Virus record (IMG/VR): IMGVR_UViG_3300024423_000001
Span: 1 to 63,851 of that record
Reading direction: 5' to 3' (one strand)
DNA: 63,851 bases
Origin: a virus
In this document: in pieces, positions 1-63,851 of the stretch
How positions within the stretch are numbered: position 1 is the stretch's first letter
Layout: the number at the start of each line of letters is the position of its first letter
The notes under the pieces: model-generated
Databases searched by the model: none
What the model saw: only the letters and a program-made list of their open reading frames with translations
What the model was told of the DNA's origin: nothing
Position numbers and translations under genes: made by a program

Positions 1-123
1 AGAAGCAATATCACATACCGTTTAGAGACGCCTACGGACGACGACAGGTCTGGGACATTGATACACCGCTTGAGGTCAAGTTGATTCTTGAGGCTATCCT
101 CCAGGACGTCAGTGATCACGAGT
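1..123. repeat. Terminal direct repeat (circular overlap), copy 1
   Basis: These 123 bases are identical to 63729-63851. One reading frame crosses the join without a break, so this is most simply the assembly overlap of a circular or circularly permuted genome of about 63,728 bp. A true short terminal repeat cannot be excluded from sequence alone. Confidence 0.95.
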
Positions 124-230
124 TAGCGGTCTGGATCTGCTGTCCGGTTGAGGTCACGAGGAAGGTTCGCAGGTTGGTAAAGATGGACCGTGATCGGGCA
201 GCGAAGGAGTTCGGGTTTGAGCCCTATTAA
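1..230 (+). CDS. Junction-spanning small acidic protein (3' part)
   Basis: This is the 3' part of the gene that starts at 63656; the frame enters at base 3 and ends at TAA 228-230. Joined across the circle it encodes about 101 aa, beginning MERCEIDLSEL and ending KEFGFEPY. The N-terminal half is acidic; the C-terminal half is basic and helical, with a stretch (CPVEVTRKVRRLV) that looks a little like a helix-turn-helix recognition segment. It is the last gene after the baseplate hub, so a tail or late-gene role is plausible. I do not recognise the family. Confidence 0.8.
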   Translation, partial: KQYHIPFRDAYGRRQVWDIDTPLEVKLILEAILQDVSDHELAVWICCPVEVTRKVRRLVKMDRDRAAKEFGFEPY

Positions 231-576
231 GGCTCAGAAAGTGGGTCAAAGAAGACATGGGTGGGCTGCAAAACACCGATCAAATTTGAGCGTAGACGCA
301 ATTTTTAGGGGAAAGGTTTATATATAGACCATGCAGCAAATATTATAATATTTAGGTGGTAGTTTGACCCCCAAAATTGGGTATGAAATTGCGACTACGG
401 GCAAATTTCAAAACTCATATATAAAGTTTACCCTTGTTAGAGCTAGGGCATGATCTGTATAGGAGATCGGTTAATAGCAAAATACTACTATTATCACTCA
501 GCTAACGGTGTCCTGTTGCATAGGTATTTGTCTGATACCATCAAATTCACGCAAAGACGCAATCTTTGGATAAGCT
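231..576 (+). promoter_or_regulatory. Intergenic promoter region with short repeat copies and two TATA boxes
   Basis: About 345 bp without a convincing gene. TATA-like boxes lie at 317-327 (TTTATATATAG, preceded by GAAAGG as a possible BRE) and 416-428. Three short copies of the genome's regulatory repeat are present: inverted at 279-306, direct at 385-409 and inverted at 539-567, sharing the core AAATTGCGNCTACG. The last copy ends 9 bp before the start codon at 577. The spacing differs from the tight 43-35-43 module elsewhere, so this is a relative of that module rather than a full copy. Confidence 0.6.
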
Positions 577-1065
577 ATGAATGAAGTATTAGGCAGTAAG
601 GAAAAATTGCAATCTCGGTCAAATTTGAAGCCAATCCGCTGCACCTTGTGGGACGGCTCAGTCAGCAAAGAGGTCGAAGACTTCTCAGTCGTCTGGGGCG
701 TCGTGGAAGACGAGGAGACGGGCGAGCGAGTAGTCAAGTTCAATCTCAAGTTCGAAGACCGCGAGTTCGCTCTCTGGATCTCCGACCGTGTCTCTCTAAT
801 GACCATGCAGAAGATGCTTGAGGACGTGCTGGCAGGCTCGCAAGTTCAGCCAGAAGAGATAGTTGACGACGTAAATGCCGTTCTATCGGAGTTGAGGCAG
901 CGAGGTGTCCAGGGCTGGCAGTTCGAGTCCGCGGTCGGCAGTCTCTGTGAGAAATGGCAGCTAAGTCCAGAACAGACAAAGAAGATTATTGCACTATCGG
1001 TCGCGATTGCGAAGTTGGTGGAGGAGTGCCTCGCTACCAGGTCTGCTATCCCATATATTTTGTAA
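577..1065 (+). CDS. Hypothetical protein, 162 aa
   Basis: Not recognised. The N-terminal half reads as a compact beta-rich domain (GERVVKFNLKFEDREFALW region); the C-terminal half is helical and acidic. Codon pattern and amino-acid content are more protein-like than the two overlapping minus-strand frames at 498-806 and 846-1217, which I treat as shadows. It follows the repeat-bearing promoter region and precedes a 39-aa ORF. It sits in the late rightward arm between the baseplate genes and the radical-SAM operon. Confidence 0.7.
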   Translation: MNEVLGSKEKLQSRSNLKPIRCTLWDGSVSKEVEDFSVVWGVVEDEETGERVVKFNLKFEDREFALWISDRVSLMTMQKMLEDVLAGSQVQPEEIVDDVNAVLSELRQRGVQGWQFESAVGSLCEKWQLSPEQTKKIIALSVAIAKLVEECLATRSAIPYIL

Positions 1066-1074
1066 GCAATTGAG

Positions 1075-1194
1075 ATGTTATCGGGCAAAGATGCAGAATA
1101 CATGGATAAGCACCTCCAGAGCTTCGTCAGGTTCCTATGTGAATATTCAGTCTCAACGAGGGAAGAGTCATCCAAAGGATCAAAGTCAGAATAG
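1075..1194 (+). CDS. Small hypothetical protein, 39 aa
   Basis: ATG at 1075, 9 nt after the previous stop, TAG at 1192-1194. It is short, charged and Ser-rich towards the C-terminus, with no recognised family. It ends immediately before the distal arm of the promoter module at 1197, which argues that the coding stretch really stops here. Modest confidence because of its length. Confidence 0.4.
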   Translation: MLSGKDAEYMDKHLQSFVRFLCEYSVSTREESSKGSKSE

Positions 1195-1196
1195 AT

Positions 1197-1316
1197 GATT
1201 TGCCATGAGGCACACATATTTCGAGTTAGACAAAATTTTAAGGTTCGTAAATAATAAAACCATTAGCCCTTCATAAAATTGCGATAGAACGCAAATCTGT
1301 GCATCTCATGCGAAAT
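1197..1316 (+). promoter_or_regulatory. 120-bp inverted-repeat promoter module, copy 1 (radical-SAM operon)
   Basis: Distal arm 1197-1239 (inverted) and proximal arm 1275-1316 flank a 35-bp spacer with a TATA-like AATAATAAAA at spacer offset about 11. The proximal arm ends on the ATG of the radical-SAM gene at 1315. The same 43-35-43 geometry recurs at 10399-10517 and 12641-12760 (minus genes) and 56486-56605, with a direct-repeat variant at 42720-42840. I read it as a TATA promoter flanked by two operator arms; the transcription start would fall a few nt inside the proximal arm. Confidence 0.7.
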
Positions 1317-2301
1317 GACCATAGGGTTCTTGAGGATAAACAACTCTTGCAATCTAAACTGTAAGTATTGTTACCTTCGAGACAATAAGCCTGCTGAACT
1401 CGATCTATCGATTCTGGATGACATCATAGAATTCTGCCATCGTGAACGTATTCAGACAATCGAGATCCCGCAACAAGAACCGTTACTGAATGAGAAACTA
1501 TTTCGTGAGATTGTCGAGAGACTCTTCGCAAATCACATCCGAGTCCGGGGTGTTACTACGAATCTCACCAACCTCGGCCAGAAGACGCTCGACCTACTCT
1601 GGAAATACGAGATTCACGTGCTGGTCTCTTATGACTCCCTGTGGCATGACCAGTTTCGTCGTACCAAAGCAAATGAACCAACCCGCTCGATAGTCGAAAG
1701 GAACATGGAGAAGCTGAAATCATCCGAGGTTCGGTTCTCGATTGCAATAACAGTTCCGAGTGCTGGGTGTCCACTCTTGCATGAAGCAGTAAGTCAAGCA
1801 ATAGGGTATTCCGATTCAGTAGCTTTGAACTTCGATGTTGTTTCCGACTATGGCCTCCGGGAATCAGACTTGCCTGTGTTAGAGGAGCAACTTCGTGAGG
1901 TTTATCGGGATTGTCCTTATATCTTTCCATTCTGGAAGATCCGAAATAGATTGATGTCAGGTTGGCGACTCGAGAACATTGCATGTGGCGCAGGTCGTGG
2001 TTCACTAACGATCAACTACAATGGAACTCTCTATCCATGTTATCACGTGACTGGCTGGCAGCGTATTGGAATCGCTCTTGGAAATATATGGAATGGTATT
2101 GATCACGCTCAGCAGCAGAGGTTTAGACAATATGGAGCTCCTGAGCAATCGTGCAGACGGTGCCCAACAGCTATTTGTGGCGTCTGCTATGTGAACTCTT
2201 ATCTCACTGTGGGTAACATGCTCAAACCGATACCAATCGAGTGTAAGTTGAAGAGGCTGCTAACAAAGGTCGTGAGAGATGGCATACATAGCAGCGCTTG
2301 A
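1315..2301 (+). CDS. Radical SAM/SPASM peptide maturase
   Basis: 328 aa. The radical SAM cluster motif CNLNCKYC supplies C12, C16 and C19 (CxxxCxxC). A C-terminal SPASM-type region (about residues 220-310) has the typical pattern: a Cys before a Gly-rich turn, YPCYH, CRRCP, CGVCY and a final ECKL. SPASM enzymes bind auxiliary Fe-S clusters and most modify ribosomally made peptides. The gene overlaps the next one by 23 nt, and that gene encodes a protein with Cys at every fourth residue, so a maturase-substrate pair is the natural reading. The start ATG lies at the end of the promoter module. It is not NrdG-like: it is too long and carries SPASM. The class and SPASM domain are clear; the substrate is inferred. 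Confidence 0.85.
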   Translation: MTIGFLRINNSCNLNCKYCYLRDNKPAELDLSILDDIIEFCHRERIQTIEIPQQEPLLNEKLFREIVERLFANHIRVRGVTTNLTNLGQKTLDLLWKYEIHVLVSYDSLWHDQFRRTKANEPTRSIVERNMEKLKSSEVRFSIAITVPSAGCPLLHEAVSQAIGYSDSVALNFDVVSDYGLRESDLPVLEEQLREVYRDCPYIFPFWKIRNRLMSGWRLENIACGAGRGSLTINYNGTLYPCYHVTGWQRIGIALGNIWNGIDHAQQQRFRQYGAPEQSCRRCPTAICGVCYVNSYLTVGNMLKPIPIECKLKRLLTKVVRDGIHSSA

Positions 2302-2758
2302 TTTCGAGAAGTGGGAGAACCATAAGGCATACTATACAATCTGGGTTAAGGATTGCATACCAGAAGAGCATTACTACAATTGCGTATATTATAACGACCG
2401 TCCGAAGAATTCATGTGGCAAGATTCCTTCAGGAAATGAATATACTCAAGAATGCTACGTCAGCGGAGGAAGCATCGACTATGGTGGCAGAACATACACA
2501 GCCAAGCTATGGTTGGACCGTTGTGAAGAAGGCACTTACGAGGACTCTGAGTCGCTATTTATTCCTACTGATCCTGATCTTTGTGAGATTCAGTGCCAAA
2601 CAAGTTGTGAAATTGCCTGCCAAGGTAGCTGTGAAGCTGTTTGCCAATCTTACTGCGAATTAAACTGTCAGACACAGTGCGAACTCAGCTGCCAGACTGC
2701 ATGTCAAGTAACCTCTCAGTTCTGCGGTCGAGATTGTGGACGTGGTTGTGGAAGATGA
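2279..2758 (+). CDS. Cys-every-4 repeat protein, candidate radical-SAM substrate
   Basis: 159 aa. Residues 1-100 form a Tyr/Cys-rich N-terminal domain with about five scattered Cys. From residue 102 to 142 there are 11 cysteines spaced exactly four apart, alternating CExx and CQxx, then Cys 149, 153 and 157 in a Gly-Arg tail (CGRDCGRGCGR). On a helix such spacing puts all thiols on one face; in a crosslinked peptide it gives a regular ladder. Translation is coupled to the upstream radical-SAM gene (overlap) and to the downstream gp10-like gene (4-nt overlap). There is no signal peptide or obvious protease-cut leader. Possible roles are a thioether-crosslinked (sactipeptide/ranthipeptide-like) product, a rigid virion spike, or a metal-binding protein. 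Confidence 0.8.
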   Translation: MAYIAALDFEKWENHKAYYTIWVKDCIPEEHYYNCVYYNDRPKNSCGKIPSGNEYTQECYVSGGSIDYGGRTYTAKLWLDRCEEGTYEDSESLFIPTDPDLCEIQCQTSCEIACQGSCEAVCQSYCELNCQTQCELSCQTACQVTSQFCGRDCGRGCGR

Positions 2759-3258
2759 TCAAACTCACAACGTCTGGAGGATTGAGCATTCGGAGTCAGA
2801 TTCAGCAAGACGTTTCGCGAATCCTGGAAGACCTTGCACGAGATTTTCTCAGGAAAGTTCAATCCAATGTCCTCAAACAACGAGCAGTGGATAGAGGTAT
2901 TCTTCTCAGGTCATTCAGAATACAGAGACCCGATCCTCTCACAAGAAGGGTGGTGAGCACAGCCAGACACGCATCGGCAGTCGAGTGGGGCAGACCTCCA
3001 GGTCGCCTTCCACCCGTCGGTGTGATAAGAGAGTGGGTGATCAGGAAGGGCATCATGAGAGGTGCAGAGCAGTTAAGTCTACGGGCACGTCGAAGAAAGC
3101 TACGAACTACACCGCTCGGCTGGCAAGTAGCGTGGTCGGTTGCAAAGAAGATTCAAAGACGGGGTATAGAAGAACGACCATTCTGGCGACCTGCTATTGT
3201 AGAAATCGAACGCAAGGCTAAACAGATACGATGGCGAGAGATTCTGCTCAGAAGATAG
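2755..3258 (+). CDS. HK97 gp10-like tail-completion (minor tail) protein
   Basis: 167 aa from ATG 2755, which overlaps the previous TGA; the frame stays open further upstream but that part is a shadow of the Cys-rich gene. The gp10 family pattern is visible: a helical N-terminus, an ASAVEWGRPPG segment, a Pro-flanked helix (PPVGVIREWV), an AWSVAKKIQRRG helix and the closing RPFWRPAI. These proteins join head and tail. In most siphoviruses the gene sits between connector and tail terminator; here it ends the arm, after the radical-SAM pair. It is very basic (many Arg). Confidence 0.7.
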   Translation: MIKLTTSGGLSIRSQIQQDVSRILEDLARDFLRKVQSNVLKQRAVDRGILLRSFRIQRPDPLTRRVVSTARHASAVEWGRPPGRLPPVGVIREWVIRKGIMRGAEQLSLRARRRKLRTTPLGWQVAWSVAKKIQRRGIEERPFWRPAIVEIERKAKQIRWREILLRR

Positions 3259-3362
3259 TGGAAGACATAAACGTCGAGGAGTAACCTCATATCATTAGTA
3301 GGTTATCAACTTGGGATTCCAAGATGGCAAGTGGTCTATCCTGAGGTTGCAACCTCATATCA
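3259..3362. terminator. Convergent intergenic region with palindrome and repeat
   Basis: The rightward and leftward arms meet here. The 14-bp perfect palindrome GAGGTTGCAACCTC lies at 3343-3356. A 15-bp direct repeat (AACCTCATATCAT plus two bases, one mismatch) occurs at 3283-3297 and 3351-3365, the second running into the stop of the leftward gene. A bidirectional terminator is possible but there is no clear T-tract. Confidence 0.35.
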
Positions 3363-3716
3363 TCAGTCTTGTAGCGCCAAGATAACAATCCATGCAGATA
3401 TAGCACTCACAACGATTCCCAGCCCTAAGAAACTCCAGAAGACAAAGCTCGTTAGCCATGTCAGCGCAATGCCGGTCAGGGTTATGACCTTCGGCGTAAG
3501 CCACTTCATTAGCCAGAACTGAATTAACCAGCCTGTGAATGGAACTATACTTGCCAACAATAACAGCCAGTAGATGACACAGAGCAGGAGTATAGCTGCA
3601 ACTCCATGAGCACCTTCGTACTCGAAATACGCAAGTAGAGCGAACAGTGCAGTAAGCAGAATGCAAATGCGACCAGCGTTGAGTCCGACGTTGGATTCTT
3701 CCTTTAGTTGAGACAT
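3363..3716 (-). CDS. Multi-pass membrane protein, 117 aa
   Basis: Hydrophobic almost throughout, with about three to four predicted membrane spans separated by short charged loops. It is the last gene of the leftward arm and overlaps the lipoprotein gene upstream by 13 nt. A holin or superinfection-exclusion role would fit a small viral membrane protein beside a lipoprotein, but nothing in the sequence proves it. Confidence 0.65.
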   Translation of the reverse strand: MSQLKEESNVGLNAGRICILLTALFALLAYFEYEGAHGVAAILLLCVIYWLLLLASIVPFTGWLIQFWLMKWLTPKVITLTGIALTWLTSFVFWSFLGLGIVVSAISAWIVILALQD

Positions 3717-4018
3717 TCCATCATCTCCTCGGGAGTTAGAGGTTTGACTTTAATTCCATGTTTAGATTCGTAGTCAGCCCAGTACTTCCTCGATGCTTGG
3801 TTGTAGATATTCCTATCAATGTGAATCTCTGTGACAGTGCGATCGCCTGTTTCATCCTCCACATAGTCAACATAGACATAACCGTGATTCGGATCGTAAG
3901 TACAGTAGTGGCCTGTCTCCGTTAGCTGGTCTTGAGCTGGCGAATCTACGCAACCGAGTGATAGGACTATCAATATGAAGGTCAGGATAGCGATCAGCAC
4001 CTTGCTTAAGACCCTCAA
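3704..4018 (-). CDS. Putative viral lipoprotein, 104 aa
   Basis: The N-terminus has a basic start, a hydrophobic stretch (LIAILTFILIVLSLG) and a lipobox LSLGC at about residues 19-23, followed by a polar acidic domain. This implies export and lipid anchoring at the cell surface. The start is TTG at 4018, preceded by a good GGAGGTGA ribosome-binding site and overlapping the previous stop. It is translationally coupled to the membrane protein downstream; together they may change the host envelope, for example superinfection exclusion (inference). Confidence 0.65.
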   Translation of the reverse strand: MRVLSKVLIAILTFILIVLSLGCVDSPAQDQLTETGHYCTYDPNHGYVYVDYVEDETGDRTVTEIHIDRNIYNQASRKYWADYESKHGIKVKPLTPEEMMECLN

Positions 4019-4239
4019 TTTGATGAATCACCTCCTTCTGGTTCGATTATAACTACAAAATCGAATTTGCCCTCCAAGCATTCCTTTAGACGCCGAACAG
4101 TGCAGATACGCTCAGATAATTCTGCTGCTGGTACGTAATCTTCGTCTCGCATCATTTCATTCAGGACAAACTCTTTCCATCTCAGCCAGTCACTGAGATA
4201 GACAGCATTCCTTCCTTCGAGAACCAGAATTTCACCCAT
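4015..4239 (-). CDS. Tandem small-protein family, member 1 (74 aa)
   Basis: Starts at ATG 4239 (MGEILVLEG); an in-frame TTG two codons upstream is less likely. It keeps the family ending (CLEGKFDFVVI) but adds a short Ser-rich tail. It is the most downstream copy in the array and is followed directly by the lipoprotein TTG start. Function unknown. Confidence 0.7.
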   Translation of the reverse strand: MGEILVLEGRNAVYLSDWLRWKEFVLNEMMRDEDYVPAAELSERICTVRRLKECLEGKFDFVVIIEPEGGDSSN

Positions 4240-4486
4240 CGACAACTATCACAATATTGAACTTACCATTGAACGCTCGATTGATATAGCGAATCTCCCA
4301 TAATGTCTCGATAGTTTCATCTTCTATCTCTGACAATCTCTGATCATACTCTTCTGAATCCTTGAGACACTCTTTATAAGCCTCCTCCAGTTCCTCGAGA
4401 TACTCTTCCAAACTCTCTTTCTCTAAGGAAAGAGCAGAAAGACTCCATCTGTTGGAGTCCGGTTCCAGAATGTATACTTCACTCAT
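4232..4486 (-). CDS. Tandem small-protein family, member 2 (84 aa)
   Basis: Start ATG 4486 (MSEVYILEP) overlaps the previous stop; the frame is open to 4660 but that part is a shadow. A strongly acidic, coiled-coil-like middle (EEYLEELEEAYKE) lies between the N-terminal strand and the ending FNGKFNIVIVVDG. Closest by eye to member 3 (shared WEIRYI). Confidence 0.7.
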   Translation of the reverse strand: MSEVYILEPDSNRWSLSALSLEKESLEEYLEELEEAYKECLKDSEEYDQRLSEIEDETIETLWEIRYINRAFNGKFNIVIVVDG

Positions 4487-4721
4487 CATTGATAATGACA
4501 ATATCGAATCGTCCCTTAAGCGCTTGATCAATATATCGAATTTCCCAAACCGCCTCTTGGAATAGCTCTCGGATCGTCTTTGCTTCCAGTGACCGTGGAT
4601 CGCACTTTGGCAGTAACCGCTTAAACCTCTCAAGACGCTTGATAAGAATCCTCCGTTCACTTAGGAGGCTTGTAAGATCCCAGCTATTGCAGTGCCGTTG
4701 TAGGATATACACCTCACCCAT
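4479..4721 (-). CDS. Tandem small-protein family, member 3 (80 aa)
   Basis: Start ATG 4721 (MGEVYILQ). It shares WEIRYIDQALKGRFDIVII with its neighbours. The middle is more basic than in member 2, so family members differ greatly in charge while keeping both ends. Confidence 0.7.
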   Translation of the reverse strand: MGEVYILQRHCNSWDLTSLLSERRILIKRLERFKRLLPKCDPRSLEAKTIRELFQEAVWEIRYIDQALKGRFDIVIINDE

Positions 4722-4953
4722 CGGCAATGATGACTATGTCAAACTTACCGTCGAGTGCCTGATCTATAAATCGAATGTCGCGGCGGACCTCGTAAAGATT
4801 CTTCATCAGCGTCTCTTGGTATTCAGGTTCAGAACCTATCTCCAACCGAGTCTCTAAGTCCTCAAGTTCGAGGAGGAGAGCCTGCTTCACAAGTGTGAGA
4901 GAGCTGGACTGCCACACATCGCCAATTCGCTCGATAATGATGACGTCACTCAT
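4714..4953 (-). CDS. Tandem small-protein family, member 4 (79 aa)
   Basis: Start ATG 4953 (MSDVIIIER). Ends RFIDQALDGKFDIVIIADG. The stop overlaps the next ATG in the arrangement conserved across the array. Confidence 0.7.
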   Translation of the reverse strand: MSDVIIIERIGDVWQSSSLTLVKQALLLELEDLETRLEIGSEPEYQETLMKNLYEVRRDIRFIDQALDGKFDIVIIADG

Positions 4954-5176
4954 GCACCACGATGATATTGAACTTGCCTGCAAGCGCTGACTCAATGTCA
5001 CGTAAAGATCTGTATGTCTCGTAAAGATCATCGAGAACTCGATGTTCCATCGAAGGTGATAGATCTCCCTCCAATACGGCTTCCAGATGACTGAGTTTGC
5101 GAATTTGCCAGTCGCGTGTCTTTGTAAGTCTCTCTAACGCGCCTCCCAACTGATGCACGATAACAACTTCAGGCAT
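4946..5176 (-). CDS. Tandem small-protein family, member 5 (76 aa)
   Basis: Start ATG 5176 (MPEVVIVHQ); an upstream in-frame ATG at 5194 lies inside the previous gene and breaks the family pattern. Ends IESALAGKFNIIVVHE. Confidence 0.7.
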   Translation of the reverse strand: MPEVVIVHQLGGALERLTKTRDWQIRKLSHLEAVLEGDLSPSMEHRVLDDLYETYRSLRDIESALAGKFNIIVVHE

Positions 5177-5378
5177 CGATGCGCGATTCATCATCAGACT
5201 GCTTCTTTCTGTGGTATATCTCTTTGTTGATCTTTGCTATAATATCTTTCGTTTCTGCTATCCTGTCTAATAAACGATTTTCCCTCCTCTGTTGTATGCT
5301 TCTGTAATGGCTAAGGTACCAAATCGTCCTCTTCCGTTTCATCTTCCTACTCTTCTCAAGAATACGGTCTACATCCAT
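5169..5378 (-). CDS. Divergent array member, basic helical protein (69 aa)
   Basis: It occupies the position of an array unit but has lost both family strands. It is highly charged and helical (RKMKRKRTIWYL, then a long helix with KDIIAKINKEIYHRKK). Its start overlaps the previous stop as in the rest of the array. It may be a degenerate paralogue or an unrelated insertion. Confidence 0.55.
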   Translation of the reverse strand: MDVDRILEKSRKMKRKRTIWYLSHYRSIQQRRENRLLDRIAETKDIIAKINKEIYHRKKQSDDESRIDA

Positions 5379-5623
5379 CACACGTCCACCACGACAAGAT
5401 TTAGAGAACCTGACAGCAGTTGCTCAAGATGGCGCAAGGCCAGCCGTAGAACGTAGATCCGATCGAGAAGCTCCTCTTCTCTCTCCGTAAATGGAGAATG
5501 TGCTCGGTTCGAGAAATACTCCTCGAGCGCTCGGAGCTCAAACTGATGCGTTCCTACTGCGCGTGATAGTACTCGTACCTGGATTGCTCTCCCATTCCGC
5601 TTGTAAACCACAACTTCAGGCAT
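5378..5623 (-). CDS. Tandem small-protein family, member 6 (81 aa)
   Basis: Start ATG 5623 (MPEVVVYKR), ending HLEQLLSGSLNLVVVDV. Its ending resembles the distant copy at 9869-10147 (QLLTGDLNLIL) more than the other array members do, which hints at where that copy came from. Confidence 0.7.
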   Translation of the reverse strand: MPEVVVYKRNGRAIQVRVLSRAVGTHQFELRALEEYFSNRAHSPFTEREEELLDRIYVLRLALRHLEQLLSGSLNLVVVDV

Positions 5624-5858
5624 CCGCAATTATCACGATATCAAACCGTCCGCTTAAAGCTCTCTTGACTTCCGAGAGTGGCCAGTAGTTCCAAGCTAAC
5701 TGATCAAGAAGGCATTTCTCTACGCCCGAATCCAACTCAGGCTTGTTCAAAGAATCTTCCAACAGGTTAAGTCTCCGAAGCAACTCATTACGTCTACGAG
5801 AGAGGACTGTGCGTTTCCGTTGTCGTTCTTCGCATTCGTATATCACAACTTCCGCCAT
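5616..5858 (-). CDS. Tandem small-protein family, member 7 (80 aa)
   Basis: Start ATG 5858 (MAEVVIYEC), ending VKRALSGRFDIVIIADA. It is the most upstream copy. Its first 65 nt lie inside the 3' end of the RNase H gene in another frame, an unusually long overlap for this genome. Confidence 0.7.
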   Translation of the reverse strand: MAEVVIYECEERQRKRTVLSRRRNELLRRLNLLEDSLNKPELDSGVEKCLLDQLAWNYWPLSEVKRALSGRFDIVIIADA

Positions 5859-6258
5859 AATTAAGTATTCGATTCGCCAGTTCGTCTGCTCTACGAAGAT
5901 AGACTTCGTCTCGTGGTATCTTTCTCAGTATAGGCCAGTGGCTGAACATCGAGAGTAAGATCTGGATTGTAGAGTTGAGTTTCTCGAGTTCTGAGTTTCG
6001 AATCTGCCAACGGCCGAGTAGCTGGTTAACCACGAGAGCGCTATCAGAACAGACAACTATTTGATCATCACTACTCGCCTTTACGATTTCTAGCGCTCGC
6101 TGGACTGCTTTGTATTCCGCAACGTTATTAGTGGTTTGACCAAGATACTCCGAGTGCTCCAATACAACTCGACCTTCTTTGAGCACTACTATTCCAACTG
6201 CTGCCTCTCCAGGATTACCTCGACTCGCTCCATCCACATAGATCTTGATTTCAGCCAT
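5794..6258 (-). CDS. rnhA: Ribonuclease H (RNase HI type)
   Basis: 154 aa. Type 1 RNase H motifs are present: IYVDGASRGNPG (first catalytic Asp), NNVAEYKAV (catalytic Glu), VCSDSALVVNQL (second Asp) and RRADELANR (last Asp). The enzyme removes RNA from RNA-DNA hybrids, for example primers made by the viral primase. It is about the usual length, but its last 20 residues overlap the first array gene and may be a recent extension. The gene overlaps the 78-aa ORF upstream. Confidence 0.9.
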   Translation of the reverse strand: MAEIKIYVDGASRGNPGEAAVGIVVLKEGRVVLEHSEYLGQTTNNVAEYKAVQRALEIVKASSDDQIVVCSDSALVVNQLLGRWQIRNSELEKLNSTIQILLSMFSHWPILRKIPRDEVYLRRADELANRILNYGGSCDIRMRRTTTETHSPLS

Positions 6259-6487
6259 AGGCTACATCCTCCCGCTTGCCCCGTTGAATTGCCTCCTTCA
6301 ACGACTTGAACTCACGTATCACACCGTCAGCCTCAAAGTATCTGATAATATTTCCGAACTGTTCTGCCTGGCCCTTGACACGTTCCGCACCTGCAAGAAC
6401 GAAGTCCACATAGTCTTCGACATCCTTGATCGTTCTGACTTCCTTCAGAACTTCCTCCAATCTTTTCTCATCCTGCTCTTCGGTCAT
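6251..6487 (-). CDS. Hypothetical acidic helical protein, 78 aa
   Basis: Start ATG 6487 forms an ATGA overlap with the NrdD stop, so the two are translationally coupled; the longer upstream frame is a shadow of nrdD. The protein is helical and charged (MTEEQDEKRLEEVLKEV). Position between nrdD and rnhA suggests a nucleotide or DNA metabolism link, but the family is unknown. Confidence 0.65.
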   Translation of the reverse strand: MTEEQDEKRLEEVLKEVRTIKDVEDYVDFVLAGAERVKGQAEQFGNIIRYFEADGVIREFKSLKEAIQRGKREDVAYG

Positions 6488-8253
6488 GCACCTATTCGAT
6501 ACGGAGTCCGATCTCTCCACTCCGATTGCTTTCCTTCGTTCCATGCCCTCACGTTCGATAGATAACCTACGACTCGTGAGAAGACATCCGCTGGACCACC
6601 ACATTCAGGGCATCGCCAATGCTCACCTGAGAAAGTCTGATGGCACTTTGAGCACACACTAAACGTTGGTGTGATTGTGAAGTATGGTAGGCAGGTTCGA
6701 TTCACCAGTCTTTCAGCTAAGAATGGAATTACTCTCGCATCGGGACGCTCGGGTAAGAATACATGGAACACAGTTCCACCAGTATACAACCGCTGAAGTT
6801 GCTCTTGATGCCTCACTGCTTTACCTAAGTTCTGGGTGTATCCGACCGGGAGCATCGTCGAGTTAGTGTAGTAGGGCGCCTTCCGATTGCCTGAAACGTA
6901 ACAGCCTGGTAGGGACTTGACGTCGATCTTTGCAAGTCTATGCGAACACCCCTCGGCAGGTGTTGCTTCAAGGTTCCACAGGTCGCCAGTCTCTTCCTGA
7001 TATTCAACCAGTCTCTCTCTCATCACGATCAGGACTCTCTTCATCAGGTTCAGACCTTCAGGATCGGCAATCGAGCAACCTAAGAAATTCTGACATGCCT
7101 CTTCGCCACCTACGAGCCCGATGGTCGAGAAGTGATGATCGAATCCTGGCAGAAAGTTTCGCGAATATGGCATGAGGCCTTCATTGAAGCTCCTGTTACA
7201 AATCGCTCGTTTGATGACCAATGACTGCTTTGCCAGATCCATGTAATGTACGACGTTCTCGAAGAACTCTGATTCGTCTTTGGAGAGGTAAGCGAGTCTG
7301 GCAAGGTTCAGAGTAACGACTCCGATACTGCCCGTAGTATCGCCGAAGCCGAACAAGCCACCTGTCTTTCTTTTAAGTTGGGTTAGATCCAAACTCAAGT
7401 GACAGCACATTGAACGGACATCGTGACGTTTCAGGCCGGTGTTCTCTGAACAGTTTTGGAAGTATGGGATCCCGAACTTTGCGGTTACCTGTGCTAATTT
7501 TCTACCTACTTCAGTATCCCAACTGAAAGCGTCATCCATGAGATAAGTTGGTATTGGAAACCTGAACACTCCGCCGTTCGCATCTCCTTCTTCCAGTACG
7601 TCCAAGAATGCCAGATTAAACATCTCGATCTCTTGCTCAAAATCACCGTATACCTTATCCTGTAACTGACCACCCACGATAACGGCTTGGTCCTTGAGGT
7701 CATCAGGAGGAACGAGGTCGAGTGTAAAGTTCAAGAACGGGCTTTCCAAGCCCCACCTGGTCGGTTCATTCACCCCATACACGAACTCCTGGATCGTTTG
7801 TTTGACTTGGTTGAAAGTCAGCCCATCGTAATAAATGAAGGGAGCCAACAGCACGTCGACTGAATTCCAGGCCATAGCACCCGCCCACTCCTGTTGCAAG
7901 ACTCCAACAGCATTCATCAGTTGACCTAATGCAGATGAGAAGTGTCTTGGTGGACGACTCCGAACTACACCGGGCGGACCGCTGAAACCGCGAGACAGTA
8001 GATCTTGTAAACTCCAACCACTGCAATAGCCGACTATACCCGCTCCTAGGTCATGAATATGAAAGAACCCCTCCGTATGCGCCTTCGCTATCTCCGGAGG
8101 ATAGACATGTTTCAATACATATCGAGCTATCTCAGACTCCGCAAGATATGCCTTCAAACCTCCAACTGACCTTATACGGTTGGCATTCTCGTTTGCACCA
8201 TCAACACGACTTCGCCAAGTTCGACCCTTGATATATGTCTCCACTCTACTCAT
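6484..8253 (-). CDS. nrdD: Anaerobic ribonucleoside-triphosphate reductase (class III), large subunit
   Basis: 589 aa. Reduces ribonucleotides to deoxyribonucleotides using a glycyl radical; strictly anaerobic. Visible features are the FHIHDLG segment near residue 63, the CCHLSLDL region mid-protein, the zinc site C534/C537 and C548/C551 (CSKC, CPEC) and the radical-glycine loop RVVGYL with G563. It lacks the N-terminal ATP cone of longer cellular enzymes, as in T4-type phage NrdD. No nrdG activase was found in the genome, so the host activase is probably used. It overlaps neighbours on both sides. Confidence 0.92.
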   Translation of the reverse strand: MSRVETYIKGRTWRSRVDGANENANRIRSVGGLKAYLAESEIARYVLKHVYPPEIAKAHTEGFFHIHDLGAGIVGYCSGWSLQDLLSRGFSGPPGVVRSRPPRHFSSALGQLMNAVGVLQQEWAGAMAWNSVDVLLAPFIYYDGLTFNQVKQTIQEFVYGVNEPTRWGLESPFLNFTLDLVPPDDLKDQAVIVGGQLQDKVYGDFEQEIEMFNLAFLDVLEEGDANGGVFRFPIPTYLMDDAFSWDTEVGRKLAQVTAKFGIPYFQNCSENTGLKRHDVRSMCCHLSLDLTQLKRKTGGLFGFGDTTGSIGVVTLNLARLAYLSKDESEFFENVVHYMDLAKQSLVIKRAICNRSFNEGLMPYSRNFLPGFDHHFSTIGLVGGEEACQNFLGCSIADPEGLNLMKRVLIVMRERLVEYQEETGDLWNLEATPAEGCSHRLAKIDVKSLPGCYVSGNRKAPYYTNSTMLPVGYTQNLGKAVRHQEQLQRLYTGGTVFHVFLPERPDARVIPFLAERLVNRTCLPYFTITPTFSVCSKCHQTFSGEHWRCPECGGPADVFSRVVGYLSNVRAWNEGKQSEWRDRTPYRIGA

Positions 8254-8491
8254 TGTCTTGACTTTCTTCTTTCTCCTTTAAATCTAACTTATAATTACCG
8301 TCAGAACGAGGAAACAGCCGAATCCAGGATTTGTCATAGTTTGAGTATCGCTCTATGTGTCTGTCGTCCGCAAGTTCAACATTCGGTGCATTCGGATCCA
8401 ATCCGTATAATTTAGCAACCTGAGAAGCGGCTAGATATCGAATTTTTCTATCTCGGTCGAGGGTATGGCCTCCGAACACTAAGAACTTCAT
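8246..8491 (-). CDS. Hypothetical protein, 81 aa
   Basis: Not assigned. Begins with a hydrophobic strand (MKFLVFGG); the middle has IRYLAASQVAKLYGLD and a WIRLFPRSDGNYKLDL strand. It overlaps nrdD by 8 nt, so it is probably co-translated with it. Confidence 0.65.
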   Translation of the reverse strand: MKFLVFGGHTLDRDRKIRYLAASQVAKLYGLDPNAPNVELADDRHIERYSNYDKSWIRLFPRSDGNYKLDLKEKEESQDNE

Positions 8492-8805
8492 CTTCGCTCA
8501 CCTTCATCCAAAACAGTCTTCCAATCCCTCCTCTTGATCGCTTCCATTAAGGTAGGCAGTTGTCTCCACTTCAAACTCAACAATATGCCAAGCACGATCA
8601 GCCCCAGCCCGTACCACTCGTGACCAATGACTTCGATATCAAAGCCACCGAATCGTATGTAATGCTCCATCATGAGGAAGAATCCGCTGCTTAGAAGAAC
8701 ACCACTCACGAGCCAACGATAGTACCGAAGGCACGACCTCGAAAAATCACTCTTGCCTGTCATCCATCTCTCATTACATTGGAGAATGCAAAGTTCAAGA
8801 GCCAT
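8488..8805 (-). CDS. Two-span membrane protein, 105 aa
   Basis: Start ATG 8805 overlaps the upstream stop; a longer frame to 8853 is mostly a shadow. Two hydrophobic segments (about residues 30-45 and 68-80) are separated by a polar loop, with a charged cytoplasmic-looking tail. Function unknown. Confidence 0.6.
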   Translation of the reverse strand: MALELCILQCNERWMTGKSDFSRSCLRYYRWLVSGVLLSSGFFLMMEHYIRFGGFDIEVIGHEWYGLGLIVLGILLSLKWRQLPTLMEAIKRRDWKTVLDEGERR

Positions 8806-9061
8806 TTGTTGTATTGTTTTGTTTCCAAGCTTTCTTATTCTTCCCAATCCCATAACTGAACCTATCTATGAACTCGAAGACGTCTCCAACTCTGTTATTC
8901 CAATCATCATTCCAGTCTCTTACTAACAACATTGGATCGTCCTTGTATTTCAGATAGAACTCACAGACTGATTTAATCTGTTCTTTGATTTCATCTTTAA
9001 ATTCGCCCAGAAGAGAAAATGCAGTCCAGTGCTTCCTCTTCGGTATCAAATTCTTTCTCAT
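8795..9061 (-). CDS. Hypothetical charged protein, 88 aa
   Basis: Lys/Asp/Trp-rich, helical. Its first 65 nt overlap the gene upstream; that stretch looks coding in both frames, so the true start may be further in at a non-ATG codon. No family recognised. Confidence 0.5.
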   Translation of the reverse strand: MRKNLIPKRKHWTAFSLLGEFKDEIKEQIKSVCEFYLKYKDDPMLLVRDWNDDWNNRVGDVFEFIDRFSYGIGKNKKAWKQNNTTNGS

Positions 9062-9164
9062 CTGATATGAGTGCTCGGAGAATCATCTCGAAACATGACT
9101 GTGCTAGCTCATTATCTGGTATCTTCACTTCATTATCCAAGTCCAGTGGTTCCGGTTCACTCAT
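8997..9164 (-). CDS. Small acidic protein, 55 aa
   Basis: Start ATG 9164 (MSEPEPLDLD), chosen over ATG 9179 because a GGAGTGAG ribosome-binding site precedes it. Strongly acidic; the small acidic form is typical of viral inhibitors but no function can be read. Confidence 0.5.
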   Translation of the reverse strand: MSEPEPLDLDNEVKIPDNELAQSCFEMILRALISDEKEFDTEEEALDCIFSSGRI

Positions 9165-9195
9165 TTTTTTTCTTCTCACTCCTATGAGTAAAAAA

Positions 9196-9393
9196 TTATT
9201 TCCCCCTTAGTTCTTCTATAATTCTGGTTATTCTCTCAAATTCTCCGTAGTTCTCCGCAACAATACCATTCCCGAAGTCTATCACGAATCCTTGCTGAAG
9301 AACACTCTCTACGATTTTTCGTCGCAATGTATCTGGATTTATATGTGGTTTCCCTTTCCCAAATTCCCAGTCCAGTTTTGTTTGTTCACTCAT
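9196..9393 (-). CDS. Small hypothetical protein, 65 aa
   Basis: Start ATG 9393 (MSEQTKLDWEF) with a GAGAGGGAG ribosome-binding site. One helical segment and a short strand (GFVIDFGNGIVAENYG). Unknown. Confidence 0.55.
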   Translation of the reverse strand: MSEQTKLDWEFGKGKPHINPDTLRRKIVESVLQQGFVIDFGNGIVAENYGEFERITRIIEELRGK

Positions 9394-9443
9394 TTCTCCC
9401 TCTCACCTTTCCTCAAATCCTCAATATGCTCACGAACCCCACT

Positions 9444-9860
9444 TCATATATTCTTCCTCCTCTCTGTCTTATACCAAATCAATGCTTGAGCGAGTACATC
9501 GGCAAGCTTTCTGTTCTCGAATTCGCATAGAGTCTCAATTTCATCACAACGCCAACCCTCATATTCCACTATATAGCTATTCCTTTCCTTGTATACACAG
9601 AGCATGAAATGGTTACCCTTGGAAGTTCTCACAAGGCTGGGCAGTTCCTTCATCAGTTCTGTTGCCGTGTATGCTGGTATTTTCTCTGTGACTCTCCTGC
9701 CAGCACCGCTATAATCGAAATCGTCTTCATCTACCATTGCACAATCTACCGATGTATCACTCCACACTCGCCAGTTGAAGAGATTAGAAGAGTTCACACC
9801 GGCCTTTTGTAGCTCCTTTGCAACCTCCAGAGAAACAACATTATCCTCTACTCTACCCAT
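9444..9860 (-). CDS. Hypothetical protein, about 138 aa
   Basis: ATG 9860 has a GAAAGG site; GTG 9872 would give a 4-nt overlap with the gene upstream and is the alternative. The pattern SLEVAKELQKAGV near the N-terminus, then mixed alpha-beta with several Trp, resembles uncharacterised phage proteins, but I cannot name it. Confidence 0.6.
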   Translation of the reverse strand: MGRVEDNVVSLEVAKELQKAGVNSSNLFNWRVWSDTSVDCAMVDEDDFDYSGAGRRVTEKIPAYTATELMKELPSLVRTSKGNHFMLCVYKERNSYIVEYEGWRCDEIETLCEFENRKLADVLAQALIWYKTERRKNI

Positions 9861-9868
9861 TGTGCCTT

Positions 9869-10147
9869 TCACGAATACAATTCCTCCAAATCAGGTTCAT
9901 TTAACTCTAACTTCAGAATCAGATTCAGATCCCCTGTCAGCAACTGCTGCATGTGCGAGATAGCAGCCTTCAACGCAACGAGGCGCATAGATTCGAGCCT
10001 GACATGTTCAGGATAGCCTAAGTCTATCTCCTCCTCAATAAGCCTCGACAGTTCTCGCTGCTTCTCTGCTATCAGATCCGAGAACCGAATCAGCGAATTC
10101 CATTGCAGTTTGCCATGCCTGATGGGAATTATGACTACCTCAGCCAT
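9869..10147 (-). CDS. Distant copy of the tandem small-protein family (92 aa)
   Basis: Begins MAEVVIIPI and contains AISHMQQLLTGDLNLILK, matching the N- and C-terminal strands of the array at 4015-5858, with an extra acidic tail (NEPDLEELYS). It lies about 4 kb upstream of the array in the same transcription direction. Closest to member 6. Confidence 0.65.
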   Translation of the reverse strand: MAEVVIIPIRHGKLQWNSLIRFSDLIAEKQRELSRLIEEEIDLGYPEHVRLESMRLVALKAAISHMQQLLTGDLNLILKLELNEPDLEELYS

Positions 10148-10254
10148 CTTTCCAACCCTAATTGGTTATCATCCCAACCGAGTATCCACCTTCGAGCTAT
10201 CTCGCAATGTTGCTCCTTATCAGCCGCCGGTAAGATGATCCCAATCTTTGTCAT
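10135..10254 (-). CDS. Small hypothetical protein, 39 aa
   Basis: ATG 10254 (MTKIGIILPAADKEQ) to TAG 10135-10137, overlapping the next start by 13 nt in another frame. Short Trp/Glu-rich sequence; no family. Supported by lack of other coding and dense gene packing. Confidence 0.45.
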   Translation of the reverse strand: MTKIGIILPAADKEQHCEIARRWILGWDDNQLGLERWLR

Positions 10255-10262
10255 CCACTGAA

Positions 10263-10400
10263 TCATTCCTCGACATGTCCACACCATAAGCAAACTAACA
10301 CTGGTATAAACCTCACACCATCTCTATTGGCTTCGACATGGATGTGGAACTCCTTTCCGATTGAAAAAGGAAGAGGACAGACTCGCACGATTTCCATCAT
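10263..10400 (-). CDS. Small protein, 45 aa, first gene after promoter module 2
   Basis: ATG at 10400 or 10397, TGA 10263-10265. The sequence MMEIVRVCPLPFSIG ends in LVCLWCGHVEE, a single CxxC. The start codon abuts the proximal arm of the promoter module (10399-10440), exactly as for the radical-SAM gene, which supports both the gene and the module. Confidence 0.55.
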   Translation of the reverse strand: MMEIVRVCPLPFSIGKEFHIHVEANRDGVRFIPVLVCLWCGHVEE

Positions 10401-10517
10401 TTCTCACCAGATGCACATATTTGGCTCAGAACGAAATTTTGTTGAGGAGACATAGTTTGATATAGGTCTAACTGAGAAATTCGCTTGAGCCTCACCTATG
10501 TGCGTCTCACGGGAAAT
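10399..10517 (-). promoter_or_regulatory. 120-bp inverted-repeat promoter module, copy 2
   Basis: Proximal arm 10399-10440 and distal arm 10476-10517 flank a 35-bp spacer. On the minus strand the TATA-like CTATATCAAAC lies about 11 nt into the spacer. It drives the leftward genes from 10400. Proximal arm core on the minus strand: CAAATATGTGCATCTGGTG. Confidence 0.7.
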
Positions 10518-10534
10518 CTGCACTCAATCATTGG

Positions 10535-10738
10535 CTACACGGCTGGTGCGCCGAAGTCCTTCGCTAATTGTTCTAAGTTGCCTACCTCTGTCTCCAGTTT
10601 GTCTATTATCCTGAGCAACTCCTGAAAGTCCTCTATGCTCAAAGTCACAGTGCCTCGCTTCCTGTCCCATTCAAGCACCTCGATCCGATGGTATTCCAGC
10701 AGACTCTTTAACTCGTCTTCTAAATCAACTTCTACCAT
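10535..10738 (-). CDS. Small acidic helical protein, 67 aa
   Basis: MVEVDLEDELKSLLE, then a strand-turn (RKRGTVTLSIEDFQEL) and a C-terminal helix. The leucine spacing suggests a coiled coil. Unknown. It ends just before promoter module 2. Confidence 0.6.
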   Translation of the reverse strand: MVEVDLEDELKSLLEYHRIEVLEWDRKRGTVTLSIEDFQELLRIIDKLETEVGNLEQLAKDFGAPAV

Positions 10739-11157
10739 TTTGTCTCAGCAGATTCCTGTAAGATAACCTCAAATCTCAAAATCTTACGGTCCTTGAAGAA
10801 CTGGATCGCTGCTCGAACGTCCGGCAACACGAACCGGTCAACGTGCTGTTTCTCCTCTTGAAGAACTGCGATGCAAACACCGTCAGGCTTGACAATTAAT
10901 CTATGGAGAAAACTTCGCTCTAAGATTTTCGCAAACGCTACGTTCTCTAACTCTTTGTGAATTAGACAGGTGTACTCGACTCCAGGGACGACCTCGACCT
11001 TACCACCGAGCTGGGATTTGTCCAATAGAACTAACTTACCGTCTGCCTGCGTGCCACCGTGCAGGTAGCTGATCCAGTTCTTACCATCCTTATCACGCCG
11101 GAATTTCAGATTTATTAGCTTGCCCTCCCACTCAGGTTTGAACTCTGAACTGGACAT
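10732..11157 (-). CDS. Hypothetical protein, 141 aa
   Basis: ATG 11157 (MSSSEFKPEWEGK) preferred to TTG 11163. Mostly beta: several short strands (VEVVPGVEYTCLIHKE, LIVKPDGVCIAVLQEE), OB-fold-like in feel and therefore possibly nucleic-acid binding, but not assignable. It is in the operon with the ERCC4 nuclease. Confidence 0.6.
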   Translation of the reverse strand: MSSSEFKPEWEGKLINLKFRRDKDGKNWISYLHGGTQADGKLVLLDKSQLGGKVEVVPGVEYTCLIHKELENVAFAKILERSFLHRLIVKPDGVCIAVLQEEKQHVDRFVLPDVRAAIQFFKDRKILRFEVILQESAETKW

Positions 11158-11159
11158 AT

Positions 11160-11405
11160 TCAACCAACCTCCAACTCGTATGAATACCCTTCATAGCTTG
11201 GCTTTCGAACCGTGACGACGCCATGCTGGTCCACAAGTGAGAGTAAAGTCCAGAGATCTGGAACTTCTACGACCCAGACATCCTCAGATGCCCACTCAAA
11301 CTTCCAATAAGGTGAGTCGCCAGTTACTCTGTGAGCAACCGTAAGCACCGCGCCTTCACACGGCTTCCATCCCTCTACTCTACGATTCTTCACAACGAAC
11401 TTCAT
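11160..11405 (-). CDS. Hypothetical beta-rich protein, 81 aa
   Basis: ATG 11405 (MKFVVKNRRVEGW) has a GGTGGAG site just upstream, so it is preferred over ATG 11420. Trp-rich beta pattern. It overlaps the ERCC4 gene end by 26 nt. Unknown. Confidence 0.6.
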   Translation of the reverse strand: MKFVVKNRRVEGWKPCEGAVLTVAHRVTGDSPYWKFEWASEDVWVVEVPDLWTLLSLVDQHGVVTVRKPSYEGYSYELEVG

Positions 11406-12018
11406 CGCTCCACCTTCCATAAAAGAAATCGTAATGTTTTGATGTTCTGTCGAGCGAATTCACAAACGATGCAATAGACCCATGTTGGGATAATATATTT
11501 CTTGCCTTCTTGAAACCGACCCCGGGCAATGTCCGTAAACACTCAATGCGTAGCTCGTCCAGCGACCTGTCTCGTTTCTTGACTCTTGCAGGCGGTTCAT
11601 TACGTCCACTCTTCTCAAGTTTCCGAAACAGGTAGAGGAAGAACAACTCTGCCTCACGTCTGGACTCAAACTGGCAATATGGAATCTGATGGTACGCAAG
11701 CGTTGCCAGAATACCGAAGTATGTCAGATAGCCTCCCTTTCGGAACTTCCATTCCCGTCGTAAGTCCTTCCTCGACGCATCAATCCAGACCAATACATGG
11801 TCATAGTTCTCTTGCATCGCGAACAAATTACGCCAGAACCGCTCGTCACGGACAGAATTAAGCAGGTCCGGAGCAGACTTCCGCTCGATAATAAGACGTC
11901 CAAATTCAATGTCACCGACCTCAAGCTTCCGAACTTCAACCTCAAAGTCTCGTTGCTTGCGGAACATGTTACGAACTGCCATCAACCTCTCACGAGTATC
12001 AATCACTATCTTTACCAT
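11380..12018 (-). CDS. ERCC4-family (XPF/Hef-like) structure-specific nuclease
   Basis: 212 aa from ATG 12018. The ERCC4 nuclease signature is complete: IDTRE near the N-terminus (D7, R9, E10), VGD at about 35-36, then IIERKSAPD with E45, R46, K47 (GDxnERKxxxD). The C-terminus has a helix-hairpin-helix (LRTLPGVGFKKARNIL) for branched-DNA binding. Such enzymes cut forks and flaps in archaeal repair and recombination. It has no helicase domain, unlike Hef. The start overlaps a 55-aa gene. Confidence 0.9.
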   Translation of the reverse strand: MVKIVIDTRERLMAVRNMFRKQRDFEVEVRKLEVGDIEFGRLIIERKSAPDLLNSVRDERFWRNLFAMQENYDHVLVWIDASRKDLRREWKFRKGGYLTYFGILATLAYHQIPYCQFESRREAELFFLYLFRKLEKSGRNEPPARVKKRDRSLDELRIECLRTLPGVGFKKARNILSQHGSIASFVNSLDRTSKHYDFFYGRWSDEVRCEES

Positions 12019-12166
12019 CTCTATCAAGAGAAACTACTTCATCAGGAGAAACTATCTTGCCTCTCACAAGCAGAGCCCGGGCATATAACTGTGATATCTC
12101 TCTCCGTTCCGACATACCGTTCTCGATGACACGCGCTCCCAACTTCTCTATCGTTATCGCATTCAT
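11999..12166 (-). CDS. Small protein, 55 aa
   Basis: ATG 12166 (MNAITIEKLGARVIE) to TGA 11999-12001, with 20 nt overlap into the ERCC4 gene. A helical, regular amino-acid pattern and the coupling make it likely real. The upstream stretch 12167-12228 holds only a 19-codon ORF. Function unknown. Confidence 0.55.
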   Translation of the reverse strand: MNAITIEKLGARVIENGMSERREISQLYARALLVRGKIVSPDEVVSLDRDGKDSD

Positions 12167-12228
12167 AGATAATTATTTACTCAGACAGCCAGCAGACATA
12201 TCGGGAGGTAGCACTGTCATCCGCAACT

Positions 12229-12630
12229 CTACTCATACCATGTCCATCCTTCTCCATCCACATATCTCTTTCCTATACGATTAGACTCACACAATAGCTC
12301 TCTTCTCACTTCCTCCTCCGCTGTTTCATATAGCGCCTCTCTCGACACCGGACACGTATGAATCTCCATCACGAAGGCATCATCCATAGGCTCATAACGA
12401 AGCTTGACCTCGCAGCCGCTGCACTCCTTCGCAAACTTTATCCATTCACATATCTCTTCGCTGTCGGTAATGCACTTCCATTCATTATCGTATTCGTTTC
12501 GCAACACAAAGACCGCTACAATCGGAATAGTTTCTACATGCTTTACAATCTTACTCAGCTCTGAAATGTTAATCTGTCGTCTGTTTCTCTTCAACCTCTG
12601 ATTACAAGCCGCCGCTCTATTCACTGCCAT
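12229..12630 (-). CDS. Hypothetical protein, 133 aa, first gene after promoter module 3
   Basis: ATG 12630 (MAVNRAAACNQRLKR) is preferred to the longer frame from 12696 because codons above 12641 are the promoter repeat. It contains a hydrophobic strand (VETIPIVAVFVLRNEY), three scattered Cys and an acidic helical C-terminus. Unknown. Confidence 0.6.
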   Translation of the reverse strand: MAVNRAAACNQRLKRNRRQINISELSKIVKHVETIPIVAVFVLRNEYDNEWKCITDSEEICEWIKFAKECSGCEVKLRYEPMDDAFVMEIHTCPVSREALYETAEEEVRRELLCESNRIGKRYVDGEGWTWYE

Positions 12631-12640
12631 ATCGTTAGCT

Positions 12641-12760
12641 TCTCCTGCACCATTCGCACATATTTCGCTCAGAACGAAATGTTCCATCTTAGACATAGTT
12701 TAATATAGACTTGAGTAGAAAATTTGCACTACGCTTATTTATGTGCGTCTCATAAAGAAT
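12641..12760 (-). promoter_or_regulatory. 120-bp inverted-repeat promoter module, copy 3
   Basis: Proximal arm 12641-12683, spacer 12684-12718 with minus-strand TATA-like CTATATTAAAC at offset about 11, distal arm 12719-12760. It shares with copy 2 the spacer string ACTATGTCT and the arm string CGAAATATGTGCG. The distal arm serves as the last codons of the gene at 12689-12889. Confidence 0.7.
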
Positions 12761-12889
12761 CTGAGTAGCCTCTTTGATGTGATTTCTTAAAATCCTATCC
12801 TCTCTATCACAGAAGTCTCTTTCGAACTCGACTCGCTTTGCCTCATTTACCCATCTATCGTCAGATAGACTCTCCAACTTGCCAGACAA
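12689..12889 (-). CDS. Small basic/acidic protein, 66 aa
   Basis: MSGKLESLSDDRWVNEAK, helical and highly charged. Its C-terminal residues (from about YETHINKRSANFLL) are encoded by the distal arm of promoter module 3, so an ancestral stop may have been lost when the repeat arrived or diverged. It overlaps the methyltransferase upstream by 29 nt. Confidence 0.55.
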   Translation of the reverse strand: MSGKLESLSDDRWVNEAKRVEFERDFCDREDRILRNHIKEATQILYETHINKRSANFLLKSILNYV

Positions 12890-13559
12890 TATAACCTAAC
12901 TCGAACTTCTTCCTATTCAATCTCCAACCGAGAACCCTCCAATCGAAGCAGACAGCCCTTAGCTCCGACATGACCAGCAACCGATGAGCGTACATACGCT
13001 CCACGTATTCATCAAAAAATAGTACCCAGCGCTGACCTTCATCTAACGTGCCTTCCATTGATAGAACCTCAGTATGCACTTTGTCGTCAGGAACAGAATC
13101 GAGTTTGTAACGCTCCCTCTCGACTACATCGGCAAATGTGTCTATCACCACCACGATCGAACCTTCCGGGACAGCCCTCAGCAACTTAACCGGCTTCCTC
13201 AGAACATGCAAAATGTTAGCAAACACATAGACAGCCTTTCGCATCTCTAAGACTGTTGTATCCTCGAGATCCACTTGCACTGGATACACGCGATGGTGAT
13301 ACGCAAGCGACCTTAGAAACTCCTTACGCCCCTCAAGCGCCACGATTGGAACTCTTATGCCTTTTTGTATTTCCCTGCTCCAGAGCGCATCACCAGCACC
13401 CACATCGACTATCACCCGAACATCAAGTGGAATATGTGGTAGTATCTCCTTCACTATTTCAGAGTTCCTTTCAAAGAATTCGTAGTTACACGCTCTTGAA
13501 TCATCCACACTGCGCGGTCGTCCCAACAGCCTTGCCTTGAAATATTCTTCTATGTCCAT
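12861..13559 (-). CDS. SAM-dependent methyltransferase (class I)
   Basis: 232 aa. The Rossmann SAM-binding motif is VIVDVGAGDALWSREI (about residues 49-64), with a following acidic strand end (VALEGR) and later VVVIDTFAD. Target unknown: DNA, protein or small molecule. It lies among the replication genes, so DNA modification to evade host restriction is possible, but no NPPY or other target motif is evident. Confidence 0.7.
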   Translation of the reverse strand: MDIEEYFKARLLGRPRSVDDSRACNYEFFERNSEIVKEILPHIPLDVRVIVDVGAGDALWSREIQKGIRVPIVALEGRKEFLRSLAYHHRVYPVQVDLEDTTVLEMRKAVYVFANILHVLRKPVKLLRAVPEGSIVVVIDTFADVVERERYKLDSVPDDKVHTEVLSMEGTLDEGQRWVLFFDEYVERMYAHRLLVMSELRAVCFDWRVLGWRLNRKKFELGYIVWQVGESI

Positions 13560-13574
13560 TTCCGAGTCTCCTAC

Positions 13575-13739
13575 TCAGAACTCGTAGCCCACCAGAGGCC
13601 TAACGCTATTAATAGAAAAGCCTACTACCTCTAAAATGCACAATCGTAGACCCGGACCAAGCAACATGATCTGCCTCAGTCCCAGAACTAGAAGTACATA
13701 AGGTACTAACATCACTCCGATTATAGCTTCTATATCCAT
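13575..13739 (-). CDS. Small membrane protein, 54 aa
   Basis: ATG 13739 (MDIEAIIGVMLVPYV) to TGA 13575-13577. One or two hydrophobic segments (IIGVMLVPYVLLVLG, then LCILEVVGFSI). It overlaps the end of the UDG frame, as is usual in this arm. Unknown. Confidence 0.55.
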   Translation of the reverse strand: MDIEAIIGVMLVPYVLLVLGLRQIMLLGPGLRLCILEVVGFSINSVRPLVGYEF

Positions 13740-14315
13740 TCTCGCAATACCTCCATCTGTTTCAAGAACTCCTTGCCTCTGCCCATCCTCATGTAATACG
13801 CGGGATGATGAACATAAAGAACCTTACGTAATCGAAAGTTGATCCATTGGTCCGTAACGCTACCCGGCTCAGGATATGTCAACTGCTTCTTCACGAATCT
13901 TCCCACAAGCGAATCAAAAGCAACCGTCCCTAATGCCACTATGATGTCAGGTTCAATCTCCTCAATCTCTGAGAACAAGAAGCCTTGACAGTTGCGCCTC
14001 ATGTTCAACAATGGTTGAACGTTGTCATACGTAGCGCACGAGACAGCATTCGTAATGAACACATCATCCCGTGTTAGACCCAACATCTTTAGAGCGTCAT
14101 CAACCAATCAACCGCTTCCGCCGGTAAAGGGACGTATATTGAAGGCATTTCGGATAGCACGGATTCTGACCCACGAGCATTATTGTGGCTTGGTCATTAC
14201 CGTTTGCTATACTGCGACCAGCGATGATCTCATCGTTACATCGTCTACACGCAAGCCTCAGCTGCTGAATTCTACCCACGCTACCGACTAGTCTCCCACG
14301 CTTGATCACACTCAT
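13730..14315 (-). pseudogene. Uracil-DNA glycosylase (Fe-S family), split by frameshift and TGA
   Basis: Two frames together make one UDG. The upstream frame (14100-14315) begins MSVIKRGRLVG and has ACRRC and MLVGQNP. The downstream frame (13730-14107, TTG start) has LVDDALKMLGL, FITNAVSC, a second Cys 16 residues on, VALGTVAF and HPAYYMR. Between them the expected motif RPFTGGSG lies in the downstream frame but is followed by TGA (14110-14108) where family members carry Arg, consistent with CGA to TGA. The frame change fits loss of two bases near 14158-14163 (ancestral QNPGAIRNAFN). The four Fe-S Cys survive across the two ORFs. It is either a recent pseudogene, a two-piece enzyme, or carries assembly errors. 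Confidence 0.65.
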
Positions 14316-14317
14316 CT

Positions 14318-16381
14318 TCAATAATCTCCTAATCTCCGCTGTGGAGTAATAAGCACCCGCTCCAGGTCTCGAAGTGGTGTCAAGAACCAGCGATCCACGA
14401 TCTTCCTCCAATCTATATCCCATCTCGATCGTATCTCACTATCCGGTAGGTCAGGTGGCACAGCTATAACCTCAAGCTTCGGATCCTTGATGAACAACCA
14501 CGGCACCTCCTCACCTGGAAGATATCGATAGCCAAATACTCTTGCCGCGTTCTCTGTTGCTCTTGACCAATACGTATGTGAATTTCCTTTTGTGAGCTTG
14601 GTCCGCTCCACTAACTTGGAGATCGACACGGAAGATGGATCTAACCCCGACACTCGATCCTTGAGATCGTCGTATTTGTCCATTCTGCCAGAGACTAGGT
14701 ACCTAATAGCTTCGGTCAGATAGCTCTTCAATATCAAAGGCATGTCTCTCCGAACTGCTGCGATACCTCGCATCTCTATTGAACCATCTTCCTTCAATCC
14801 AATCCATTTCTTCTTCTTGCCCAATAATACGAGACGCTTGAAGTGATAGTTGAGATCAACCTCAAACCCTTCACCGAGGAAGTCGTTCACTTGAGACACG
14901 AGACGGTCAGGATCCTTCACGCTCGGAACGAACAAGGAATCAGTATCACCATACACGACCTTAAAACCTCTCGCCTTGAGGAACTCTACAGAATCCATTA
15001 ACAACTGCCTTCCCCTCGATGTTACTTTCTCAGCCAAGTCTCGATTAAATAAACGGAAGTTTCGGAAGCCTATGACACCATAAGTAGAATTCACAAGACC
15101 TTTCGCAACCATGTACTTACGGCGCGCCTCAGGCGTTTGTTCCATTGACTTGTACTTTTGTCGGAGCTCCATCAGTCTCTTCACAATCGCAGGTAGTATA
15201 CCTAACTCTTCCTCGCTATGCAACTCAGGTGAGATATTTTCAGAGATTATAATCGACGGGTACATGCTCTTGAAGTCCAACACCGCTACATCCGAATAGA
15301 CCCCGGCCTCAGGTTGCAACACAAGTGCGCCAGAGAATTTGGAACCCTCTCCCGAATTCCATTCCTGTCGCTTGGAAGGAACTCTCAATCCTCGATTATG
15401 AGCCTCTTCGATATATAGGTAGTCTATTATACGCGAGTTGGAACTCAATTCTCGTAGCGGTAATGGAGCATACCGTTGTCGTTCAGCAAGACTTGCAACC
15501 AATGATAGTTCCATGTCCAACCGTTTCAAGAGCTCAACGTCTCGAACATTATACCTTACGAGCTCAGCAGGACGCTCCTCAAGCAACTCCCTGATGTTAC
15601 TTCTATCAACCTTGATCTTGCCGACATTTAAATGATACTGAGCCACCGCATCAAGCGATAAGCCAACCTCGGGGCGTCCCATCACCGAGATGTAGACATC
15701 CATCATGTCCAGCAAATCAAGTCCTCGAACAATGTAGTCTGCTGATGCGAATCCTTTACTGCGCTTGACTGCAGCTTTCCTGAATGGAGACAGATTCCTT
15801 AGAAAGTCTATGCCGTTCCGCTCACTCCGCCTAATTAAGTACGGAACATCAAACCTGTTTGAGTACCATCCACAAATTACATCAGGGCTGAAAAAGCGGA
15901 TATATTTCAGTAGTTTCTCAATGATCTCCCTCTCCGAAGAAACCTCGACACATCGTATATCATCAGCATCGAACTCTGCATCCGCTTGAACAATAGCAAC
16001 AGAATAATCAGAGCGATTCGTCGCGAGTGCTACCGAAGCAATCTCCCGACTGTAATCTTGCAACTCAGAAGCACGACTGACTGCCACCTCAATATCAACG
16101 TAGAGAACATGCTTGTTCAAATCCAGTTCCGGCTTCTCTCTCAGACAGTATCGCCACAGAGGCGACAGGTCTCGCTCGAATGTTCGAGCATAAGGATCTA
16201 TACTTCGTCTCCCAATGACCTTTCTTAATCTTTCATTCCATAGTCCGATTCCATCCTCACCATGCTCATCCTCAACGAAATAGTAGTTCTCTTCTTTGGA
16301 GACCAACCGCCACCTGCCACCCACTTTCTGGTATATGTTATCACCGATAGCCTCGACCATAGTAGGTTTCCCAGCTTTCAT
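14318..16381 (-). CDS. polB: Family B DNA polymerase
   Basis: 687 aa from ATG 16381, placed just after the primase stop (the frame is open to a TTG at 16411). Proofreading exonuclease: ExoI YVDIEV (D96, E98), SNRFDVPYL, ExoIII YNVRD (to D281). Polymerase: motif A DFKSMYPSII (D369), motif B KGLVNSTYG, motif C YGDTDS (D479, D481), then the KKKKW basic stretch. All catalytic residues are present. It is shorter than cellular archaeal PolB (about 770-800), mainly at the N-terminus. Acts with the primase and RadA-like genes immediately upstream as a viral replisome. Confidence 0.95.
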   Translation of the reverse strand: MKAGKPTMVEAIGDNIYQKVGGRWRLVSKEENYYFVEDEHGEDGIGLWNERLRKVIGRRSIDPYARTFERDLSPLWRYCLREKPELDLNKHVLYVDIEVAVSRASELQDYSREIASVALATNRSDYSVAIVQADAEFDADDIRCVEVSSEREIIEKLLKYIRFFSPDVICGWYSNRFDVPYLIRRSERNGIDFLRNLSPFRKAAVKRSKGFASADYIVRGLDLLDMMDVYISVMGRPEVGLSLDAVAQYHLNVGKIKVDRSNIRELLEERPAELVRYNVRDVELLKRLDMELSLVASLAERQRYAPLPLRELSSNSRIIDYLYIEEAHNRGLRVPSKRQEWNSGEGSKFSGALVLQPEAGVYSDVAVLDFKSMYPSIIISENISPELHSEEELGILPAIVKRLMELRQKYKSMEQTPEARRKYMVAKGLVNSTYGVIGFRNFRLFNRDLAEKVTSRGRQLLMDSVEFLKARGFKVVYGDTDSLFVPSVKDPDRLVSQVNDFLGEGFEVDLNYHFKRLVLLGKKKKWIGLKEDGSIEMRGIAAVRRDMPLILKSYLTEAIRYLVSGRMDKYDDLKDRVSGLDPSSVSISKLVERTKLTKGNSHTYWSRATENAARVFGYRYLPGEEVPWLFIKDPKLEVIAVPPDLPDSEIRSRWDIDWRKIVDRWFLTPLRDLERVLITPQRRLGDY

Positions 16382-16383
16382 TT

Positions 16384-17280
16384 CTAAGTTACACGCTTCC
16401 GCAGTGGACAATCTTCACAACAAAAACCCCTTCTTGAAAGCAGTGCACAAGACAGCGGATACTCTTTTCCTTCATAGATGTGCTTCAGCTGATACCACGT
16501 CTTCTCCGGCTCGAAGTCCTGCCAATGAAATGACCGTATTTCCTTGAAAGTATCCTCGATAGACTGACCAATGTATCGTCGAGACAATGTCCAATACACC
16601 CGCCCGAGATGTGTTGGATTCGGTCGCCGAACTTCTCTTTCGAGGCAGTAATAGAATGGCAAAGCAGTCTTACTACGTAACGATCCAGCCGAGCGCCCCT
16701 CTATCTTATCAAATCGAATCTGCAGAACCCTCTTCGAATCCAACTCTGGAAAACTCGGCCGTTGCTCATGAGCAGCTATCAGTTGTGATACTCCACCATG
16801 TCTAACATTGATGGTACCGGGCACTCTCATTAGCCTTGTCGGATTTGGATCCGAAGCGTTCTGATCAAAAAACCTGAGCCTGCCAAACTCCGATAGCAAA
16901 TCCCGGTATATTTGTCTCGCGTGATCGATTTCAATAGCAGTGCTGTCCATCAGTACATGAAACCCTCTACCCGACGACCACAAATAGACCGATGAGTACC
17001 GCTTCAATATGAGGAACTTGTAGAAGAGATTGACCTCATCGTAGAACTCATCCAACTTCTCAGCGTCCTTCGGAGGATCGAAGTCCCAGAATAGCACTAA
17101 CAGCCGGGCAGGTTGCCAATCTTCATCAAACGCGCCTCTACTGATGTAGCAATCGTCTCTACCATTGAACTCCTGAATCAATGACTTAATTATCTGTTCT
17201 TTCCTAACTCGAAACTCTGGCGGGAAGTTATCAGGAAACACTAAGCTTCGTCCGCCATACTCGGTGCTCAGAATATTCAT
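16384..17280 (-). CDS. Archaeo-eukaryotic primase (PriS-like catalytic subunit)
   Basis: 298 aa. AEP motifs: LFWDFDPP (D66, D68), SSGRGFHVL (S-G-R-G-x-H, H108) and the RVPGTINVRHGG segment around 155. The C-terminus carries a Cys cluster (SCALLSRRGFCCEDCPL) likely to bind zinc or Fe-S, recalling the PriL C-terminal element, so this may be a single-chain primase. It makes RNA or DNA primers for PolB. It overlaps the RadA-like gene by 4 nt. Confidence 0.88.
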   Translation of the reverse strand: MNILSTEYGGRSLVFPDNFPPEFRVRKEQIIKSLIQEFNGRDDCYISRGAFDEDWQPARLLVLFWDFDPPKDAEKLDEFYDEVNLFYKFLILKRYSSVYLWSSGRGFHVLMDSTAIEIDHARQIYRDLLSEFGRLRFFDQNASDPNPTRLMRVPGTINVRHGGVSQLIAAHEQRPSFPELDSKRVLQIRFDKIEGRSAGSLRSKTALPFYYCLEREVRRPNPTHLGRVYWTLSRRYIGQSIEDTFKEIRSFHWQDFEPEKTWYQLKHIYEGKEYPLSCALLSRRGFCCEDCPLRKRVT

Positions 17281-18275
17281 CCCTCGAATTCTCGAAATCC
17301 ATAGTCCCGCTCCAGCGTGACATAGAACGACTCGTCCCTGAGCAACTTGTAAGGATGCCGATCGACATGTATGACTCGGCCCTTGTCCTTCACTCGATCA
17401 TAGAGATACTTATTGGGCATTGAAATCCTGATGATATATTTCAGGTTATAAAAGATGTTAGCACCGCCAAAGACTGATTCTCTTGCAACGAGTTGCGGTG
17501 GTCGAGAAATGTGGTTAACCAACGCAACCAAGCAACTATGACTCTCAGCAGATTCCTGTAACACTCCAAACAATGTATTCTCCATATCAGCTCGGGCAGG
17601 TAGATTTTTAGTTGCTGTCCCGAGCACGCTCTTCAAAGGCGCTGACAACGAATCCACGACAATAACCGAATACTTCTCGAAATCCAGTTGCGGCTGGCTC
17701 ATCTGAATTGTCAACTCAAACTTTCCACCCTCCGAGATCTTCCATGACAGGTCGATGCCAAAAAGCCTGAAGAGCTCCCGTATCCCACGTGCAACTCGAA
17801 CTTCTGGAACCTTCTCTGATCCGAACCTATTTCCGAGACACTTGAATAGGTGCTTGAAGCCCTTCATAGGAAATCCTTCAGTCTCTATAATGATCACTTC
17901 CTCATCAGGATGGTCAGCAAGATACTTCATTGATAGTTGTGTCTCCAGCCATGTCTTTCCACTCATCGGAACCCCTGTGATTCCAAGGAGAGAACCAAGC
18001 TCTATCTCAAGTGCCTCGTCTAAAGCTGGTAGCCCAAACTCTACTAAGGAACTGTTACAAGTCGTCCCTGTATTCAGATATGGAGAAATGTCTATACTCT
18101 TCAAATATTCGATATGTTTGCAATGACCGTGGCTTCTATACCCGAGACAGTTGCAGGTATAGGTCTGCTCAACGACATGATAGCAAGCCTTCCAGACCTT
18201 CTTGCCCGATTCGGACGGGAACGACCAGCAAAGGTCGCCCCCGATCCGTTCGGGTTCAGCATTCAGCGGTCTCAT
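17277..18275 (-). CDS. SWIM zinc finger fused to RadA/RecA-like ATPase
   Basis: 332 aa. The N-terminal SWIM finger is C41-x-C43 and C52-x-H54 (CNCLGY...HCKH). Then a RecA-fold ATPase: Walker A GVPMSGKT (101-108), IIIETEG after strand 2, Walker B SVIVVDSLSAPLKS, and VALVNHISRPPQL matching the RadA/RadB DNA-binding loop region. RadA enzymes drive strand exchange; SWIM fingers are known partners of Rad51-type paralogues. There is no N-terminal HhH domain as in cellular RadA. Role inferred: recombination-dependent replication or mediator. Confidence 0.82.
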   Translation of the reverse strand: MRPLNAEPERIGGDLCWSFPSESGKKVWKACYHVVEQTYTCNCLGYRSHGHCKHIEYLKSIDISPYLNTGTTCNSSLVEFGLPALDEALEIELGSLLGITGVPMSGKTWLETQLSMKYLADHPDEEVIIIETEGFPMKGFKHLFKCLGNRFGSEKVPEVRVARGIRELFRLFGIDLSWKISEGGKFELTIQMSQPQLDFEKYSVIVVDSLSAPLKSVLGTATKNLPARADMENTLFGVLQESAESHSCLVALVNHISRPPQLVARESVFGGANIFYNLKYIIRISMPNKYLYDRVKDKGRVIHVDRHPYKLLRDESFYVTLERDYGFREFEG

Positions 18276-19315
18276 TTCTGTTTGGCCTTCTGTACCTTCT
18301 TTTCCTTCTCACACTCGACGATAAAGGTATTCTTGTCTGGTCGTGAGATAACTACTACTCTGCCTCGGAAGAAGTCGTCGCTGCCCCACTTACCGCCTGC
18401 CTTCTCAATAGCATCGACGATTGATGAGTACAACACTCCTGGTCCAAGTAGCACCTGCTCCTTTCCGCCTTTCGATAGATTGTGCACCCTGATTTGGTAC
18501 TGGCTCCAAGGACATATTCTCCCGAGTAAGTCTTCTTCACCCTCTTCTATCCAATAGAGATCGCTGACCAGCTCCACTCGCAGCGTTTCACCCACATCGA
18601 TTGTCTTCCAAGGCGGCAGACTCGCCGCCTTAACCTCCTCTCTTGTCGGTTTTCGCATACCTACCACCTCACAGACCGTCCTATATGGACACTGTGAGCA
18701 TAAACTCGATATTTTAGGTTTGAATTCAGAATCAGCCCTTATTCGTTCGATCTCTCGACGAATCTCAGCCCACTTCGCCGAGAGTGATCGACCTAACTCC
18801 TGATTTGTCCGGGTAAATGTCTCACCCGAACTAAGATAACTCCACCTATATAGAAGCTTCGAAGCACAAGACCTCGTAAGGGCATAATACAACAACATCT
18901 GAAGGAGCTCTCGATCGACTCTCCGCTGTCCGGTCTTGAAGTCTTCAATAACTACTGTCCCGTTACTACGCTTGAATATAGCATCCACTCTTCCCACAAA
19001 CTGATACCCATCTATCTCTGCCTCGAACGGAACTTCAGTACCAATGAAGATTTCCCTCCTCCTTCGTGAATGTTCACGATACCAATTCTGAAGGCACCTG
19101 ACAGCTTGAGCGCCAACTTCCTTCAACGTCTCTAATTCATTAGTCAGAGATGATTCATTCCGCAAGATACGCGAGATAGACTCGTGAACCCTCAATCCAC
19201 GGACAATCGCATCTGGCAATTCTGGCGGCGCCTTCTTCTCAATCCATACGAATCTATAGAGTCGCGGACAAATTTGATATTCAATCAACTTTGAATAGCT
19301 CCACTTATCCTCCAT
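18272..19315 (-). CDS. Cas4/RecB-like PD-(D/E)XK exonuclease with Fe-S cluster
   Basis: 347 aa. Nuclease core: H44, GRVDAIF (D111), VVIEDFKTG (D125, K127), then a conserved QMLLYYAL helix. The Fe-S cluster has one Cys near the N-terminus (C16) and three downstream (C206, C209, C215: CSQCPYRTVC), the Cas4/AddB arrangement. An extra C-terminal domain of about 120 aa (strands with RVELVSDLYWIEEGEE, then a helical region) is not part of Cas4. No CRISPR array or cas1 is nearby, so it most likely works in DNA replication and repair with the RadA-like protein. Confidence 0.85.
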   Translation of the reverse strand: MEDKWSYSKLIEYQICPRLYRFVWIEKKAPPELPDAIVRGLRVHESISRILRNESSLTNELETLKEVGAQAVRCLQNWYREHSRRRREIFIGTEVPFEAEIDGYQFVGRVDAIFKRSNGTVVIEDFKTGQRRVDRELLQMLLYYALTRSCASKLLYRWSYLSSGETFTRTNQELGRSLSAKWAEIRREIERIRADSEFKPKISSLCSQCPYRTVCEVVGMRKPTREEVKAASLPPWKTIDVGETLRVELVSDLYWIEEGEEDLLGRICPWSQYQIRVHNLSKGGKEQVLLGPGVLYSSIVDAIEKAGGKWGSDDFFRGRVVVISRPDKNTFIVECEKEKKVQKAKQK

Positions 19316-19761
19316 CTTCGGTGTCGTATTCGATTGAACCTCCCATGACTCTTCTCGTATGCCTCATAAGCAAACTTATCTAGGTCGAACCGATCTATTG
19401 AATATACCAATCCGCACCTCTCACAATAGACTTCATTCTCCTCACAAACTAGGAGCCCGCCACACGAACATGTCGGAGGCTCAACCGGCGATGGTTCCTC
19501 CAGCTCATAATAAGCGTCAGGTGAATTAACGATTGTGTTGAAAGAAATAAGAGGTTGGCGAAGCGATGCCTTATAGCCCCGGATGACCGACTGAATGAAA
19601 TGCGACTGAACATATTCCCATTCTATTGACCTGAAGAAAGCTGGAACTGTCAAGATAAGTCTACCTCGGAGCACGAGCCAGATCTCGCCAACCTCACCCT
19701 CAAACCGGGCAATCTCAACTCCTCTGCGTTGGAAGAACAACACTGGATCAAACACCCTCAT
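19285..19761 (-). CDS. Zinc-ribbon protein (TFB-like ribbon), 158 aa
   Basis: A C-terminal-half zinc ribbon CSCGGLLVCEENEVYCERCGLVYSID (longest quoted parts: TCSCGGLL, YCERCGLVY) resembles the TFIIB/TFB N-terminal ribbon. The N-terminal half is a hydrophobic mixed domain (VFDPVLFFQRRGVEI). A Tyr/Arg-rich tail follows. There are no TFB cyclin repeats, so it could be a transcription-modulating factor or simply a DNA-binding zinc protein. Confidence 0.65.
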   Translation of the reverse strand: MRVFDPVLFFQRRGVEIARFEGEVGEIWLVLRGRLILTVPAFFRSIEWEYVQSHFIQSVIRGYKASLRQPLISFNTIVNSPDAYYELEEPSPVEPPTCSCGGLLVCEENEVYCERCGLVYSIDRFDLDKFAYEAYEKSHGRFNRIRHRRWRISGAIQS

Positions 19762-20021
19762 AGCCGAAAGATGCCGTTCTGACGTAACTCCAACAACCCT
19801 GGCGTGCCGAAATCCTCCCAGTGCTCAATGACCTGCTTATTTGGGATTTTCCCCGATTTCACTCTCTCGATCTGCCTAAGTGCTTCCTCTATCTCGATCT
19901 TCTGAACAACCGGTCGTTCCCTCGTGCCTCTCATGCGAATCGCAAAGCCGACTCGCCAGAATACACGAAGTCCCCATTGGTATTGCCCGGTCTCCTCGTC
20001 GTATACATCTATTCCTTCCAT
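19758..20021 (-). CDS. Hypothetical protein, 87 aa
   Basis: Not recognised. N-terminal strands (YQWGLRVFWRVGFAIRM) then a helix (IEIEEALRQIERVKSG). 4-nt overlap with the zinc-ribbon gene. Confidence 0.6.
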   Translation of the reverse strand: MEGIDVYDEETGQYQWGLRVFWRVGFAIRMRGTRERPVVQKIEIEEALRQIERVKSGKIPNKQVIEHWEDFGTPGLLELRQNGIFRL

Positions 20022-20203
20022 TTTCTTTTGCCCTCCTTCATCTTTTTGAGCCTTATCTGATTAATCAAGAACGGAATCAAGACCTGTCCAGGAATAACTA
20101 CCGAAGTTTCATCATCCCGCCGGTACCGCTCTATTAGTCTCCACAGAGCAGGCGGTTCGGAATTAATCAGAATCCGGTGCAACGGAACGCGAATTGAGCT
20201 CAT
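20009..20203 (-). CDS. Small basic protein, 64 aa
   Basis: MSSIRVPLHRILINS, then a basic C-terminal helix rich in Lys/Arg. It overlaps genes on both sides (41 nt with the wHTH gene). Basic charge suggests nucleic-acid binding. Confidence 0.5.
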   Translation of the reverse strand: MSSIRVPLHRILINSEPPALWRLIERYRRDDETSVVIPGQVLIPFLINQIRLKKMKEGKRKWKE

Positions 20204-20486
20204 CGGTGATCTTCTGGAGATAATGCATCCTATCGAGCAACTCAGAATATGTCTTAAGGAGTGGCGAGGAGGAATTCAACAAGATGAGATAACTATTTCC
20301 AATTCTAACACGTCTTATCAGCCCGACATTCTCGAGGTCTCGAACCACTTTATGAAGAGTCGGGTATGAAACTCCCAAGCGTCGAGCGAGTCCGAGTTGG
20401 CTACCGTACCACTCCTCCTGAAACAGGAACTCTACAAGCCTCACGTGAAGCGACTTGCCGAATACCTTACGGACGACGTCTACCAT
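20163..20486 (-). CDS. Winged helix-turn-helix transcriptional regulator, 107 aa
   Basis: ATG 20486 (MVDVVRKVFGKS) with GAGGCTCAAG upstream; the frame is open to 20531. wHTH core: HVRLVEFLFQEEW, LARRLGVSYPTLHKVVRDLENVGLI (quoted in part: GVSYPTLHKVVRDLE), then the wing RRVRIGNSYLILL. A C-terminal helix may dimerise. It is the only clear specific DNA-binding regulator in the genome, and therefore the leading candidate to bind the repeated promoter arms. Confidence 0.8.
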   Translation of the reverse strand: MVDVVRKVFGKSLHVRLVEFLFQEEWYGSQLGLARRLGVSYPTLHKVVRDLENVGLIRRVRIGNSYLILLNSSSPLLKTYSELLDRMHYLQKITDELNSRSVAPDSD

Positions 20487-20655
20487 CTTGAGCCTCCTCA
20501 ACAATTCGTCTACCTGAACCGTTACAAACAATGCACTCGGCCGTCACGATAGGCTTCATCGTGCCATCCTTTCGCAACAAGCAGGAGACTACAACGATAC
20601 CAGTGCCACCGCAGACAGGACAGCACTCGATTGAACAGAAGACCTTGGCAGCCAT
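20467..20655 (-). CDS. DnaJ-type zinc-finger protein, 62 aa
   Basis: Two CxxCxGxG-like knuckles: CCPVCGGTG and CIVCNGSGR, the pattern of the DnaJ central zinc finger, without a J domain. Such stand-alone modules occur in viruses and may bind peptides or nucleic acid. It overlaps the wHTH gene. Confidence 0.7.
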   Translation of the reverse strand: MAAKVFCSIECCPVCGGTGIVVVSCLLRKDGTMKPIVTAECIVCNGSGRRIVEEAQDGRRRP

Positions 20656-20849
20656 TACTCAGACCTGAACTTCGACTCTATTTGCTCGAACTCCCCATAA
20701 GTCACAATCCCGAGTCCAAGCAACACAACCTTCATCCCAGCGCAGAAACCTTCATGATAATCTCTATTAACCTCGCTGGCATGTGCAAGAGCAAACGATT
20801 CCTCGTATTGCACCAGACACCTTTCCTTAAAATCACTCTCAGCCTTCAA
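20655..20849 (-). CDS. GFCxG small-protein family, member A (64 aa)
   Basis: Start TTG 20849 within the previous gene's end, preceded by TGGAGGAATCC. It shares with the next two genes the motif Y-x-G-F/P-C-x-G/A followed by a hydrophobic helix and LGI (YHEGFCAGMKVVLLGLGI). Helical; unknown role. Confidence 0.6.
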   Translation of the reverse strand: MKAESDFKERCLVQYEESFALAHASEVNRDYHEGFCAGMKVVLLGLGIVTYGEFEQIESKFRSE

Positions 20850-21066
20850 CCTTGGATTCCTCCACTAACTCCTGTACCTCTTCCTGAATTTTGCTGAACT
20901 CCGACCTATCAACTATGCCAAGTTCGTTGAGAATGTATTCAGCTGCTGAACATGGCCCTAAATAGTAAGCACCGACCTCTCCATCTGAGCGTAGGCAAGC
21001 TTCAAAGTCAAACTTGTAAACCTGTATAAACTTCTCTTTCTGAGTTTTACTGACTCTGATTATCAT
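20839..21066 (-). CDS. GFCxG small-protein family, member B (75 aa)
   Basis: ATG 21066 (MIIRVSKTQKEKF). Motif YYLGPCSAAEYILNELGIV corresponds to member A. An acidic C-terminal helix (KIQEEVQELVEESK) suggests a coiled coil. Confidence 0.6.
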   Translation of the reverse strand: MIIRVSKTQKEKFIQVYKFDFEACLRSDGEVGAYYLGPCSAAEYILNELGIVDRSEFSKIQEEVQELVEESKVEG

Positions 21067-21436
21067 ACTCCGCCTGCACCTCGAGAAGCCAACGCGTTAT
21101 ATCCGAGTCCTCAATGAGATTAAGTCGTCTCAGCGCCGTCTCGATTCCAGAACAGAATCCCAAGTAATGGTTGGCAGCAGGATCGTTACCCGATAGCGTC
21201 GCTGATATGAATGCTCTAAATCCTGATTTGTAATCATCGATAAGTTGCTGGGGCACCTCAGAACACCCAGAATCGACATTACCCACGGAACGCCTGAGTT
21301 CTGTGATGACCTCGTTATACGTGTCATGCTTTGCCCACCGATAGACTTCGTCCCGTGGTGTTTGCGCGTTAAGCAGCTCGCGGAAATTACGTCGTTGCAT
21401 CCTCTCAACCCTCCGGAGAATCTCTATCAAGTTCAT
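21047..21436 (-). CDS. GFCxG small-protein family, member C (129 aa)
   Basis: ATG 21436 (MNLIEILRRVERM). The longest copy: an N-terminal helical extension precedes the shared part (HYLGFCSGIETALRRLNLI). Three adjacent copies point to local duplication, parallel to the other small-gene array in this arm. Confidence 0.6.
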   Translation of the reverse strand: MNLIEILRRVERMQRRNFRELLNAQTPRDEVYRWAKHDTYNEVITELRRSVGNVDSGCSEVPQQLIDDYKSGFRAFISATLSGNDPAANHYLGFCSGIETALRRLNLIEDSDITRWLLEVQAEYDNQSQ

Positions 21437-21771
21437 CGTTTCAGGCTCCGAAGAAATAACAGTTCTTTTATCGCCACCTCACGCATATCTTGAAGAGAAC
21501 CAGCTTCCTTCGCAACAACCCAATCTGTCCAAGGCGTGAACAGACAGCCCTCTGCACCAGTTACGCGACGAACTGGGCAACCTAAGCAGCCGTCGATGTT
21601 ATACACCTCACACAAAGCGCAGTTCTTATGTCCTTCTTCAAGTCTGCTGTCAAACTCTTCCTTCGTTTGAATCTTATTAAGATGATCCACCACATCTTCC
21701 CACTTCTCGATAGAGAGATCGAGCGGATCTTCACCCGCCCGAAGTCTCTTCAACATTTCTTCTCGATTCAT
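21433..21771 (-). CDS. Cys-rich small protein, 112 aa
   Basis: Central Cys/His cluster HKNCALCEVYN, GCLGCPV and GAEGCLFTPW (about residues 48-83), five Cys able to bind a metal. An N-terminal helical segment (MLKRLRAGEDPLDLSIEKW) looks like a pattern shared by uncharacterised phage proteins. Early-arm position. Confidence 0.65.
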   Translation of the reverse strand: MNREEMLKRLRAGEDPLDLSIEKWEDVVDHLNKIQTKEEFDSRLEEGHKNCALCEVYNIDGCLGCPVRRVTGAEGCLFTPWTDWVVAKEAGSLQDMREVAIKELLFLRSLKR

Positions 21772-22040
21772 TTTCTTGCCTTGATGAATCCGTATACATA
21801 GTGATGTTCAGCATCACCAATACTGAACACCGATTCTTCTCTCTTCAGCGCTTCCTCGACCTCTTCATCCCAAACATCGCCGTCAGACGACGCATAATGA
21901 CCGCTTGTGTCTTCCTCTGCCAGCAAGATCTCGAAACAATTTTCGCCAGTTTCTCGTTCGCCTCGGATGAGCGTCTCGCAGATGTCGCGTCCCTCGAGAT
22001 CCTCAAAATCCTCTATGAGTTCAGCAATAGTGATCTTCAT
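21768..22040 (-). CDS. Acidic hypothetical protein, 90 aa
   Basis: ATG 22040 (MKITIAELIEDF), with an AAGGAGGTG site upstream; an alternative GTG lies at 22052. Very acidic. Small and acidic in the first-transcribed part of the early arm, so a DNA-mimic or inhibitor role is possible but unproven. Confidence 0.6.
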   Translation of the reverse strand: MKITIAELIEDFEDLEGRDICETLIRGERETGENCFEILLAEEDTSGHYASSDGDVWDEEVEEALKREESVFSIGDAEHHYVYGFIKARK

Positions 22041-22045
22041 CTGTT

Positions 22046-22411
22046 TCAGCACACCTCCTTAGGATACAGCAGTCTTTCTGTCGTCTCATAGTGCCCCTTG
22101 CTGAACACGCCACTTCGTTGATAAATCTTGCCTCGAAATTTCTCTGGAACTCTTAGAATGACCGTTCCATCAGCTTTCCACTCCACCTGTATACCCACAG
22201 ATGCAGCAAAGTCGTCAAAGGGCACAGCATTAGAACCGCAACCCCGACCGTCTTCCGCTATAATAACAACCTCTTCAAAACTCATCGAAGAGGTTGAAGA
22301 TTGACGATTCGTCCCGCGCACCTCAACTACTCTCCCGGCGTTTCGCTCCTCACGTGCATCCGATTCGCCACTCCCGGATGCTGCTATCTGAGAATCTACT
22401 TCTTCACTCAT
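22046..22411 (-). CDS. First gene of the leftward arm, 121 aa
   Basis: ATG 22411 with GGTGAGAAG upstream. The N-terminal 45 residues are Ser/Gly/Glu-rich and probably disordered; then EEVVIIAEDGRG, a helix, and strands ending in a Lys/Tyr-rich tail. Being first after the leader it is likely an early protein. The ribosome-binding site lies only about 17 nt from the tRNA-like stem in the leader. Confidence 0.65.
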   Translation of the reverse strand: MSEEVDSQIAASGSGESDAREERNAGRVVEVRGTNRQSSTSSMSFEEVVIIAEDGRGCGSNAVPFDDFAASVGIQVEWKADGTVILRVPEKFRGKIYQRSGVFSKGHYETTERLLYPKEVC

Positions 22412-22797
22412 TTCTTCTCACCTGATCGGAAGGATCGGGAGTCGAACCCGATACCAATACCACACCTTCCACGAGGGAAGAAATAACGCCTGCCTCACGA
22501 ATCGAGACAGGCTCCAAATTATAAATGAAGCAATGACTGTCACCACTAATAATCTCTCGCTGCACCTCTCACTAACCGTCCTTCCCGATTAGTTTTTACC
22601 CCACTCTCGCGGCGAGTTGTTCTCGCCTTAATGTTGTTCCTGTCTTTCCCTCCGCGCACGCATATTATCTCAGACAGGAGTCCCAAGCGAGAACCTTCCT
22701 CGCCGCTTGCGTAGGAACCGCTCGGGTTGGGAAGGTTCAACCCTCACTCGCCCCATCGAGCGGGAACTTCCGCGGCTCTTCCCACCTTCATTCGACT
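22412..22797 (-). ncRNA. Long structured 5' leader of the early arm
   Basis: The minus-strand TATA box at 22820-22830 predicts a start near 22797, leaving about 385 nt untranslated. It is clearly GC-richer than the surroundings and packed with hairpins on the minus strand: GGCGAG/CTCGCC (22611-22627), TCCTGTCT/AGACAGGA (22638-22645 with 22672-22679), a 9-bp stem 22488-22512 and the tRNA-like stem 22428-22470. A 64-codon ORF (22546-22740) overlaps but has low-complexity Arg/Gly content, so I prefer RNA. Possible roles: riboregulator, processed small RNA, or packaging or replication signal. Confidence 0.5.
22428..22470 (-). ncRNA. tRNA-like acceptor/T-arm minihelix
   Basis: Minus strand: GGAAGG pairs with CCTTCC (6 bp) and ATCGGG with CCCGAT (6 bp), closing the 7-nt loop TTCGACT, which matches the T-loop consensus TTCRANY. 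The 12 bp equal the acceptor plus T-stem stack of a tRNA; a 12-nt strand replaces the D and anticodon arms. No full tRNA can be drawn. RNase P recognises such minihelices, so the leader could be processed here. Confidence 0.55.
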
Positions 22798-22819
22798 ACG
22801 TATATAGGTTAGTTGAGGG

Positions 22820-22830
22820 TATATAAATAA
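22820..22830 (-). promoter_or_regulatory. TATA box of the leftward early arm
   Basis: On the minus strand TTATTTATATA, preceded by CGAAAG as a BRE-like element. A second TATA-like string lies at about 22796-22808. Transcription would start about 22-27 nt downstream and run through the leader. Confidence 0.55.
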
Positions 22831-22909
22831 CTTTCGATCATCTATAAAATTCTTTCAACATTACCATCATCAGCTTCAGAGCGGGACCCTCCGTTCATCA
22901 GTAAACCTT

Positions 22910-22918
22910 TTTATAATA
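22910..22918 (+). promoter_or_regulatory. TATA box for a rightward structured RNA
   Basis: TTTATAATA with GTAAAC upstream. Its expected start, 25-30 nt downstream, coincides with the first base of the GC-rich stem at 22941. Confidence 0.5.
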
Positions 22919-22940
22919 ACAGATCTAGATAATAAATTGA

Positions 22941-23006
22941 GGCGCGGGAAGATGTATGAATTGCCGCAGTCTTCCTGCCTTCGCCCGTCCTATCCCTTCC
23001 CGCGCC
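22941..23006 (+). ncRNA. Putative 66-nt structured RNA closed by an 11-bp stem
   Basis: GGCGCGGGAAG (22941-22951) is perfectly complementary to 22996-23006. An alternative stem GGAAGA/TCTTCC (22947-22952 with 22970-22975) competes with it, so the RNA could switch. It starts where the TATA box at 22910 predicts. A 19-codon ORF (ATG 22952, TGA 23009) fits inside; whether translated is unknown. It is GC-rich in an AT-rich region. Confidence 0.5.
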
Positions 23007-23100
23007 AATGACCTTTCTCGGACGCAAGCGACAGCGGACTTAGGAATAGATGAAATTAAGAATGGTTTATAAGCTATAGATCATATCTGAGTTACCTCAA

Positions 23101-23156
23101 GGTTCGTTAGCTGCAGGATCTTAGTTAGTTGGTGGCTCGTTAGCTATAGGATCTCA
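23101..23156. repeat. 23-bp direct repeat pair in the hub
   Basis: Copies at 23101-23123 and 23134-23156 (GGTTCGTTAGCTGCAGGATC versus GGCTCGTTAGCTATAGGATC in their first 20 bases). The second copy overlaps an inverted repeat ATCTCA/TGAGAT (23151-23167). Possible initiator or regulator binding sites. Confidence 0.5.
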
Positions 23157-23238
23157 CCTACTGAGATTCTAAGGAGACTTATTAGTTATAATAATTATAA
23201 TATAAGCTTAATATAGCTATAGACTATGATATTAAGAT

Positions 23239-23620
23239 AATGTTCACGAACCTGAATGGACTGATTACAACAAAACAAGGCCTTATATTAATAATAATAT
23301 AAACCACAGGATATCTATAGATTATATAGTAACGACTACAAGGGGAAATGGACTGACTATAACAAGACCGTATATGTTAAGATAAGTTAAGGAAACTAAT
23401 AGGTTAAGAAAGAGGAAAAGGACAAGATATAACTTACTATAAGTTTAATCAGGGGTGATCACGGTCCTAAGATAGACTAAGTACAGTAGATCCTAATATT
23501 ATAATAATAATTAATTAATAATATATTAATTATAAATTAAAGGCCACCGGTCTAGCAGTGAAAGTAATAGTTAGCTTAGTAGACAGTTCCAGTACTTGGC
23601 ATTTACAGTAATGTTCACGA
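23239..23620. repeat. Interleaved short direct repeats in the hub
   Basis: AATGTTCACGAA occurs at about 23239 and again at about 23610. ATGGACTGA followed by a T/C-variable TAYAACAA occurs at about 23256 and 23348. Spacing of 90-370 bp is irregular, unlike classical iterons. Confidence 0.4.
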
Positions 23621-23812
23621 ATAGGTCAAGGTTATAATATTATTAACATAACGAGGCATCGCTTACAGGTTCCGAAAATTTCACGAGCATATTATATGGA
23701 GAGAGGCTGAATTTGAATAAGTTATCGCGCTTGCGGGATCTTTGTTGTCATAGTTTCGTTTGGCTCGTAAGCGTGTCTGTGTTGTCCCTCTCATCCCTCG
23801 CGCACGCAACGT

Positions 23813-23913
23813 GAGGATGGACTCTGAAAACTTTAATTCCAATTCGATGAAGACAGTTTTCTCATATTAGCAAATATTTTTCACAGTGATGGCAGTGATC
23901 CGAGTCCATCCTC
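23813..23913 (+). ncRNA. Possible structured RNA closed by a 12-bp inverted repeat
   Basis: GAGGATGGACTC (23813-23824) is the perfect reverse complement of 23902-23913. Inside, GAAAACT and AGTTTTC form a nested stem. A TATA-like CATATTATATGG lies near 23686, rather far upstream. It could be a small RNA, part of the late leader, or a protein-binding cruciform. Confidence 0.35.
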
Positions 23914-23951
23914 TGTGTTAGAGTTGTCTTCTATTACGAAGAGAAGGAACT

Positions 23952-24107
23952 ATGAAGCCATATATAGGTGATTCTGAGGGCGAGTCGCGGGACGATCTCC
24001 CGCCTCGTGGGTTCGGTCTGTTGATAGGGACAGCGGCTCAAGGGTCCGAACGCAGACGAGGTCGACCTCGCACGGACGAGGAGCGTCGGGAGCGCCACTT
24101 TCAGTAG
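23952..24107 (+). CDS. Small AT-hook-like protein, 51 aa
   Basis: ATG 23952 with GAGAAGGAAC upstream, TAG 24105-24107. C-terminal RRRGRPRTDEERRERH includes an AT-hook-like GRPR, seen in DNA-binding and small-terminase N-termini. It is the first gene of the late arm, just before the terminase genes. The 122 nt to the next gene are open in another frame (CYYYPQRLKW...), which might mean a longer or frameshifted protein. Confidence 0.5.
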   Translation: MKPYIGDSEGESRDDLPPRGFGLLIGTAAQGSERRRGRPRTDEERRERHFQ

Positions 24108-24229
24108 CTGCTATTACTATCCTCAGCGACTCAAGTGGTTCAGGTGCTATTATCCACCAGGGAAGGCGTCACTCCAGTACCTCTTTCTTCTATTACGGTT
24201 GTATCTCTATCAAGTTGAGCAGTTGAAGG

Positions 24230-24661
24230 ATGAAGCTCTCAAAGGTAACATCAGGGATGGAGGCGGACTTCTGGTCGGGCAAGCTTACGGTCGAGGAGAT
24301 AGCGGAGCAGACGGGCTATACAGAGGAGGCAGTAGTTCAGCATCTGTTGTTCGAGACCGAGACAGGTCGGTTGTTGGCGAGGAATCTTCGGGAGTTTCGA
24401 GAGGAGACAAAGCGGATATTCAGTGAGCAACTCAAGTTATTGCCGGAGTTCTTTGCGAAGCCGGTTGAGGAGCTGCGGTATGTGTTCGATGATCTACTGG
24501 CACGATACAAAGTCGAGGAAGACCTTAGTCAGAAGCTGGCTATCGCTCGCGAGCTCCGTCAGATCGTTGATACTTTGCTGAGGCATCAACCACGTGGTGA
24601 GGTCCAGGTCTCGAAGATCTCGGAGATAAGGTCTGACTATGAGAGAGTATTCAAAAATTGA
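24230..24661 (+). CDS. Terminase small subunit-like protein, 143 aa
   Basis: N-terminal helix-turn-helix (LTVEEIAEQTGYTEEAVVQHL, longest quoted part EEIAEQTGYTEEAVVQ) and a long helical C-terminal region, the usual layout of TerS. It overlaps the large subunit start by 23 nt. It would recognise viral DNA for packaging. Confidence 0.7.
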   Translation: MKLSKVTSGMEADFWSGKLTVEEIAEQTGYTEEAVVQHLLFETETGRLLARNLREFREETKRIFSEQLKLLPEFFAKPVEELRYVFDDLLARYKVEEDLSQKLAIARELRQIVDTLLRHQPRGEVQVSKISEIRSDYERVFKN

Positions 24662-25937
24662 ATATTTCCACAAACACTATGCGATCGAACAGTTATGGGG
24701 TGGCAAGCTTGACGGTTGGCAGGTCAGGTTCATTGAAAAGTATTACCCATTTGATAGGTATCGTCGGATACTCATTAAGGCTCCACGGTCAGCGAGGAAG
24801 TCAACGACAGTGGACTTGCTGTTGACTGACTATGTGTTGAATAACCCAGGAACGTTTGCGATAATAGCATCAGTAGGACAGGATCAATCGTCAGAACATA
24901 TTAGAACGATCAAGTCTATATTGGAAGTGTCGGGTTTGAAGAAAGAGGCCATTAATTTTAGTGAACCTTACAACAGGTCAGAACTCAACTTTAGGAACGG
25001 GTCTCGAATCCACGCTATTCCACAGAGTGAGGGGCAGGTGGGCTTTCATCCGCATTTCCTATTTGTGGATGAGATGTCGCGTATATCAACTGAATTTTTC
25101 TGGAGTGTATTGAACCCGATGGGGCAGGCTATTAAGGATCAAGTCCGGGTCTTGGCGTCAACCCCGAAGGGTGTATTTAATGCTTTCTATGAACTCTTTC
25201 ATTCAAAGACATACGAGGTCGTGGATGTGAAGATTTCCGAGTGCCCATGGATAACGAAGGAGCGGCTTCAAGAAGCACGGTCTCACATGCCGGAGGTGCT
25301 GTATAAGCAAGAGATATTGGGTGAATTCATTGAGACGACGTATTCGGTCTTCACCGCTGAGGTGTTGGAAAAGGTAAAGGTTACATCAGTGAGCTCCTAC
25401 ATTTCACCGTTTGTGGCTGGTGTCGACCTGGGTCGGAAGCGAGATTATTCAGCGATTGTGGTATTGGATTCGGTAGGTAATGTGTATCTGTCAGAGTTCT
25501 TCAAGGGTTCATGGGAGTCGCAGATCATGAGGTTGAAGAGTGTGATCGAGTCGATACCCGTGAGTTTGACCTATGTCGATTCGACCGGTGTGGGTGATGG
25601 AATATTCGAGTTCTTATCGAAGACAGTGGATTGCTACTTCAGACCTTACCAGTTTACGTCGAAATCGAAGATGGACTTGGTGAACAAGCTCGTAGTGGCA
25701 CTTGAGCAAGGGAGGATCCATATACCGGTCAGACATAAACATCTATTGGAGCAGTTGAGTATGTTCTCCTACTTGGACGAATCGTTTGAGAAGATGGGCG
25801 CGAGGAGGGGGTTCGATGATCTTGTGATGGCATTAGGATTGGCAAACTTAGGATTATCTTTCCGGGTAGGTAAGTCAATGGCGTTAGACTTTATTGAAGA
25901 TTCAGGCTATGGAAGAGAGGTGATGCGAATTGCCTGA
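24639..25937 (+). CDS. terL: Terminase large subunit
   Basis: 432 aa. ATPase: Walker A KAPRSARKST (about 48-57), Walker B LFVDEMSR (D144, E145), coupling motif LASTPKG. Nuclease (RNase H fold): VAGVDLGRKRDYS, TYVDSTGVGD and GFDDLVMALGLA carry the acidic residues. All essential motifs are present. It packages DNA into the prohead through the portal encoded next. Confidence 0.95.
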   Translation: MREYSKIEYFHKHYAIEQLWGGKLDGWQVRFIEKYYPFDRYRRILIKAPRSARKSTTVDLLLTDYVLNNPGTFAIIASVGQDQSSEHIRTIKSILEVSGLKKEAINFSEPYNRSELNFRNGSRIHAIPQSEGQVGFHPHFLFVDEMSRISTEFFWSVLNPMGQAIKDQVRVLASTPKGVFNAFYELFHSKTYEVVDVKISECPWITKERLQEARSHMPEVLYKQEILGEFIETTYSVFTAEVLEKVKVTSVSSYISPFVAGVDLGRKRDYSAIVVLDSVGNVYLSEFFKGSWESQIMRLKSVIESIPVSLTYVDSTGVGDGIFEFLSKTVDCYFRPYQFTSKSKMDLVNKLVVALEQGRIHIPVRHKHLLEQLSMFSYLDESFEKMGARRGFDDLVMALGLANLGLSFRVGKSMALDFIEDSGYGREVMRIA

Positions 25938-27405
25938 CGCGCAGGTGAGGTACATCAAACTTCCGCAATTACCGAGGGAGACATTGTGGCGGTTCAAGGG
26001 TATAATACCGCCTCGGATACTGTACAATCCGCTGTTGCTTTACTATCTGTCGTTGACGTGTCCGGATGTGAACTCGATCATATTCAAGCACGTGAACAAG
26101 GTCCTACGGAACCGTTACTCGATAGAGGCGAGGTTCAAACTCAAGTGTCCAGTGTGTGGTTATGAGTCATTGGAAACAAGGCAGACAGAGTGTCCACAGT
26201 GTGGTAGTCGCATGGAGGAGCCTGATGCAGCAGAGAAGACAAAAGTTTCAAGATTTCTCGAGCGGGCAAATCCAGAAGGTGAGTCTTTCCACTCTGTTCT
26301 ACTTCAGTTCTTGACAGCACTTGACACGTTTGACGATGCATATCTGATTATTCCGAAGTCGTATGTCGTGAAGGACAACGAGATCGTCTTTGAGCGTCCA
26401 GAGGGTGTCTATGCATCGAGTCCATTGTTCACGAGGCTGGTTAGGGATGAGAGAGGTAGGCTTGCAGAAATTTACTTTTGTCCAGAGCATCGGAGTCTTG
26501 CATTAGAGAAGCCAGGGGTATGTCCAGAATGTGGTCTTGAACTCAGACGGGCAGTCTGTGCAGCGACGTCTGCTCCAATGGCATTCGGGCAAGGTGCTGA
26601 GGTCTACTATTCAGAGGACGAAGTTATCCATGCGTCCTTCTTCAATCCTTCAAGGTTCGGTGGACTGTCGCCTCTGATTCCGTTATACGAGACAGTAGTG
26701 ACATTGATCATGATGAAACGTTATATCGGGAGTTACTATCGGTTCGGTCGTGCGCCACGTGGACTGTTCTATGCGAAGTCGCCGAATCCTGATCAGCTAA
26801 TCAAGTTGTGGAAAGAGGCACTAACAAAGTTGAAAGAAGATCCTCTCTGGATTCCTATGCTGGCGGTTCCTACGAACGTTTCGAGAGAGGAGTCATCGGA
26901 TCTGCGGTATGTTTCAATCTCACCTACATTACAGGAGTTGGATTATGAGCGTGTAAGAAACGAGCTGAGGAGAGAGATAGCGAGTTACTACGGACTATCT
27001 AATTTAGCAATCAATGACTTAGAGGGAGTCGGGGGCTTGAACTCGGAGACTCAACAACTTAAGTTGGAAGATATTCAGTTATCATTGCTTAACAGCTATC
27101 TCAACGAAGACATTCTGCCTCAGTTGTGCAAGAAGTTAGGTTTCCAAGACTGGCTGATCAAGGTTAATCCGGTTGAGCCTGAGGATATGGAGCGGAAGTG
27201 GTCAATCAAGCGTTCGGAGGCAGCGTATGCTCAGCAGTTAGCGGAGATGGGAATTCGGGTCACGTTTACTGAAGATGGTAACTTTGAATTCGAGCCGGGT
27301 GAGGTATCGGTGCCAGGTGTTGGTGGAGAGGAGGCTGAAGAGTTCGAACTTTCTAACGATGATCTGGATTCTATTGTGAACGAGTTGCTCAAAGAAGAGT
27401 CATGA
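25930..27405 (+). CDS. Portal protein with two zinc ribbons
   Basis: 491 aa, TTG start at 25930 overlapping terL. Position, length and segments such as VIHASFFNPSRFGGLSPL and the long helices ending in YYGLSNLAIND fit the portal family. Two inserted zinc ribbons are evident: C73, C76, C88, C91 (CPVCGYE, CPQCGS) and a second around residues 180-200 (CPEHRS, CPECGLE). Ribbons are not part of classical portals and may stabilise the dodecamer. An acidic C-terminus follows. Confidence 0.85.
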   Translation: MPDAQVRYIKLPQLPRETLWRFKGIIPPRILYNPLLLYYLSLTCPDVNSIIFKHVNKVLRNRYSIEARFKLKCPVCGYESLETRQTECPQCGSRMEEPDAAEKTKVSRFLERANPEGESFHSVLLQFLTALDTFDDAYLIIPKSYVVKDNEIVFERPEGVYASSPLFTRLVRDERGRLAEIYFCPEHRSLALEKPGVCPECGLELRRAVCAATSAPMAFGQGAEVYYSEDEVIHASFFNPSRFGGLSPLIPLYETVVTLIMMKRYIGSYYRFGRAPRGLFYAKSPNPDQLIKLWKEALTKLKEDPLWIPMLAVPTNVSREESSDLRYVSISPTLQELDYERVRNELRREIASYYGLSNLAINDLEGVGGLNSETQQLKLEDIQLSLLNSYLNEDILPQLCKKLGFQDWLIKVNPVEPEDMERKWSIKRSEAAYAQQLAEMGIRVTFTEDGNFEFEPGEVSVPGVGGEEAEEFELSNDDLDSIVNELLKEES

Positions 27406-28178
27406 AATTAATCAGGCTTGGTGATTCATATTTCATACCAGTATCGAAGGCAGTTGCTCGGAGATTCATTCGGGGCAGAGCTGAACGTCGGTTGCGGAAG
27501 ACGATTCGTGAGCGAATAGACCAGGTCATTGATCGTGTACTGAATGAGGTTGATCCTGAATTCCTTGGTGAGAGCACCGACGAAGTGGTTCAACAGATTA
27601 CTGACGCCGTCATAAGTGAGTTCCGACGTGACTGGACTCGGGCTGTATCAGAGTTGTATCTCTCTACGAAGCGTCGTGTTGCGAGGAGGTTGAGGCAGAA
27701 GATGCGGTTTACCGCCGAGGACATGGATTCACTCAGGCTAGTGACCCAGGGTCCAATTCTCAGGCGCGTCTACGAAGGTCTGAGTAAGGTGTTGTTGGAC
27801 AAGATCAATGAGCGAGTTAAGGAATACTTCAAGCATGGTGACTTCGAGCGATTGGTGAGAGAGATCAAGGAAGTTGGTAACATGACGTATTCACGTGCGG
27901 ACAGGATAGCACGGACGGAGTCGGGTGTGGTCGAGAACCTTGCACTTGCGGGTGCGTATCGCGAATCGGATCCCGAGGGTAAGCGTCGGTATCGGTGGGT
28001 ATCTATTCCAGATGAGCGTCGGACCGAGTGGTGTAAGAAGATTTCAGAACTGACCTGGCATGGTGTGACACTTGAGGAATTGAGAGAAATAATTAAAGAA
28101 CATGGTGATCCGAGGTTGAAAGATAGGAGACCATTTCAGGTCCATATAAATTGCAGGTCGACAATTCAACCTGTGTAG
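27402..28178 (+). CDS. Mu gpF-like minor head protein
   Basis: 258 aa. The C-terminal domain shows the gpF signature: ADRIARTESG, then RYRWVSIPDERRTEWCKK and the final HINCRSTIQPV. The N-terminal half is a basic coiled coil. Role: head morphogenesis, probably ejected or internal. It overlaps the portal gene by 4 nt. Confidence 0.85.
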   Translation: MKLIRLGDSYFIPVSKAVARRFIRGRAERRLRKTIRERIDQVIDRVLNEVDPEFLGESTDEVVQQITDAVISEFRRDWTRAVSELYLSTKRRVARRLRQKMRFTAEDMDSLRLVTQGPILRRVYEGLSKVLLDKINERVKEYFKHGDFERLVREIKEVGNMTYSRADRIARTESGVVENLALAGAYRESDPEGKRRYRWVSIPDERRTEWCKKISELTWHGVTLEELREIIKEHGDPRLKDRRPFQVHINCRSTIQPV

Positions 28179-28189
28179 GAGGTGTTGAG

Positions 28190-28615
28190 ATGGGCATATT
28201 TAAGAAGAAGGAGTCGAAGAAGGGAGACTCGGATGAGTTGCTCCAGACGATGCTCTCGATGCTGGAGGCAGTGAAGAGTTCGGTGGATGAATTGGCGAAG
28301 AAGGTTGAGGCGCTAAGCGCTCGTGAACATGGTGAAGCCTCAACAGAAGAAGTTTCAGAGGCGGTGAAGTCAGCAGTTGAGAAGTGCTTGCAGGATCATG
28401 AGGAGAAGATGTCGCTACCGGTTCGGAAGGCGGTATTGGAAGGACTTGAGTCGTTGGGCTTCCGACCGGTGAGTAAGCCCGACCACTCGCCGCAAGCGTT
28501 CCCGAGTGTGCCGCCATCAGACGTCACGTCAGTATCGAACGAAGAGCTGTTGAAGATGTCATGGGAGGAGGTCCACAAGTTAGCACAGCTCGCGAAGGAG
28601 GAATCTGAAGAATGA
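28190..28615 (+). CDS. Coiled-coil head-module protein, 141 aa
   Basis: ATG 28190 (MGIFKKKESKKG) has GGAGGTG upstream; the frame is open to 28151. Lys-rich start, a long heptad region (LLQTMLSMLEAVKSSVDELAKKVEAL), a Pro-rich linker, then a short helix. Possibly an internal scaffold or head protein; unknown. Confidence 0.6.
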   Translation: MGIFKKKESKKGDSDELLQTMLSMLEAVKSSVDELAKKVEALSAREHGEASTEEVSEAVKSAVEKCLQDHEEKMSLPVRKAVLEGLESLGFRPVSKPDHSPQAFPSVPPSDVTSVSNEELLKMSWEEVHKLAQLAKEESEE

Positions 28616-28815
28616 CCAATGGGGTGGACATCGTAGTTGGACCAATCTCGTTAAACTCTCAGTCTGCGACATCAGGCAGTTACGGGCAGACTTCGCTCGC
28701 GAGCGGAATATATCGAAAGATCGAGAGCTACGATAATGATGTGAATGACGTAGTTCAGATGGAGGCGTTCCCGGTAGGTGCAGGTCGTGTAGCCGTGATA
28801 ATTCTCCACAAGTGA
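28612..28815 (+). CDS. Small hypothetical head-module protein, 67 aa
   Basis: ATGA overlap with the previous gene. Beta-rich, Ser/Gly-rich (VGPISLNSQSATSGSYG), ending in a hydrophobic strand (RVAVIILHK). Possible head decoration; unknown. Confidence 0.55.
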   Translation: MTNGVDIVVGPISLNSQSATSGSYGQTSLASGIYRKIESYDNDVNDVVQMEAFPVGAGRVAVIILHK

Positions 28816-29714
28816 TGAAGCTTGTTCTGTTAGGCACGGGAGATGGTAAGGTAAAGGATAGAAAGGATAGCTCATTATGGCTTGAGCGTGGTTCGGTTGC
28901 TATTCAGTTCGACCGTAGTGATGACCATCGAGATTATCAAAAGCCCGATGTGTTGTTCATAACGCATTACCATCCTGACCATTATTCCAGAGATGCAGTT
29001 GCTGGTATCGAACGGGTATACGGTCCGGAGGAGCGTGACAACGTTAAGTTGGCTAAGGCGCGGGAAGTTATTGACGACATTGAGGTTCGAGCTGTGCCGG
29101 TCGATCATTCGGTTCAGTCAAAGACAGTTGTCTATTTTGTCTTTACTCCAGAGCTGAGGTTTCTCTATGCACCTGATCTGCTAACGATGCCCGCATCTTA
29201 TGAGTTGTATCGTAGACTTGACCTCTATATCGGTTGTGGTTCTTCTCCAGATCGTGACATTGTCTATGCAACTCCGGACGGTGAAGTTGGGCATATCTCT
29301 ATGAGAAACCAAGAGAAGTTCGTCAGACGATTAGCACCAAGCGCGAGAATAGTATGGACTCATATTTCTGAAGAGACTGGGAGTCAAGTTGACGGATTGC
29401 CGAATGATGGTAATGTCATATTCGACTCCGAGAGTGAGACAAGAAAGGCGCTGGACTATCTCGTGTGGATACCTGGGTTCATTAGTCAGACAGGTTCAAG
29501 TGTGTATGGGAAGTTGGTGGGCAATGAGGTTCGATCGCCTGACCAGGCTCGTGATATTGACATAGTGATGAGGTTCGAGGAACGGCTTGGAAGGCTGTAT
29601 CTCGACCGGGCTGCGAGGTTGAAGATAGATAGATTCGTGGAGGCTGTTCGAGGTTCAAAACCTCAGTGGCAGAAAGGAGATGAGTCGCGTCTTATTGTTG
29701 AGGAACTGCATTGA
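28815..29714 (+). CDS. Metallo-beta-lactamase-fold hydrolase fused to a nucleotidyltransferase-like domain
   Basis: 299 aa. N-terminal MBL fold: ITHYHPDHY (H51, H53, D55, H56), a later His in VDHSVQ, Asp in YAPDLL and His in WTHISEE complete the metal ligands. No beta-CASP insert. The C-terminal 100 residues show the minimal NTase pattern GSSVYGKLV then DIDIVMRFE (GS...DxD). A nuclease plus nucleotidyltransferase directly upstream of a ligase suggests nucleic-acid end processing. The NTase call is by motif only. Confidence 0.65.
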   Translation: MKLVLLGTGDGKVKDRKDSSLWLERGSVAIQFDRSDDHRDYQKPDVLFITHYHPDHYSRDAVAGIERVYGPEERDNVKLAKAREVIDDIEVRAVPVDHSVQSKTVVYFVFTPELRFLYAPDLLTMPASYELYRRLDLYIGCGSSPDRDIVYATPDGEVGHISMRNQEKFVRRLAPSARIVWTHISEETGSQVDGLPNDGNVIFDSESETRKALDYLVWIPGFISQTGSSVYGKLVGNEVRSPDQARDIDIVMRFEERLGRLYLDRAARLKIDRFVEAVRGSKPQWQKGDESRLIVEELH

Positions 29715-32313
29715 GTTGGAGGGTGACCGTGTCAAGGTCAATCTTCCCTATGATGATAGAGGTTATTATCTACCGCTGCAGCCTGACGATATATTGAAGA
29801 AGGCGGGGCTTGGTGGTGATTTGATCTTCAGTTCGTATGGTCCTGACTGGACTCATCGTCCGCTGTATGATCTCGTGTTCTTTGTGACTGAGAAAGGTTT
29901 CGATCTTGGGCTGGTGGAGTCCCAGGTTCCAGCAACTGAGATAGTGGATCTTGATGCTCCGACGGTTCAACAACAATTCTTGGCACAACTTCGGAAGGCA
30001 GGCTATTATTCAAAGGCGAAACCTCGCTATCGACTCTTTGGCAAGACGTTCTTCGAGGACTTGAAAGGTCAGGGATTCGAATATCCTCTATTGGTAGATG
30101 TCAAGGCTGATGGGCTTCGTATATCGCTTGGGAAGGAGGACGGTAAGCCATTCATCTGGGTTGATCCGGAGGACTTAAAGCGGAAGAGCCCGGATTGTAC
30201 GGATAGATTTCCGGCAATAGTGAAGGATTTGGAGAAGTTGCCTGACGATACCATATTGGATGGTGAGTTCATTGCGGTCAAGGGAAATGAGGCACTGCAT
30301 AGAACGGTTGCAAATGCGCTGATGAATTCCAAAGCCGCACCTGAGGATCTATCGCCGTGGGCAGCAATATTCGTCTTCGATATACTGAAATACGATGATA
30401 GGGACTTGAGGGACCTGCCGCTGTCTGAGAGGCTCAAGTATCTTGCGAAGCTGCCAAAGTTCGATCGCATTGTGGTCGAGCAGCCATCGGAGAAGTTGGA
30501 CGGTAAGCATCCTGCTTATATTGTTCGGTCAGACGATGAGATGGAGAAGGCTATTGATCTTATACGTGATTCGAAGACGGGGATATGGGAGAAGGCTGCG
30601 GAAGGTGTAATGGTAAAGAAGCTTGATCATCCTTATGAAGTGCCGCAGAATCACGGATGGTGCTTGAAGGGAGGGTCTTACTTACTGACGCCAGAAGGGT
30701 TCATTCAGATAAAGTATCTCGAGCCAGGCATGGAGGTATTGGCTGGAGACGGTAAGTTCCACAGGATTAAGCGGGTATTTCAGCGAGCAATGACGTCTGA
30801 GGATGAAATCATTGAGATAAATACTCATTATTCTCCTAAGGTGAGATTAACTGCGGATCATAAGGTTTTAACGACAGTGGGCTGGGTTGCTGCTGGTGAT
30901 CTATGGGGTCCATTCAGAGAACCTAAGTTGAGTGTAGAGGTTCCAGAACCTCCGAAGAAGGTTGAACTCCAGATCTGGGGCTATCGGAAGAAGATAGATC
31001 TGACTCCAGATTTGCTTAAGGCTATCGGTTTTATTCTGGCGGAAGGGTCGTTCGTGACGAGTGCTTCGGGCCGATGGGCATACCAAGGAATTCGGGTGGG
31101 GGCTAAGCAGGATTTAGGTTGGTTTAGGGGAATAATTCAGCAGTCTCTCGGCGTTAAGTGTGGGGAATGGACTTATCCAGATAAATCGGTTGTTGAGTTC
31201 TATGATCCTCCATTCGCTCAGTGGTTGCGGGATACATTCATTGCTAATCATAGCAAATCTTACGGAACGAAGAATATACGTTGGAAGACTTATCAGATTA
31301 AAATCCCTCTTTGGTTTGCGAAGTTAACTGAGGAGCAGTGGTTAGGATTCGTAGAAGGATATTGGCTTGGTGATGGGTATCGAGGACGAAAATTTAGAAT
31401 AGGAACGTCGTCATCCTATATGGCTGGTACGCTTTATTTGGTTGCTAAGTTGCGAGGCTGGGATGCGACGGTGAATTGGGCTGGAACGAGAGGTGAGAAT
31501 TCGTTCAAGGTTTATCTTTCCCCGACTCTTATCGAAAAGACTAAGAGACCATCCATTCGTAAGGTCGAAGTAAGTTCTGTTCATCGGAGTCTCGACCTGC
31601 TGTGGGATCTTGAGATTGAGGGAGAACGATCGTATTCAAATGGTGAGGTGGTGTTCCATAACTCGAAGATGAAGTGGTTGCACGAGGCAGATGTTGTTGT
31701 TCTCGCTCGTAAGTTAGTCAAAGGGCAGACAGATGTGTGGAATTACGAATTGGGCATTAGCATTACAGAGGATTATGCTCGTAAGATTCCGGTTCAAAGA
31801 CTTGCGTGCATTGATGGAAGCGAGGCTTACTTTGGTCCAGAGGCGGTCCAGCGATTTGGCAAGCAGGGAGTTAAGTGGTTCATGAGGTTCGGCAAGTCAG
31901 ATAATACCAAACTCGATTTGAGGGTAGGTGATGTTCTTCGAGTAGCGCCTGAAGAGGTCTTGGAGGAACCAAATGAGGAGAATCCCGATTATCCAGTATA
32001 TAGAGGTTATATTTCCATTGCTCTTGAGCCGGTGCCGGAAAAGGATCGGTCAGATGACTTGAAGGTCTTTGAACGGTTGGCAGAGGAGGAGCCACAGAGG
32101 ATTTCGGTAGAGGAGCTGAAGAGATTACGACGGCAATCATTGGAGAAGGCTCGTATATATCTACGACCGGGTGAAGTAGCTCCGCCTGGTGTCGAGGTCA
32201 AGCGAGGTCCACGTGGCGGTCGATACTATGAAACCGAGGAGACTGAGGAGCGACCAGCTGAGAAGTTCAGAATAGTCATCTTTACGAAGGAGGGCAAGAG
32301 GATACATCGATGA
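29680..32313 (+). CDS. ATP-dependent DNA ligase interrupted by an intein
   Basis: 877 aa including a 334-aa intein (residues 328-661). Ligase nucleotidyl-transfer motifs: I VKADGLR (K142), III LDGEFIAV, IIIa IFVFDIL, IV EGVMVKK, V SKMKW after the intein. An OB-like region follows, then a linker PPGVEVKRGPRGGRYY, a tract common in phage morphogenesis proteins. It overlaps the MBL gene by 35 nt; a TTG near 29718 is an alternative start. The TGA at 32311 is followed by an open frame in register to 33111. A ligase inside the head module is unusual and may act on packaged or ejected DNA. Confidence 0.82.
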   Translation: MSRVLLLRNCIELEGDRVKVNLPYDDRGYYLPLQPDDILKKAGLGGDLIFSSYGPDWTHRPLYDLVFFVTEKGFDLGLVESQVPATEIVDLDAPTVQQQFLAQLRKAGYYSKAKPRYRLFGKTFFEDLKGQGFEYPLLVDVKADGLRISLGKEDGKPFIWVDPEDLKRKSPDCTDRFPAIVKDLEKLPDDTILDGEFIAVKGNEALHRTVANALMNSKAAPEDLSPWAAIFVFDILKYDDRDLRDLPLSERLKYLAKLPKFDRIVVEQPSEKLDGKHPAYIVRSDDEMEKAIDLIRDSKTGIWEKAAEGVMVKKLDHPYEVPQNHGWCLKGGSYLLTPEGFIQIKYLEPGMEVLAGDGKFHRIKRVFQRAMTSEDEIIEINTHYSPKVRLTADHKVLTTVGWVAAGDLWGPFREPKLSVEVPEPPKKVELQIWGYRKKIDLTPDLLKAIGFILAEGSFVTSASGRWAYQGIRVGAKQDLGWFRGIIQQSLGVKCGEWTYPDKSVVEFYDPPFAQWLRDTFIANHSKSYGTKNIRWKTYQIKIPLWFAKLTEEQWLGFVEGYWLGDGYRGRKFRIGTSSSYMAGTLYLVAKLRGWDATVNWAGTRGENSFKVYLSPTLIEKTKRPSIRKVEVSSVHRSLDLLWDLEIEGERSYSNGEVVFHNSKMKWLHEADVVVLARKLVKGQTDVWNYELGISITEDYARKIPVQRLACIDGSEAYFGPEAVQRFGKQGVKWFMRFGKSDNTKLDLRVGDVLRVAPEEVLEEPNEENPDYPVYRGYISIALEPVPEKDRSDDLKVFERLAEEEPQRISVEELKRLRRQSLEKARIYLRPGEVAPPGVEVKRGPRGGRYYETEETEERPAEKFRIVIFTKEGKRIHR
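30661..31662 (+). mobile_element. Intein with LAGLIDADG endonuclease in ligase motif V
   Basis: 334 aa. The first residue is Cys (CLKGGSYLLTPEG), the last two His-Asn (VVFHN), and the +1 extein residue Ser 31663-31665, all classical. Block B-like TADHKVLT is present. The two endonuclease motifs are IGFILAEGS and FVEGYWLGDGY. Exteins join HGW to SKMKW, restoring motif V, whose Lys is catalytic, so the ligase stays inactive until splicing. A typical homing site choice. Confidence 0.9.
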
Positions 32314-33111
32314 GTTACTACCGAGGAGTATGAAAAACGAAAGGAACGTGGAGAAAACATTGCGCCAATTGGTGCGCTTATAAGTCCGATCAGGTTTAAA
32401 GGTCTGTCAGAGGAACATTTGCGGGTTCCGGAAATCAAGTCCGTGTTCGATAAGCTTCAAGCAGCTTCGACAATAGATGATCAACTCTGGATACTCAGTC
32501 GGTTCAAGCCCTCTGCTCTACCGCGTGAGACTCAGCCAGTTGCACGCGAGTTCAAGCGTCGTGCTTATAACGCTATAAGAGCCAAAATATGGCGTGCTGA
32601 GAGTAAATATCTTGGAATACCGAAGGTATCATCCGAGATCGAGAGACAGTCTATGAAACCATTGCCGGAGCTCGCACCGAGAGTTAGTTCCGATGAAGTT
32701 GCTGTTCAGGACCGGCGAATAATGCGATCAGGTATGATAGCTCGTGGTCATTATCTCCGTCACGTGTCGGACTTACGAGAGAAGATTAGGGCGTTAAGCG
32801 ATGAAGTTGCATTAGATGAATTCAATAAGAGGATTGACCGATTTGAGAGAGCCGAAAGTATTGAGGAAGTGATGAGGCTAACTCGAGAGATATTTGATTT
32901 GAGTGATGCACATGTGAAAGATAACGGTTTGCACAGCGGCGTCGCCTTGGAGCTGGGACTGATTCGCCAGAAGTTGTTTGATCCCGAAAAGGTAGAGCAG
33001 TTCAGAAAGAAGGTCTTCTCACGTAAGGTTGATGCGACGCTGGTTCAGCAGTGGATGAATGAAGGCAAGATTGAAATACGAGGAGATAATTCTCAACAGA
33101 GGCGTGGGTAA
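32314..33111 (+). CDS. Helical protein in frame with the ligase after TGA
   Basis: A TTG at 32419 would give 230 aa, but the frame is open and coding-like from the base after the ligase TGA (VTTEEYEKRKERG...), with no ATG or GTG in the first 105 nt. It may be made by readthrough, from the TTG, or be the detached tail of a longer ancestral ligase fusion. The protein is Arg/Lys/Glu-rich and mostly helical (LRHVSDLREKIRALSDEV). Function unknown; head-module position. Confidence 0.55.
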   Translation, partial: VTTEEYEKRKERGENIAPIGALISPIRFKGLSEEHLRVPEIKSVFDKLQAASTIDDQLWILSRFKPSALPRETQPVAREFKRRAYNAIRAKIWRAESKYLGIPKVSSEIERQSMKPLPELAPRVSSDEVAVQDRRIMRSGMIARGHYLRHVSDLREKIRALSDEVALDEFNKRIDRFERAESIEEVMRLTREIFDLSDAHVKDNGLHSGVALELGLIRQKLFDPEKVEQFRKKVFSRKVDATLVQQWMNEGKIEIRGDNSQQRRG

Positions 33112-33119
33112 TAAAGGCA

Positions 33120-33584
33120 ATGTGGTCCCTTCATCCCTCGGTGCTACGGGCGATATTAGAAGCTCGTTCTAAGCTCGTTATCGAATTTGACACCGATGCA
33201 TATTACAAGCCCGAGGAAGACACCCATTACATACGTATGCGTAGGGATTCTATATTCGGGAGTATGCTTCACGAGCTGATGCATGCTTACGAAGCTTCTT
33301 CAGATAAGTTTTTCCGTGCGGAACGTGAATTGTGGGATAGGCGAACTGCTGGTAGGCAACCTTCTCGTGAGACTTGGTGGTTTGGAAAGATTAGCACTAT
33401 CCGGGATCGGTGGATAAATACCTATGCGGGGCGCTATTATGGAGGTGAGCTTGGGAGGCATCTTGAGTGTTGTTCTACAACCATGAGCAAGCTCGTAGAA
33501 GATTTTAGTTGGGCGATCGCACGGGATCCGGACACTTCAAGTTTAATAATAAGAGCGATGTTTGAAGGGGAATTTGAGGAATGA
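33120..33584 (+). CDS. HEXXH metallopeptidase-like head-module protein
   Basis: 154 aa. SMLHELMHAYE gives H51-E52-x-x-H55, with a downstream Glu (HLECCSTTM) as possible third ligand: a minimal zincin-like core. Such domains occur in phage head-morphogenesis proteins. It may process capsid or host proteins; activity unproven. Confidence 0.65.
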   Translation: MWSLHPSVLRAILEARSKLVIEFDTDAYYKPEEDTHYIRMRRDSIFGSMLHELMHAYEASSDKFFRAERELWDRRTAGRQPSRETWWFGKISTIRDRWINTYAGRYYGGELGRHLECCSTTMSKLVEDFSWAIARDPDTSSLIIRAMFEGEFEE

Positions 33585-33901
33585 AGGTGCTATTAGTGGA
33601 TCCAGTGAGTGTTGAAGTCAAGGCAGAAGCGAAGTGGGAGAAGGGTCATTGGGATTTCAAATCGGAGAATAAGGAGGTTCGCGAGCTTTGGGACCAGAAG
33701 GATCTGCTATATTCTGGCGCGTGCCGAGTGGAGACGACCGGTCACGATTCAGTGTATTGGGGCAAAGTTCACCTCGATCAGATAGCGGATAGGCTTGGAC
33801 TTGATAGTTTGGTAGTAGACTGGACGGGATGGGAGGACGTTGCTCAGGAGATTGAGCGAATTCGCAAGGAGTGTGAGCCGCCTGAAGGCGCGATTCCATA
33901 A
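33581..33901 (+). CDS. Hypothetical protein, 106 aa
   Basis: Not recognised. N-terminal strands (MKVLLVDPVSVEVKAEAKW), several Trp, acidic C-terminal helix. 4-nt overlap with the zincin-like gene. Confidence 0.55.
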   Translation: MKVLLVDPVSVEVKAEAKWEKGHWDFKSENKEVRELWDQKDLLYSGACRVETTGHDSVYWGKVHLDQIADRLGLDSLVVDWTGWEDVAQEIERIRKECEPPEGAIP

Positions 33902-33905
33902 GGAA

Positions 33906-35339
33906 ATGGTAAACTTGGACAATCTCACTGACAAGGAATTCAAGCAACTTCCGTTTGTGAAGTCGGGAGAACCACTTCCACCGGAGTATTACAAGCGACC
34001 ACTTACCGGTAGATTTGAGTTGGACTATCACTTTACATTCGCTGATCGAGATCGTAACTATGTCAATTGGAATTCATGTCATGTGGACTTCCGAGTCTAT
34101 TATCCAGAACTGCACAAGGTCCAGCGTAGGAAGTGGGACTTCGAAGTCATCATTGGTGGTTCGTATCTGAAGATCTGGCGGATGCTGCATGGCGAGAAGG
34201 ACGCGGAGAATAGGCTGATCACGTGTCAAGTGATGGAGAAAGGCGCGGTTCAAGAACGTGAAGAGGCACGCTATATGTCAAAGGGATATTCAGAGGAGCT
34301 TGATCTTACACTCGACTATGTGATGCCCGATGAATGTCTCAAGTGGCATGTGCCATACCGTCCAGAGCGAGCAAGGTCGGATCAACTTAAGGATGACTGG
34401 CGGTTATTTGTTGCACACTTCTCAAATAAGCGTCAGGGTAAGGACAGTCCATATACGTATGCTGACCTATATGAATGGGCATCTCAATGTCTGCGTGAAC
34501 TTGCTCGTCGAAAGCAAAGAGGGCTAACAAATTTCAGGATTCATGAGGAAGAGTATGAGAGGGATTCACCGGTTGGAGAGTTCTGGTCTCGGGTCAAGCG
34601 TAAACTGACACCTTCGGAAGTTGAGATCTTAACAAAGGCACAGTCGCTTGCTGACCAGTACTGTGAGGTTCAATACAATCTTGATAGGGTGACAACTGGC
34701 CGGACAGCAGTCGGTAACTATGATGGATGGGATTTACAACAGTTGCAGCGTGAGGAGTCGAGGATCAGAATAGCGGCACGTGAGCAGGACATTGATTTAC
34801 CATCGAAGGATGAGTGTCGGCAACGTAATAGGAAGAAGTATCCAGACTTCTATGAATGGCTGGCTACTCAGAAAGCAGAACAATATCCGCGGAATTGTCC
34901 AGCGTTGATGAAGAAGTTAGTTCGAGAGTCGCCATTTGACGATTCTGTGATATGGTTCGAAGGTGGCAGTGTGGGTGCTCGCCATCCAAGGGCAGGTGGT
35001 GGTTACTGGGATGCATGGATGGTTCGATTCGATCGTGGTGAGATCAAGACAGGTGTTCAGCGTCCTGATCTAAAGGAGTTCTTTCTCTATGGACACTTCG
35101 TGAGTGGACGTTTCATACTTCGGGTGTTGAAGGGTCTTAAACGAGGAAAGATCGGTCTCAAGACTCCATTATATTGGGTGATGTTCCGACCGATTGACCA
35201 GAAGCCCATGAATCCGTGCAGCAATAAAGAGAACGAAGATTGTCACATGGACATGGGCGATTGGGGGGTCTATGGCACGAAGGAGCTGTTCGAGGAGCAG
35301 TATGGGAAGGTCAGAGATTTATTGGAAGGTCGGAGTTAG
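33906..35339 (+). CDS. Large head-module protein, possible LigD-phosphoesterase-like parts
   Basis: 477 aa from ATG 33906 with AAGGAA upstream; the frame is open to 33840. Two segments resemble, by eye only, the bacterial LigD 3'-phosphoesterase/phage XkdF group: SCHVDFRVYYP (compare HxDxR) and FFLYGHFVSGRFILRVL with a following WVMFRPIDQ. The centre is helical and basic (DLYEWASQCLRELARRKQR). If correct, MBL-NTase, ligase and this protein would be a DNA end-repair set. It could equally be an unrelated structural protein. Confidence 0.4.
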   Translation: MVNLDNLTDKEFKQLPFVKSGEPLPPEYYKRPLTGRFELDYHFTFADRDRNYVNWNSCHVDFRVYYPELHKVQRRKWDFEVIIGGSYLKIWRMLHGEKDAENRLITCQVMEKGAVQEREEARYMSKGYSEELDLTLDYVMPDECLKWHVPYRPERARSDQLKDDWRLFVAHFSNKRQGKDSPYTYADLYEWASQCLRELARRKQRGLTNFRIHEEEYERDSPVGEFWSRVKRKLTPSEVEILTKAQSLADQYCEVQYNLDRVTTGRTAVGNYDGWDLQQLQREESRIRIAAREQDIDLPSKDECRQRNRKKYPDFYEWLATQKAEQYPRNCPALMKKLVRESPFDDSVIWFEGGSVGARHPRAGGGYWDAWMVRFDRGEIKTGVQRPDLKEFFLYGHFVSGRFILRVLKGLKRGKIGLKTPLYWVMFRPIDQKPMNPCSNKENEDCHMDMGDWGVYGTKELFEEQYGKVRDLLEGRS

Positions 35340-35370
35340 AGTTCTATCGAGACTGTGAGGTGATGGGTTC

Positions 35371-35637
35371 GTGGAGATTCTTGTAGGACAAAAGGAGATT
35401 CGTGAGATGCTTGGTTATGTTGCTGTGAATCGCAAACCCGGCGAGGAGGTTATTCTAAAAGCACGTGGACAGCACATTAAGCGAGCATTCGATTTCGCAG
35501 AGATTCTCCTAAGATCGTTTCTTACGGGCTATAAGTATGGTGAAATCAAGCCTTCGACTGAGTTCTTCACAGATGAGAACGGTAAGGATCGCCGGGTGAC
35601 ATCGGTTGAGATTCAGTTGGTGCCAACTGAAGGGTGA
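35371..35637 (+). CDS. Alba-family chromatin protein
   Basis: 88 aa, GTG start with GAGGTGATGGG upstream. Alba pattern: ILVGQKEIREMLGYV, EVILKARGQHIKRAFDFAE (quoted in parts: ILKARGQHIKRAFD), a hydrophobic helix, and the closing strand VTSVEIQLVP. The ARGxxIxxAxDxAE core is distinctive. Alba binds DNA and RNA in archaea. In the head module it may coat packaged DNA or act early on injected DNA; the order next to the protease is suggestive only. Confidence 0.88.
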   Translation: MEILVGQKEIREMLGYVAVNRKPGEEVILKARGQHIKRAFDFAEILLRSFLTGYKYGEIKPSTEFFTDENGKDRRVTSVEIQLVPTEG

Positions 35638-35638
35638 G

Positions 35639-36793
35639 ATGAAGCATTACACGTCGACGGAGAGTTTCTCGATTTTGAAGGCGAAAGACGATGGGGAGTT
35701 CGTTATTGGCGGCTATGCCAGCGTGCCCATTGAGGATCGTCAGCACGAGATAATTACGAAGGCTGCGCTGGAGAAGGACTTTGAGCGCTTCATGAGTTCA
35801 GCGTTGTATCGGAATGTCAATCTTCTTCACTCTAACGTTCAGGTCGGGCATGTCATTGATTCTTACGAGGACGGTGACGGTAATGTCTGGCGAACGCAAA
35901 TAGATGACAAGGGCTTGTTTGTGCTGGCTTCTATTCGTAATGATATTCAGAAGGCGCGAGAGGTTCGCGACTTAATTCGGAAAGGGGTTATCAAGGCGTA
36001 TTCGATCGGTGGGCAGCCACTTGACTGGTCATATACGCTGAAAGGAGGGCGTCCGGTCAGACTGATAACGGGCATTGAGATCCATGAGATATCGTTGGCA
36101 TCGGAGCCTGTGAATCCTGAAACGTATTTTGAGGTGTTGAAGAGTATGGAGGCTGGAAATATGGCGGACGAAGAGAAGACCTTTGAGGAGATAATGCTTG
36201 AGAAGATGGAGAACCTGTCGAAGTCAGTCTTGACCACAGAGAGTTTACAGGAGGCGCTGAATCCATTACAGGAGCGAATGTCACAGTTCGAGGAGGTCAC
36301 AAAGAACATAACTTCGCGGCTTGATGGGTTGCAGAAGTCGATAGAGGAGCTTCAGAAGCAGAGGGACAAGTATCCCGAGCCAGAAGAGAAAGAAGAGGAG
36401 AATGCAGACAAGGACGAAAAATATCCAGAGCCATATCCGGAGAAAGAGAAGAAGGCGGATGACAAGGATAAGTATCCTGAACCGTATCCAGAGAAGGAAA
36501 AGAAGGCTGATGAGGATAGATATCCGAAGCCAGAGGAGGAAGAGAAGAAGGCACCGCCGACGATCGATGAAGTCATGGAGAAGGTTCGGTCGGGTCAGTC
36601 ATTGACAGAAGAGGAGAAGAAGGTTCTCGAGGAGGCGAGGACGAAGAAGCAGGCTGGTGGGTCTGCATTGTATCCGTCGCCTGAAGAGGAAGAGACAAAA
36701 GTGAAGGAAGCGAAGAAGGCAGTGGACACAGTCACAGGCACGACACCATGGATTGAAGTTCACAAGATAGCCAAGAACTTCAGACCGTACTGA
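35639..36793 (+). CDS. Prohead protease fused to scaffold
   Basis: 384 aa from ATG 35639 (the frame is open to 35606). The S78/HK97-type protease core is GGYASVP, DRQHEIIT, VNLLHSNVQVG (H64) and VIKAYSIGG (S121). Then a coiled coil (about residues 180-245) and an acidic Lys/Glu/Pro region with tandem YPEPYPEKEKKAD repeats (nt about 36365-36540), followed by a helical end. The C-terminal part is likely the internal scaffold cut away during maturation. It directly precedes the capsid gene. Confidence 0.88.
   Translation: MKHYTSTESFSILKAKDDGEFVIGGYASVPIEDRQHEIITKAALEKDFERFMSSALYRNVNLLHSNVQVGHVIDSYEDGDGNVWRTQIDDKGLFVLASIRNDIQKAREVRDLIRKGVIKAYSIGGQPLDWSYTLKGGRPVRLITGIEIHEISLASEPVNPETYFEVLKSMEAGNMADEEKTFEEIMLEKMENLSKSVLTTESLQEALNPLQERMSQFEEVTKNITSRLDGLQKSIEELQKQRDKYPEPEEKEEENADKDEKYPEPYPEKEKKADDKDKYPEPYPEKEKKADEDRYPKPEEEEKKAPPTIDEVMEKVRSGQSLTEEEKKVLEEARTKKQAGGSALYPSPEEEETKVKEAKKAVDTVTGTTPWIEVHKIAKNFRPY
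36405..36540 (+). repeat. In-gene tandem repeat (YPEP/EKEKKAD units)
   Basis: Two to three degenerate units of about 51 bp encode YPEPYPEKEKKAD followed by acidic residues, inside the scaffold part of the prohead protease gene. Unit number may vary among relatives. Confidence 0.6.
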
Positions 36794-36841
36794 TCATGTT
36801 GGTGTTCGAGTTGTGGTTGATTGTTCGGAGGTGATAGAGTT

Positions 36842-37706
36842 ATGAATCATCCGACGTTTAGGACGATGGAGGAGATGGAGCAATACTACTACGGTGGTGA
36901 CATAATCCAGAAGGCCGTGTTGACGACGGGTGAATCGGGAGTATATAACAGGCTATACGGTAAGCGGGTATGGTTACAGATGTCGCAAGAGATGAACGCG
37001 TTTGCCATCTTACCGAAGGAACCTTGGGATGTCACTGGGTTCAGGGTATGGAAAGATTACATGAGCGTATCGAGTGGTGTGGCGGAGAACGCTTCGATTC
37101 CGAGTTCAGCGAATCTGAGTGGTTATGTTGTCGAGGTGGGTTCAGATGCACTGATGCCCAAGCGGTTGGCGCATGTGTTCGAGGTTTCAGAGATACTTGA
37201 GGAGCTGGCTGCTCGTGGCGATGACATCATGGGTGACCCATTGAATACCCTAAAGGAATACTTCGCATTGCAGCACATCAACGACATGAATGCTCACACT
37301 TGTGCCAAGGTCAGCTCCAAGGACTGGACCACAACGAACGATCCGGACTCGATAGATCATGTGGTCAGTGGCTATGTTGAGTCCCAGGAATCAGGTGTCG
37401 GGAGTAAGGCTGACATATACGGGATAGACAGGCACAGTGCGGCATCGTGGGCTGATGCTTATGTCGATAACAATGACGGCGAGAACCGTGATCTCACACT
37501 TGAGCTGATAGACAATGCTTTCCAGACGATCTGGCACAGAGGCGGTTCTCCGAAGGTAATACTGACAGGATTCGATACGCAGATGGCAATAAGTCAGCTG
37601 CTAGAGGCGAACAGGCGATTCGAGATGCCGGTCCGGAGAGTGGTTCCGACCTACCAGGGCGTGAGAGGCGTCGAGGGCACAGAAGGAGGGTTCGTCGTTA
37701 GTTCAT
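36842..37706 (+). CDS. Major capsid protein (HK97 fold), exon 1
   Basis: ATG 36842 (MNHPTFRTMEEM) with GGAGGTGATAG upstream. Exon 1 encodes 288 codons plus one base: N-terminal arm, then SGVYNRLYGKRVW, the long helix, and the sheet core SPKVILTGFDTQMA. It would stop at TAA 37706-37708 unless spliced. Joining T37706 to A38401 gives VVSSYNGVPIIAS, the expected capsid strand, and an unbroken 372-aa protein. Self-assembles into the icosahedral head. Confidence 0.88.
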
Positions 37707-38400
37707 AACGGGAGAAATGAGGAGAATCGAATTAGATTCTGGGGAGATTGAATTCTTGTATACTCGTTGTGGGTTTACGAAACGGGAAATTGCTCAAAGG
37801 TTAGGAGTCAGTTTCAGCACTATAAAGCGGGCGTTCCAGCGGTTTGGGATTCTCACCAATCCTCATTACAGGAGGCGACCAAAGAAGTCTCGTCGGATAA
37901 GCGAAGTCGCAAGCAAGCGAATGAAGGAGAGGTGGGAATTGGAGCGGGACAGAATGCTTGAGGTTGCAAGGCAGGCGAGTACGTTTTATAAGGGTAGAGC
38001 ACCTTGGAATAAGGACCTGTCGAAAGAGGTGAGCGCTAAGGTTAAACTTGCTGCTCTTAAGCGAAGCATTAGAATGGGACCTGTCTATATTTCTGAGGAG
38101 TATAGACAGAAGAGATCGGAAGCTGCTAAGGGACGTAATAATCCGAACTGGCGAGGTGATATTTCGTGCTTGCCTTACGATCCCTGTTTCAATAACGATC
38201 TTAAGCGAAAGATTAAGGAGAGAGATGGCTACAGATGTCAAGTCTGTGGCGTGACAGAAGAAGAGTCATTAGCTCGTGGACATGGTTATCTTGTGGTCCA
38301 TCATCTCGATGGTAATAAGCAAAACTCTGATCCCCAGAATCTAATAACTTTGTGCAATAGTTGTCATACCCGATGGCATCGTAGTCACTCCCGTGAACAA
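37707..38400 (+). mobile_element. Archaeal bulge-helix-bulge intron in the capsid gene
   Basis: 694 nt. Exon helix CGTCGTTA (37693-37700) pairs with TAACGGCG (38402-38409; one G-U). The central 4-bp helix GTTC (37701-37704) pairs with GAAC (38395-38398). Three-nt bulges are ATA (37705-37707) and AAA (38399-38401), on opposite strands. The intron helix ACGGGAG (37708-37714) pairs with CTCCCGT (38388-38394). This is the canonical hBHBh' substrate of archaeal EndA, which cuts after the second bulge base. The cut restores the capsid frame precisely. There is no room for a group I core outside the ORF. Confidence 0.88.
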
Positions 38401-38421
38401 ATAACGGCGTTCCGATCATAG
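37717..38421 (+). CDS. HNH homing endonuclease encoded in the BHB intron
   Basis: 234 aa. N-terminal HTH (KREIAQRLGVSFSTIKRAF), basic linker with NUMOD-like repeats, C-terminal HNH: KERDGYRCQVCG, VVHHLDGNKQN, NLITLCNSCHTRWH with two CxxC zinc knuckles. It starts 10 nt into the intron, and its last seven codons and TAG lie in exon 2. It probably spreads the intron to intronless capsid genes. Archaeal BHB introns usually carry LAGLIDADG enzymes, so an HNH is unusual. Confidence 0.88.
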   Translation: MRRIELDSGEIEFLYTRCGFTKREIAQRLGVSFSTIKRAFQRFGILTNPHYRRRPKKSRRISEVASKRMKERWELERDRMLEVARQASTFYKGRAPWNKDLSKEVSAKVKLAALKRSIRMGPVYISEEYRQKRSEAAKGRNNPNWRGDISCLPYDPCFNNDLKRKIKERDGYRCQVCGVTEEESLARGHGYLVVHHLDGNKQNSDPQNLITLCNSCHTRWHRSHSREQITAFRS

Positions 38422-38654
38422 CCAGCCGACACGTACAGAATGACGGTGCAGGTACGTTGTCTCGGATATACATACTGGATACTGACTATCTGGCATGGCG
38501 AGTGCTTAGACCAACGCTCTACTTCGAGGCTGGTATACGGACAGGCGATCCGTTTGTGACCAACAACTTCGCGCAGAAGGGTATGTACACCACGGTGGGC
38601 AACCTGATCTGTCGCAGGTTCAACGTTCAGGCGAAGATAACTCACATAATGTGA
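38401..38654 (+). CDS. Major capsid protein, exon 2
   Basis: Frame set by splicing: starts with A38401, then GGC GTT CCG ATC ATA at 38406 onward, TGA 38652-38654. It encodes the end of the capsid core (SRIYILDTDYLAWR, TVGNLICRRFNVQAKI). 865 + 254 nt = 373 codons including stop. Without exon 2 the capsid fold lacks its final strands, so splicing is essential. Confidence 0.88.
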
Positions 38655-38665
38655 TCTTCGGAACT

Positions 38666-38926
38666 ATGACGACACATAAGGTCAAGATCGAATGGCAGGG
38701 TCAGCGACACACTACTCGGCTACAGACGGAGAATGGTGAGGTCATCTTGTTTAAAGGTGTGCCTGTGGAGGTCGTGCTGACGTTTGGACAGATTCAGGAA
38801 CTTATGAGGTCTGGAAATTTCAGAATTTACGATACGGATCTAGTCGAGGAGGAGAAGATACCGCCGAAGCCGAAGGTTCGACGCAAGAAGGTCTCTATTC
38901 GGAGCGGTAGGATAGTTCAGAGTTGA
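38666..38926 (+). CDS. Small head protein, about 86 aa
   Basis: ATG 38666 (MTTHKVKIEWQGQ), or GTG 38651 overlapping the capsid stop. N-terminal strands, then IFRIYDTDLVEEEKI-like stretch and a basic tail (PPKPKVRRKKVSIRS). Position after the capsid gene suggests decoration or connector; family unknown. Confidence 0.55.
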   Translation: MTTHKVKIEWQGQRHTTRLQTENGEVILFKGVPVEVVLTFGQIQELMRSGNFRIYDTDLVEEEKIPPKPKVRRKKVSIRSGRIVQS

Positions 38927-38979
38927 TGTTTCTGAAGTGGGTGGATGTTGTGGTGGTTCTTGATCCGAGGTGATGTGAT

Positions 38980-39318
38980 ATGCCTGAAGAATTAGAACGA
39001 GTCAAGAGATTGATTGTTGCGAATAGGAGTAGGCATGGGTCGGTCTACATAACAGAGCGGAAGGAAGGTCAAAGAGTTGAGACACTGGTGGCGTTTGATC
39101 AAGTCAATCTAAGCGGTACGAGTACAGAAGTCTTCATTAACAACCTTAAGAATCCTAAGGTCGTGGTAGCGATGCCAAGTGGAGGAGCAGCCGGTGACAT
39201 TCGGTGGGAGGTTAATACTTCAGCAGGTGGACAAACTCCCTCCGGAACTTACATTACACTCGCTCACGACAACGTGACTAACCGGAAGTGTTCGATTATT
39301 GCGATAGGTGAGCAGTGA
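38980..39318 (+). CDS. Beta-rich structural protein, 112 aa
   Basis: ATG 38980 after a GAGGTGATG site. Alternating strands (GSVYITERKEGQRVETLV, TYITLAHDNVTNRKCSIIAIG), no helices. Likely a small virion protein such as a head-decoration or fibre anchor. Unknown family. Confidence 0.55.
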   Translation: MPEELERVKRLIVANRSRHGSVYITERKEGQRVETLVAFDQVNLSGTSTEVFINNLKNPKVVVAMPSGGAAGDIRWEVNTSAGGQTPSGTYITLAHDNVTNRKCSIIAIGEQ

Positions 39319-39494
39319 TGAACAGGCGGCAGCTTAGGCGGTTATTGGAAAATAATAACGATCCACCGTTGGAGGAGGTTGTTCGGAGACACTCATTGGC
39401 AATTATTCAGCTGATGACCGACATGAATTGGGTTAAGGCTCTGTTGCTGGCTGTGTTAAGCTTCGTGTTGGGTTTGTACTTTAGAGGCTTATGA
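39318..39494 (+). CDS. Single-span membrane protein, 58 aa
   Basis: ATG 39318 overlaps the previous TGA and its stop overlaps the next ATG. Basic N-terminus, then one membrane span (WVKALLLAVLSFVLGLYF). It precedes the glycosyltransferases, so it could anchor or assist them, or be holin-like. Unproven. Confidence 0.6.
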   Translation: MNRRQLRRLLENNNDPPLEEVVRRHSLAIIQLMTDMNWVKALLLAVLSFVLGLYFRGL

Positions 39495-40537
39495 ATATTG
39501 TGAGTCAATTCAATCCAAGATTTGAAACCGGGATAAGTCGGCAAACGTACTACATTCTGCAGTATCTAGAGAAGTTAGATTACCAGGTTAGTTTGTTTAC
39601 GTGGGAGCCGCAGTTTCGTCAACCATTTCGCTGGCATCGGTGGGTCGTCTTTCCGGTATCGTATTTGCCAATTCGAGCAGAGGATGCGCCAATATTCTAT
39701 TACGGCGAGTACTGGTCGATGCCGGTTCGAGAGTTTGATAGGTTAAATCTACCTGTGTTCTGGTATGCTCCGCTTGACTCCGATCGATTGCCGGAGGATT
39801 GGTGGGGTGCAGCAGTGGTTCCTGATGTCATAGTTCCATTCACAAGGTTTGCGCATGATCTGCTTATCGGTGAAGTCTCGAACAGGTTTGAGTGTAGCGG
39901 ACCAGTAGTTTGGGATGCGATTCCGCATACAGTTGTAGTAGCGGACAGTGATGCTCGTGAGGAGTGGTCAGATGAAGAAATCCATGTCGGTGCGGTCTTG
40001 AGGCCTCAGATGAGAAAGAATCCTTGCGGTCTGCTGGCAGCGCTTCGGGAACTTCGATTATCAAATCTGAAGGTTCACGTGGTGTCCGAAGATCAATTCG
40101 GTGAGATCAATTTGCCTTCGCTCTGTGCTACCTTCGGACTGGACTGTGAAATTCGGAGCGGGTTGAGTCCACTTGAGATGCGGAGGTTCTATAATTCGAT
40201 CGATATGTACGTTTCGTTCTCGATGGGCGAAGGATTCGATCTCGGGTTGGCTGAGGCGCTCAAGTGTCGTAAGTGTGTGCTCGTGCCTGACCTCTTCACT
40301 GCTCGTGAGTTCGGTGTACCGGAAGAGCATCGAGTCAGATGTCGAGAATTTAAGTTGCCTACGAAGAGTCGCTGGTGGGTTGCGGACATTGACGATTTTG
40401 TCCGAAAGTTCAGAAATCTAATGCGGCACGGGTTTCCTGCTGTTGAGGTTGATATGAGCAGATATGAGCCTCGGGTTGTAGGTCCACTCTGGCAGGACTT
40501 CTTTGAAAATGCGGAGGAAGTCGCACGATGCGTTTGA
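39491..40537 (+). CDS. Glycosyltransferase, GT4-like
   Basis: 348 aa. GT-B fold features: N-terminal HxxG-like start FETGISRQTYYIL, central HVGAVLRPQMRKN, and the diagnostic E-x7-E motif in SMGEGFDLGLAEALKC. Transfers sugar from a nucleotide-sugar to an unknown acceptor, perhaps virion proteins. First of a four-gene overlapping cassette (39491-42732). Confidence 0.82.
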   Translation: MNIVSQFNPRFETGISRQTYYILQYLEKLDYQVSLFTWEPQFRQPFRWHRWVVFPVSYLPIRAEDAPIFYYGEYWSMPVREFDRLNLPVFWYAPLDSDRLPEDWWGAAVVPDVIVPFTRFAHDLLIGEVSNRFECSGPVVWDAIPHTVVVADSDAREEWSDEEIHVGAVLRPQMRKNPCGLLAALRELRLSNLKVHVVSEDQFGEINLPSLCATFGLDCEIRSGLSPLEMRRFYNSIDMYVSFSMGEGFDLGLAEALKCRKCVLVPDLFTAREFGVPEEHRVRCREFKLPTKSRWWVADIDDFVRKFRNLMRHGFPAVEVDMSRYEPRVVGPLWQDFFENAEEVARCV

Positions 40538-41523
40538 AACTCGGTGTGGTGTCATCGTTTCCGAATCCGGTATGTGGAATCGCAAGGCATACGGAGAATC
40601 TATGTAACTACCTTCAGCGGGACTTTGATCTCTACATGCTTCAGAACTTGCCATACCAGAAGAAGTGGTCGGGTTGCCTTGCATGGCAGTCAAACCGGTG
40701 GCTGATCAAGAATATTGATGTGGATATTCTGTGGATTCAGCATGAGCCAGGACTTCAGATTCCGCTTGAGGAACTTTCACAGTTCGTTAATATACCAAGA
40801 GTCGTGACATTACATCAGGTCTTTGAGGGTGAGAATCATATTAAGGCTGATTATGCAGTAGTCTACTTCTCCGAGCTGGCAGATGGGGATAGGATACGAT
40901 ACATTCCTCACGGCTGTCGGGACCTGAGTTTCAGAATATCGAAGGAGGAGGCGAAGAATATCTTGGGTCTGCCTGATAAGACTATTATCGTTTCGACGGG
41001 TCGGATCGAAGTGCGACGGCAGTTTGAGTCTCTCCTGCCTATCTTTGCTCGACACAGGAGTATGGAGTTCTACTTCGTAGGAGCAATTCCCGATACAGAC
41101 TACTGGTTATTCAGGCGCTATCTGCGGAGGCTGGAATCTCAGGCGCCTGAGAATGTTCATTTCGTTGTTGGCTATCCAGTTCCGCAGTATCTCTTAGATC
41201 TCTATTGTCAGGCAGCGGATTATTTGCTGTGGAACAACGTGCCGACGCATTATTCCGTGTCGGGTGCGATGCAGGCAACCTTCGAGTTTAACAAACTTGC
41301 ATTAACACCAGTTGGAGTCAGACTCTTCAGCTATCTAACAGATGAGAATTCGTTTAAGTTCTATTCGTTGAATCATCTGGACAAACTGCTCAGTGACTTG
41401 CATGATGATCCGGAGAGGCGGCTGAGATTAGCCGAGGACTTTCAACGTTATAAGTTTCCAACAGTCGCAAAGATGTATAGAGACCTATTTATCGAGGCGT
41501 ATGAGGAACAAGCCACTAACTGA
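40528..41523 (+). CDS. Glycosyltransferase, GT-B/GT4-like
   Basis: 331 aa. Start LGVVSSFPNPVCGIARHTENL is a typical GT4 N-terminus; IIVSTGRIEVRRQFE and VHFVVGYPVPQYLLDLY follow the GT-B order. The C-terminal E-x7-E is weaker (SGAMQATFEFNKLAL). 10-nt overlap with the first transferase. Confidence 0.75.
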   Translation: MRLKLGVVSSFPNPVCGIARHTENLCNYLQRDFDLYMLQNLPYQKKWSGCLAWQSNRWLIKNIDVDILWIQHEPGLQIPLEELSQFVNIPRVVTLHQVFEGENHIKADYAVVYFSELADGDRIRYIPHGCRDLSFRISKEEAKNILGLPDKTIIVSTGRIEVRRQFESLLPIFARHRSMEFYFVGAIPDTDYWLFRRYLRRLESQAPENVHFVVGYPVPQYLLDLYCQAADYLLWNNVPTHYSVSGAMQATFEFNKLALTPVGVRLFSYLTDENSFKFYSLNHLDKLLSDLHDDPERRLRLAEDFQRYKFPTVAKMYRDLFIEAYEEQATN

Positions 41524-42121
41524 ATCGGAGTGGCAGCAGCTTTACGGTGGTCGTGATCAGCCCTGGGACGGTTGGCAGACGATCATATCAGTGCTTGACT
41601 CGATCCTCGACTATGACTCAGTGCTCGATGTTGGTGCAGGTCGTGGAGACTTTCTCTACTATGCGGAACGGGCAGGTCATGAATGTGTCGGATTGGATAT
41701 ATCAGAATGGTGTGCTGAGCATAAGTTTTGCAACGCACCGATCTTGATAGGTGATGCGTCGAGGTTGCCATTCGAAGATCAGTCGTTTGATCTGGTGGCT
41801 GCCTTCGATCTTCCTGAGCATCTCGAGCCTGATCAGCTGGTTCAGTTCTTAGAGGAGTGTCGTCGAGTAGCAAGACGATATGTGATTTTGCTTCCTTCGC
41901 CGATTGAGGAATCCGACGTTGAGGCAATCCGACCAGCCAGTGAGGATGTCGCGGGTCATGTGGTTTATTGGTATCCAGACAAATGGCTTCAAGTGGTATG
42001 GCGAGAGCTAGGGCTGGAATTCAGATTCATGCAGCGAGCGGTTATCGATTTCCATAAGCGGATGAATGTGCTCGGGACTCCTCTCTTTAACTGGAGGCTA
42101 CTGCTTATTTTAGGACGATGA
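41501..42121 (+). CDS. SAM-dependent methyltransferase (class I)
   Basis: 206 aa. Motif I VLDVGAGRGDFLYYAE, acidic residue at GLDISEW, motif DLVAAFDLPEHL, LEECRRVARRYVILLPSP. UbiE/Methyltransf_11 type. Probably methylates a sugar or other product of the cassette. Confidence 0.82.
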   Translation: MRNKPLTESEWQQLYGGRDQPWDGWQTIISVLDSILDYDSVLDVGAGRGDFLYYAERAGHECVGLDISEWCAEHKFCNAPILIGDASRLPFEDQSFDLVAAFDLPEHLEPDQLVQFLEECRRVARRYVILLPSPIEESDVEAIRPASEDVAGHVVYWYPDKWLQVVWRELGLEFRFMQRAVIDFHKRMNVLGTPLFNWRLLLILGR

Positions 42122-42732
42122 TAGAGGAGATTCTTAGATACTTCGGATCTCGTTGTATGATTCGAGAGGATGATGCTCGGTTACTATACGGATTAGCGAG
42201 TCAAGTTTCCGGTGACATCCTTGAGATAGGTTCGATGCATGGGTGTTCAACATGTATTCTGGCTGCTGGTGTCAAGGCTAACGCTAACCGTGTCCAATTT
42301 ATTGCTATTGATCCTCAGACTCAGCTTGGCAATTCACCGACGGAGGAAGGCGATGTTGAGAACCTTTGGGAGTTGCATCCTGACTATCATCGTTATCCAC
42401 TGGCTACAAGTCCAGAGGCGTTAGAGAATCTTCGTCAGTTACGATTGTTGCCTTATGTGACCTTCATCGTGGGTTGGTCTGAACTTATAGGTGAGCGGTG
42501 GAATCCACAGCATTCGCTGAGGCTTATCTTCGTTGACGGTGACCATCGTTATTGGTTCGTCAAGCGAGATGTCGAGATCTGGACTCGCTATCTGGATGGT
42601 GGTGGCTATCTGATACTCCATGATATTGACATGCCAGGCGTTGCTGCTGTGAGGAAGGAGCTGTTGGAGACCGGAGACTATGAGGAGTCCCTGGGAACTC
42701 GACTCAGTTGTGTTCTAGTGAAATTGCGATAG
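42118..42732 (+). CDS. Methyltransferase-like protein (Methyltransf_24 type)
   Basis: 204 aa. ILEIGSMHGCST (motif I), then RLIFVDGDHRYWFVKRDVE and GGYLILHDID, typical of sugar O-methyltransferases of this family (metal-binding D-D/H). Its last codons overlap the upstream arm of promoter module 5. Confidence 0.8.
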   Translation: MIEEILRYFGSRCMIREDDARLLYGLASQVSGDILEIGSMHGCSTCILAAGVKANANRVQFIAIDPQTQLGNSPTEEGDVENLWELHPDYHRYPLATSPEALENLRQLRLLPYVTFIVGWSELIGERWNPQHSLRLIFVDGDHRYWFVKRDVEIWTRYLDGGGYLILHDIDMPGVAAVRKELLETGDYEESLGTRLSCVLVKLR

Positions 42733-42840
42733 AGGCCAAATATGTGCGAGTAATGCAGAATTGCAGTGAGGATGATGAATAGTATAGGTAACTTGAGAAA
42801 ATTTCGATCTCGTTGAGATATGTGCGTCTGATGCGAAATT
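42720..42840 (+). promoter_or_regulatory. 120-bp promoter module variant with direct arms
   Basis: Arms at 42720-42761 and 42798-42840 are in the same orientation, unlike the inverted arms elsewhere, but spacing (36 bp) and core (ATATGTGCG) are conserved. TATA-like AATAGTATAGG lies in the spacer. The proximal arm ends 7 nt before the GT2 gene start at 42848. Confidence 0.65.
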
Positions 42841-42847
42841 TAAGGCT

Positions 42848-43714
42848 ATGCTTGAGGTGCATATCATAACCAACCGTCCGGAACTTGACCGATTCCTTCG
42901 ATATTGGGAAGATGTGAAAGTGCCGGCGCCTACGATCATCAGAGTGCTGATGTTGGACTATGAGGAACAAGAGTTCGAACTCCAAGACGGGTTGAGGGTA
43001 GTTCTCCATAAACAGCAGACATTTCCCAAGACTACGTTCATGAACCAGGCATGGGCGCGTAATGAACTGCTCACGTATCTCGATGACACTAGCCGTTTTG
43101 TTTTGTTCTTCGATGATTGGCAGCGTCCGTCTGAGCGTCTGCTGGAAGAGCATCTCAAATATCTTAAGCTCGGTTATGGAGTCTGTGGTCGGAAGATTGA
43201 CTGTGATAAGGATGGATTCAACTGTGAAGATGACAAGAGGAATCGAGGCATCTTGAGGGTTGCTGACTACGGTATGTTCTGGACTGCGAACGCTTCGGCT
43301 CCATGCGAGCACATTGAGAGAGTTAATGGTTTTGATAATCGTTACAATGGCGGGACAGGTGGCGAGGATTACGATCTCGCGTTGAGGATGTCGAGGCTCG
43401 GTCTGAAGTTCGTATATAATCCAGAGGCGATTTCATATCATCATAATCATGATCACCTGAGTCCGCAGCGCCCTTCTCATGATCTTTCCGAGTTCAAATA
43501 TCTACCCGAGTATAGGCATTATGGCGACTGGCAAAGGATGGACTCGGAGCAATACGAGTTCTGGTGGGACGGTCCGGTCAAATACTTCAGGTGCCGTAAG
43601 TGTGGTGCCGTCGGGATCGTGGACTCAATCCAAGTCTACCAGTATAATCTACGTCATAATGTCATTGAGGTAGAGCATGGATTGAAGGAGGTCTTAGATG
43701 CGCGAAGAGGTTGA
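42848..43714 (+). CDS. Glycosyltransferase, GT2/galactosyltransferase-like
   Basis: 288 aa. GT-A features: VHIITNRPELDRFL start, SRFVLFFDDWQRPS (DxD-like FFDD), and NGFDNRYNGGTGGEDYDLALRM, the conserved C-terminal motif of galactosyltransferase-type enzymes. A CRKCGAV knuckle lies near the end. It is separately promoted from the upstream cassette by its own module. Confidence 0.8.
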   Translation: MLEVHIITNRPELDRFLRYWEDVKVPAPTIIRVLMLDYEEQEFELQDGLRVVLHKQQTFPKTTFMNQAWARNELLTYLDDTSRFVLFFDDWQRPSERLLEEHLKYLKLGYGVCGRKIDCDKDGFNCEDDKRNRGILRVADYGMFWTANASAPCEHIERVNGFDNRYNGGTGGEDYDLALRMSRLGLKFVYNPEAISYHHNHDHLSPQRPSHDLSEFKYLPEYRHYGDWQRMDSEQYEFWWDGPVKYFRCRKCGAVGIVDSIQVYQYNLRHNVIEVEHGLKEVLDARRG

Positions 43715-43904
43715 TCTTGTGGACGAGGTCTCAGTTCAACTCATACGGGGCAGGCGAGGCAAACGAGCATTTCTGAACTGGTTGAATCAGAAGTTGGATT
43801 TGGATAGAAGGAAGAGGAGGTTGGGTAATGGAGGCAAAGGAACGAAGAATAACAGTCAAGGGAAGAACAAGAATAACTCTCATAGGACCGGACGGAAGGG
43901 TTAA
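43698..43904 (+). CDS. Small basic protein, 68 aa
   Basis: ATG 43698 overlaps the previous gene by 17 nt. The N-terminus is acidic (MREEVDLVDEV), the rest strongly basic and Asn/Gly-rich (GNGGKGTKNNSQGKNKNNS). The second half overlaps the next gene by 77 nt in another frame, which lowers confidence in its C-terminus. Unknown. Confidence 0.45.
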   Translation: MREEVDLVDEVSVQLIRGRRGKRAFLNWLNQKLDLDRRKRRLGNGGKGTKNNSQGKNKNNSHRTGRKG

Positions 43905-44277
43905 AGCGGTTCGTGAGGCTGAAAATCTCATAACTGATGCGGGATTCGATTACCTTTGTAGGCAGATAGGTGAGTCGGTCCAGCAGAGTATGCACTACTG
44001 TGCGATCGGGACAGGTTCGACGTCACCATCATCGGGAGATACGGCGCTGGAATCTGAAGTTGCTCGAGTGAGTGGAGTGTATTCGCATACAGCAGGGACT
44101 AAAGAGTTTACGAATCTTGCAACGTTCGGTGCTGGTGTTGGGACAGGTGAAATAAGAGAAGCGGGGTTGTTCAATGCCAGCAGTGGTGGGACGATGCTCA
44201 ATAGGCAGACGTTCGGTGTGATAACAAAGGGAGCGAATGACGTCCTCAAGATCGAATGGACGATCTCGTTGTCCTGA
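43828..44277 (+). CDS. Virion/tail-associated protein, paralogue 1 (149 aa)
   Basis: Beta-rich, with the phage pattern ENLITDAGFDYLCRQI, YCAIGTGSTSPSSGD, LESEVAR, GEIREAGLFN, GTMLNRQTF and ending IEWTISLS. The same pattern and ending recur in the 169-aa protein at 52594-53103. Such proteins are common next to tail fibres. Probably a fibre-attachment or baseplate component. Confidence 0.65.
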   Translation: MEAKERRITVKGRTRITLIGPDGRVKAVREAENLITDAGFDYLCRQIGESVQQSMHYCAIGTGSTSPSSGDTALESEVARVSGVYSHTAGTKEFTNLATFGAGVGTGEIREAGLFNASSGGTMLNRQTFGVITKGANDVLKIEWTISLS

Positions 44278-44331
44278 TGAGCAAATAAATCAATTAGAAG
44301 GTTCAGTTATAGACTAATAGCTTACTTCCAA

Positions 44332-45015
44332 ATGGTTCGGATATTTACTTGTGATGAGCGAGATCGGATATGTCATCTTTACAGGTTAGGCTGGGGTCAG
44401 TCGCGGATTGCCAAATTGTTTGGATGCTCTCATAGTACGATCCGCAGAGTCTTAATAGAGGAACTCGGACAGCGGGAATTTGAGCGCATTGCTAAGACAC
44501 ATAATTGGTCACCTGGCTCGGGGCGAACACAATTTAGGACGGGGCATTCGGTTCCGTGCGAATGGATAAGGAAGCGAGTTGAAGTTGTTCGCGAACGGGG
44601 TTTCTCGGAGAGAGGTAGACGTCACATTAGCCAAGCACTTAGAGGCATCGAGCGCAGTGAAAAGTGGAAGGCTAAGCATCGAGGTGAACATCATTGGAAT
44701 TGGAAGGGTGGAGTCTCAAGAGGCAAGACTACACTTGACAGGTATGGTATGTCTCAGGATGAATGGAAGATCCTTGCACAGAAGATTCGCAAGCGCGACA
44801 ACTTTACTTGCCAGTGGTGTGGTTGCAAGCGAGCGACAGTAGTGCATCACATAGTTCCAGTCAGGGTTGGAGTTGATAATCATCCAGACAACTTGATCAC
44901 ATTGTGTCGGCGTTGTCATCCTGAGGTTGAGGCTCTGACAGAGGAATATCTTGAGCAAGCTCGGCATCCAATAGAGGTATTCTTCGACAGGTGGCAAAAT
45001 GGTCAACTTGTATAA
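44332..45015 (+). CDS. Free-standing HNH homing endonuclease
   Basis: 227 aa. N-terminal HTH (QSRIAKLFGCSHSTIRRVL), NUMOD-like centre and HNH: KRDNFTCQWCG, VVHHIVPVRVG, NLITLCRRCHPE. The gene before ends normally and the next gene begins inside this one's end, so no intron is evident; I checked for a BHB fold at its ends and found none. Related by layout to the intron HNH. Confidence 0.85.
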   Translation: MVRIFTCDERDRICHLYRLGWGQSRIAKLFGCSHSTIRRVLIEELGQREFERIAKTHNWSPGSGRTQFRTGHSVPCEWIRKRVEVVRERGFSERGRRHISQALRGIERSEKWKAKHRGEHHWNWKGGVSRGKTTLDRYGMSQDEWKILAQKIRKRDNFTCQWCGCKRATVVHHIVPVRVGVDNHPDNLITLCRRCHPEVEALTEEYLEQARHPIEVFFDRWQNGQLV

Positions 45016-46777
45016 GCCAATAGTCCGCGACGTGATCGGAGCACCGGTGGATAAATCAGGACTCGCAGACCAGCGGGTCCCAGAGTACTTTTCGCCTTCG
45101 GGTTCTTTTCATTTCTCGCAGGTAGGTCTTCACGACGGGGACATCTGTCGTTTACCGTCGGCGTCTGAGGGTCAAGTTCTCAAACGTGGTGCGACCCAGT
45201 GGGAAGCAGGCTCCGGTGCTGGCGGTGTGGAGGAGCAAGAGGGCGATCCTGTCATTGTAGCGCATCTTGCAGTCGGCAGTAACACGTCTTGGCAGTCCGG
45301 CTATGGGCTTGCGGTCTTCGGTAATTATGCTTATATGGCGCACCAGGCGGATGGTAAGATTTATGTCATTGATATTTCTAATCCTGAGTCACCGGTCAAG
45401 GTTGGTGAATTCACTCATGACGATTGGAGTGATCCACTGGACGGTCCGCGGTTTCCGGTATTCGATGGCAGGTATCTCGTTGTGGAGGGTCAGGGTTCGA
45501 GTAATGCGTTCTTTGTTCTCGATATGAAGAATCCCGCCTCGCCGCAAGTTCTTTATCATCCTTCGGAGATATTCGGTTGTGATCGAGGCTCCGAGTTCTT
45601 TGGTGAGCGATACGCTATCCGGGTTATTTCCGGTCACATTCGCATAATGGATTTCGCTGATCCAACATCACCGGAGGTTCTGAAGGACTACACTACGAAG
45701 ATGTCTGGGGCTCAACATGTATGGGTCGAATATCCTTATGCCTACGTTGTTCGGAGCGTAGGATCAAGTGAAGACGTGTTGGTGATTCTCGATATTACCG
45801 AGCTCGATAACCCGATCGAGGTTGGTAGCCTCCAACGTGGATCTAACTTTTCTGATAATGTCGAGGCCATTCAGGTCAAGGGCAGGTATGCCTTTATAGC
45901 AGATACAGGTGGGGATGCACTCGCCGTAGTTGATGTTAAAGACAAGACAAATCCGTCCTTTGTCTCCCATGTCGTGGATAGTACCAAACTCAACGCTATC
46001 AAGGGATTTGATATATCGGATCGTTATGCCTATTGTGCTGCGTCCGCTTATGATGGGGTGACGGTTGTGGATATTTCTGATCCTTCGAATATGACTATCG
46101 TCGGGTCAGTCTCAAGCTCAACTTACCTCGATGAGGCGGTGGACATCAAGGTTCAGGGTCGTTATGCTTACGTAACTTCGTTGAACTGCGGCTACTTCAC
46201 TGTCCTCAGGCTCAAAGGCTACAAGTTTCCGACAGCGCATGTTGGTGCTCTCTATGGAAGGCGAGCCTATATTGGTGAGCTACGGGTCGGAAGGTTGATC
46301 GCTCATGACGTTCATGAGCCGACGCCTTCAGGCGGTCTCAAAACCTTCAACGCTGACATCGATATGCAGGACCATAATGTTCTGCGTCCGGAGTGGATCT
46401 GGGCGGAGGATGCCGGTATTAAGTTTACGGATAAGAGATTAACGGGCTATGCTGAAGGCTATATATACTGGGCTGGTAGGGATCCTTCGGGAAAGTATGG
46501 TCTTTTTCCGGGTTGTTATGGCTATACTCCGGATAGGTCACTTGGGGCACCTGGTGGGACTGAGTGGCATGAAGCGTATATTGAGATAGTCAATGCAAAT
46601 AAGATTGAGCCGATTGGCAGTAGTGGGACGGAGTTGACGAAGCCACGCATTCCGAACTCGCCTCCATCATCTTCATCAGATTCCGGGCTTGCAGGTGAGA
46701 TAAGATACGATTCGAACTATCTTTATGTTTGTGTAGGGTCGAATCAGTGGAAGCGAGTGAGTTTATCGTCCTGGTAA
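44999..46777 (+). CDS. LVIVD-repeat beta-propeller receptor-binding/fibre protein
   Basis: 592 aa. About six repeats of the form YVIDISNPESPVKVG, VLDMKNPASPQVL, VILDITELDNPIEVG, AVVDVKDKTNPSF, VVDISDPSNMTIVG (residues about 110-400), a predicted beta-propeller. The C-terminal part has a fibre-tip-like end (GLAGEIRYDSNYLYVCVG, QWKRVSLSSW), common in phage fibres. N-terminal residues 1-90 include VYLKRGATQ-like trimerising strands. Host recognition is the probable role. Confidence 0.78.
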   Translation: MVNLYKPIVRDVIGAPVDKSGLADQRVPEYFSPSGSFHFSQVGLHDGDICRLPSASEGQVLKRGATQWEAGSGAGGVEEQEGDPVIVAHLAVGSNTSWQSGYGLAVFGNYAYMAHQADGKIYVIDISNPESPVKVGEFTHDDWSDPLDGPRFPVFDGRYLVVEGQGSSNAFFVLDMKNPASPQVLYHPSEIFGCDRGSEFFGERYAIRVISGHIRIMDFADPTSPEVLKDYTTKMSGAQHVWVEYPYAYVVRSVGSSEDVLVILDITELDNPIEVGSLQRGSNFSDNVEAIQVKGRYAFIADTGGDALAVVDVKDKTNPSFVSHVVDSTKLNAIKGFDISDRYAYCAASAYDGVTVVDISDPSNMTIVGSVSSSTYLDEAVDIKVQGRYAYVTSLNCGYFTVLRLKGYKFPTAHVGALYGRRAYIGELRVGRLIAHDVHEPTPSGGLKTFNADIDMQDHNVLRPEWIWAEDAGIKFTDKRLTGYAEGYIYWAGRDPSGKYGLFPGCYGYTPDRSLGAPGGTEWHEAYIEIVNANKIEPIGSSGTELTKPRIPNSPPSSSSDSGLAGEIRYDSNYLYVCVGSNQWKRVSLSSW

Positions 46778-46778
46778 G

Positions 46779-47288
46779 ATGATCCAGATTAATTGGGAGT
46801 ATATTCATGATGTAGCGCTTGACGGTGTCGGTAACATTAGCAGGTTGAACTCTGAGATGAGTGTCTCGAATTCTGACTGGGCAGTCTTCTCTTTCTACCT
46901 TGCGCGGACTGAAGTTGAAGAGGTTGTCTTTGCTGATCTTTATCTTAATGTCATAACTGCTCAGGCTTCGCAGGCATTGGATATAGGAAGGATGGACTAT
47001 TTAAATTCCAGCTATGACTGCTGGGCGCATTCGTGGGGTAATAGCAGATTCATCATCGAGGAGGAATCCTTCGGTTTGTATGTTGAGTCATCCAATGCAC
47101 TGCAGACGACGGGCGATCACTGGATTGAGCTAGGTTCACTTGCCTGCCGTGATGTTGAGACAATTCTGCGACAAGGTGGCTTCTTTGGGATCTTTCTTAA
47201 AGGCAATTCCGCTGATGAGGCTGTTGTGGCGTCGGTTGCTTATTCGAGTACTAACGCGAGGCCCAAATTAAGGATAAGGTACAGGTGA
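46779..47288 (+). CDS. Fibre-associated beta-sandwich protein, 169 aa
   Basis: ATG 46779, 2 nt after the previous stop. Jelly-roll-like strands, ending ARPKLRIRYR, the closing strand of DNRLRE/carbohydrate-binding-type domains. Probably attaches to the fibre or glycans. Confidence 0.55.
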   Translation: MIQINWEYIHDVALDGVGNISRLNSEMSVSNSDWAVFSFYLARTEVEEVVFADLYLNVITAQASQALDIGRMDYLNSSYDCWAHSWGNSRFIIEEESFGLYVESSNALQTTGDHWIELGSLACRDVETILRQGGFFGIFLKGNSADEAVVASVAYSSTNARPKLRIRYR

Positions 47289-47289
47289 G

Positions 47290-47811
47290 ATGGCAGAGGT
47301 AAAGTTCAATTTCAGGGAGCATCTACCCGTCAGTACTGAGGTAAACACAAGGCCACCTCATCCGGTTGCGGGGACTCATTGGGCTTGGCGGTGGGTCTCA
47401 GATCCTGTCCGGCATCCTGATGGTAAGATGTGGTATGTCATGATAAAGGAGACTTCGCAGATCACACTCAGACCGGGTTATTCTAAAGGTGATTATTGGC
47501 GGATTTACGATCTTTCTGGCTTCGAGACTTCACTCAGCCCCGAGTCTATTGGATTTCCAGAGTTTGAAGGGGGACTTGCTCCGAAGACTCGTAGCGATGG
47601 CACTTACCTCGGTACATTTCTCTATTCTCGGATGATGCCTGAGCAACTAACGGGTGCTTACTGGCACACGACCGAGTCTAACTGGGTTACTAAGGTCTAT
47701 TCGTTGGATTATACGCTCCGGAGGTTTGAGGTCGTAGGCGAGGTCCCAGGCTTTCTTATACTTGCACTTGACTCGGATGGTAAGGAGCGTTGGTTGAAGG
47801 CTGAGCCATGA
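47290..47811 (+). CDS. Hypothetical fibre-module protein, 173 aa
   Basis: Trp/Tyr-rich beta protein (HWAWRWVSDPVRHPDG, KGDYWRIYDLSG). Ends in a strand and 4-nt overlap with the giant protein. Position suggests a fibre chaperone or adaptor. Confidence 0.5.
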   Translation: MAEVKFNFREHLPVSTEVNTRPPHPVAGTHWAWRWVSDPVRHPDGKMWYVMIKETSQITLRPGYSKGDYWRIYDLSGFETSLSPESIGFPEFEGGLAPKTRSDGTYLGTFLYSRMMPEQLTGAYWHTTESNWVTKVYSLDYTLRRFEVVGEVPGFLILALDSDGKERWLKAEP

Positions 47812-50800
47812 CCTTTGACAGTTTGGCAGAAGAGTATTCAGAAAATATTGACGAGAGTGTTGGGCTGTGCGATTGGCTTGAGCGCGGGCCATTTGTTTAT
47901 TCGGCATTTGTAGTTGGCTCTGCAGTTCGTGTCGTTCGGCGAAGACGGATTGCTCCGACTGAGTCTGTGGAATGGGAGCTGAGCCTGTCAGGCAGTGTGG
48001 AAGATGTGAAGATCTCGCTGGATGCTGCGGATAATTTATTTGTCATCGTGCTTGATTACCATGATGGAAGGTATAGAGTAGGAGTCTGGGAGCATAGCGC
48101 AGCAGGATTCCGATTCCACGGGTACGCACTACAGTCTGCGTATCCTTTGCGATTACAAGCTTGTTTCTTCGACGTTCGTGGAAATTTCAGAATTGAATAC
48201 TTGGCATTTGACAGCTACTGTTGGCGGCTCGGGGTCGCTACGAAGGAGGCTGGTGCGGACTGGGTTTTGGCCTCATTCAGAACAAAGAACTTACTTTGCT
48301 ACGGGTCGTTGCGACCCGATAGAATTGGTGGGCAAATCAATACGCCGATCGCAGGCAATTTGTTCATGATTCTTGAGGACAGGCATGGTCGGGAGCCAGT
48401 TGCTGTTGGTAACCTTCAAGAGTCTTCGTACACAACAGTCGGAGATGGTGCAAGTGGTCTGCTCAGTAAGGTTCCTGGTTGGGAGGACTGGTTCTTCCTG
48501 AGTCATAACGAGTATACGCAGCGGGTAAAAAAGGATCTTACGGATTATAGCGCTCTTCATTGGACTGGTGGCGAGTATGTCCACGGGATAACGTGGCGAA
48601 AGGGTAAGATCTGGACAGTTGACTATAATTCTGCAGGTTATAATGCTGATGCTGTGGTTGCTATTGAAATAGATCCTGACGACTGGAGCTATACGAAACA
48701 CGATGTGTTTGGCGGGAGTTACGGGGAGCATGTCGATCCGCTCTGGATAACTTCGGTCGGTGAGGATCTTTATATCTCAGGTTATGGAAAGGGTTGGCTT
48801 TGTAAATGGAATCCCGACACAGGTGATAAGGTTAAGATCAAGTATCCTGAGGTTAAGGCGTGGTATGAAGAGTTCTGGCCAAATGCTGGCTGGAAGTTCG
48901 AGAATTTTTTGACTCCCATTCAGACTTATGAGCGGGCAGGTGTTCTTCGTTGTCTGACTCATACTTGGGCGTACCACGCATCCTTATCTTGGAATTTGCT
49001 AATAGACTTTGAGCATGATGATCCAACAAACTATCGAGTGCTTCGGTTGGATGGAGTTGAACCTGCCGGACACGATACAGAGTTCTTCTTTGTGTCCTAC
49101 CCCTATGTCTATCTTACAACCGGGAGAGTGCTGTTTCGAGTAGATCTTGTCCGCTGGTGTGTTGACAGGTCGGTTTATATAGGTGACCTCTACGGGTCTG
49201 GCGACTATCACTTTCCTGAGATTCGAACTGATGGTCATTATCTCTATCTTACCTGCCCTGGTAGCCATAAGATAGCGGTATTTACGTTCGATCTAAGGCG
49301 AGTAGCGATCGTTTCCGCAATAGATAATCCATATCACATGCTGATCGAGGAACCTTATATCTATTTTGAGGTTCCTCAGTCTCCATCGAAGTTCTGGAAG
49401 GGACGAGTGGGGTGGACGAACAAACCAACGCCCAAGATTGGACTCCTGAAGGATACTCGCTTGCCCTTGGGATCGACATTAGAGGAAAGTTCATCTGTAT
49501 CGGACTTCTCGCTCTCGCCTGCTCTCACAAAGAACCTTTACATTGCCGACTATAAAGAGTTTGGGCCGGTGGTTTCGCAGGATCAGCATTACATTTATGC
49601 CGTTCGGGATTCCCAATCTGAACCTTACATATATCAGTTCGACAAGGTAACCGGCTCAGCGAAACTCATAAGCTTACCGACCTCGGAGGTTATAGGCCCA
49701 CCTCGTGACATTATCTCAGATGGTAAGTATGTATATGCGGTTGCTGATCATGCGACCTCGCCAACGAATCGAGTGGTCGTTCATAGGTTTGGGGTCGAGG
49801 ATTTCTCGATAGCTTCGAAGGAGACTCTTGTCAGGCAATGGAGTGATGCAAGTGAAATCCATCTCACGTCGCTTGCGAAGGCTGGTGGTTTCCTTTACGT
49901 TGTAGGCTATGATGGTTCACCTTCTGGACGGCATCCTATTTTGCTCTTTGCTATTCGATGTGATTATAAGTCGGGCAATGAGGGAGTGCCTCAGGTAGAG
50001 TCTGTTCCTGAAGGCTACAAATTTCATCTCAAATATGGACAGCAATTTATTTCTCTGCCTGTGTATCCGTCTGTAACTTCGCCTGAAGGCCTGTTCGGTG
50101 CCGACGTCGAGGTTTGGCAGTATGATCCGGATATTGGTTGGTCTCGTCCGTCGCGGCTTGAACCAGGGCGAGGCTATCTTGTACGGTGCCCAAGCGATCG
50201 GACAATAACTGTTACGGGCTCGCCGTATACGGTTGATTGGACGAGTCTCGAGGGTTCGCTGAAGACTGGCTGGAATCTTGTCGGCATTGGAGAAGCCGCT
50301 GTGGAGATTGGTAATTATTATCACGACATTCAGGCATGGGACTTCGAAAGGAGTCAATACTTCCATAAGCGGAAGGGTGAGAAGCTGAAGGTCGGGCATG
50401 GTTACTGGATACGGAAGGATGGTAATTTTCGACGGATCCAACTCGATCAGACGATGTGGAACTTCAGACCATTTATCGTTGCACACGGCGATTGTCTCTA
50501 TATCGCAGGCACGGAGTGGTTATATCATTATCTAATCAAGATCCCGGTCAGCGAATTTGGAAAGGAAGTTCCAACGGTTTCTGCTGTAAGGTTCAGCACT
50601 GAGAAATATTCCAGCATACGCTCTAAGCCAATCGTCACCGACGATTATATCTTCCTTCACACGCTGACTGCTCTTGTCAGGCTTAATGCCGAAACTCTGT
50701 CGAAGGAGGCGGAAGTGGGGTTTGGCTATCCTGAATTGCTTGATTCGCTCACTTATGATCCAGTCTCAGACAGAGTGATTGCGAAGTATAGGGATGCTAA

Positions 50801-52559
50801 CGTTTTGTACATTACGAATCGTAATCTGGCAGGTGCTAAGTTAGGACTCGTGGGTATCAAGGCAGGATCAAGCGGGCCGATTTACTACGATGCTGACTGG
50901 TCGAGGGTCTTGTACTTCTTGCATCGGAACCCTTCGGTGGACTACGGGCATCTATACCAGTTCCAGATATTGCCTATAAGAGAGCTCGAGTTTCATCCTG
51001 ATCGAGTGGTCACTCGATTCTCAGATGGTTTGCCAGTGCCTTGGCGAGTTCTTTTAGATTCGTGTTCAGTTGGCTTGTCTCGGTCGCTGGAGGTAGGCAA
51101 AGTTATAGTCTTCTCTGTTATATGTGCTGTAAATAAGACTTGCTCTGTCTTTAAGTCCTTAGCTGCTGCCTTTGTCTCGAATATACAGTTATTGGCTTAC
51201 GATTGGCTTGGGCTTGTTGACTCAGTCTCGGTCTCTGTTGGTGTGTTGAGGCTTGCAATAGTGAAATCATTGTCTCTGGTGTGTCAGGTGTTAGAATCTG
51301 CTACGTTTCGAGTCAGACACGGGCTGAGTGAGCTCGTAAGCCTGACTGCGACATTCCTTGCCTACGATTGGCGAGGGCTTGTAGAATCGGTCTCTGTATC
51401 GCTTGATTTAACGGGGAAATATATTCGAGCATTAAGATCTGCATTCCTTTCAGTGGTGATCACTGTGAGAAGGAGATTCCTTAAGGGTCTGTTGTGGACA
51501 ACTCAAGAATGCAAGCCTACGTATCCAAAGATAGAAGAGATTACTGGGGGATTCAGGTACACTTTCAGGCAGGGTTCAAATTGGTTTACACCTTTGACGG
51601 AAGGCTGTTCACCCGAGGATTTCGGAGCGGATGTTGAGGTGTGGGCATGGGATCCGGCTACGGGCTGGTACCATCCAGATTCATTCGATTGCTCACGTCG
51701 GGGTTACTTGATGCGATGTCCTACCGTGCGCACTGTTGAAGTTACTGGCACTAAGTGCGCGGCGTTCTCTTGGGAGGATCTTAAGAATTCGCTTACTAAA
51801 GGAACTTGGAATCTAGTTGGTGTCTATTCAGACATAACGGTCGGGGATGCGGATAATCTTATCTTAGGTTATGACGAGGCAGAGGGGAAGTGGTGCCCTA
51901 TCGTCCAAGGCAGTATTCTCGAGCGGGGCCGTGCTTACTGGATATTAGAAGGCACACCCGGCGAGAAGCCTTTTGAAATCTCTATTAGGTTTAATGCTTG
52001 GGATTGGCTTGGTCTTAAGGAGAATGTTCCGCCGATCATAAAGCTGAGCAAGAACTTCCGGACTGGCTTTGCCGAGTCAATTGCGGTTGGAATTATAAGA
52101 AGAGTATATATTGCGACTACGATGGTTGCTGAGACTCTGAAGCTGACGTTAGGTCGGGCGTTCAGTGCGGTGTGTTCGCTCGCTGATGCCTGCCAGTTTG
52201 GTATCTTACGCTGGATTTCGACCTTGAAGTCATGCTGCTCGTCGTTGTATACCGAAACTATCTTGCGGAAGTTACCGGAACTTGCACGTTCGGATTCTGT
52301 TTGGGTGAGCATAACTAGGACTTCTGCTTACCTGCGTAAAGTTGTTCATGCTGAGGTTGTCAGGCTCAGCGATGTTCTAAGTTATGTGCCTATCAAGCGA
52401 CCTGTTGAAGCTTTGAGTGTCTCGGTTAATAGAGTCTTTGAGATTGTTTTCCGATTATTCTCAGAGCTGCCCTGTCGGTTGCGATGGAGACTGAGGATAT
52501 ACAACTTGTTGGCTGGCATACGAGTCTCCTCTCGCTTCAGGAAGTTGAACAGGAAGTAA
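47808..52559 (+). CDS. Giant fibre-like protein, 1583 aa
   Basis: N-terminal two-thirds: many propeller-like strands with GKIWTVDYNSAGYNADA, ISDGKYVYAVADH-type blades. Two copies of a domain with FGADVEVWxxDPxxGW, RGYLVRCPSDRTI/RGYLMRCPTVRTV, WNLVG and GYWI/AYWI occur near residues 740-870 and 1245-1375. Between and after them are repeats of LLAYDWLGLVDSVSVSVG type, ending in a long low-complexity helical/Ser region. No signal peptide or membrane span. A major adhesin or side fibre is likely. Confidence 0.7.
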   Translation: MTFDSLAEEYSENIDESVGLCDWLERGPFVYSAFVVGSAVRVVRRRRIAPTESVEWELSLSGSVEDVKISLDAADNLFVIVLDYHDGRYRVGVWEHSAAGFRFHGYALQSAYPLRLQACFFDVRGNFRIEYLAFDSYCWRLGVATKEAGADWVLASFRTKNLLCYGSLRPDRIGGQINTPIAGNLFMILEDRHGREPVAVGNLQESSYTTVGDGASGLLSKVPGWEDWFFLSHNEYTQRVKKDLTDYSALHWTGGEYVHGITWRKGKIWTVDYNSAGYNADAVVAIEIDPDDWSYTKHDVFGGSYGEHVDPLWITSVGEDLYISGYGKGWLCKWNPDTGDKVKIKYPEVKAWYEEFWPNAGWKFENFLTPIQTYERAGVLRCLTHTWAYHASLSWNLLIDFEHDDPTNYRVLRLDGVEPAGHDTEFFFVSYPYVYLTTGRVLFRVDLVRWCVDRSVYIGDLYGSGDYHFPEIRTDGHYLYLTCPGSHKIAVFTFDLRRVAIVSAIDNPYHMLIEEPYIYFEVPQSPSKFWKGRVGWTNKPTPKIGLLKDTRLPLGSTLEESSSVSDFSLSPALTKNLYIADYKEFGPVVSQDQHYIYAVRDSQSEPYIYQFDKVTGSAKLISLPTSEVIGPPRDIISDGKYVYAVADHATSPTNRVVVHRFGVEDFSIASKETLVRQWSDASEIHLTSLAKAGGFLYVVGYDGSPSGRHPILLFAIRCDYKSGNEGVPQVESVPEGYKFHLKYGQQFISLPVYPSVTSPEGLFGADVEVWQYDPDIGWSRPSRLEPGRGYLVRCPSDRTITVTGSPYTVDWTSLEGSLKTGWNLVGIGEAAVEIGNYYHDIQAWDFERSQYFHKRKGEKLKVGHGYWIRKDGNFRRIQLDQTMWNFRPFIVAHGDCLYIAGTEWLYHYLIKIPVSEFGKEVPTVSAVRFSTEKYSSIRSKPIVTDDYIFLHTLTALVRLNAETLSKEAEVGFGYPELLDSLTYDPVSDRVIAKYRDANVLYITNRNLAGAKLGLVGIKAGSSGPIYYDADWSRVLYFLHRNPSVDYGHLYQFQILPIRELEFHPDRVVTRFSDGLPVPWRVLLDSCSVGLSRSLEVGKVIVFSVICAVNKTCSVFKSLAAAFVSNIQLLAYDWLGLVDSVSVSVGVLRLAIVKSLSLVCQVLESATFRVRHGLSELVSLTATFLAYDWRGLVESVSVSLDLTGKYIRALRSAFLSVVITVRRRFLKGLLWTTQECKPTYPKIEEITGGFRYTFRQGSNWFTPLTEGCSPEDFGADVEVWAWDPATGWYHPDSFDCSRRGYLMRCPTVRTVEVTGTKCAAFSWEDLKNSLTKGTWNLVGVYSDITVGDADNLILGYDEAEGKWCPIVQGSILERGRAYWILEGTPGEKPFEISIRFNAWDWLGLKENVPPIIKLSKNFRTGFAESIAVGIIRRVYIATTMVAETLKLTLGRAFSAVCSLADACQFGILRWISTLKSCCSSLYTETILRKLPELARSDSVWVSITRTSAYLRKVVHAEVVRLSDVLSYVPIKRPVEALSVSVNRVFEIVFRLFSELPCRLRWRLRIYNLLAGIRVSSRFRKLNRK

Positions 52560-52593
52560 GTTCGAGTTATGATTATGCGTGGGAGGTGGAGTC

Positions 52594-53103
52594 ATGAAAG
52601 ATAAAGTCGTGTATAAGGTTAGGACCCTCCTGAAGAAGTTCAAAGAGGACATCTCGCCCTATCGGGGCCGTGAGCACGAGTTCTATGCGAAGTTCAAGCC
52701 TTATGAGGTCGTCGAGAAGCACGGGAATGTATTGCTGAATGCTGGTATCGATGAGCTCTGGGACCTAGTAACTGGTGCAGGCGGTACTGCCTACGATAAT
52801 GCACATGCGCATATCGGTGTTGGTGATTCGAGTGCTGCGGCTGACGCTTCGCAGACTGATCTTCAGGGCACGAACAAGAAATGGAATCCGATGGATGCGG
52901 GCTATCCAACCTCTACGGATCAGAAGGCTACGTGGCGAGCGAGCTTTGCGGATGGCGATGCCAACTTCACGTGGAACGAGTGGGGCGTCTGTAATGCATC
53001 TGGCACAGGTGCTGGTGGCGTACTCTTGAATAGAAAAGTCGAGAACCTGGGCACGAAGAATGGTGGAACGTGGCAGCTCACAGTTGAAATTTCGCTCAGT
53101 TAA
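52594..53103 (+). CDS. Virion/tail-associated protein, paralogue 2 (169 aa)
   Basis: ATG 52594 (MKDKVVYKVRTLLKK) with GGGAGGTGG upstream. Matches the protein at 43828-44277 in layout: GNVLLNAGIDELWDLV, HAHIGVGDSSAAAD, TWRASFADGDANFTW, NEWGVCNASG, GGVLLNRKV and the end LTVEISLS. It adds an N-terminal basic extension. Confidence 0.65.
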   Translation: MKDKVVYKVRTLLKKFKEDISPYRGREHEFYAKFKPYEVVEKHGNVLLNAGIDELWDLVTGAGGTAYDNAHAHIGVGDSSAAADASQTDLQGTNKKWNPMDAGYPTSTDQKATWRASFADGDANFTWNEWGVCNASGTGAGGVLLNRKVENLGTKNGGTWQLTVEISLS

Positions 53104-53221
53104 CCTCTTTTAGTTTGAGTTTAGCATCCACTTAAAGAAGTTCAGGTTTATGGAATCTTATCTCACATTGGGAGGGAGTTAAGGGATAATAGGTATTGAA
53201 TTCAGGAGATAGCAGTGTAGT

Positions 53222-56200
53222 ATGGGTTGGTTATCGGGATACCAATATAGGAAGAAAGTAACGATATCGGGTTCAAGTGGAGCTGGACAGTACTATCAGG
53301 TCAAACTGTCCATTGGTAGCTCGTCAGGTGGTGACTTCCATTTAGAGGGGCATTGTACGGACTTTCCCAATGACATACGGTTCACTGATGATGATGGCGA
53401 GACACTGTTGGACTACTGGATAGAAGATCCTACACAAGACCCGATTACGGTATGGGTCGAAGTCAAGGATAATCTGGATAATGACGTGGACATCTATTGT
53501 TACTATGGGAAAAGCGGTGCCAGTTCTGCGAGTGATAGCGAGGCGACTTTTGAGTTTTATGATGATTTTGAATTTGGAAGTTTGGTCTCATGGGATTATG
53601 GAGATTATGGATTTGGTGGTAATACGAATCCTGTTTTTGTGCATGATATAGATGGGGATGGACAGAAAGAGATAATTCTTGCGCGCCTGGAACATGAAAA
53701 CAAGCTTGTGGTTCTAAATCATGATGGAAGTCACAGGTTTACATTTACGGGCGATGATACCGATATAAGCTTTGATTACCATGCAATTGCATTTGCGGAT
53801 GTAAATGGTGATGGCAAAGATGAAATAATCTTTGGCTCTGATAAGGTATATGCGATTGATTATAATGGCAACGAGCTGTGGTCGTATGACCCGGAAACAT
53901 ACTATTATTATTCTGATTATTCTGGCAAGAACGTACGTGTGATAGCGTTAGATGCGGCAGATATTGACAATGATGGCGATATAGAGACAGTAGCGTTGAT
54001 ACACGATTCGTCTTCCGACCATTCTTCTCAAAACCAAGTAGTGGACTGCATAAAGAAAGATGGGTCGGGGAGAAAATGGAGATGGGGACCGACGACTGCC
54101 AATGCAGTCGCCCATTACCTTCTACTTGCACGATTAGATCAGTCGTCCAATTATTACCATATAATTTTCACAGATGCAAGCCAGCTATGGTGTCTCAAGC
54201 ATGATGGTACAGAACAGTGGCATAATACTGATGCTCATGACTCTGATATGCATATGGCTGTCAATGTAAATGAGTCATCGGATAATCTGGAAGTTCTTGC
54301 ATGCGGAAAGGATAAATTTTGTGCTATCAACCTTGATGGTTCAATGTACTGGTCATACAACACAGGACACACTCAAGAGTTCGATGTTGCAGATGTAAAT
54401 AACGATGGACATTATGAAATTGGTGTGTTTAATAACTATGATGACCATCTATTCATATTTTCTCATGATGGAAATAAGCTATATGATGGCTATGTCAGTG
54501 GAATAGGCTGGAATGGTCTTATAAATGCGGTCAAGGTGGATGGCAACTGGTATTTTGCGATTGGGGATAGATTGTATAACCATAATGGTTGCGTGGGCAA
54601 ATGTTTAAAGTTTATAGGTACAACGAAACACTTCAATTACAAACATCATATTTTTGGTTACTCTCCCGATTTTGATAATGATAATGCTGAGGAACTCATC
54701 GGGAATAGTTGTATTGGAGAAATTGAAATTGCCCCGTGGACTGCTCAGACTGGGTGCTTTGACCTTGTGGGAGAATCAGGGAACGGCATAGCGAAGGGAG
54801 TAACGAACGGAGCTAATCTTGTGACTCACAATATGGCAGATATAGGTGTTGGAAAGGCTATTAGGGCTAAAATTAGAGCTGATGATGATTATAGTGGTAC
54901 TGGAATTATCTTCGGTTACCAAGACTCTTCTAATTTCTATCATGTAAGAGTTGATAACGGGGAGGATGAACTCCAAATATACGAATGGGTTTCAGGCTCG
55001 GCAAGTAAAAAGGGAAGTGCATCAGTAACGATTAGCACAGGAACATGGTATGTCTTGGAAGCTATATGGAGCGGAGCGAATTCAATAGAAGCAAAGCTTT
55101 ATGATGTGGATGGAAATGAATTGGCATCAGCCTCTGCAACAATGACTGGAGGCTTCTCAAGCGGTAAAATAGGATTCAGAACTTATAATAGAGGCAGTTA
55201 TGATGATTTTCGTGTTCGCAAATACGCCGACCCGGAGCCAACATTCAGTAGTGCGAATGCAGAAGAGACAGGACCTATGCAGAAATCATCTTTGGATGCA
55301 GGTGCAGCGATTGATTCTACCAAGTTAGCAAGTTCAAACACACGTCCGGATGCAGGATTGGTTACTGAAATGCAAAGTGTTGGCTTATCTCAATTTGATG
55401 CGGGAGATGGGGTAGAGGTGCTATCGCTGGCTTCCATGTTTGAGATTATGGATTCGGGGCTTATAGTCGAAGGTGAATCTCTAATTGGAGAAATAGTTAG
55501 CATAGATGCGGGTTACTTTACAGACCTTGAGCTACTTGGGGTAATACTCTCAGTCCTCGAGTCAGGCGGTTTTGAAGAGTCAAGTCTTCTTGAGACGCTG
55601 CTATTGAAGTTCGCATCTGACTCATGTATTTCATTTGATTCAATGTCACTTGTCTCTTATTGCCTTGGTTCGGACTCAGTAATATCTGAAGAGGCTCGGA
55701 GTTTTCAATCCAGCTTTGAATCTCTTGACTCGGGATTTGTCATAGAATCCAGATTTATAGTCGGTCAAGTATTGAGTTTAGAGGTTAGCCTCGCAAGTGA
55801 GACTCGTTCGTTGGCAGGTATCCTTAGCGCTGTTGAACATGCGGATGGGATCGATTTAGCCGCGGTCTTCTCGGTGTTATTAGGGCTGGATCTCGGCGAG
55901 CCATTCGAATCGAGCTACCTACCGAGCCTAACTTACAAATCGTCCTCCGATTCGGGTATTCTTATTGATTCAGAGTTGGTTCACTCATTGATTAAAGTGG
56001 CTGAGAAAGCTCACTCAGCGACTGCGCGGCAGCTCGCAGCATCATCATCCTCGATGGATTTCGGATCGGTTTCGGACATGAAGCGGCTGACGTCTGGTCT
56101 AACCGGTTCGGATCTGAGTTCATTAGTGGATGTTTCTCGCTTAACGGTAATACTTAGTAGACCGGAGATAGCGGTTTACATTGAGGATAGACCATTGATT

Positions 56201-56485
56201 TCGGCAGCTGTGCTGGGCCGAGATAGGACAGTCAGTGAATCTCGGTCCGATATATTCAATTTACTTAAGAAATTGGAGACTGGGTCTCTGGTGGATTCCG
56301 GCTGGACACAGGCGGGCATAGTTGAGAAGCTGGTGACTGATGCTGGTTTGCTATCAGAATCGAGCGAGCGCGTGGAGACTGCGAAGAAGGTTGTTCTATT
56401 GGCTAAGGCTATTAAACTATGGTATTTTGCACGACGGGCAAGGCTTAATAATCAGATATTGGAGTTTGATGAAGGAGACCTTTGA
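53222..56485 (+). CDS. DUF2341/FG-GAP-repeat fibre protein, 1087 aa
   Basis: Domains in order: DUF2341 (WLSGYQYRKKVTISGSSG, DIYCYYGKSGASSASDSEA), FG-GAP/VCBS-type calcium blades (HDIDGDGQKEII, ADVNGDGKDEIIFG, DIDNDGDIET, ADVNNDGHYEIG) to about residue 510, a LamG-like jelly roll (ADDDYSGTGIIFGYQDSSNF), then about 350 residues of degenerate Ser/Leu/Asp/Glu repeats. Codons of the DUF2341-VCBS part look AT-richer than the neighbours, suggesting later acquisition. DUF2341 is frequent in archaeal surface proteins, so host-derived receptor binding is plausible. Confidence 0.75.
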   Translation: MGWLSGYQYRKKVTISGSSGAGQYYQVKLSIGSSSGGDFHLEGHCTDFPNDIRFTDDDGETLLDYWIEDPTQDPITVWVEVKDNLDNDVDIYCYYGKSGASSASDSEATFEFYDDFEFGSLVSWDYGDYGFGGNTNPVFVHDIDGDGQKEIILARLEHENKLVVLNHDGSHRFTFTGDDTDISFDYHAIAFADVNGDGKDEIIFGSDKVYAIDYNGNELWSYDPETYYYYSDYSGKNVRVIALDAADIDNDGDIETVALIHDSSSDHSSQNQVVDCIKKDGSGRKWRWGPTTANAVAHYLLLARLDQSSNYYHIIFTDASQLWCLKHDGTEQWHNTDAHDSDMHMAVNVNESSDNLEVLACGKDKFCAINLDGSMYWSYNTGHTQEFDVADVNNDGHYEIGVFNNYDDHLFIFSHDGNKLYDGYVSGIGWNGLINAVKVDGNWYFAIGDRLYNHNGCVGKCLKFIGTTKHFNYKHHIFGYSPDFDNDNAEELIGNSCIGEIEIAPWTAQTGCFDLVGESGNGIAKGVTNGANLVTHNMADIGVGKAIRAKIRADDDYSGTGIIFGYQDSSNFYHVRVDNGEDELQIYEWVSGSASKKGSASVTISTGTWYVLEAIWSGANSIEAKLYDVDGNELASASATMTGGFSSGKIGFRTYNRGSYDDFRVRKYADPEPTFSSANAEETGPMQKSSLDAGAAIDSTKLASSNTRPDAGLVTEMQSVGLSQFDAGDGVEVLSLASMFEIMDSGLIVEGESLIGEIVSIDAGYFTDLELLGVILSVLESGGFEESSLLETLLLKFASDSCISFDSMSLVSYCLGSDSVISEEARSFQSSFESLDSGFVIESRFIVGQVLSLEVSLASETRSLAGILSAVEHADGIDLAAVFSVLLGLDLGEPFESSYLPSLTYKSSSDSGILIDSELVHSLIKVAEKAHSATARQLAASSSSMDFGSVSDMKRLTSGLTGSDLSSLVDVSRLTVILSRPEIAVYIEDRPLISAAVLGRDRTVSESRSDIFNLLKKLETGSLVDSGWTQAGIVEKLVTDAGLLSESSERVETAKKVVLLAKAIKLWYFARRARLNNQILEFDEGDL

Positions 56486-56605
56486 GATTTGCCATGAGAC
56501 GCTCATATTTAGCCACAGTTGCAATTTTATTGAGTGGGCTATATCTTAATATCTCCGGAGTTAGATTTTGTCTTATACATACCAAATTTAGCCATAGACA
56601 AAATG
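56486..56605 (+). promoter_or_regulatory. 120-bp inverted-repeat promoter module, copy 4 (connector/tail operon)
   Basis: Distal arm 56486-56528 begins right after the fibre gene stop; spacer 56529-56561 carries CTATATCTTAATA at offset about 11; the proximal arm 56562-56605 is the most diverged and includes the start codon at 56603. It would drive connector, tail tube, tape measure and baseplate genes. Confidence 0.65.
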
Positions 56606-57496
56606 GGTGAAACAGTCGAGGTAGGTGAGTCGCTCAGGCTCCGAGCAGAGTTCTATGATTGGGACGGCGACCTGTTCGATCCTGATAGCGTTTATGTCTC
56701 TATTTGGAACAACTCAGGTTCAAAGGTCGTTGATCGGGCTAATGCCAACCGTCAGGCTCTTGGCTCTTACTACTACGATTACAATGTGCCTTCTGATCTC
56801 AACATTTCGTATGCTGAGCAGTGGACATACCTATTCGAGGGTGTGGTTGGCGAGTCGAAGATTCTGGATAGGGGCTACTTCACGGTCCTACCTCAAGTCT
56901 TGGTTCCACGATACTCTTCGGTTCTGGAGGTTGCGACGCTATTGCATCAGGACATAACAGACGAAACTACGCCATCCGAACAAGAGGTGGCTCGTTGGTT
57001 AGTTGCGAAGGAGCGGTATATTGACGAGTTACTGAATACCTCCTTCACGAAGAGAACTACAACTAATGAGATTCATACACTCGACGTTCGGACACCTCAG
57101 GCGATAGGTTGGATTCCGGTCTTTCTTAATCACCGACCAGTTCAGCGGATAACCAAGTTCGAGTACCGATATTGGTGGTGGGGTGACTGGACAGAAGACA
57201 GCGAAGGTAACATCTGGCGACTTGAGGATAACGTCCTAAAAGTCCGTCGTATCTGGTGGTGGGGTCGTAGGTACGATATTCGAGTGTCCTATGAGTGGGG
57301 TTATTCAGAGGTGCCAGCGGACATTCGTGAACTTTGCACAAAACTCGTGGTCGTGGACATCTTGCAGAGCGAAGCCTACCAGCATTTGTTGCCAGCAGGT
57401 ATGAATTCGGTAATAGAGATAGCGCAGCGAGCGGAGAACTATCGAGATGATTGTCGTGCAATTATTCAGCGTCGAAAGGAGGCGAGTCTGATATGA
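56603..57496 (+). CDS. Head-tail connector (adaptor) with N-terminal Ig-like domain
   Basis: 297 aa from ATG 56603 (MGETVEVGESLRLR); the upstream frame lies in the promoter module. Residues 1-100 form an Ig/BppU-like beta domain. The C-terminal two-thirds match connector proteins: EVARWLVAKERYIDELL, a beta region with WWWGDW, then YEWGYSEVPADIRELCTKL helices. Fits between head and tail. Confidence 0.7.
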   Translation: MGETVEVGESLRLRAEFYDWDGDLFDPDSVYVSIWNNSGSKVVDRANANRQALGSYYYDYNVPSDLNISYAEQWTYLFEGVVGESKILDRGYFTVLPQVLVPRYSSVLEVATLLHQDITDETTPSEQEVARWLVAKERYIDELLNTSFTKRTTTNEIHTLDVRTPQAIGWIPVFLNHRPVQRITKFEYRYWWWGDWTEDSEGNIWRLEDNVLKVRRIWWWGRRYDIRVSYEWGYSEVPADIRELCTKLVVVDILQSEAYQHLLPAGMNSVIEIAQRAENYRDDCRAIIQRRKEASLI

Positions 57497-57915
57497 GAGT
57501 TCTAGATTCATTCAAGAGCTATTGGCAGAATGTGTTCGAAACTCGATACCTGGACACTGAGTGGAAGAGCAGGCAGCGGGTTTATTGGAATATCAATGAA
57601 GTTAAGACTCTCGATCTCAGGAACTATACCTCGTTCGTATTCAATGTTGCCAATGAGGCAGTCGAGGTCGTAGGGCTGGGTTATAAGGCAAGGAAGCGCA
57701 CATGGCTGGCTGAGATGTCAGTATATTCTTCAATTCCCGAAGAGTTGGATACCATTGAGGAAATAGTCCTGGATACGTTATTCAGCGGTGGAGGTCGTGA
57801 TCCGTTTGCTGGTGTAGATATCATGAAACTTGAGCGAGTGGAGTTCAATCTCGAAGAAACCCATGCTGTAATCTATCCCACATTTGAGTTCAGTCTCGTC
57901 AAGTTCTACGAGTAG
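57493..57915 (+). CDS. Tail terminator-like protein, 140 aa
   Basis: ATG 57493 overlaps the previous stop; the frame is open to 57451. Mixed alpha-beta, ending in HAVIYPTFEFSLVKFYE. Position between connector and tail tube is where tail-terminator proteins lie. Family by context and shape only. Confidence 0.55.
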   Translation: MRVLDSFKSYWQNVFETRYLDTEWKSRQRVYWNINEVKTLDLRNYTSFVFNVANEAVEVVGLGYKARKRTWLAEMSVYSSIPEELDTIEEIVLDTLFSGGGRDPFAGVDIMKLERVEFNLEETHAVIYPTFEFSLVKFYE

Positions 57916-57949
57916 TTAGAGTTCAATTAGTGCAAAGAGGTGGTGAACG

Positions 57950-58849
57950 ATGGTCAAAGTCTTTATGCGGGAGACTACCCAGGTTGGCTGGGGGGAGGAG
58001 TCGAGTCCCGGTTCCGCACCAGGTTCGTTCTATCTTATACCGGGTCATATATTGACAATCGAAACTCCTGAACCCGAAATGGAGTTCGAGCCGAAGTATT
58101 GGGAGAACAAGTTCGTGCCTGGTCTGGTGATTCCTGTTCGGAAGACAGTGCGTGGCAGGATCCGATTCGAACCTTATTCAGCTTCGTTCTTTAAGATGGC
58201 GCTTGGAACGTCTTCGGTTGCTGGCGGTGTTACGACCTACAAGATAGCGCATCCACTACCTTCATTCTCGTTAGAGATCTACAATTCTGCCGAGTCCAAT
58301 GTCAAGCGTCAGTATCGAGGCATGTATGTCAATCGAGCAAGGTTTGCGGCTGAAGAAGGTGGAGTCTTTACAGCAGAGTTCGAGATAATGGGGTTGAAGC
58401 CTCCGGTAGACTCGTGGACGACCCCGAGTGGAAGTCGAAAGGATCTTGCTACTGCCCACGACACGATCGTGACGATTGGAGGTAGTGAATATCAGATCAC
58501 CCGGTGGGAATTTGAAATCAACAATAATCTCGAGGAAAAGAGGTATCAGAAATCGAATGCTGGTGATGGCTATCCAACCGTGATCGTGGACAAGCGTAGA
58601 GAGATAACAGGCAGGTTGACCGTGAACCCTTCGGATCGGAAGGTTCTTGATTATCTACTGAACCAGACTGAGATAGACGTGGTGGCAACAGTTGCTCGTG
58701 ATGCTGCGACCGACTATTGCAAGATCACTGCGAAGAACGGTAAGGTTCGAACAGCACCGCATCCAGTTCCAGAGGAAGGCTTAACTGAGACTGAAGTTAA
58801 TTTGGTCTTTAAGGATTTGGAGATTGAGGCTAAAGGTGATTTCGCATGA
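57950..58849 (+). CDS. Major tail tube protein
   Basis: 299 aa. Tail-tube features: TTQVGWGEESSPGSAPG start, long beta region, MYVNRARFAAEEGGVFTAEFEIMGL (quoted in part: FTAEFEIMGL), KREITGRL-type strand. The position just before the chaperones and tape measure agrees. Forms the tail tube. Confidence 0.8.
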   Translation: MVKVFMRETTQVGWGEESSPGSAPGSFYLIPGHILTIETPEPEMEFEPKYWENKFVPGLVIPVRKTVRGRIRFEPYSASFFKMALGTSSVAGGVTTYKIAHPLPSFSLEIYNSAESNVKRQYRGMYVNRARFAAEEGGVFTAEFEIMGLKPPVDSWTTPSGSRKDLATAHDTIVTIGGSEYQITRWEFEINNNLEEKRYQKSNAGDGYPTVIVDKRREITGRLTVNPSDRKVLDYLLNQTEIDVVATVARDAATDYCKITAKNGKVRTAPHPVPEEGLTETEVNLVFKDLEIEAKGDFA

Positions 58850-59202
58850 ACGAATTATTTGTAAATGAAGACGATATTGAGACCGTCGTTATCAAGCGTA
58901 GGGAGAAGGAGTTCAGGTTCAGAATCAGGAAGAGTATCTCATGGCTGGAACGCCAGCGGATCTTGTCAAGACATGTCGTCATCAGGAGGACTGGTGATTT
59001 CGAGATAGATTGGGCTGGACTCACGCTCGATCTCGCTCGTTATGCTATCGTCGAAGCACCTTTCGAAGTGACGGAGGAGAATCTCAAACGACTCGACGAG
59101 TCAGTGGGTTCGGAACTTGAGCGGTATCTGCCTCTGACATCCTTTCGTTCTCTCGTTGAGCGAGCGCCGGAGGATTCGAGAAGCGTATTACGGGTCCGTT
59201 AA
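58846..59202 (+). CDS. Tail assembly chaperone, upstream frame
   Basis: 118 aa. Helical, charged, located directly between tail tube and tape measure, as gpG-type chaperones. The last 47 nt overlap the next ORF in the +1 frame, recalling gpG/gpGT. Confidence 0.65.
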   Translation: MNELFVNEDDIETVVIKRREKEFRFRIRKSISWLERQRILSRHVVIRRTGDFEIDWAGLTLDLARYAIVEAPFEVTEENLKRLDESVGSELERYLPLTSFRSLVERAPEDSRSVLRVR

Positions 59203-59368
59203 CGAGTTCACTCCGCACTTTATCGAGGTTCAACTCGCTCGTGAATTGCATTTGTCTCCCTTAGAGGTTCGGAAGATGGCAGCCCGAGATGTCCTTGTGT
59301 ATATGGAGTTTCTTACTTTGATTAAGGAAGAGGAGCGCCGAGAGGCGGAACGTATGAGAAATGGTTGA
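59156..59368 (+). CDS. Tail assembly chaperone, downstream frame (possible frameshift product)
   Basis: 70 aa from a TTG, or an extension of the upstream frame. EAYYGSVNEFTPHFIEVQ, LHLSPLEVRKMAARDVLVYM is the compact helical domain typical of chaperone C-termini. It is +1 relative to the upstream frame, so +1 or -2 slippage would be needed; a separate start is also possible. Confidence 0.55.
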   Translation: MSERRRIREAYYGSVNEFTPHFIEVQLARELHLSPLEVRKMAARDVLVYMEFLTLIKEEERREAERMRNG

Positions 59369-61025
59369 GTTCTCGCTTGTGTATAACATTACTGCCAGAA
59401 TCTCGCAGGCACTTACCGGACTGCGGAATGTTGCAGCTGGCATTGAAGACTTAGGTCGAACCTCGAGGAGATCGGCAAGAGACACTGAACGGAATCTTCT
59501 CGTCCAGAAACTGAGTTGGTTAGCGTGGGCTGCTGCTGTTGGTTATTCAGTTAGGGAAATAATCCTCCGCAGTACTGTCTTATCTACATTTATTAGAGGG
59601 CTTGGTAGTATCTTCATGGCATTCCTCGACACTGCACTGGCTCCGCTAATTCCGTTCTTTGTCAGGATCATCGGCTGGCTGATGCGGTTGTATAGATGGT
59701 GGCGTAATCTACCAGCACCTGTTCGGGGAGCAATCGGCGCCTTCTTGCTCTTGCTCGGCTCGTTAGCTACTGTCATTACGTTCTTGAAGGCATTTGGATT
59801 TATTCTCATGCCATTACTCCACATATTCAGATTCGTCTGGCGTGGAATTCTCGGAATAACGAGACTCGCAGTTGCGGGAATTGCTGCTCTGATAGGTGCT
59901 GGTCCAATTGGCTGGGCTATACTCGCTATTATTGGCATTGTAACGTTTCTTCTCCTTGCATGGAAATACAACTGGTTTGGGATGCGCGACGTCCTCAACC
60001 GAGTCGGTGCTGCGATAAAGGCTGGTATCCTTGCAGTAGCCGGGTTCTTAAAGGATTTGGGTGTTAAGATAGTCGAGTTCTTTGCTGGACTGCCGCAGTT
60101 CTTTGCTGAGCTACCAGGTAAGATCGCAGGTGCACTCTCGACAGCAGGCTCGATTATCGCAAGTTGGGCTGCTTCCGCCAAGAATACGATAGTTACATTC
60201 TTCACTTCATTGCCAGAACGGGCACGGTCAGCATTCGATGTTCTGAGGGAGAAGTGTAGTTCGGGACTTGAGACAGTTCACAATTTCTTTCAAGAGCACT
60301 TCCCGACTCTAACACGAATCGTTGATGGTGCTATGTCGGTTTTGGGATCTAAGTTGTCGGAAGGACTATCCTCAATGGTCTCCGTCACGCGCGGTAACTT
60401 ACCCCTGATAGGAAGCGCTTGGGACAAGTTACTCAGGGGCGATATACCAGGTGCATTCCGAGATTGGTCGCAAGCCATCGTCAACATTAGCAGGGGAACG
60501 TTCGACACCCTAAACAACCTCACTGGTGGTCGACTTGGTGAGTGGCTAAACATTGCGGTTGGAAAGTTTAACGACTTTGTTGATAAAGTAAGGCAGTTCG
60601 GTTCCGAGGTGGTGGATCGGGTTCGGTCGTTTGGCTCTGTGTTTCTTGAGGCAGGTCGCTATCTTGTTGATGAGCTTGTGAAAGGTCTCGCTAACATTGG
60701 CGATCGAATTTGGAACGCCATGAGAGCTGGGCTTTCGGATGTAGCGAATAAACTGCGGGACTGGGCATCTGGCCTGATAAGTTTCTCTCCTCGTATCTCC
60801 GAGATTCCTGCGATCTTTGCTCGGACGCTTAGCCGGGGCTTTGCTGCTCGTGGTTTCGAGGCTCCTCGAGTTCATGTGGGAACACCTGCTGCCGAATCGA
60901 AAGTTGTTCAGTTCTCACCTACCATTACAGTCAATGTCGAAGTTAGGGAGGGAGGTAAATCACCTGAGGAGCTAGCGGATGAAATCGCAAGTTTGCTCCA
61001 GAGAAAGATGGAGGCGATTCTCTGA
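59361..61025 (+). CDS. Tape measure protein
   Basis: 554 aa. Helical with hydrophobic spans (about residues 65-215) and a C-terminal amphipathic region with SPRISEIPAIF. Short for a tape measure, so the tail should be short. It sets tail length and enters the host membrane on DNA entry. Confidence 0.85.
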   Translation: MVEFSLVYNITARISQALTGLRNVAAGIEDLGRTSRRSARDTERNLLVQKLSWLAWAAAVGYSVREIILRSTVLSTFIRGLGSIFMAFLDTALAPLIPFFVRIIGWLMRLYRWWRNLPAPVRGAIGAFLLLLGSLATVITFLKAFGFILMPLLHIFRFVWRGILGITRLAVAGIAALIGAGPIGWAILAIIGIVTFLLLAWKYNWFGMRDVLNRVGAAIKAGILAVAGFLKDLGVKIVEFFAGLPQFFAELPGKIAGALSTAGSIIASWAASAKNTIVTFFTSLPERARSAFDVLREKCSSGLETVHNFFQEHFPTLTRIVDGAMSVLGSKLSEGLSSMVSVTRGNLPLIGSAWDKLLRGDIPGAFRDWSQAIVNISRGTFDTLNNLTGGRLGEWLNIAVGKFNDFVDKVRQFGSEVVDRVRSFGSVFLEAGRYLVDELVKGLANIGDRIWNAMRAGLSDVANKLRDWASGLISFSPRISEIPAIFARTLSRGFAARGFEAPRVHVGTPAAESKVVQFSPTITVNVEVREGGKSPEELADEIASLLQRKMEAIL

Positions 61026-61390
61026 TGCCCGAAGTAGAGATTGGTGTTGGAAGTGACAAAGTAACTCTCAAGGTTGAGAAGATAGCCGAACGGATTAGTA
61101 AACAACCAATTGTATCACCCTTGCCTGAAGCCGAGACTGTCATGCTTGATTTAGGCCAGATAACTACAAAGATTGTAATGGAAGGTTTCTGGACTAATTA
61201 TGGCGATAAGAGCACGTTCCTATCGAAGCTCGTGTCATGGGACGGTAGTGAAGGCGGTATAGAGGTTAAATTTCCTCATGAGGGCAATCGAACTATCAAG
61301 ACCTGTATTGACAGTTGCATAGTAACTTACATTGAAGGCGAAGGTCAATGGAAGTTTACGCTCACACTTAATCAGTATTATGGGACATGA
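61025..61390 (+). CDS. Baseplate/distal-tail protein, 121 aa
   Basis: TGATG overlap. Beta-rich with a charged EGFWTNYGDKSTFL centre, between tape measure and hub, where distal-tail-type small proteins lie. Family not assigned. Confidence 0.55.
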   Translation: MPEVEIGVGSDKVTLKVEKIAERISKQPIVSPLPEAETVMLDLGQITTKIVMEGFWTNYGDKSTFLSKLVSWDGSEGGIEVKFPHEGNRTIKTCIDSCIVTYIEGEGQWKFTLTLNQYYGT

Positions 61391-63621
61391 AATGGGACTT
61401 GTGGATCAATGGACAGGGCAGTTATCGTAGTCGTGTTGTAGGTTTGGAGATAGTTCGGAAGCGTGGTCAGCTTACGCTGGTCAAGGGCACCTTAGTTGGA
61501 GTGTCTGAGAGCGAGGCGGATTCAATTGACTTCTGGTCGTTGTTTACGCTGAAGAGTTCTTCGCTGTCCGAACCAAATTATACAACAATACAGGGCCGGA
61601 TAACGAAGAAGAACTATGATAAGTTCAGACGCCAGTTAGAGTTTACGGGTTATGATGCTCTCATTAAATTCGATCAAGATGCGGGCGAGGAGCAGATCTT
61701 TGAGAATGTTACTGCCCGCTCGGTTCTCCAGGCACTGATCTCGCAGTATGTGGAAACGACTAACACGAGTCTGGTCGTTGACACCTCTGATGCGATTCTC
61801 GATACCAAGCTGTCATTCAGAGTCTCGCGGGATTCGATTCTCAAGCTATTCGCAAAACTACTCTCGCTTATAGGTGCGAGCTGGTATCTCAGTTATGAGG
61901 ACTGGCAGGACGGTTACTATCTCCATGAGAAGGTCAAGGTCTTTGTGCCGGGATCGGTTTCGGCTGATTCGGTCTCGGATTCAAAAGTTCGAGGAGTTAG
62001 TGTCTCACGTAGCCGGTCTATCATTAATGCTGTAAAGGTCTTAGGTCGTGGTGATGGCATTAATCAACTGTGGAGCTATGATGATCACAGTGCAGGTGAG
62101 CAGCGGGCTGTCCTGAAGACCGAAATTTCAGAATCTACAAGTCCTCCCTTTACCATAAAGATTTCAAAGCCTGCAAGCTTTCCTCAGTCTGGTGACATCT
62201 GGATAGGTCGTGAACTGTTCCATTTCGACAGCAGGACCACCGCTGATGGTGACTATCAGTTAGACATAAGTGAGCGGGGCAAATCTCCAGGACTTAGTGC
62301 CTATCGTCATGAGAAAGGCATTATTGTTAGACCTGCTTATCCCGTGACGTATCCTCATAGTAGTTCTTCCATAAAGAAGTTCGGATTACAATCGAACGTT
62401 ATTACTGACAAAAGCATCATTGACCAGAACTGTCTCGACCGCCTTGCCAACAGGATCATTGAGAACCATGCGAAGCCGGGCAAGAATCTTACTCTTGACA
62501 CAGCCTACACAGACGATTATGACGGTTTGCCTGGGTTTAAACTTACTTATGATGACGAGGACTGGATAATTGCGGAGATCAAATATTCGGAGAAGCCGTA
62601 TCCGCGGACTGTCATCACGGCTGGTCAGGTGTATTCTCCTCTTCTTGAAGAGATCAAATCCATTGAACGCGAAGTAACTCTTGAGCAGGCTTACGGTCAG
62701 GGTGCTACGAACCTCTATCAAGTGGGTCCAGTTGTGGAGTCTATTGACAACAGCAAGCCATTCAAGTTCACGTTGCGAATACCTGAGGATGCAGTCGCTA
62801 TCAATCTTGTGAGAGTCAGTCTCAAGTCGCTACCGTGGCGTAGTTACGAAAAGGTGACGGAATACGAAGAGCCTTCGGACGTGCCCACCTCAAGCACAGA
62901 TAAGGAGACAATAACCTCGAAGGGGCCGACGCATACCACTTCAGAAATCGTCTCTACATTTTGTCGTGACGATGCCTCGACTGTATTCATGACAGGCAAG
63001 GTTATCACTTCGAGTACTTATTTCACTCTTGATCCGCCAGCCGAATACGACGCTTCGAAACATCTTCGGACGCGGGTTGTTGCATTCGTCATGAACTTTT
63101 CTTACGAGGACTCATTTACCCTCAAGCGAGTCAGGCTGAGGGACATCGAAGCAGATACGTGGCTTGAGACTAAGGGACAGAATGTGGAGATCCCGCGAGG
63201 TCAAGCTCGGGCATTCAGATTTACACCTATTACAGATAGTTCAGTTGCCAGCCATCGGCTCAGAGTCCATGCTGAGGCAACAGAACCGACACCGTGTTTA
63301 GGACTCTTAGCCTTCCGTGAGGTCGAATACAAGCATGAGCACGACATCCAGTTCGGCGGGCACAGCCACACAATAGACAAATCCTATTTCAACCACAGAC
63401 ACGATCTAGAGCACGGTATCTTTGAAGAGGAGGGGTCAGGTAATCCATTATATCTCAAGGTCAACGACACAGAAGTTTGGTCCGACATATCCTCCAAGAC
63501 CGATAATCTTGCAGACTACTTCAAGCCTGGTGATAACAAGATTGAGGTTGGTCTCAGCTCTGGCAGCCTTGGCAGGTTCCAGTTCGATGCCTGGGTCAAG
63601 TGCTTTGTTGAATCTCGATAG
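61387..63621 (+). CDS. Baseplate hub/tail-tip protein with His-rich segment
   Basis: 744 aa. The N-terminal half resembles siphovirus hub (gp37-like) proteins: ITKKNYDKFRRQLEFTGY, SVLQALISQYVE, DSILKLFAKLLSLIGASW. Near residues 640-675 is a His cluster (YKHEHDIQFGGHSHTIDK, NHRHDLEHG), a probable metal-binding fibre tip. It ends the tail module before the junction gene. Confidence 0.75.
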   Translation: MKWDLWINGQGSYRSRVVGLEIVRKRGQLTLVKGTLVGVSESEADSIDFWSLFTLKSSSLSEPNYTTIQGRITKKNYDKFRRQLEFTGYDALIKFDQDAGEEQIFENVTARSVLQALISQYVETTNTSLVVDTSDAILDTKLSFRVSRDSILKLFAKLLSLIGASWYLSYEDWQDGYYLHEKVKVFVPGSVSADSVSDSKVRGVSVSRSRSIINAVKVLGRGDGINQLWSYDDHSAGEQRAVLKTEISESTSPPFTIKISKPASFPQSGDIWIGRELFHFDSRTTADGDYQLDISERGKSPGLSAYRHEKGIIVRPAYPVTYPHSSSSIKKFGLQSNVITDKSIIDQNCLDRLANRIIENHAKPGKNLTLDTAYTDDYDGLPGFKLTYDDEDWIIAEIKYSEKPYPRTVITAGQVYSPLLEEIKSIEREVTLEQAYGQGATNLYQVGPVVESIDNSKPFKFTLRIPEDAVAINLVRVSLKSLPWRSYEKVTEYEEPSDVPTSSTDKETITSKGPTHTTSEIVSTFCRDDASTVFMTGKVITSSTYFTLDPPAEYDASKHLRTRVVAFVMNFSYEDSFTLKRVRLRDIEADTWLETKGQNVEIPRGQARAFRFTPITDSSVASHRLRVHAEATEPTPCLGLLAFREVEYKHEHDIQFGGHSHTIDKSYFNHRHDLEHGIFEEEGSGNPLYLKVNDTEVWSDISSKTDNLADYFKPGDNKIEVGLSSGSLGRFQFDAWVKCFVESR

Positions 63622-63655
63622 GTTGAGTTCTCTTGAGACTCAGGAGGTGTTGCTT

Positions 63656-63851
63656 ATGGAGCGTTGCGAGATAGATTTAAGTGAACTCTATCCTGAACCT
63701 GAAGACCCAATCGAGGAGGCTCTGTTTCAGAAGCAATATCACATACCGTTTAGAGACGCCTACGGACGACGACAGGTCTGGGACATTGATACACCGCTTG
63801 AGGTCAAGTTGATTCTTGAGGCTATCCTCCAGGACGTCAGTGATCACGAGT
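63656..63851 (+). CDS. Junction-spanning small acidic protein (5' part)
   Basis: ATG 63656 after CAGGAGGTGTTGCTT, so a good ribosome-binding site. The frame continues unbroken at base 1 of the window to TAA at 228-230, completing about 101 aa. See the entry at 1-230. Confidence 0.85.
   Translation, partial: MERCEIDLSELYPEPEDPIEEALFQKQYHIPFRDAYGRRQVWDIDTPLEVKLILEAILQDVSDHE
63729..63851. repeat. Terminal direct repeat (circular overlap), copy 2
   Basis: Identical to 1-123. See the first copy. Confidence 0.95.

Follow-up and report, generated by a model that had tools for sequence, protein, structure and literature searches.

The virus genome examined here, a 63,851-base IMG/VR record that we refer to as the window, encodes a radical SAM/SPASM enzyme together with a small protein that carries a long run of cysteines at every fourth residue. 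This pairing of enzyme and Cys array is real, conserved, and recurrent, and it is found widely in tailed viruses, cultured phages among them. The two gene products very likely stand in the relation of maturase and substrate. We consider it probable, moreover, that the SPASM enzyme is dedicated to the Cys-repeat protein of the same operon, and that the array is thereby cross-linked into a rigid, reductant-proof part of the virion. The relevant features of the window, with the evidence for each in parentheses, are listed below; L393 is a related contig.

577..1065, + strand: 162-aa protein upstream of the maturase (L393 ortholog 64% identical)
1315..2301, + strand: radical SAM/SPASM enzyme, putative maturase, 328 aa (PF04055 and PF13186 over cut-off)
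2279..2301, + strand: 23-nt overlap of the maturase and Cys genes (same length in L393, 6965-6987)
2279..2758, + strand: Cys-repeat protein, 159 aa (ORF and Cys positions)
2582..2704, + strand: Cys array CEIQCQTSCEIACQGSCEAVCQSYCELNCQTQCELSCQTAC (Cys spacing, shuffling)
2755..3258, + strand: HK97-gp10/Neck1 tail-completion protein (PF04883, 6.4e-5; phrog_5, 3.1e-9; L393 85% identical)
59361..61025, + strand: tail tape-measure protein, the anchor of the tail arm (PHROGs 1272 and 58, about 2e-19)
61387..63621, + strand: tail-hub-like protein, encoded after the tape measure (position, terminal repeat; L393:2798-5005 76% identical)

Positions 1-123 of the window are identical to positions 63729-63851, and this 123-bp direct terminal repeat (DTR) implies that the window is a complete genome, either terminally redundant or circular. 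The ends of the record are cut within a small tail-arm gene. The + strand carries the gene set of a head-tail virus (terminase, portal, protease, major capsid protein, tape measure, and tail proteins), and the replication genes lie on the - strand. Read across the terminal repeat, the order is tail hub (61387-63621), the small end-spanning gene, the 577-1065 gene, SPASM enzyme, Cys protein, and Neck1. Both the terminal repeat and L393 place the tail-hub gene directly upstream of this module, and the Neck1 gene begins at 2755, inside the Cys gene, through an ATGA overlap. These placements agree with the first-pass annotation of this DNA, which had put the pair beside a tail-completion gene in the virion arm, and the 23-nt overlap that it reported between the SPASM ORF and the 159-aa Cys protein is exact. 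It had also assumed an archaeal setting, which is plausible though not proven: viruses of Thermus/Meiothermus and of haloarchaea are both represented among the best terminase matches, and archaeal and bacterial viruses likewise among the polymerase matches.

The idea that the pair has its own promoter module is unsupported, as promoter-like sites occur at chance level, though the non-coding region at 240-576 holds several diverged dyads (e.g., 282-304 with 386-408, 87% complementary) and facing AT-rich, TATA-like stretches. Ahead of the maturase lies the motif GCGNNAGANCGCAA, which was set aside as well, its genome frequency being at chance level. For the 577-1065 gene, a Pfam search gave a weak match to PqqD (E 0.056) and there was no fold match at E <= 0.001; matches to Gasdermin_C and LktC (E 0.06-0.11) were dismissed as chance. 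It would be a guess to regard its product as a separate recognition element (RRE).

Several other regions of the genome are unusual in their own right. Small paralogs at 4015-5858 (- strand), joined by another at 9869-10147 (- strand), form a tandem family whose members mostly share an ALxGKFDIVIIxDG-like end motif, and the cluster at 4015-5858 represents an unusual local gene amplification. An ATP-dependent DNA ligase (29680-32313) may contain an intein, given matches to Hint and intein-splicing domains (E 0.002-0.01). A large tail-arm protein (53222-56485) with DUF2341, FG-GAP, and LamG-like domains is probably an adhesin.

The enzyme scores above the Pfam cut-offs for both the radical SAM domain (PF04055, 42.6 versus 29.5 bits), which places it in that superfamily, and the SPASM domain (PF13186, 31.7 versus 21.5 bits). 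Its CxxxCxxC motif at residues 12-19 reads CNLNCKYC, and an EP pair at residues 55-56 lies in the sequence QQEP, in place of the usual GGEP. The SPASM cysteines are at positions 224, 242, 280, 283, 288, 291, and 310; in an alignment of nine viral enzymes, C224, C242, C280, C283, C291, and C310 are invariant. The two best NCBIfam profiles are PapB (NF047865, 3.9e-27) and QhpD (TIGR03906, 5.8e-19), although both curated cut-offs are missed by far (95.3 versus 340 bits and 68 versus 453 bits, respectively). The solved structures nearest in sequence are the thioether maturases CteB (3.8e-7) and SkfB (1.3e-3) in the PDB. SCIFF maturases are likewise among the top curated families, again with a score far under the cut-off, and by sequence the enzyme is nearest to maturases that form thioethers (PapB, QhpD, and SCIFF). 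In a tree, it groups with the enzymes of the viral contigs L130 and L185, but weakly (96/75) and on a long branch; all three have a SPASM-domain end resembling CxxCxxxxCxxCYVxN.

The Cys protein consists of an N-terminal region (residues 1-101) with five Cys residues, the array (102-142) built of C[E/Q]xx units, and the C-terminal sequence CGRDCGRGC. The array cysteines described in the first-pass annotation (11 residues at positions 102, 106, and onward to 142, exactly four residues apart, followed by Cys 149, 153, and 157) are correct to the residue, and five additional cysteines that it did not mention are present at positions 26, 35, 46, 59, and 82. The longest Cx3 run comprises 11 cysteines, compared to a maximum of 6 in 20,000 shuffles of the protein, and the underlying 8-fold TGY-N9 DNA pattern had no match in 100 shuffled windows. 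Each unit has the form C-E/Q-x-x, with strict alternation of E and Q in the window. Among the five 8-residue units, just 11-16 of 24 bases are shared and 8-13 differ, and because the unit DNA has diverged to this extent, the pattern is kept by selection on the protein rather than by recent DNA duplication. The protein had no Pfam match, and NCBIfam gave nothing at E values up to 1, including for the CXXX-repeat targets TIGR04114/04117/04118; its match to PHROG 6085 (E 0.066) is below significance. Its predicted fold (AlphaFold) is unusable (pLDDT 36).

Scans of viral and genome collections with the single proteins recovered no direct relatives. An alignment-based scan of viral contigs, however, identified L393, a 20.7-kb contig with the same gene order and with identities of 76% (tail hub), 64% (577 gene), 72% (SPASM), 69% (Cys protein), and 85% (Neck1). 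This single contig confirms that the tail hub is located ahead of the module, since the tail-hub gene (L393:2798-5005) adjoins the 577 ortholog. The 23-nt overlap of maturase and Cys genes is conserved. The Cys-protein ortholog (L393:6965-7444) retains 18 of the 19 cysteines, only Cys157 being lost; all 11 array cysteines are retained, six of them through a different Cys codon, whereas 9 of the 20 linker residues at positions +2 and +3 are kept. Position +1 of the array is always E or Q, and two of the five array Glu residues are replaced by Gln. Because synonymous divergence (dS) between the window and L393 has reached saturation, we report no dN/dS ratio for this pair.

As the first-pass annotation had proposed, further viral SPASM genes near Cx3 repeats were sought, and the association holds in both directions. 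In the forward test, viral contigs were scanned for Cys-repeat DNA patterns blind to the enzyme, and counts refer to samples among the matches listed. The raw Cx3 matches listed were mostly low-complexity sequences or shadow frames, and these served as controls. Among the matches listed, 24 records with genuine arrays were selected without regard to the enzyme, and PF04055 is present in 19 of them, compared with none of the 32 control records (p 1e-10). With the inclusion of two records that had been added for their enzyme, a radical SAM gene is present in 21 of 26 array records, again among the matches listed, and four of the five array records that have none are short (8-17 kb). In the reverse test, 80 viral loci with radical SAM enzymes related to that of the window were considered; 63 of them have a Cys-dense ORF within 6 kb, versus 2 of 203 control loci (p 2e-44). 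The controls had been selected through matches to low-complexity Cys patterns, and the figure of 63/80 overstates independence because several loci are from near-identical phages (e.g., within L415-L432). One radical SAM profile used in the searches was seeded partly from array loci, which makes the independent Pfam search (19/24 versus 0/32) the cleaner test. Given this association and the overlap conserved in L393, the earlier view that enzyme and Cys protein belong together is supported.

The paired genes are often very close to each other: the maturase and array are 4 nt apart in L185 and L176 and overlap in L134, L200, and L209. Maturases beside C[EQ]xx arrays have PapB as the best match in all eight that were scanned, and those beside CG/CS-type arrays have TIGR04115 as the best match. 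TIGR04115 is also the best match of the viral L075 enzyme, which reaches 340.6 bits against a cut-off of 350, and of the enzymes of phage SPN3US. The cultured jumbo phages SPN3US and CR5 each carry two unannotated Cx3 ORFs; these lie among structural genes and close to two radical SAM genes that are annotated.

L122 6106-6917 (CR5): unannotated Cx3-repeat ORFs (6106-6504 and 6465-6917) near two radical SAM genes
L123 6091-6904 (SPN3US): unannotated Cx3-repeat ORFs (6091-6489 and 6503-6904) near two radical SAM genes

Matches to the phage records L127 and L128 were rejected, as they are SCIFF-maturase-like and come without a Cx3 array. Other Cys periodicities, such as CDCNYCTC repeats, occur near viral radical SAM genes in L124 (455-2056), L401, L404, and L438, including Campylobacter phage F379. 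In L126 (2219-2743), a fecal "phage" record that is possibly bacterial DNA, a Cys-repeat protein with a twin-arginine-like N-terminus adjoins a radical SAM gene.

Many viruses carry the array within a protein of 300-1200 aa, and some of these proteins are tail-like. In L185, for example, a YqbQ-like tail protein and a second tail protein (phrog_9983) both contain an array, and the maturase follows after 4 nt. Arrays are also found in fibre-J-like proteins (L200 and L443), in a Tail_P2_I protein (L242), in a tail protein of L406, and at the start of long proteins (L134, L176, and L301); array carriers have mostly weak matches to tail proteins, with E values between 1e-3 and 1e-6, and around half of those scanned belong to no named family. 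Small free-standing Cys proteins are present in the window, L123, L129, and L197. The virion or tail reading that had been offered for this pair is thus favored by gene location and by arrays within tail proteins elsewhere, but the window protein itself has no sequence match to a tail family among Pfam, NCBIfam, and PHROG profiles.

Several known systems resemble the pair in part. QhpD, which matures quinohemoprotein amine dehydrogenase (TIGR03906), makes Cys-Asp/Glu thioethers on a protein subunit, not on a small peptide (in part PMC8172795). Its profile is second best for the window enzyme and its target is a protein, but it serves a cellular enzyme complex that has no Cys-every-4 array. The PapB/PapA ranthipeptide system (freyrasin, NF047865) provides the top enzyme profile and a Cys-rich target; PapB links Cys sulfur to Asp or Glu side-chain carbons and tolerates varied spacing, but requires a carboxylate, for which Glu is accepted (PMC9413430). 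PapA, however, is a small peptide, whereas the window pair is in a viral tail operon and lacks the CX3D/E motif of PapB substrates: the residue at i+4 of an array Cys is another Cys, and E or Q is located at +1 and +5. The rSAM/CXXX-repeat systems (TIGR04114, 04115, 04117, and 04119) similarly place a radical SAM/SPASM enzyme next to a CXXX repeat, but the proteins covered by the NCBI models are bacterial and archaeal, and the window enzyme scores 34.7 bits against the cut-off of 350 for the maturase model TIGR04115. SCIFF maturases (CteB, PDB 5WGG, TIGR03974) share the SPASM domain, a Cys-rich target, and thioether products, and CteB is the closest solved sequence, but it has an N-terminal RRE domain (PMC8172795) whereas the window enzyme starts at the barrel. 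The viral family PHROG 6085 is matched by the Cys-array proteins of L166 and L435 and only weakly by the window array.

We infer thioether chemistry, a virion location, and a role in the tail. The enzyme would process the array cysteines successively, bonding each sulfur to a carbon of a nearby residue, with removal of 2 H for every link and probably several links per array. Glu at +1 or +5 would be the best chemical candidate for the partner, as in PapB and QhpD. However, a strict Cys-Glu scheme is doubtful, because the CX3D/E motif is absent and Glu is exchanged for Gln in L393. The product may be a rod or plug, resistant to reductants and proteases, that belongs to the virion tail, at its completion, hub, or tip, and aids host contact or penetration.

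An unlikely, though not negligible, alternative is that the array is a metal-binding or disulfide-linked segment of the virion, and that the enzyme makes one or a few links, or else acts on the N-terminal region or on a different tail protein. Even Cys spacing and the Glu/Gln exchange would also suit metal sites or disulfides, and other spacings (CxC and CNYC) likewise occur beside viral radical SAM enzymes. Against this reading, a simple metal or disulfide array would not be expected to associate so tightly, and in both directions, with SPASM enzymes from families that form thioethers. We give even less weight to the possibility that the modified Cys protein is a free peptide acting inside or outside the cell, such as a RiPP-like antimicrobial, a signal, or a superinfection factor. 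Small free-standing Cys proteins and the cellular CXXX-repeat RiPP families (TIGR04114/04117/04118) are consistent with such a product. However, the Cys gene overlaps a tail-completion gene, the array often resides within a long and sometimes tail-like protein, and no exporter, protease, or immunity gene was recognised beside the pair; the antimicrobial role that had been suggested is unsupported. Thus, on the basis of gene location and the tail-protein fusions, we favor a virion part over a released peptide.

Some phages have many radical SAM genes without a clear role (Campylobacter phages, PMC2853527), and the enzyme might in the same way serve metabolism or cofactor chemistry as an unrelated neighbor of the Cys gene. 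This is highly improbable, as it is contradicted by the conserved 23-nt overlap and by the co-occurrence statistics.

Regarding tailed viruses as a whole, we see about an even chance that radical SAM/SPASM maturases were recruited repeatedly, in several lineages of the enzyme, for cross-linking cysteine arrays that are built into tail hub, tip, or fibre proteins. Part of the infection machinery would thereby be locked covalently, and the window would carry the free-standing form of this arrangement. Known examples of radical SAM cross-linking come from peptide natural products and from a few enzyme subunits. A literature search, with most subscription papers outside its reach, returned no description of the pairing or of radical SAM-modified virion proteins. 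The earlier statement that no viral system of this kind is described agrees with this result, but the pairing itself occurs in many tailed viruses. It is directly testable in the cultured phages SPN3US and CR5. If our interpretation is correct, virions carry cross-links made by radical chemistry, for which we found no report in virus particles, and this would account for the unexplained radical SAM genes of many phages.

What the first reader, a model, noticed from the sequence alone, without database searches (positions are those of the whole stretch)
4015..5858. Tandem array of about eight related small proteins
Seven of eight overlapping genes share both terminal strands (MxEVxI and GKFDIVI) but have highly variable charged middles; the eighth member has lost both strands. 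A ninth relative lies at 9869. Such repeated duplication with variable middles is what one expects of fast-evolving counter-defence proteins or of subunits of a mixed assembly.
Basis: partly seen in the sequence, partly recalled or inferred. Interest (0 to 1): 0.62.

Follow-up and report, generated by a model that had tools for sequence, protein, structure and literature searches.

The report
Expanding tandem gene array in virus
A virus that probably infects archaea carries a row of seven distantly related small genes whose number and make-up differ in its nearest known relative, as one would expect of a gene set that grows and shrinks during a conflict with the host, though what the proteins do is not known.

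Summary
On the minus strand, 4015-5858, lie eight overlapping genes. Seven (A, B, D-H), plus a ninth gene at 9869-10147, form one protein family: each scores 19-77 bits against a model of the others, with 0 of 999 shuffles as good. The odd gene C (5169-5378) shows no kinship. Paralogs are only 17-40% identical and share codons no more than chance, so the duplications are old. Six of seven junctions are the same 8-base stop/start overlap, ATGNNTGA, which by itself forces the "MxE" start and the D-x-stop end; the hydrophobic strands are real protein conservation.

No close relative was annotated, but a junction pattern found one: a virus contig with the same neighbours (64-92% identical proteins), where the array has three intact and two broken copies. 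The broken first copy is the ortholog of A, the next copy of E, so B-C-D were gained or lost as whole genes. Models show a beta-hairpin plus helical hairpin; the conserved C-terminal segment has no partner in the monomer.

Best reading: a birth-and-death family of host-directed small proteins (counter-defence or takeover), with a constant platform and a variable helical face. Function is untested; a mixed assembly remains possible.

The parts
5616..5858 (-). Array member A (80 aa), first copy; its start lies inside the 3' end of the RNase HI gene (65-base overlap)
   Evidence: 57.4 bits leave-one-out, 0 of 999 shuffles; broken ortholog in L106 2409-2630
5378..5623 (-). Array member B (81 aa)
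   Evidence: 48.7 bits, 0 of 999 shuffles; 8-base overlap with A; no ortholog in L106
5169..5378 (-). ORF C (69 aa, pI 10.1), inside the array but not shown to belong to the family
   Evidence: 5.7 bits, 42 of 999 shuffles as good; keeps an 8-base overlap with D
4946..5176 (-). Array member D (76 aa)
   Evidence: 59.9 bits, 0 of 999 shuffles
4714..4953 (-). Array member E (79 aa); the only intact member with a clear intact ortholog (a in L106, 62%)
   Evidence: 77.2 bits; score 244 against 111 for the next member; AlphaFold2 model mean pLDDT 84.3
4479..4721 (-). Array member F (80 aa)
   Evidence: 63.7 bits; AlphaFold2 model mean pLDDT 88.9
4232..4486 (-). Array member G (84 aa), very acidic (net -15)
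   Evidence: 60.7 bits
4015..4239 (-). Array member H (74 aa), last copy, shortened helices
   Evidence: 20.0 bits, 0 of 999 shuffles
9869..10147 (-). Dispersed ninth gene I (92 aa), 1.6 kb upstream of NrdD
   Evidence: 19.1 bits, 0 of 999 shuffles
5794..6258 (-). RNase HI, directly upstream of the array in both viruses
   Evidence: Pfam PF00075 6.9e-14; ortholog in L106 2003-2455
6484..8253 (-). Anaerobic ribonucleotide reductase NrdD, two genes upstream of RNase HI's array; conserved neighbour
   Evidence: 83% identical to L106 9-1781

Best explanation
A tandem birth-and-death gene family of a tailed virus with an archaeal-type capsid protein. SHOWN: seven homologous genes in a row plus one dispersed copy; a uniform 8-base stop/start overlap at 6 of 7 junctions; ancient divergence of the copies; different copy number, whole-gene gain or loss (B-C-D between A and E) and decay of copies in a close relative. 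INFERRED: the genes are translated as one coupled unit, because the starts have no Shine-Dalgarno-like motif and sit on the upstream stop codon. The proteins share a small fold (beta-hairpin, two long antiparallel helices, a conserved C-terminal strand). The conserved ends make a constant platform, probably by strand pairing between subunits, and the variable outer face of the helical hairpin binds a target. Because every junction is built alike, recombination between junctions adds or removes whole reading frames without breaking the neighbours. The most likely role is early binding and inhibition of host proteins (defence or other), each copy tuned to a different target or target variant, copies being lost when their target is gone.
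For: Family and array. Old divergence: 17-40% identity among window members and codon sharing at identical residues 175 observed against 172.7 expected. Junctions: pattern finds 4 sites in the window against a mean of 0 in 100 shuffles, all seven junctions printed; elsewhere in the window -8 overlaps are 4 of 85 neighbouring pairs and -4 overlaps 17 of 85, in a crude gene set. No Shine-Dalgarno-like 4-mer before any of the 7 family members of the array, against 60 of 89 other genes by a laxer rule. Turnover: L106 a, b, c intact, a0 and d broken; A/a0 score 134 against 48 for the next, E/a 244 against 111. E/a is the lowest of 14 ortholog identities. Fold: the C-terminal 10-12 residues low in confidence and unpaired in both models though highly conserved. 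Precedent: T4 amplifies the small inhibitor gene tifA at 6-10 bp microhomologies (PMC9391042, passages read).
Against: No target, no activity and no described counter-defence family matches. Only one relative was found, so gain and loss cannot be told apart and the number of events is unknown. dS is saturated: no sign of positive selection could be measured, and dN of only 0.31 with saturated dS in E/a speaks for purifying selection on that copy. The charge of members runs from basic F and b to very acidic G, with no single surface theme. Nucleotide-metabolism and RNase H neighbours do not point to counter-defence. Two frameshifted copies in a metagenome contig could in part be assembly errors.
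Confidence: 0.42

Rival explanations
1. Subunits of a mixed (heteromeric) assembly: the members pair through their terminal strands into a ring, filament or hetero-oligomer of the virus's replication or nucleotide-metabolism machinery, one subunit type per gene.
For: Tight stop/start overlaps couple translation; overlapping unidirectional pairs 'often encode subunits of heteromeric complexes' (PMC10666635, title seen in the listing). The most conserved segment is an unpaired strand in the monomer models. Members differ strongly in charge, pI 4.1 to 8.7.
Against: The relative does without B, C and D, has copies without clear orthology in place of F-H, and has two broken copies; a fixed stoichiometry would not tolerate that.
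Confidence: 0.25
2. Duplication without diversified function: an ordinary small accessory protein whose gene duplicates easily at 8-base repeats, copies drifting under weak constraint.
For: Broken copies at both ends of the array in the relative; short repeats at each junction.
Against: Seven copies in the window are all open, keep both conserved termini and a hydrophobic helix pattern at 17-40% identity; neutral copies would have decayed long before such divergence.
Confidence: 0.15
3. Small DNA-binding or regulatory proteins (ribbon-helix-helix-like: N-terminal strand plus two helices), each copy reading another site.
For: Strand followed by two helices; small size; tandem regulators occur in viruses (recalled).
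Against: The models have a beta-hairpin and helices of 21 and 24-25 residues, longer than ribbon-helix-helix helices (recalled); 6 of the 11 members have a net charge of -6 or lower; no Pfam match shared by several members.
Confidence: 0.08

Closest known systems
tifA of phage T4 and segmental amplification of anti-defence genes (PMC9391042; SegB-driven amplification, PMC13096335)
   Same: Small inhibitor gene (85 aa) multiplied head to tail in a virus under host pressure; boundaries at 6-10 bp microhomology, comparable to the 8-base junctions here
   Different: T4 copies are new and identical and raise dosage; here copies are old, 17-40% identical, each an overlapping gene of its own, and no defence target is known
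Coupled overlapping gene pairs in archaea and bacteria (PMC6728339, PMC10666635; abstracts' starts seen in the listing)
   Same: Stop and start codons overlap, so translation is expected to be coupled by termination-reinitiation
   Different: The usual overlaps are -4 and -1; here an -8 overlap ATGNNTGA is repeated at 6 of 7 junctions of one family
Tailed viruses of haloarchaea (HCTV-5, HVTV-1) and Caudoviricetes sp. vir519 of Methanofastidiosa
   Same: These archaeal tailed viruses make up the only 9 records that match the major capsid protein of the window (27-29% identity)
   Different: None was found with the array protein: tblastn of member E gives no credible match in 50,697 phage records

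Membership tests
Segmentally amplified counter-defence gene (tifA type) | Head-to-tail copies of one small gene in a virus | tested here: met
   7 homologous copies in 1.84 kb
Segmentally amplified counter-defence gene (tifA type) | Copies recent and nearly identical (dosage effect) | tested here: not met
   17-40% amino-acid identity among window members, codon sharing at chance level
Segmentally amplified counter-defence gene (tifA type) | Repeat boundaries at short microhomology | tested here: inconclusive
   ATGNNTGA at 6 of 7 window junctions and 3 of 4 in L106; no fresh duplication was seen, so use as a recombination site is inference
Segmentally amplified counter-defence gene (tifA type) | The protein neutralises a host defence | not testable with these tools
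   Needs an assay
Described protein families, curated anti-defence models included | Match of several members to one curated model | tested here: not met
   Pfam: 10 families, each hit by 1 of 9 members, best 8.8e-4; PHROGs: 12 families, 1 of 9 members each, best 0.02; NCBIfam: 7 families, 1 of 11 members each, best 0.0092
Heteromeric complex encoded by one operon | Coupled translation of the subunits | tested here: inconclusive
   Overlaps and missing Shine-Dalgarno-like motifs fit coupling; not measured
Heteromeric complex encoded by one operon | Same set of subunits kept in close relatives | tested here: not met
   L106: clear orthologs of A (broken) and E only; 3 intact, 2 broken copies
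Ribbon-helix-helix proteins | One N-terminal strand, two short helices (recalled) | tested here: inconclusive
   Models: hairpin of two strands, helices of 21 and 24-25 residues; fold searches unspecific

The most novel reading that the evidence does not exclude
A protein-diversification cassette of an archaeal virus. One conserved junction (C-terminal strand codons, ATGNNTGA stop/start, N-terminal strand codons) serves three ends at once: it couples translation of the copies, gives recombination a repeated site at which whole genes enter or leave without a frame error, and encodes the two strands by which neighbouring copies complete each other's sheet. The virus could thus deal out changing sets of binders on one common scaffold.
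Probability: 0.15. Interest if true: 0.75.

Novelty: new variant of a known kind. Interest (0 to 1): 0.45.

Why it matters
Copy-number change of anti-defence genes is known from recent, identical repeats. Here the same kind of change seems frozen into an old family of diverged, translationally coupled copies, in a virus for which no near annotated relative was found. If the members are inhibitors, the array is a ready-made list of host targets in a poorly known archaeon, and copy gain and loss could be read off natural populations. The junction also shows how an apparent protein motif (MxE) can be dictated by an overlap with the upstream stop codon.

Tried and rejected
Family searches: Pfam, PHROGs, NCBIfam and the PDB sequences gave only single-member or coiled-coil matches. 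Fold searches (Foldseek PDB and BFVD on the model of F, VIA-align on both models) gave no match with E <= 0.001 and no Z of 8 or more: generic helical hairpins (Get1, histidine-kinase dimerisation domains, designed bundles), so no fold family is claimed or excluded.

Relatives: PolB, array members and near-DNA search found nothing. NrdD found one distant contig without the array. NrdD and hub-protein alignments of window and L106 found only the L106 contig again. A terminase alignment found 80 distant loci; 50 of the 80 were searched as whole records with the family model, 0 of 50 matched. A wide junction pattern gave 89 stretches (80 of them listed), among which only L106 carries the family. 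The family model was run on 185 of the 203 loci then held, the 18 left out being the window's and L106's own: best E 0.31, none credible. 156 genomes of the phylum of an Aenigmatarchaeota genome: 4 of 156 with weak matches (best 3.7e-5) inside long open frames of 205-808 aa, taken as chance helix matches. Host: not determined; NrdD relatives are mixed bacteria and DPANN archaea.

Considered and dropped: C as a frameshifted copy (no other frame matches); recent gene conversion between copies (codon sharing at expectation); a resolved tree of copies (0 of 9 inner branches starred); dN/dS (dS saturated in most pairs). Paper searches without a hit.

Full report
WHAT IS THERE. The window is a virus record of 63,851 bases. 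It encodes a terminase, portal region and a capsid protein whose only matches among 50,697 phage records are 9 archaeal tailed viruses, so the virus is most likely archaeal; its host is unknown. Gene order in the relative (hub gene, then the 162-aa gene, then the radical SAM gene) joins the end of the window to its start, so the record is probably a circularly permuted, nearly complete genome.

Eight overlapping genes lie on the minus strand at 4015-5858, behind genes for NrdD, a 78-aa protein and RNase HI. Seven of them and a dispersed ninth gene at 9869-10147 belong to one family: in a leave-one-out profile test each of the 8 scores 19.1-77.2 bits and none of 999 shuffles of itself does as well. 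C (5169-5378) scores 5.7 bits and 42 of 999 shuffles equal it; no other frame over that stretch matches. C is a basic (pI 10.1) ORF of unknown origin, not a proven member.

ANATOMY. Residues 1-8 and the last 10 are the best conserved parts (mean pairwise identity 0.49 and 0.43, against 0.24-0.26 in the helices and 0.09-0.15 in turn, second strand and loop). Identical residues in window paralogs use the same codon 175 times in 519, 172.7 being expected from codon usage: the likeness is at the protein level and old. Pairwise identities among window members are 17-40%.

Six of seven junctions are an 8-base overlap, ATGNNTGA; B-C differs. In a crude gene set of the rest of the window, -8 overlaps make up 4 of 85 neighbouring pairs and -4 overlaps 17 of 85; that gene caller dropped F, so the array count rests on the sequences printed, not. 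A and I keep E3 without such an overlap, and the hydrophobic VxI and [FL][DN]IVI stretches are not forced. None of the 7 array members has a Shine-Dalgarno-like 4-mer upstream, while 60 of 89 other genes have one by a laxer rule that tries three starts; coupling by termination-reinitiation is the simple inference.

Two AlphaFold2 models, of F (8-row alignment, mean pLDDT 88.9, pTM 0.70) and E (11 rows, 84.3, 0.64), agree: strands 5-10 and 13-18, helices 19-39 and 43/45-67/68. The C-terminal tail is the least confident part (block means 68 and 63) and is not paired, although it is conserved. Either it pairs in an oligomer or with a target, or the shallow alignment failed to place it. Fold searches were unspecific.

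THE RELATIVE. Protein-based searches found no relative of the array, probably because the family evolves fast. A degenerate DNA pattern over the junction, which matches 4 junctions of the window and none in 100 shuffles, found one contig in a collection of 2.9 million: L106, IMGVR_UViG_3300021509_000108, 20.7 kb. It has NrdD, the small gene and RNase HI in the same order and then an array of three intact copies (a 2626-2862, b 2859-3095, c 3088-3333) and two broken ones: a0 (2409-2630, in three frames) and d (3326-3572, in two frames). Behind it comes a dCTP deaminase/dUTPase-like gene, where the window has two other small genes. a0 is the ortholog of A (score 134, next 48) and a the ortholog of E (244, next 111); b and c score best against E (119, 125) but without such a lead. 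Thus A and E are neighbours in L106, and B-C-D form a block gained by the window or lost by L106 at exact gene borders. The tree of copies is not resolved (0 of 9 inner branches starred).

Of 14 ortholog pairs measured, E/a has the lowest identity (61.5%; the rest 64.3-92.3%) and the highest dN (0.31; rest 0.06-0.27). dS is saturated in most pairs, so no ratio can be given for E/a. A tail-fibre-like gene (53222-56485) with only a partial match (33% over 255 residues) was not among the 14 and is likely to be even less conserved.

READING. Old, diverged, coupled copies; exact gain or loss of whole genes; decay of copies in a close relative; fastest change among the measured genes: this is birth-and-death evolution. 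In viruses that pattern is best known from proteins that face the host (recalled), and T4 gives a direct precedent for multiplication of a small anti-defence gene at 6-10 bp microhomologies (PMC9391042, passages; the SegB case PMC13096335, abstract). The step from pattern to counter-defence is inference. The main rival, a mixed assembly, gains from coupling (PMC10666635, listing) and from the unpaired strand, and loses from the free loss of copies. I put 0.42 on host-directed binders, 0.25 on an assembly.

NOVELTY. The protein family matches nothing convincing in Pfam, PHROGs, NCBIfam or PDB sequences, and within what could be searched is known from two viruses only. Tandem gene families in viruses are a known kind; the uniform junction that spares reading frames is, as far as searches show, not described for such an array, but these searches were few and the library holds open-licence papers only.

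Noticed in passing
L114 35-2997 (contig IMGVR_UViG_3300021509_000108): Csf2/Cas7 (PADLOC 1e-78) and Csf3/Cas5 (6.5e-58) of type IV, a family 2 glycosyltransferase and a PAPS-reductase/CysH-like gene just upstream of NrdD in the relative: a type IV-B-like CRISPR-Cas cluster on a tailed virus. A type IV-B system in an archaeal virus was reported for Fuxivirus (PMC10848311, passages). No such genes were noticed at this place in the window.
   Followed up: partly
window 1315-2758: A radical SAM protein with SPASM domain (Pfam 9.6e-11 and 1.8e-07) overlaps a 159-aa gene whose C-terminal half is a run of Cys about every fourth residue (CEIQCQTSCEIACQGSC...). Both are kept in L106 (72% and 69%). It looks like a peptide-modifying enzyme with its cysteine-rich substrate, in a virus.
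   Followed up: no
window 29680-32313: ATP-dependent DNA ligase (Pfam 2e-16 for residues 137-327), 877 aa long, with an insert that reads like an intein (recognised by eye, not tested).
   Followed up: no
window 37717-38421 and 44332-45015: Two free-standing HNH endonucleases with helix-turn-helix domains, one directly behind the capsid gene; homing-endonuclease-like.
   Followed up: no
window 63621 to 577: Gene order in L115 joins the end of the window to its start: the record is probably a circularly permuted, nearly complete genome.
   Followed up: partly
window 5794-5858 and L106 2409-2455: The first array gene starts inside the RNase HI gene in both viruses (65-base overlap in the window), an unusually long overlap of two different proteins.
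   Followed up: partly
window 6251-6258: RNase HI itself starts on the stop codon of the gene before it by the same 8-base overlap (ATGGCTGA), so its MAEI start resembles the array proteins by the same constraint.
   Followed up: yes
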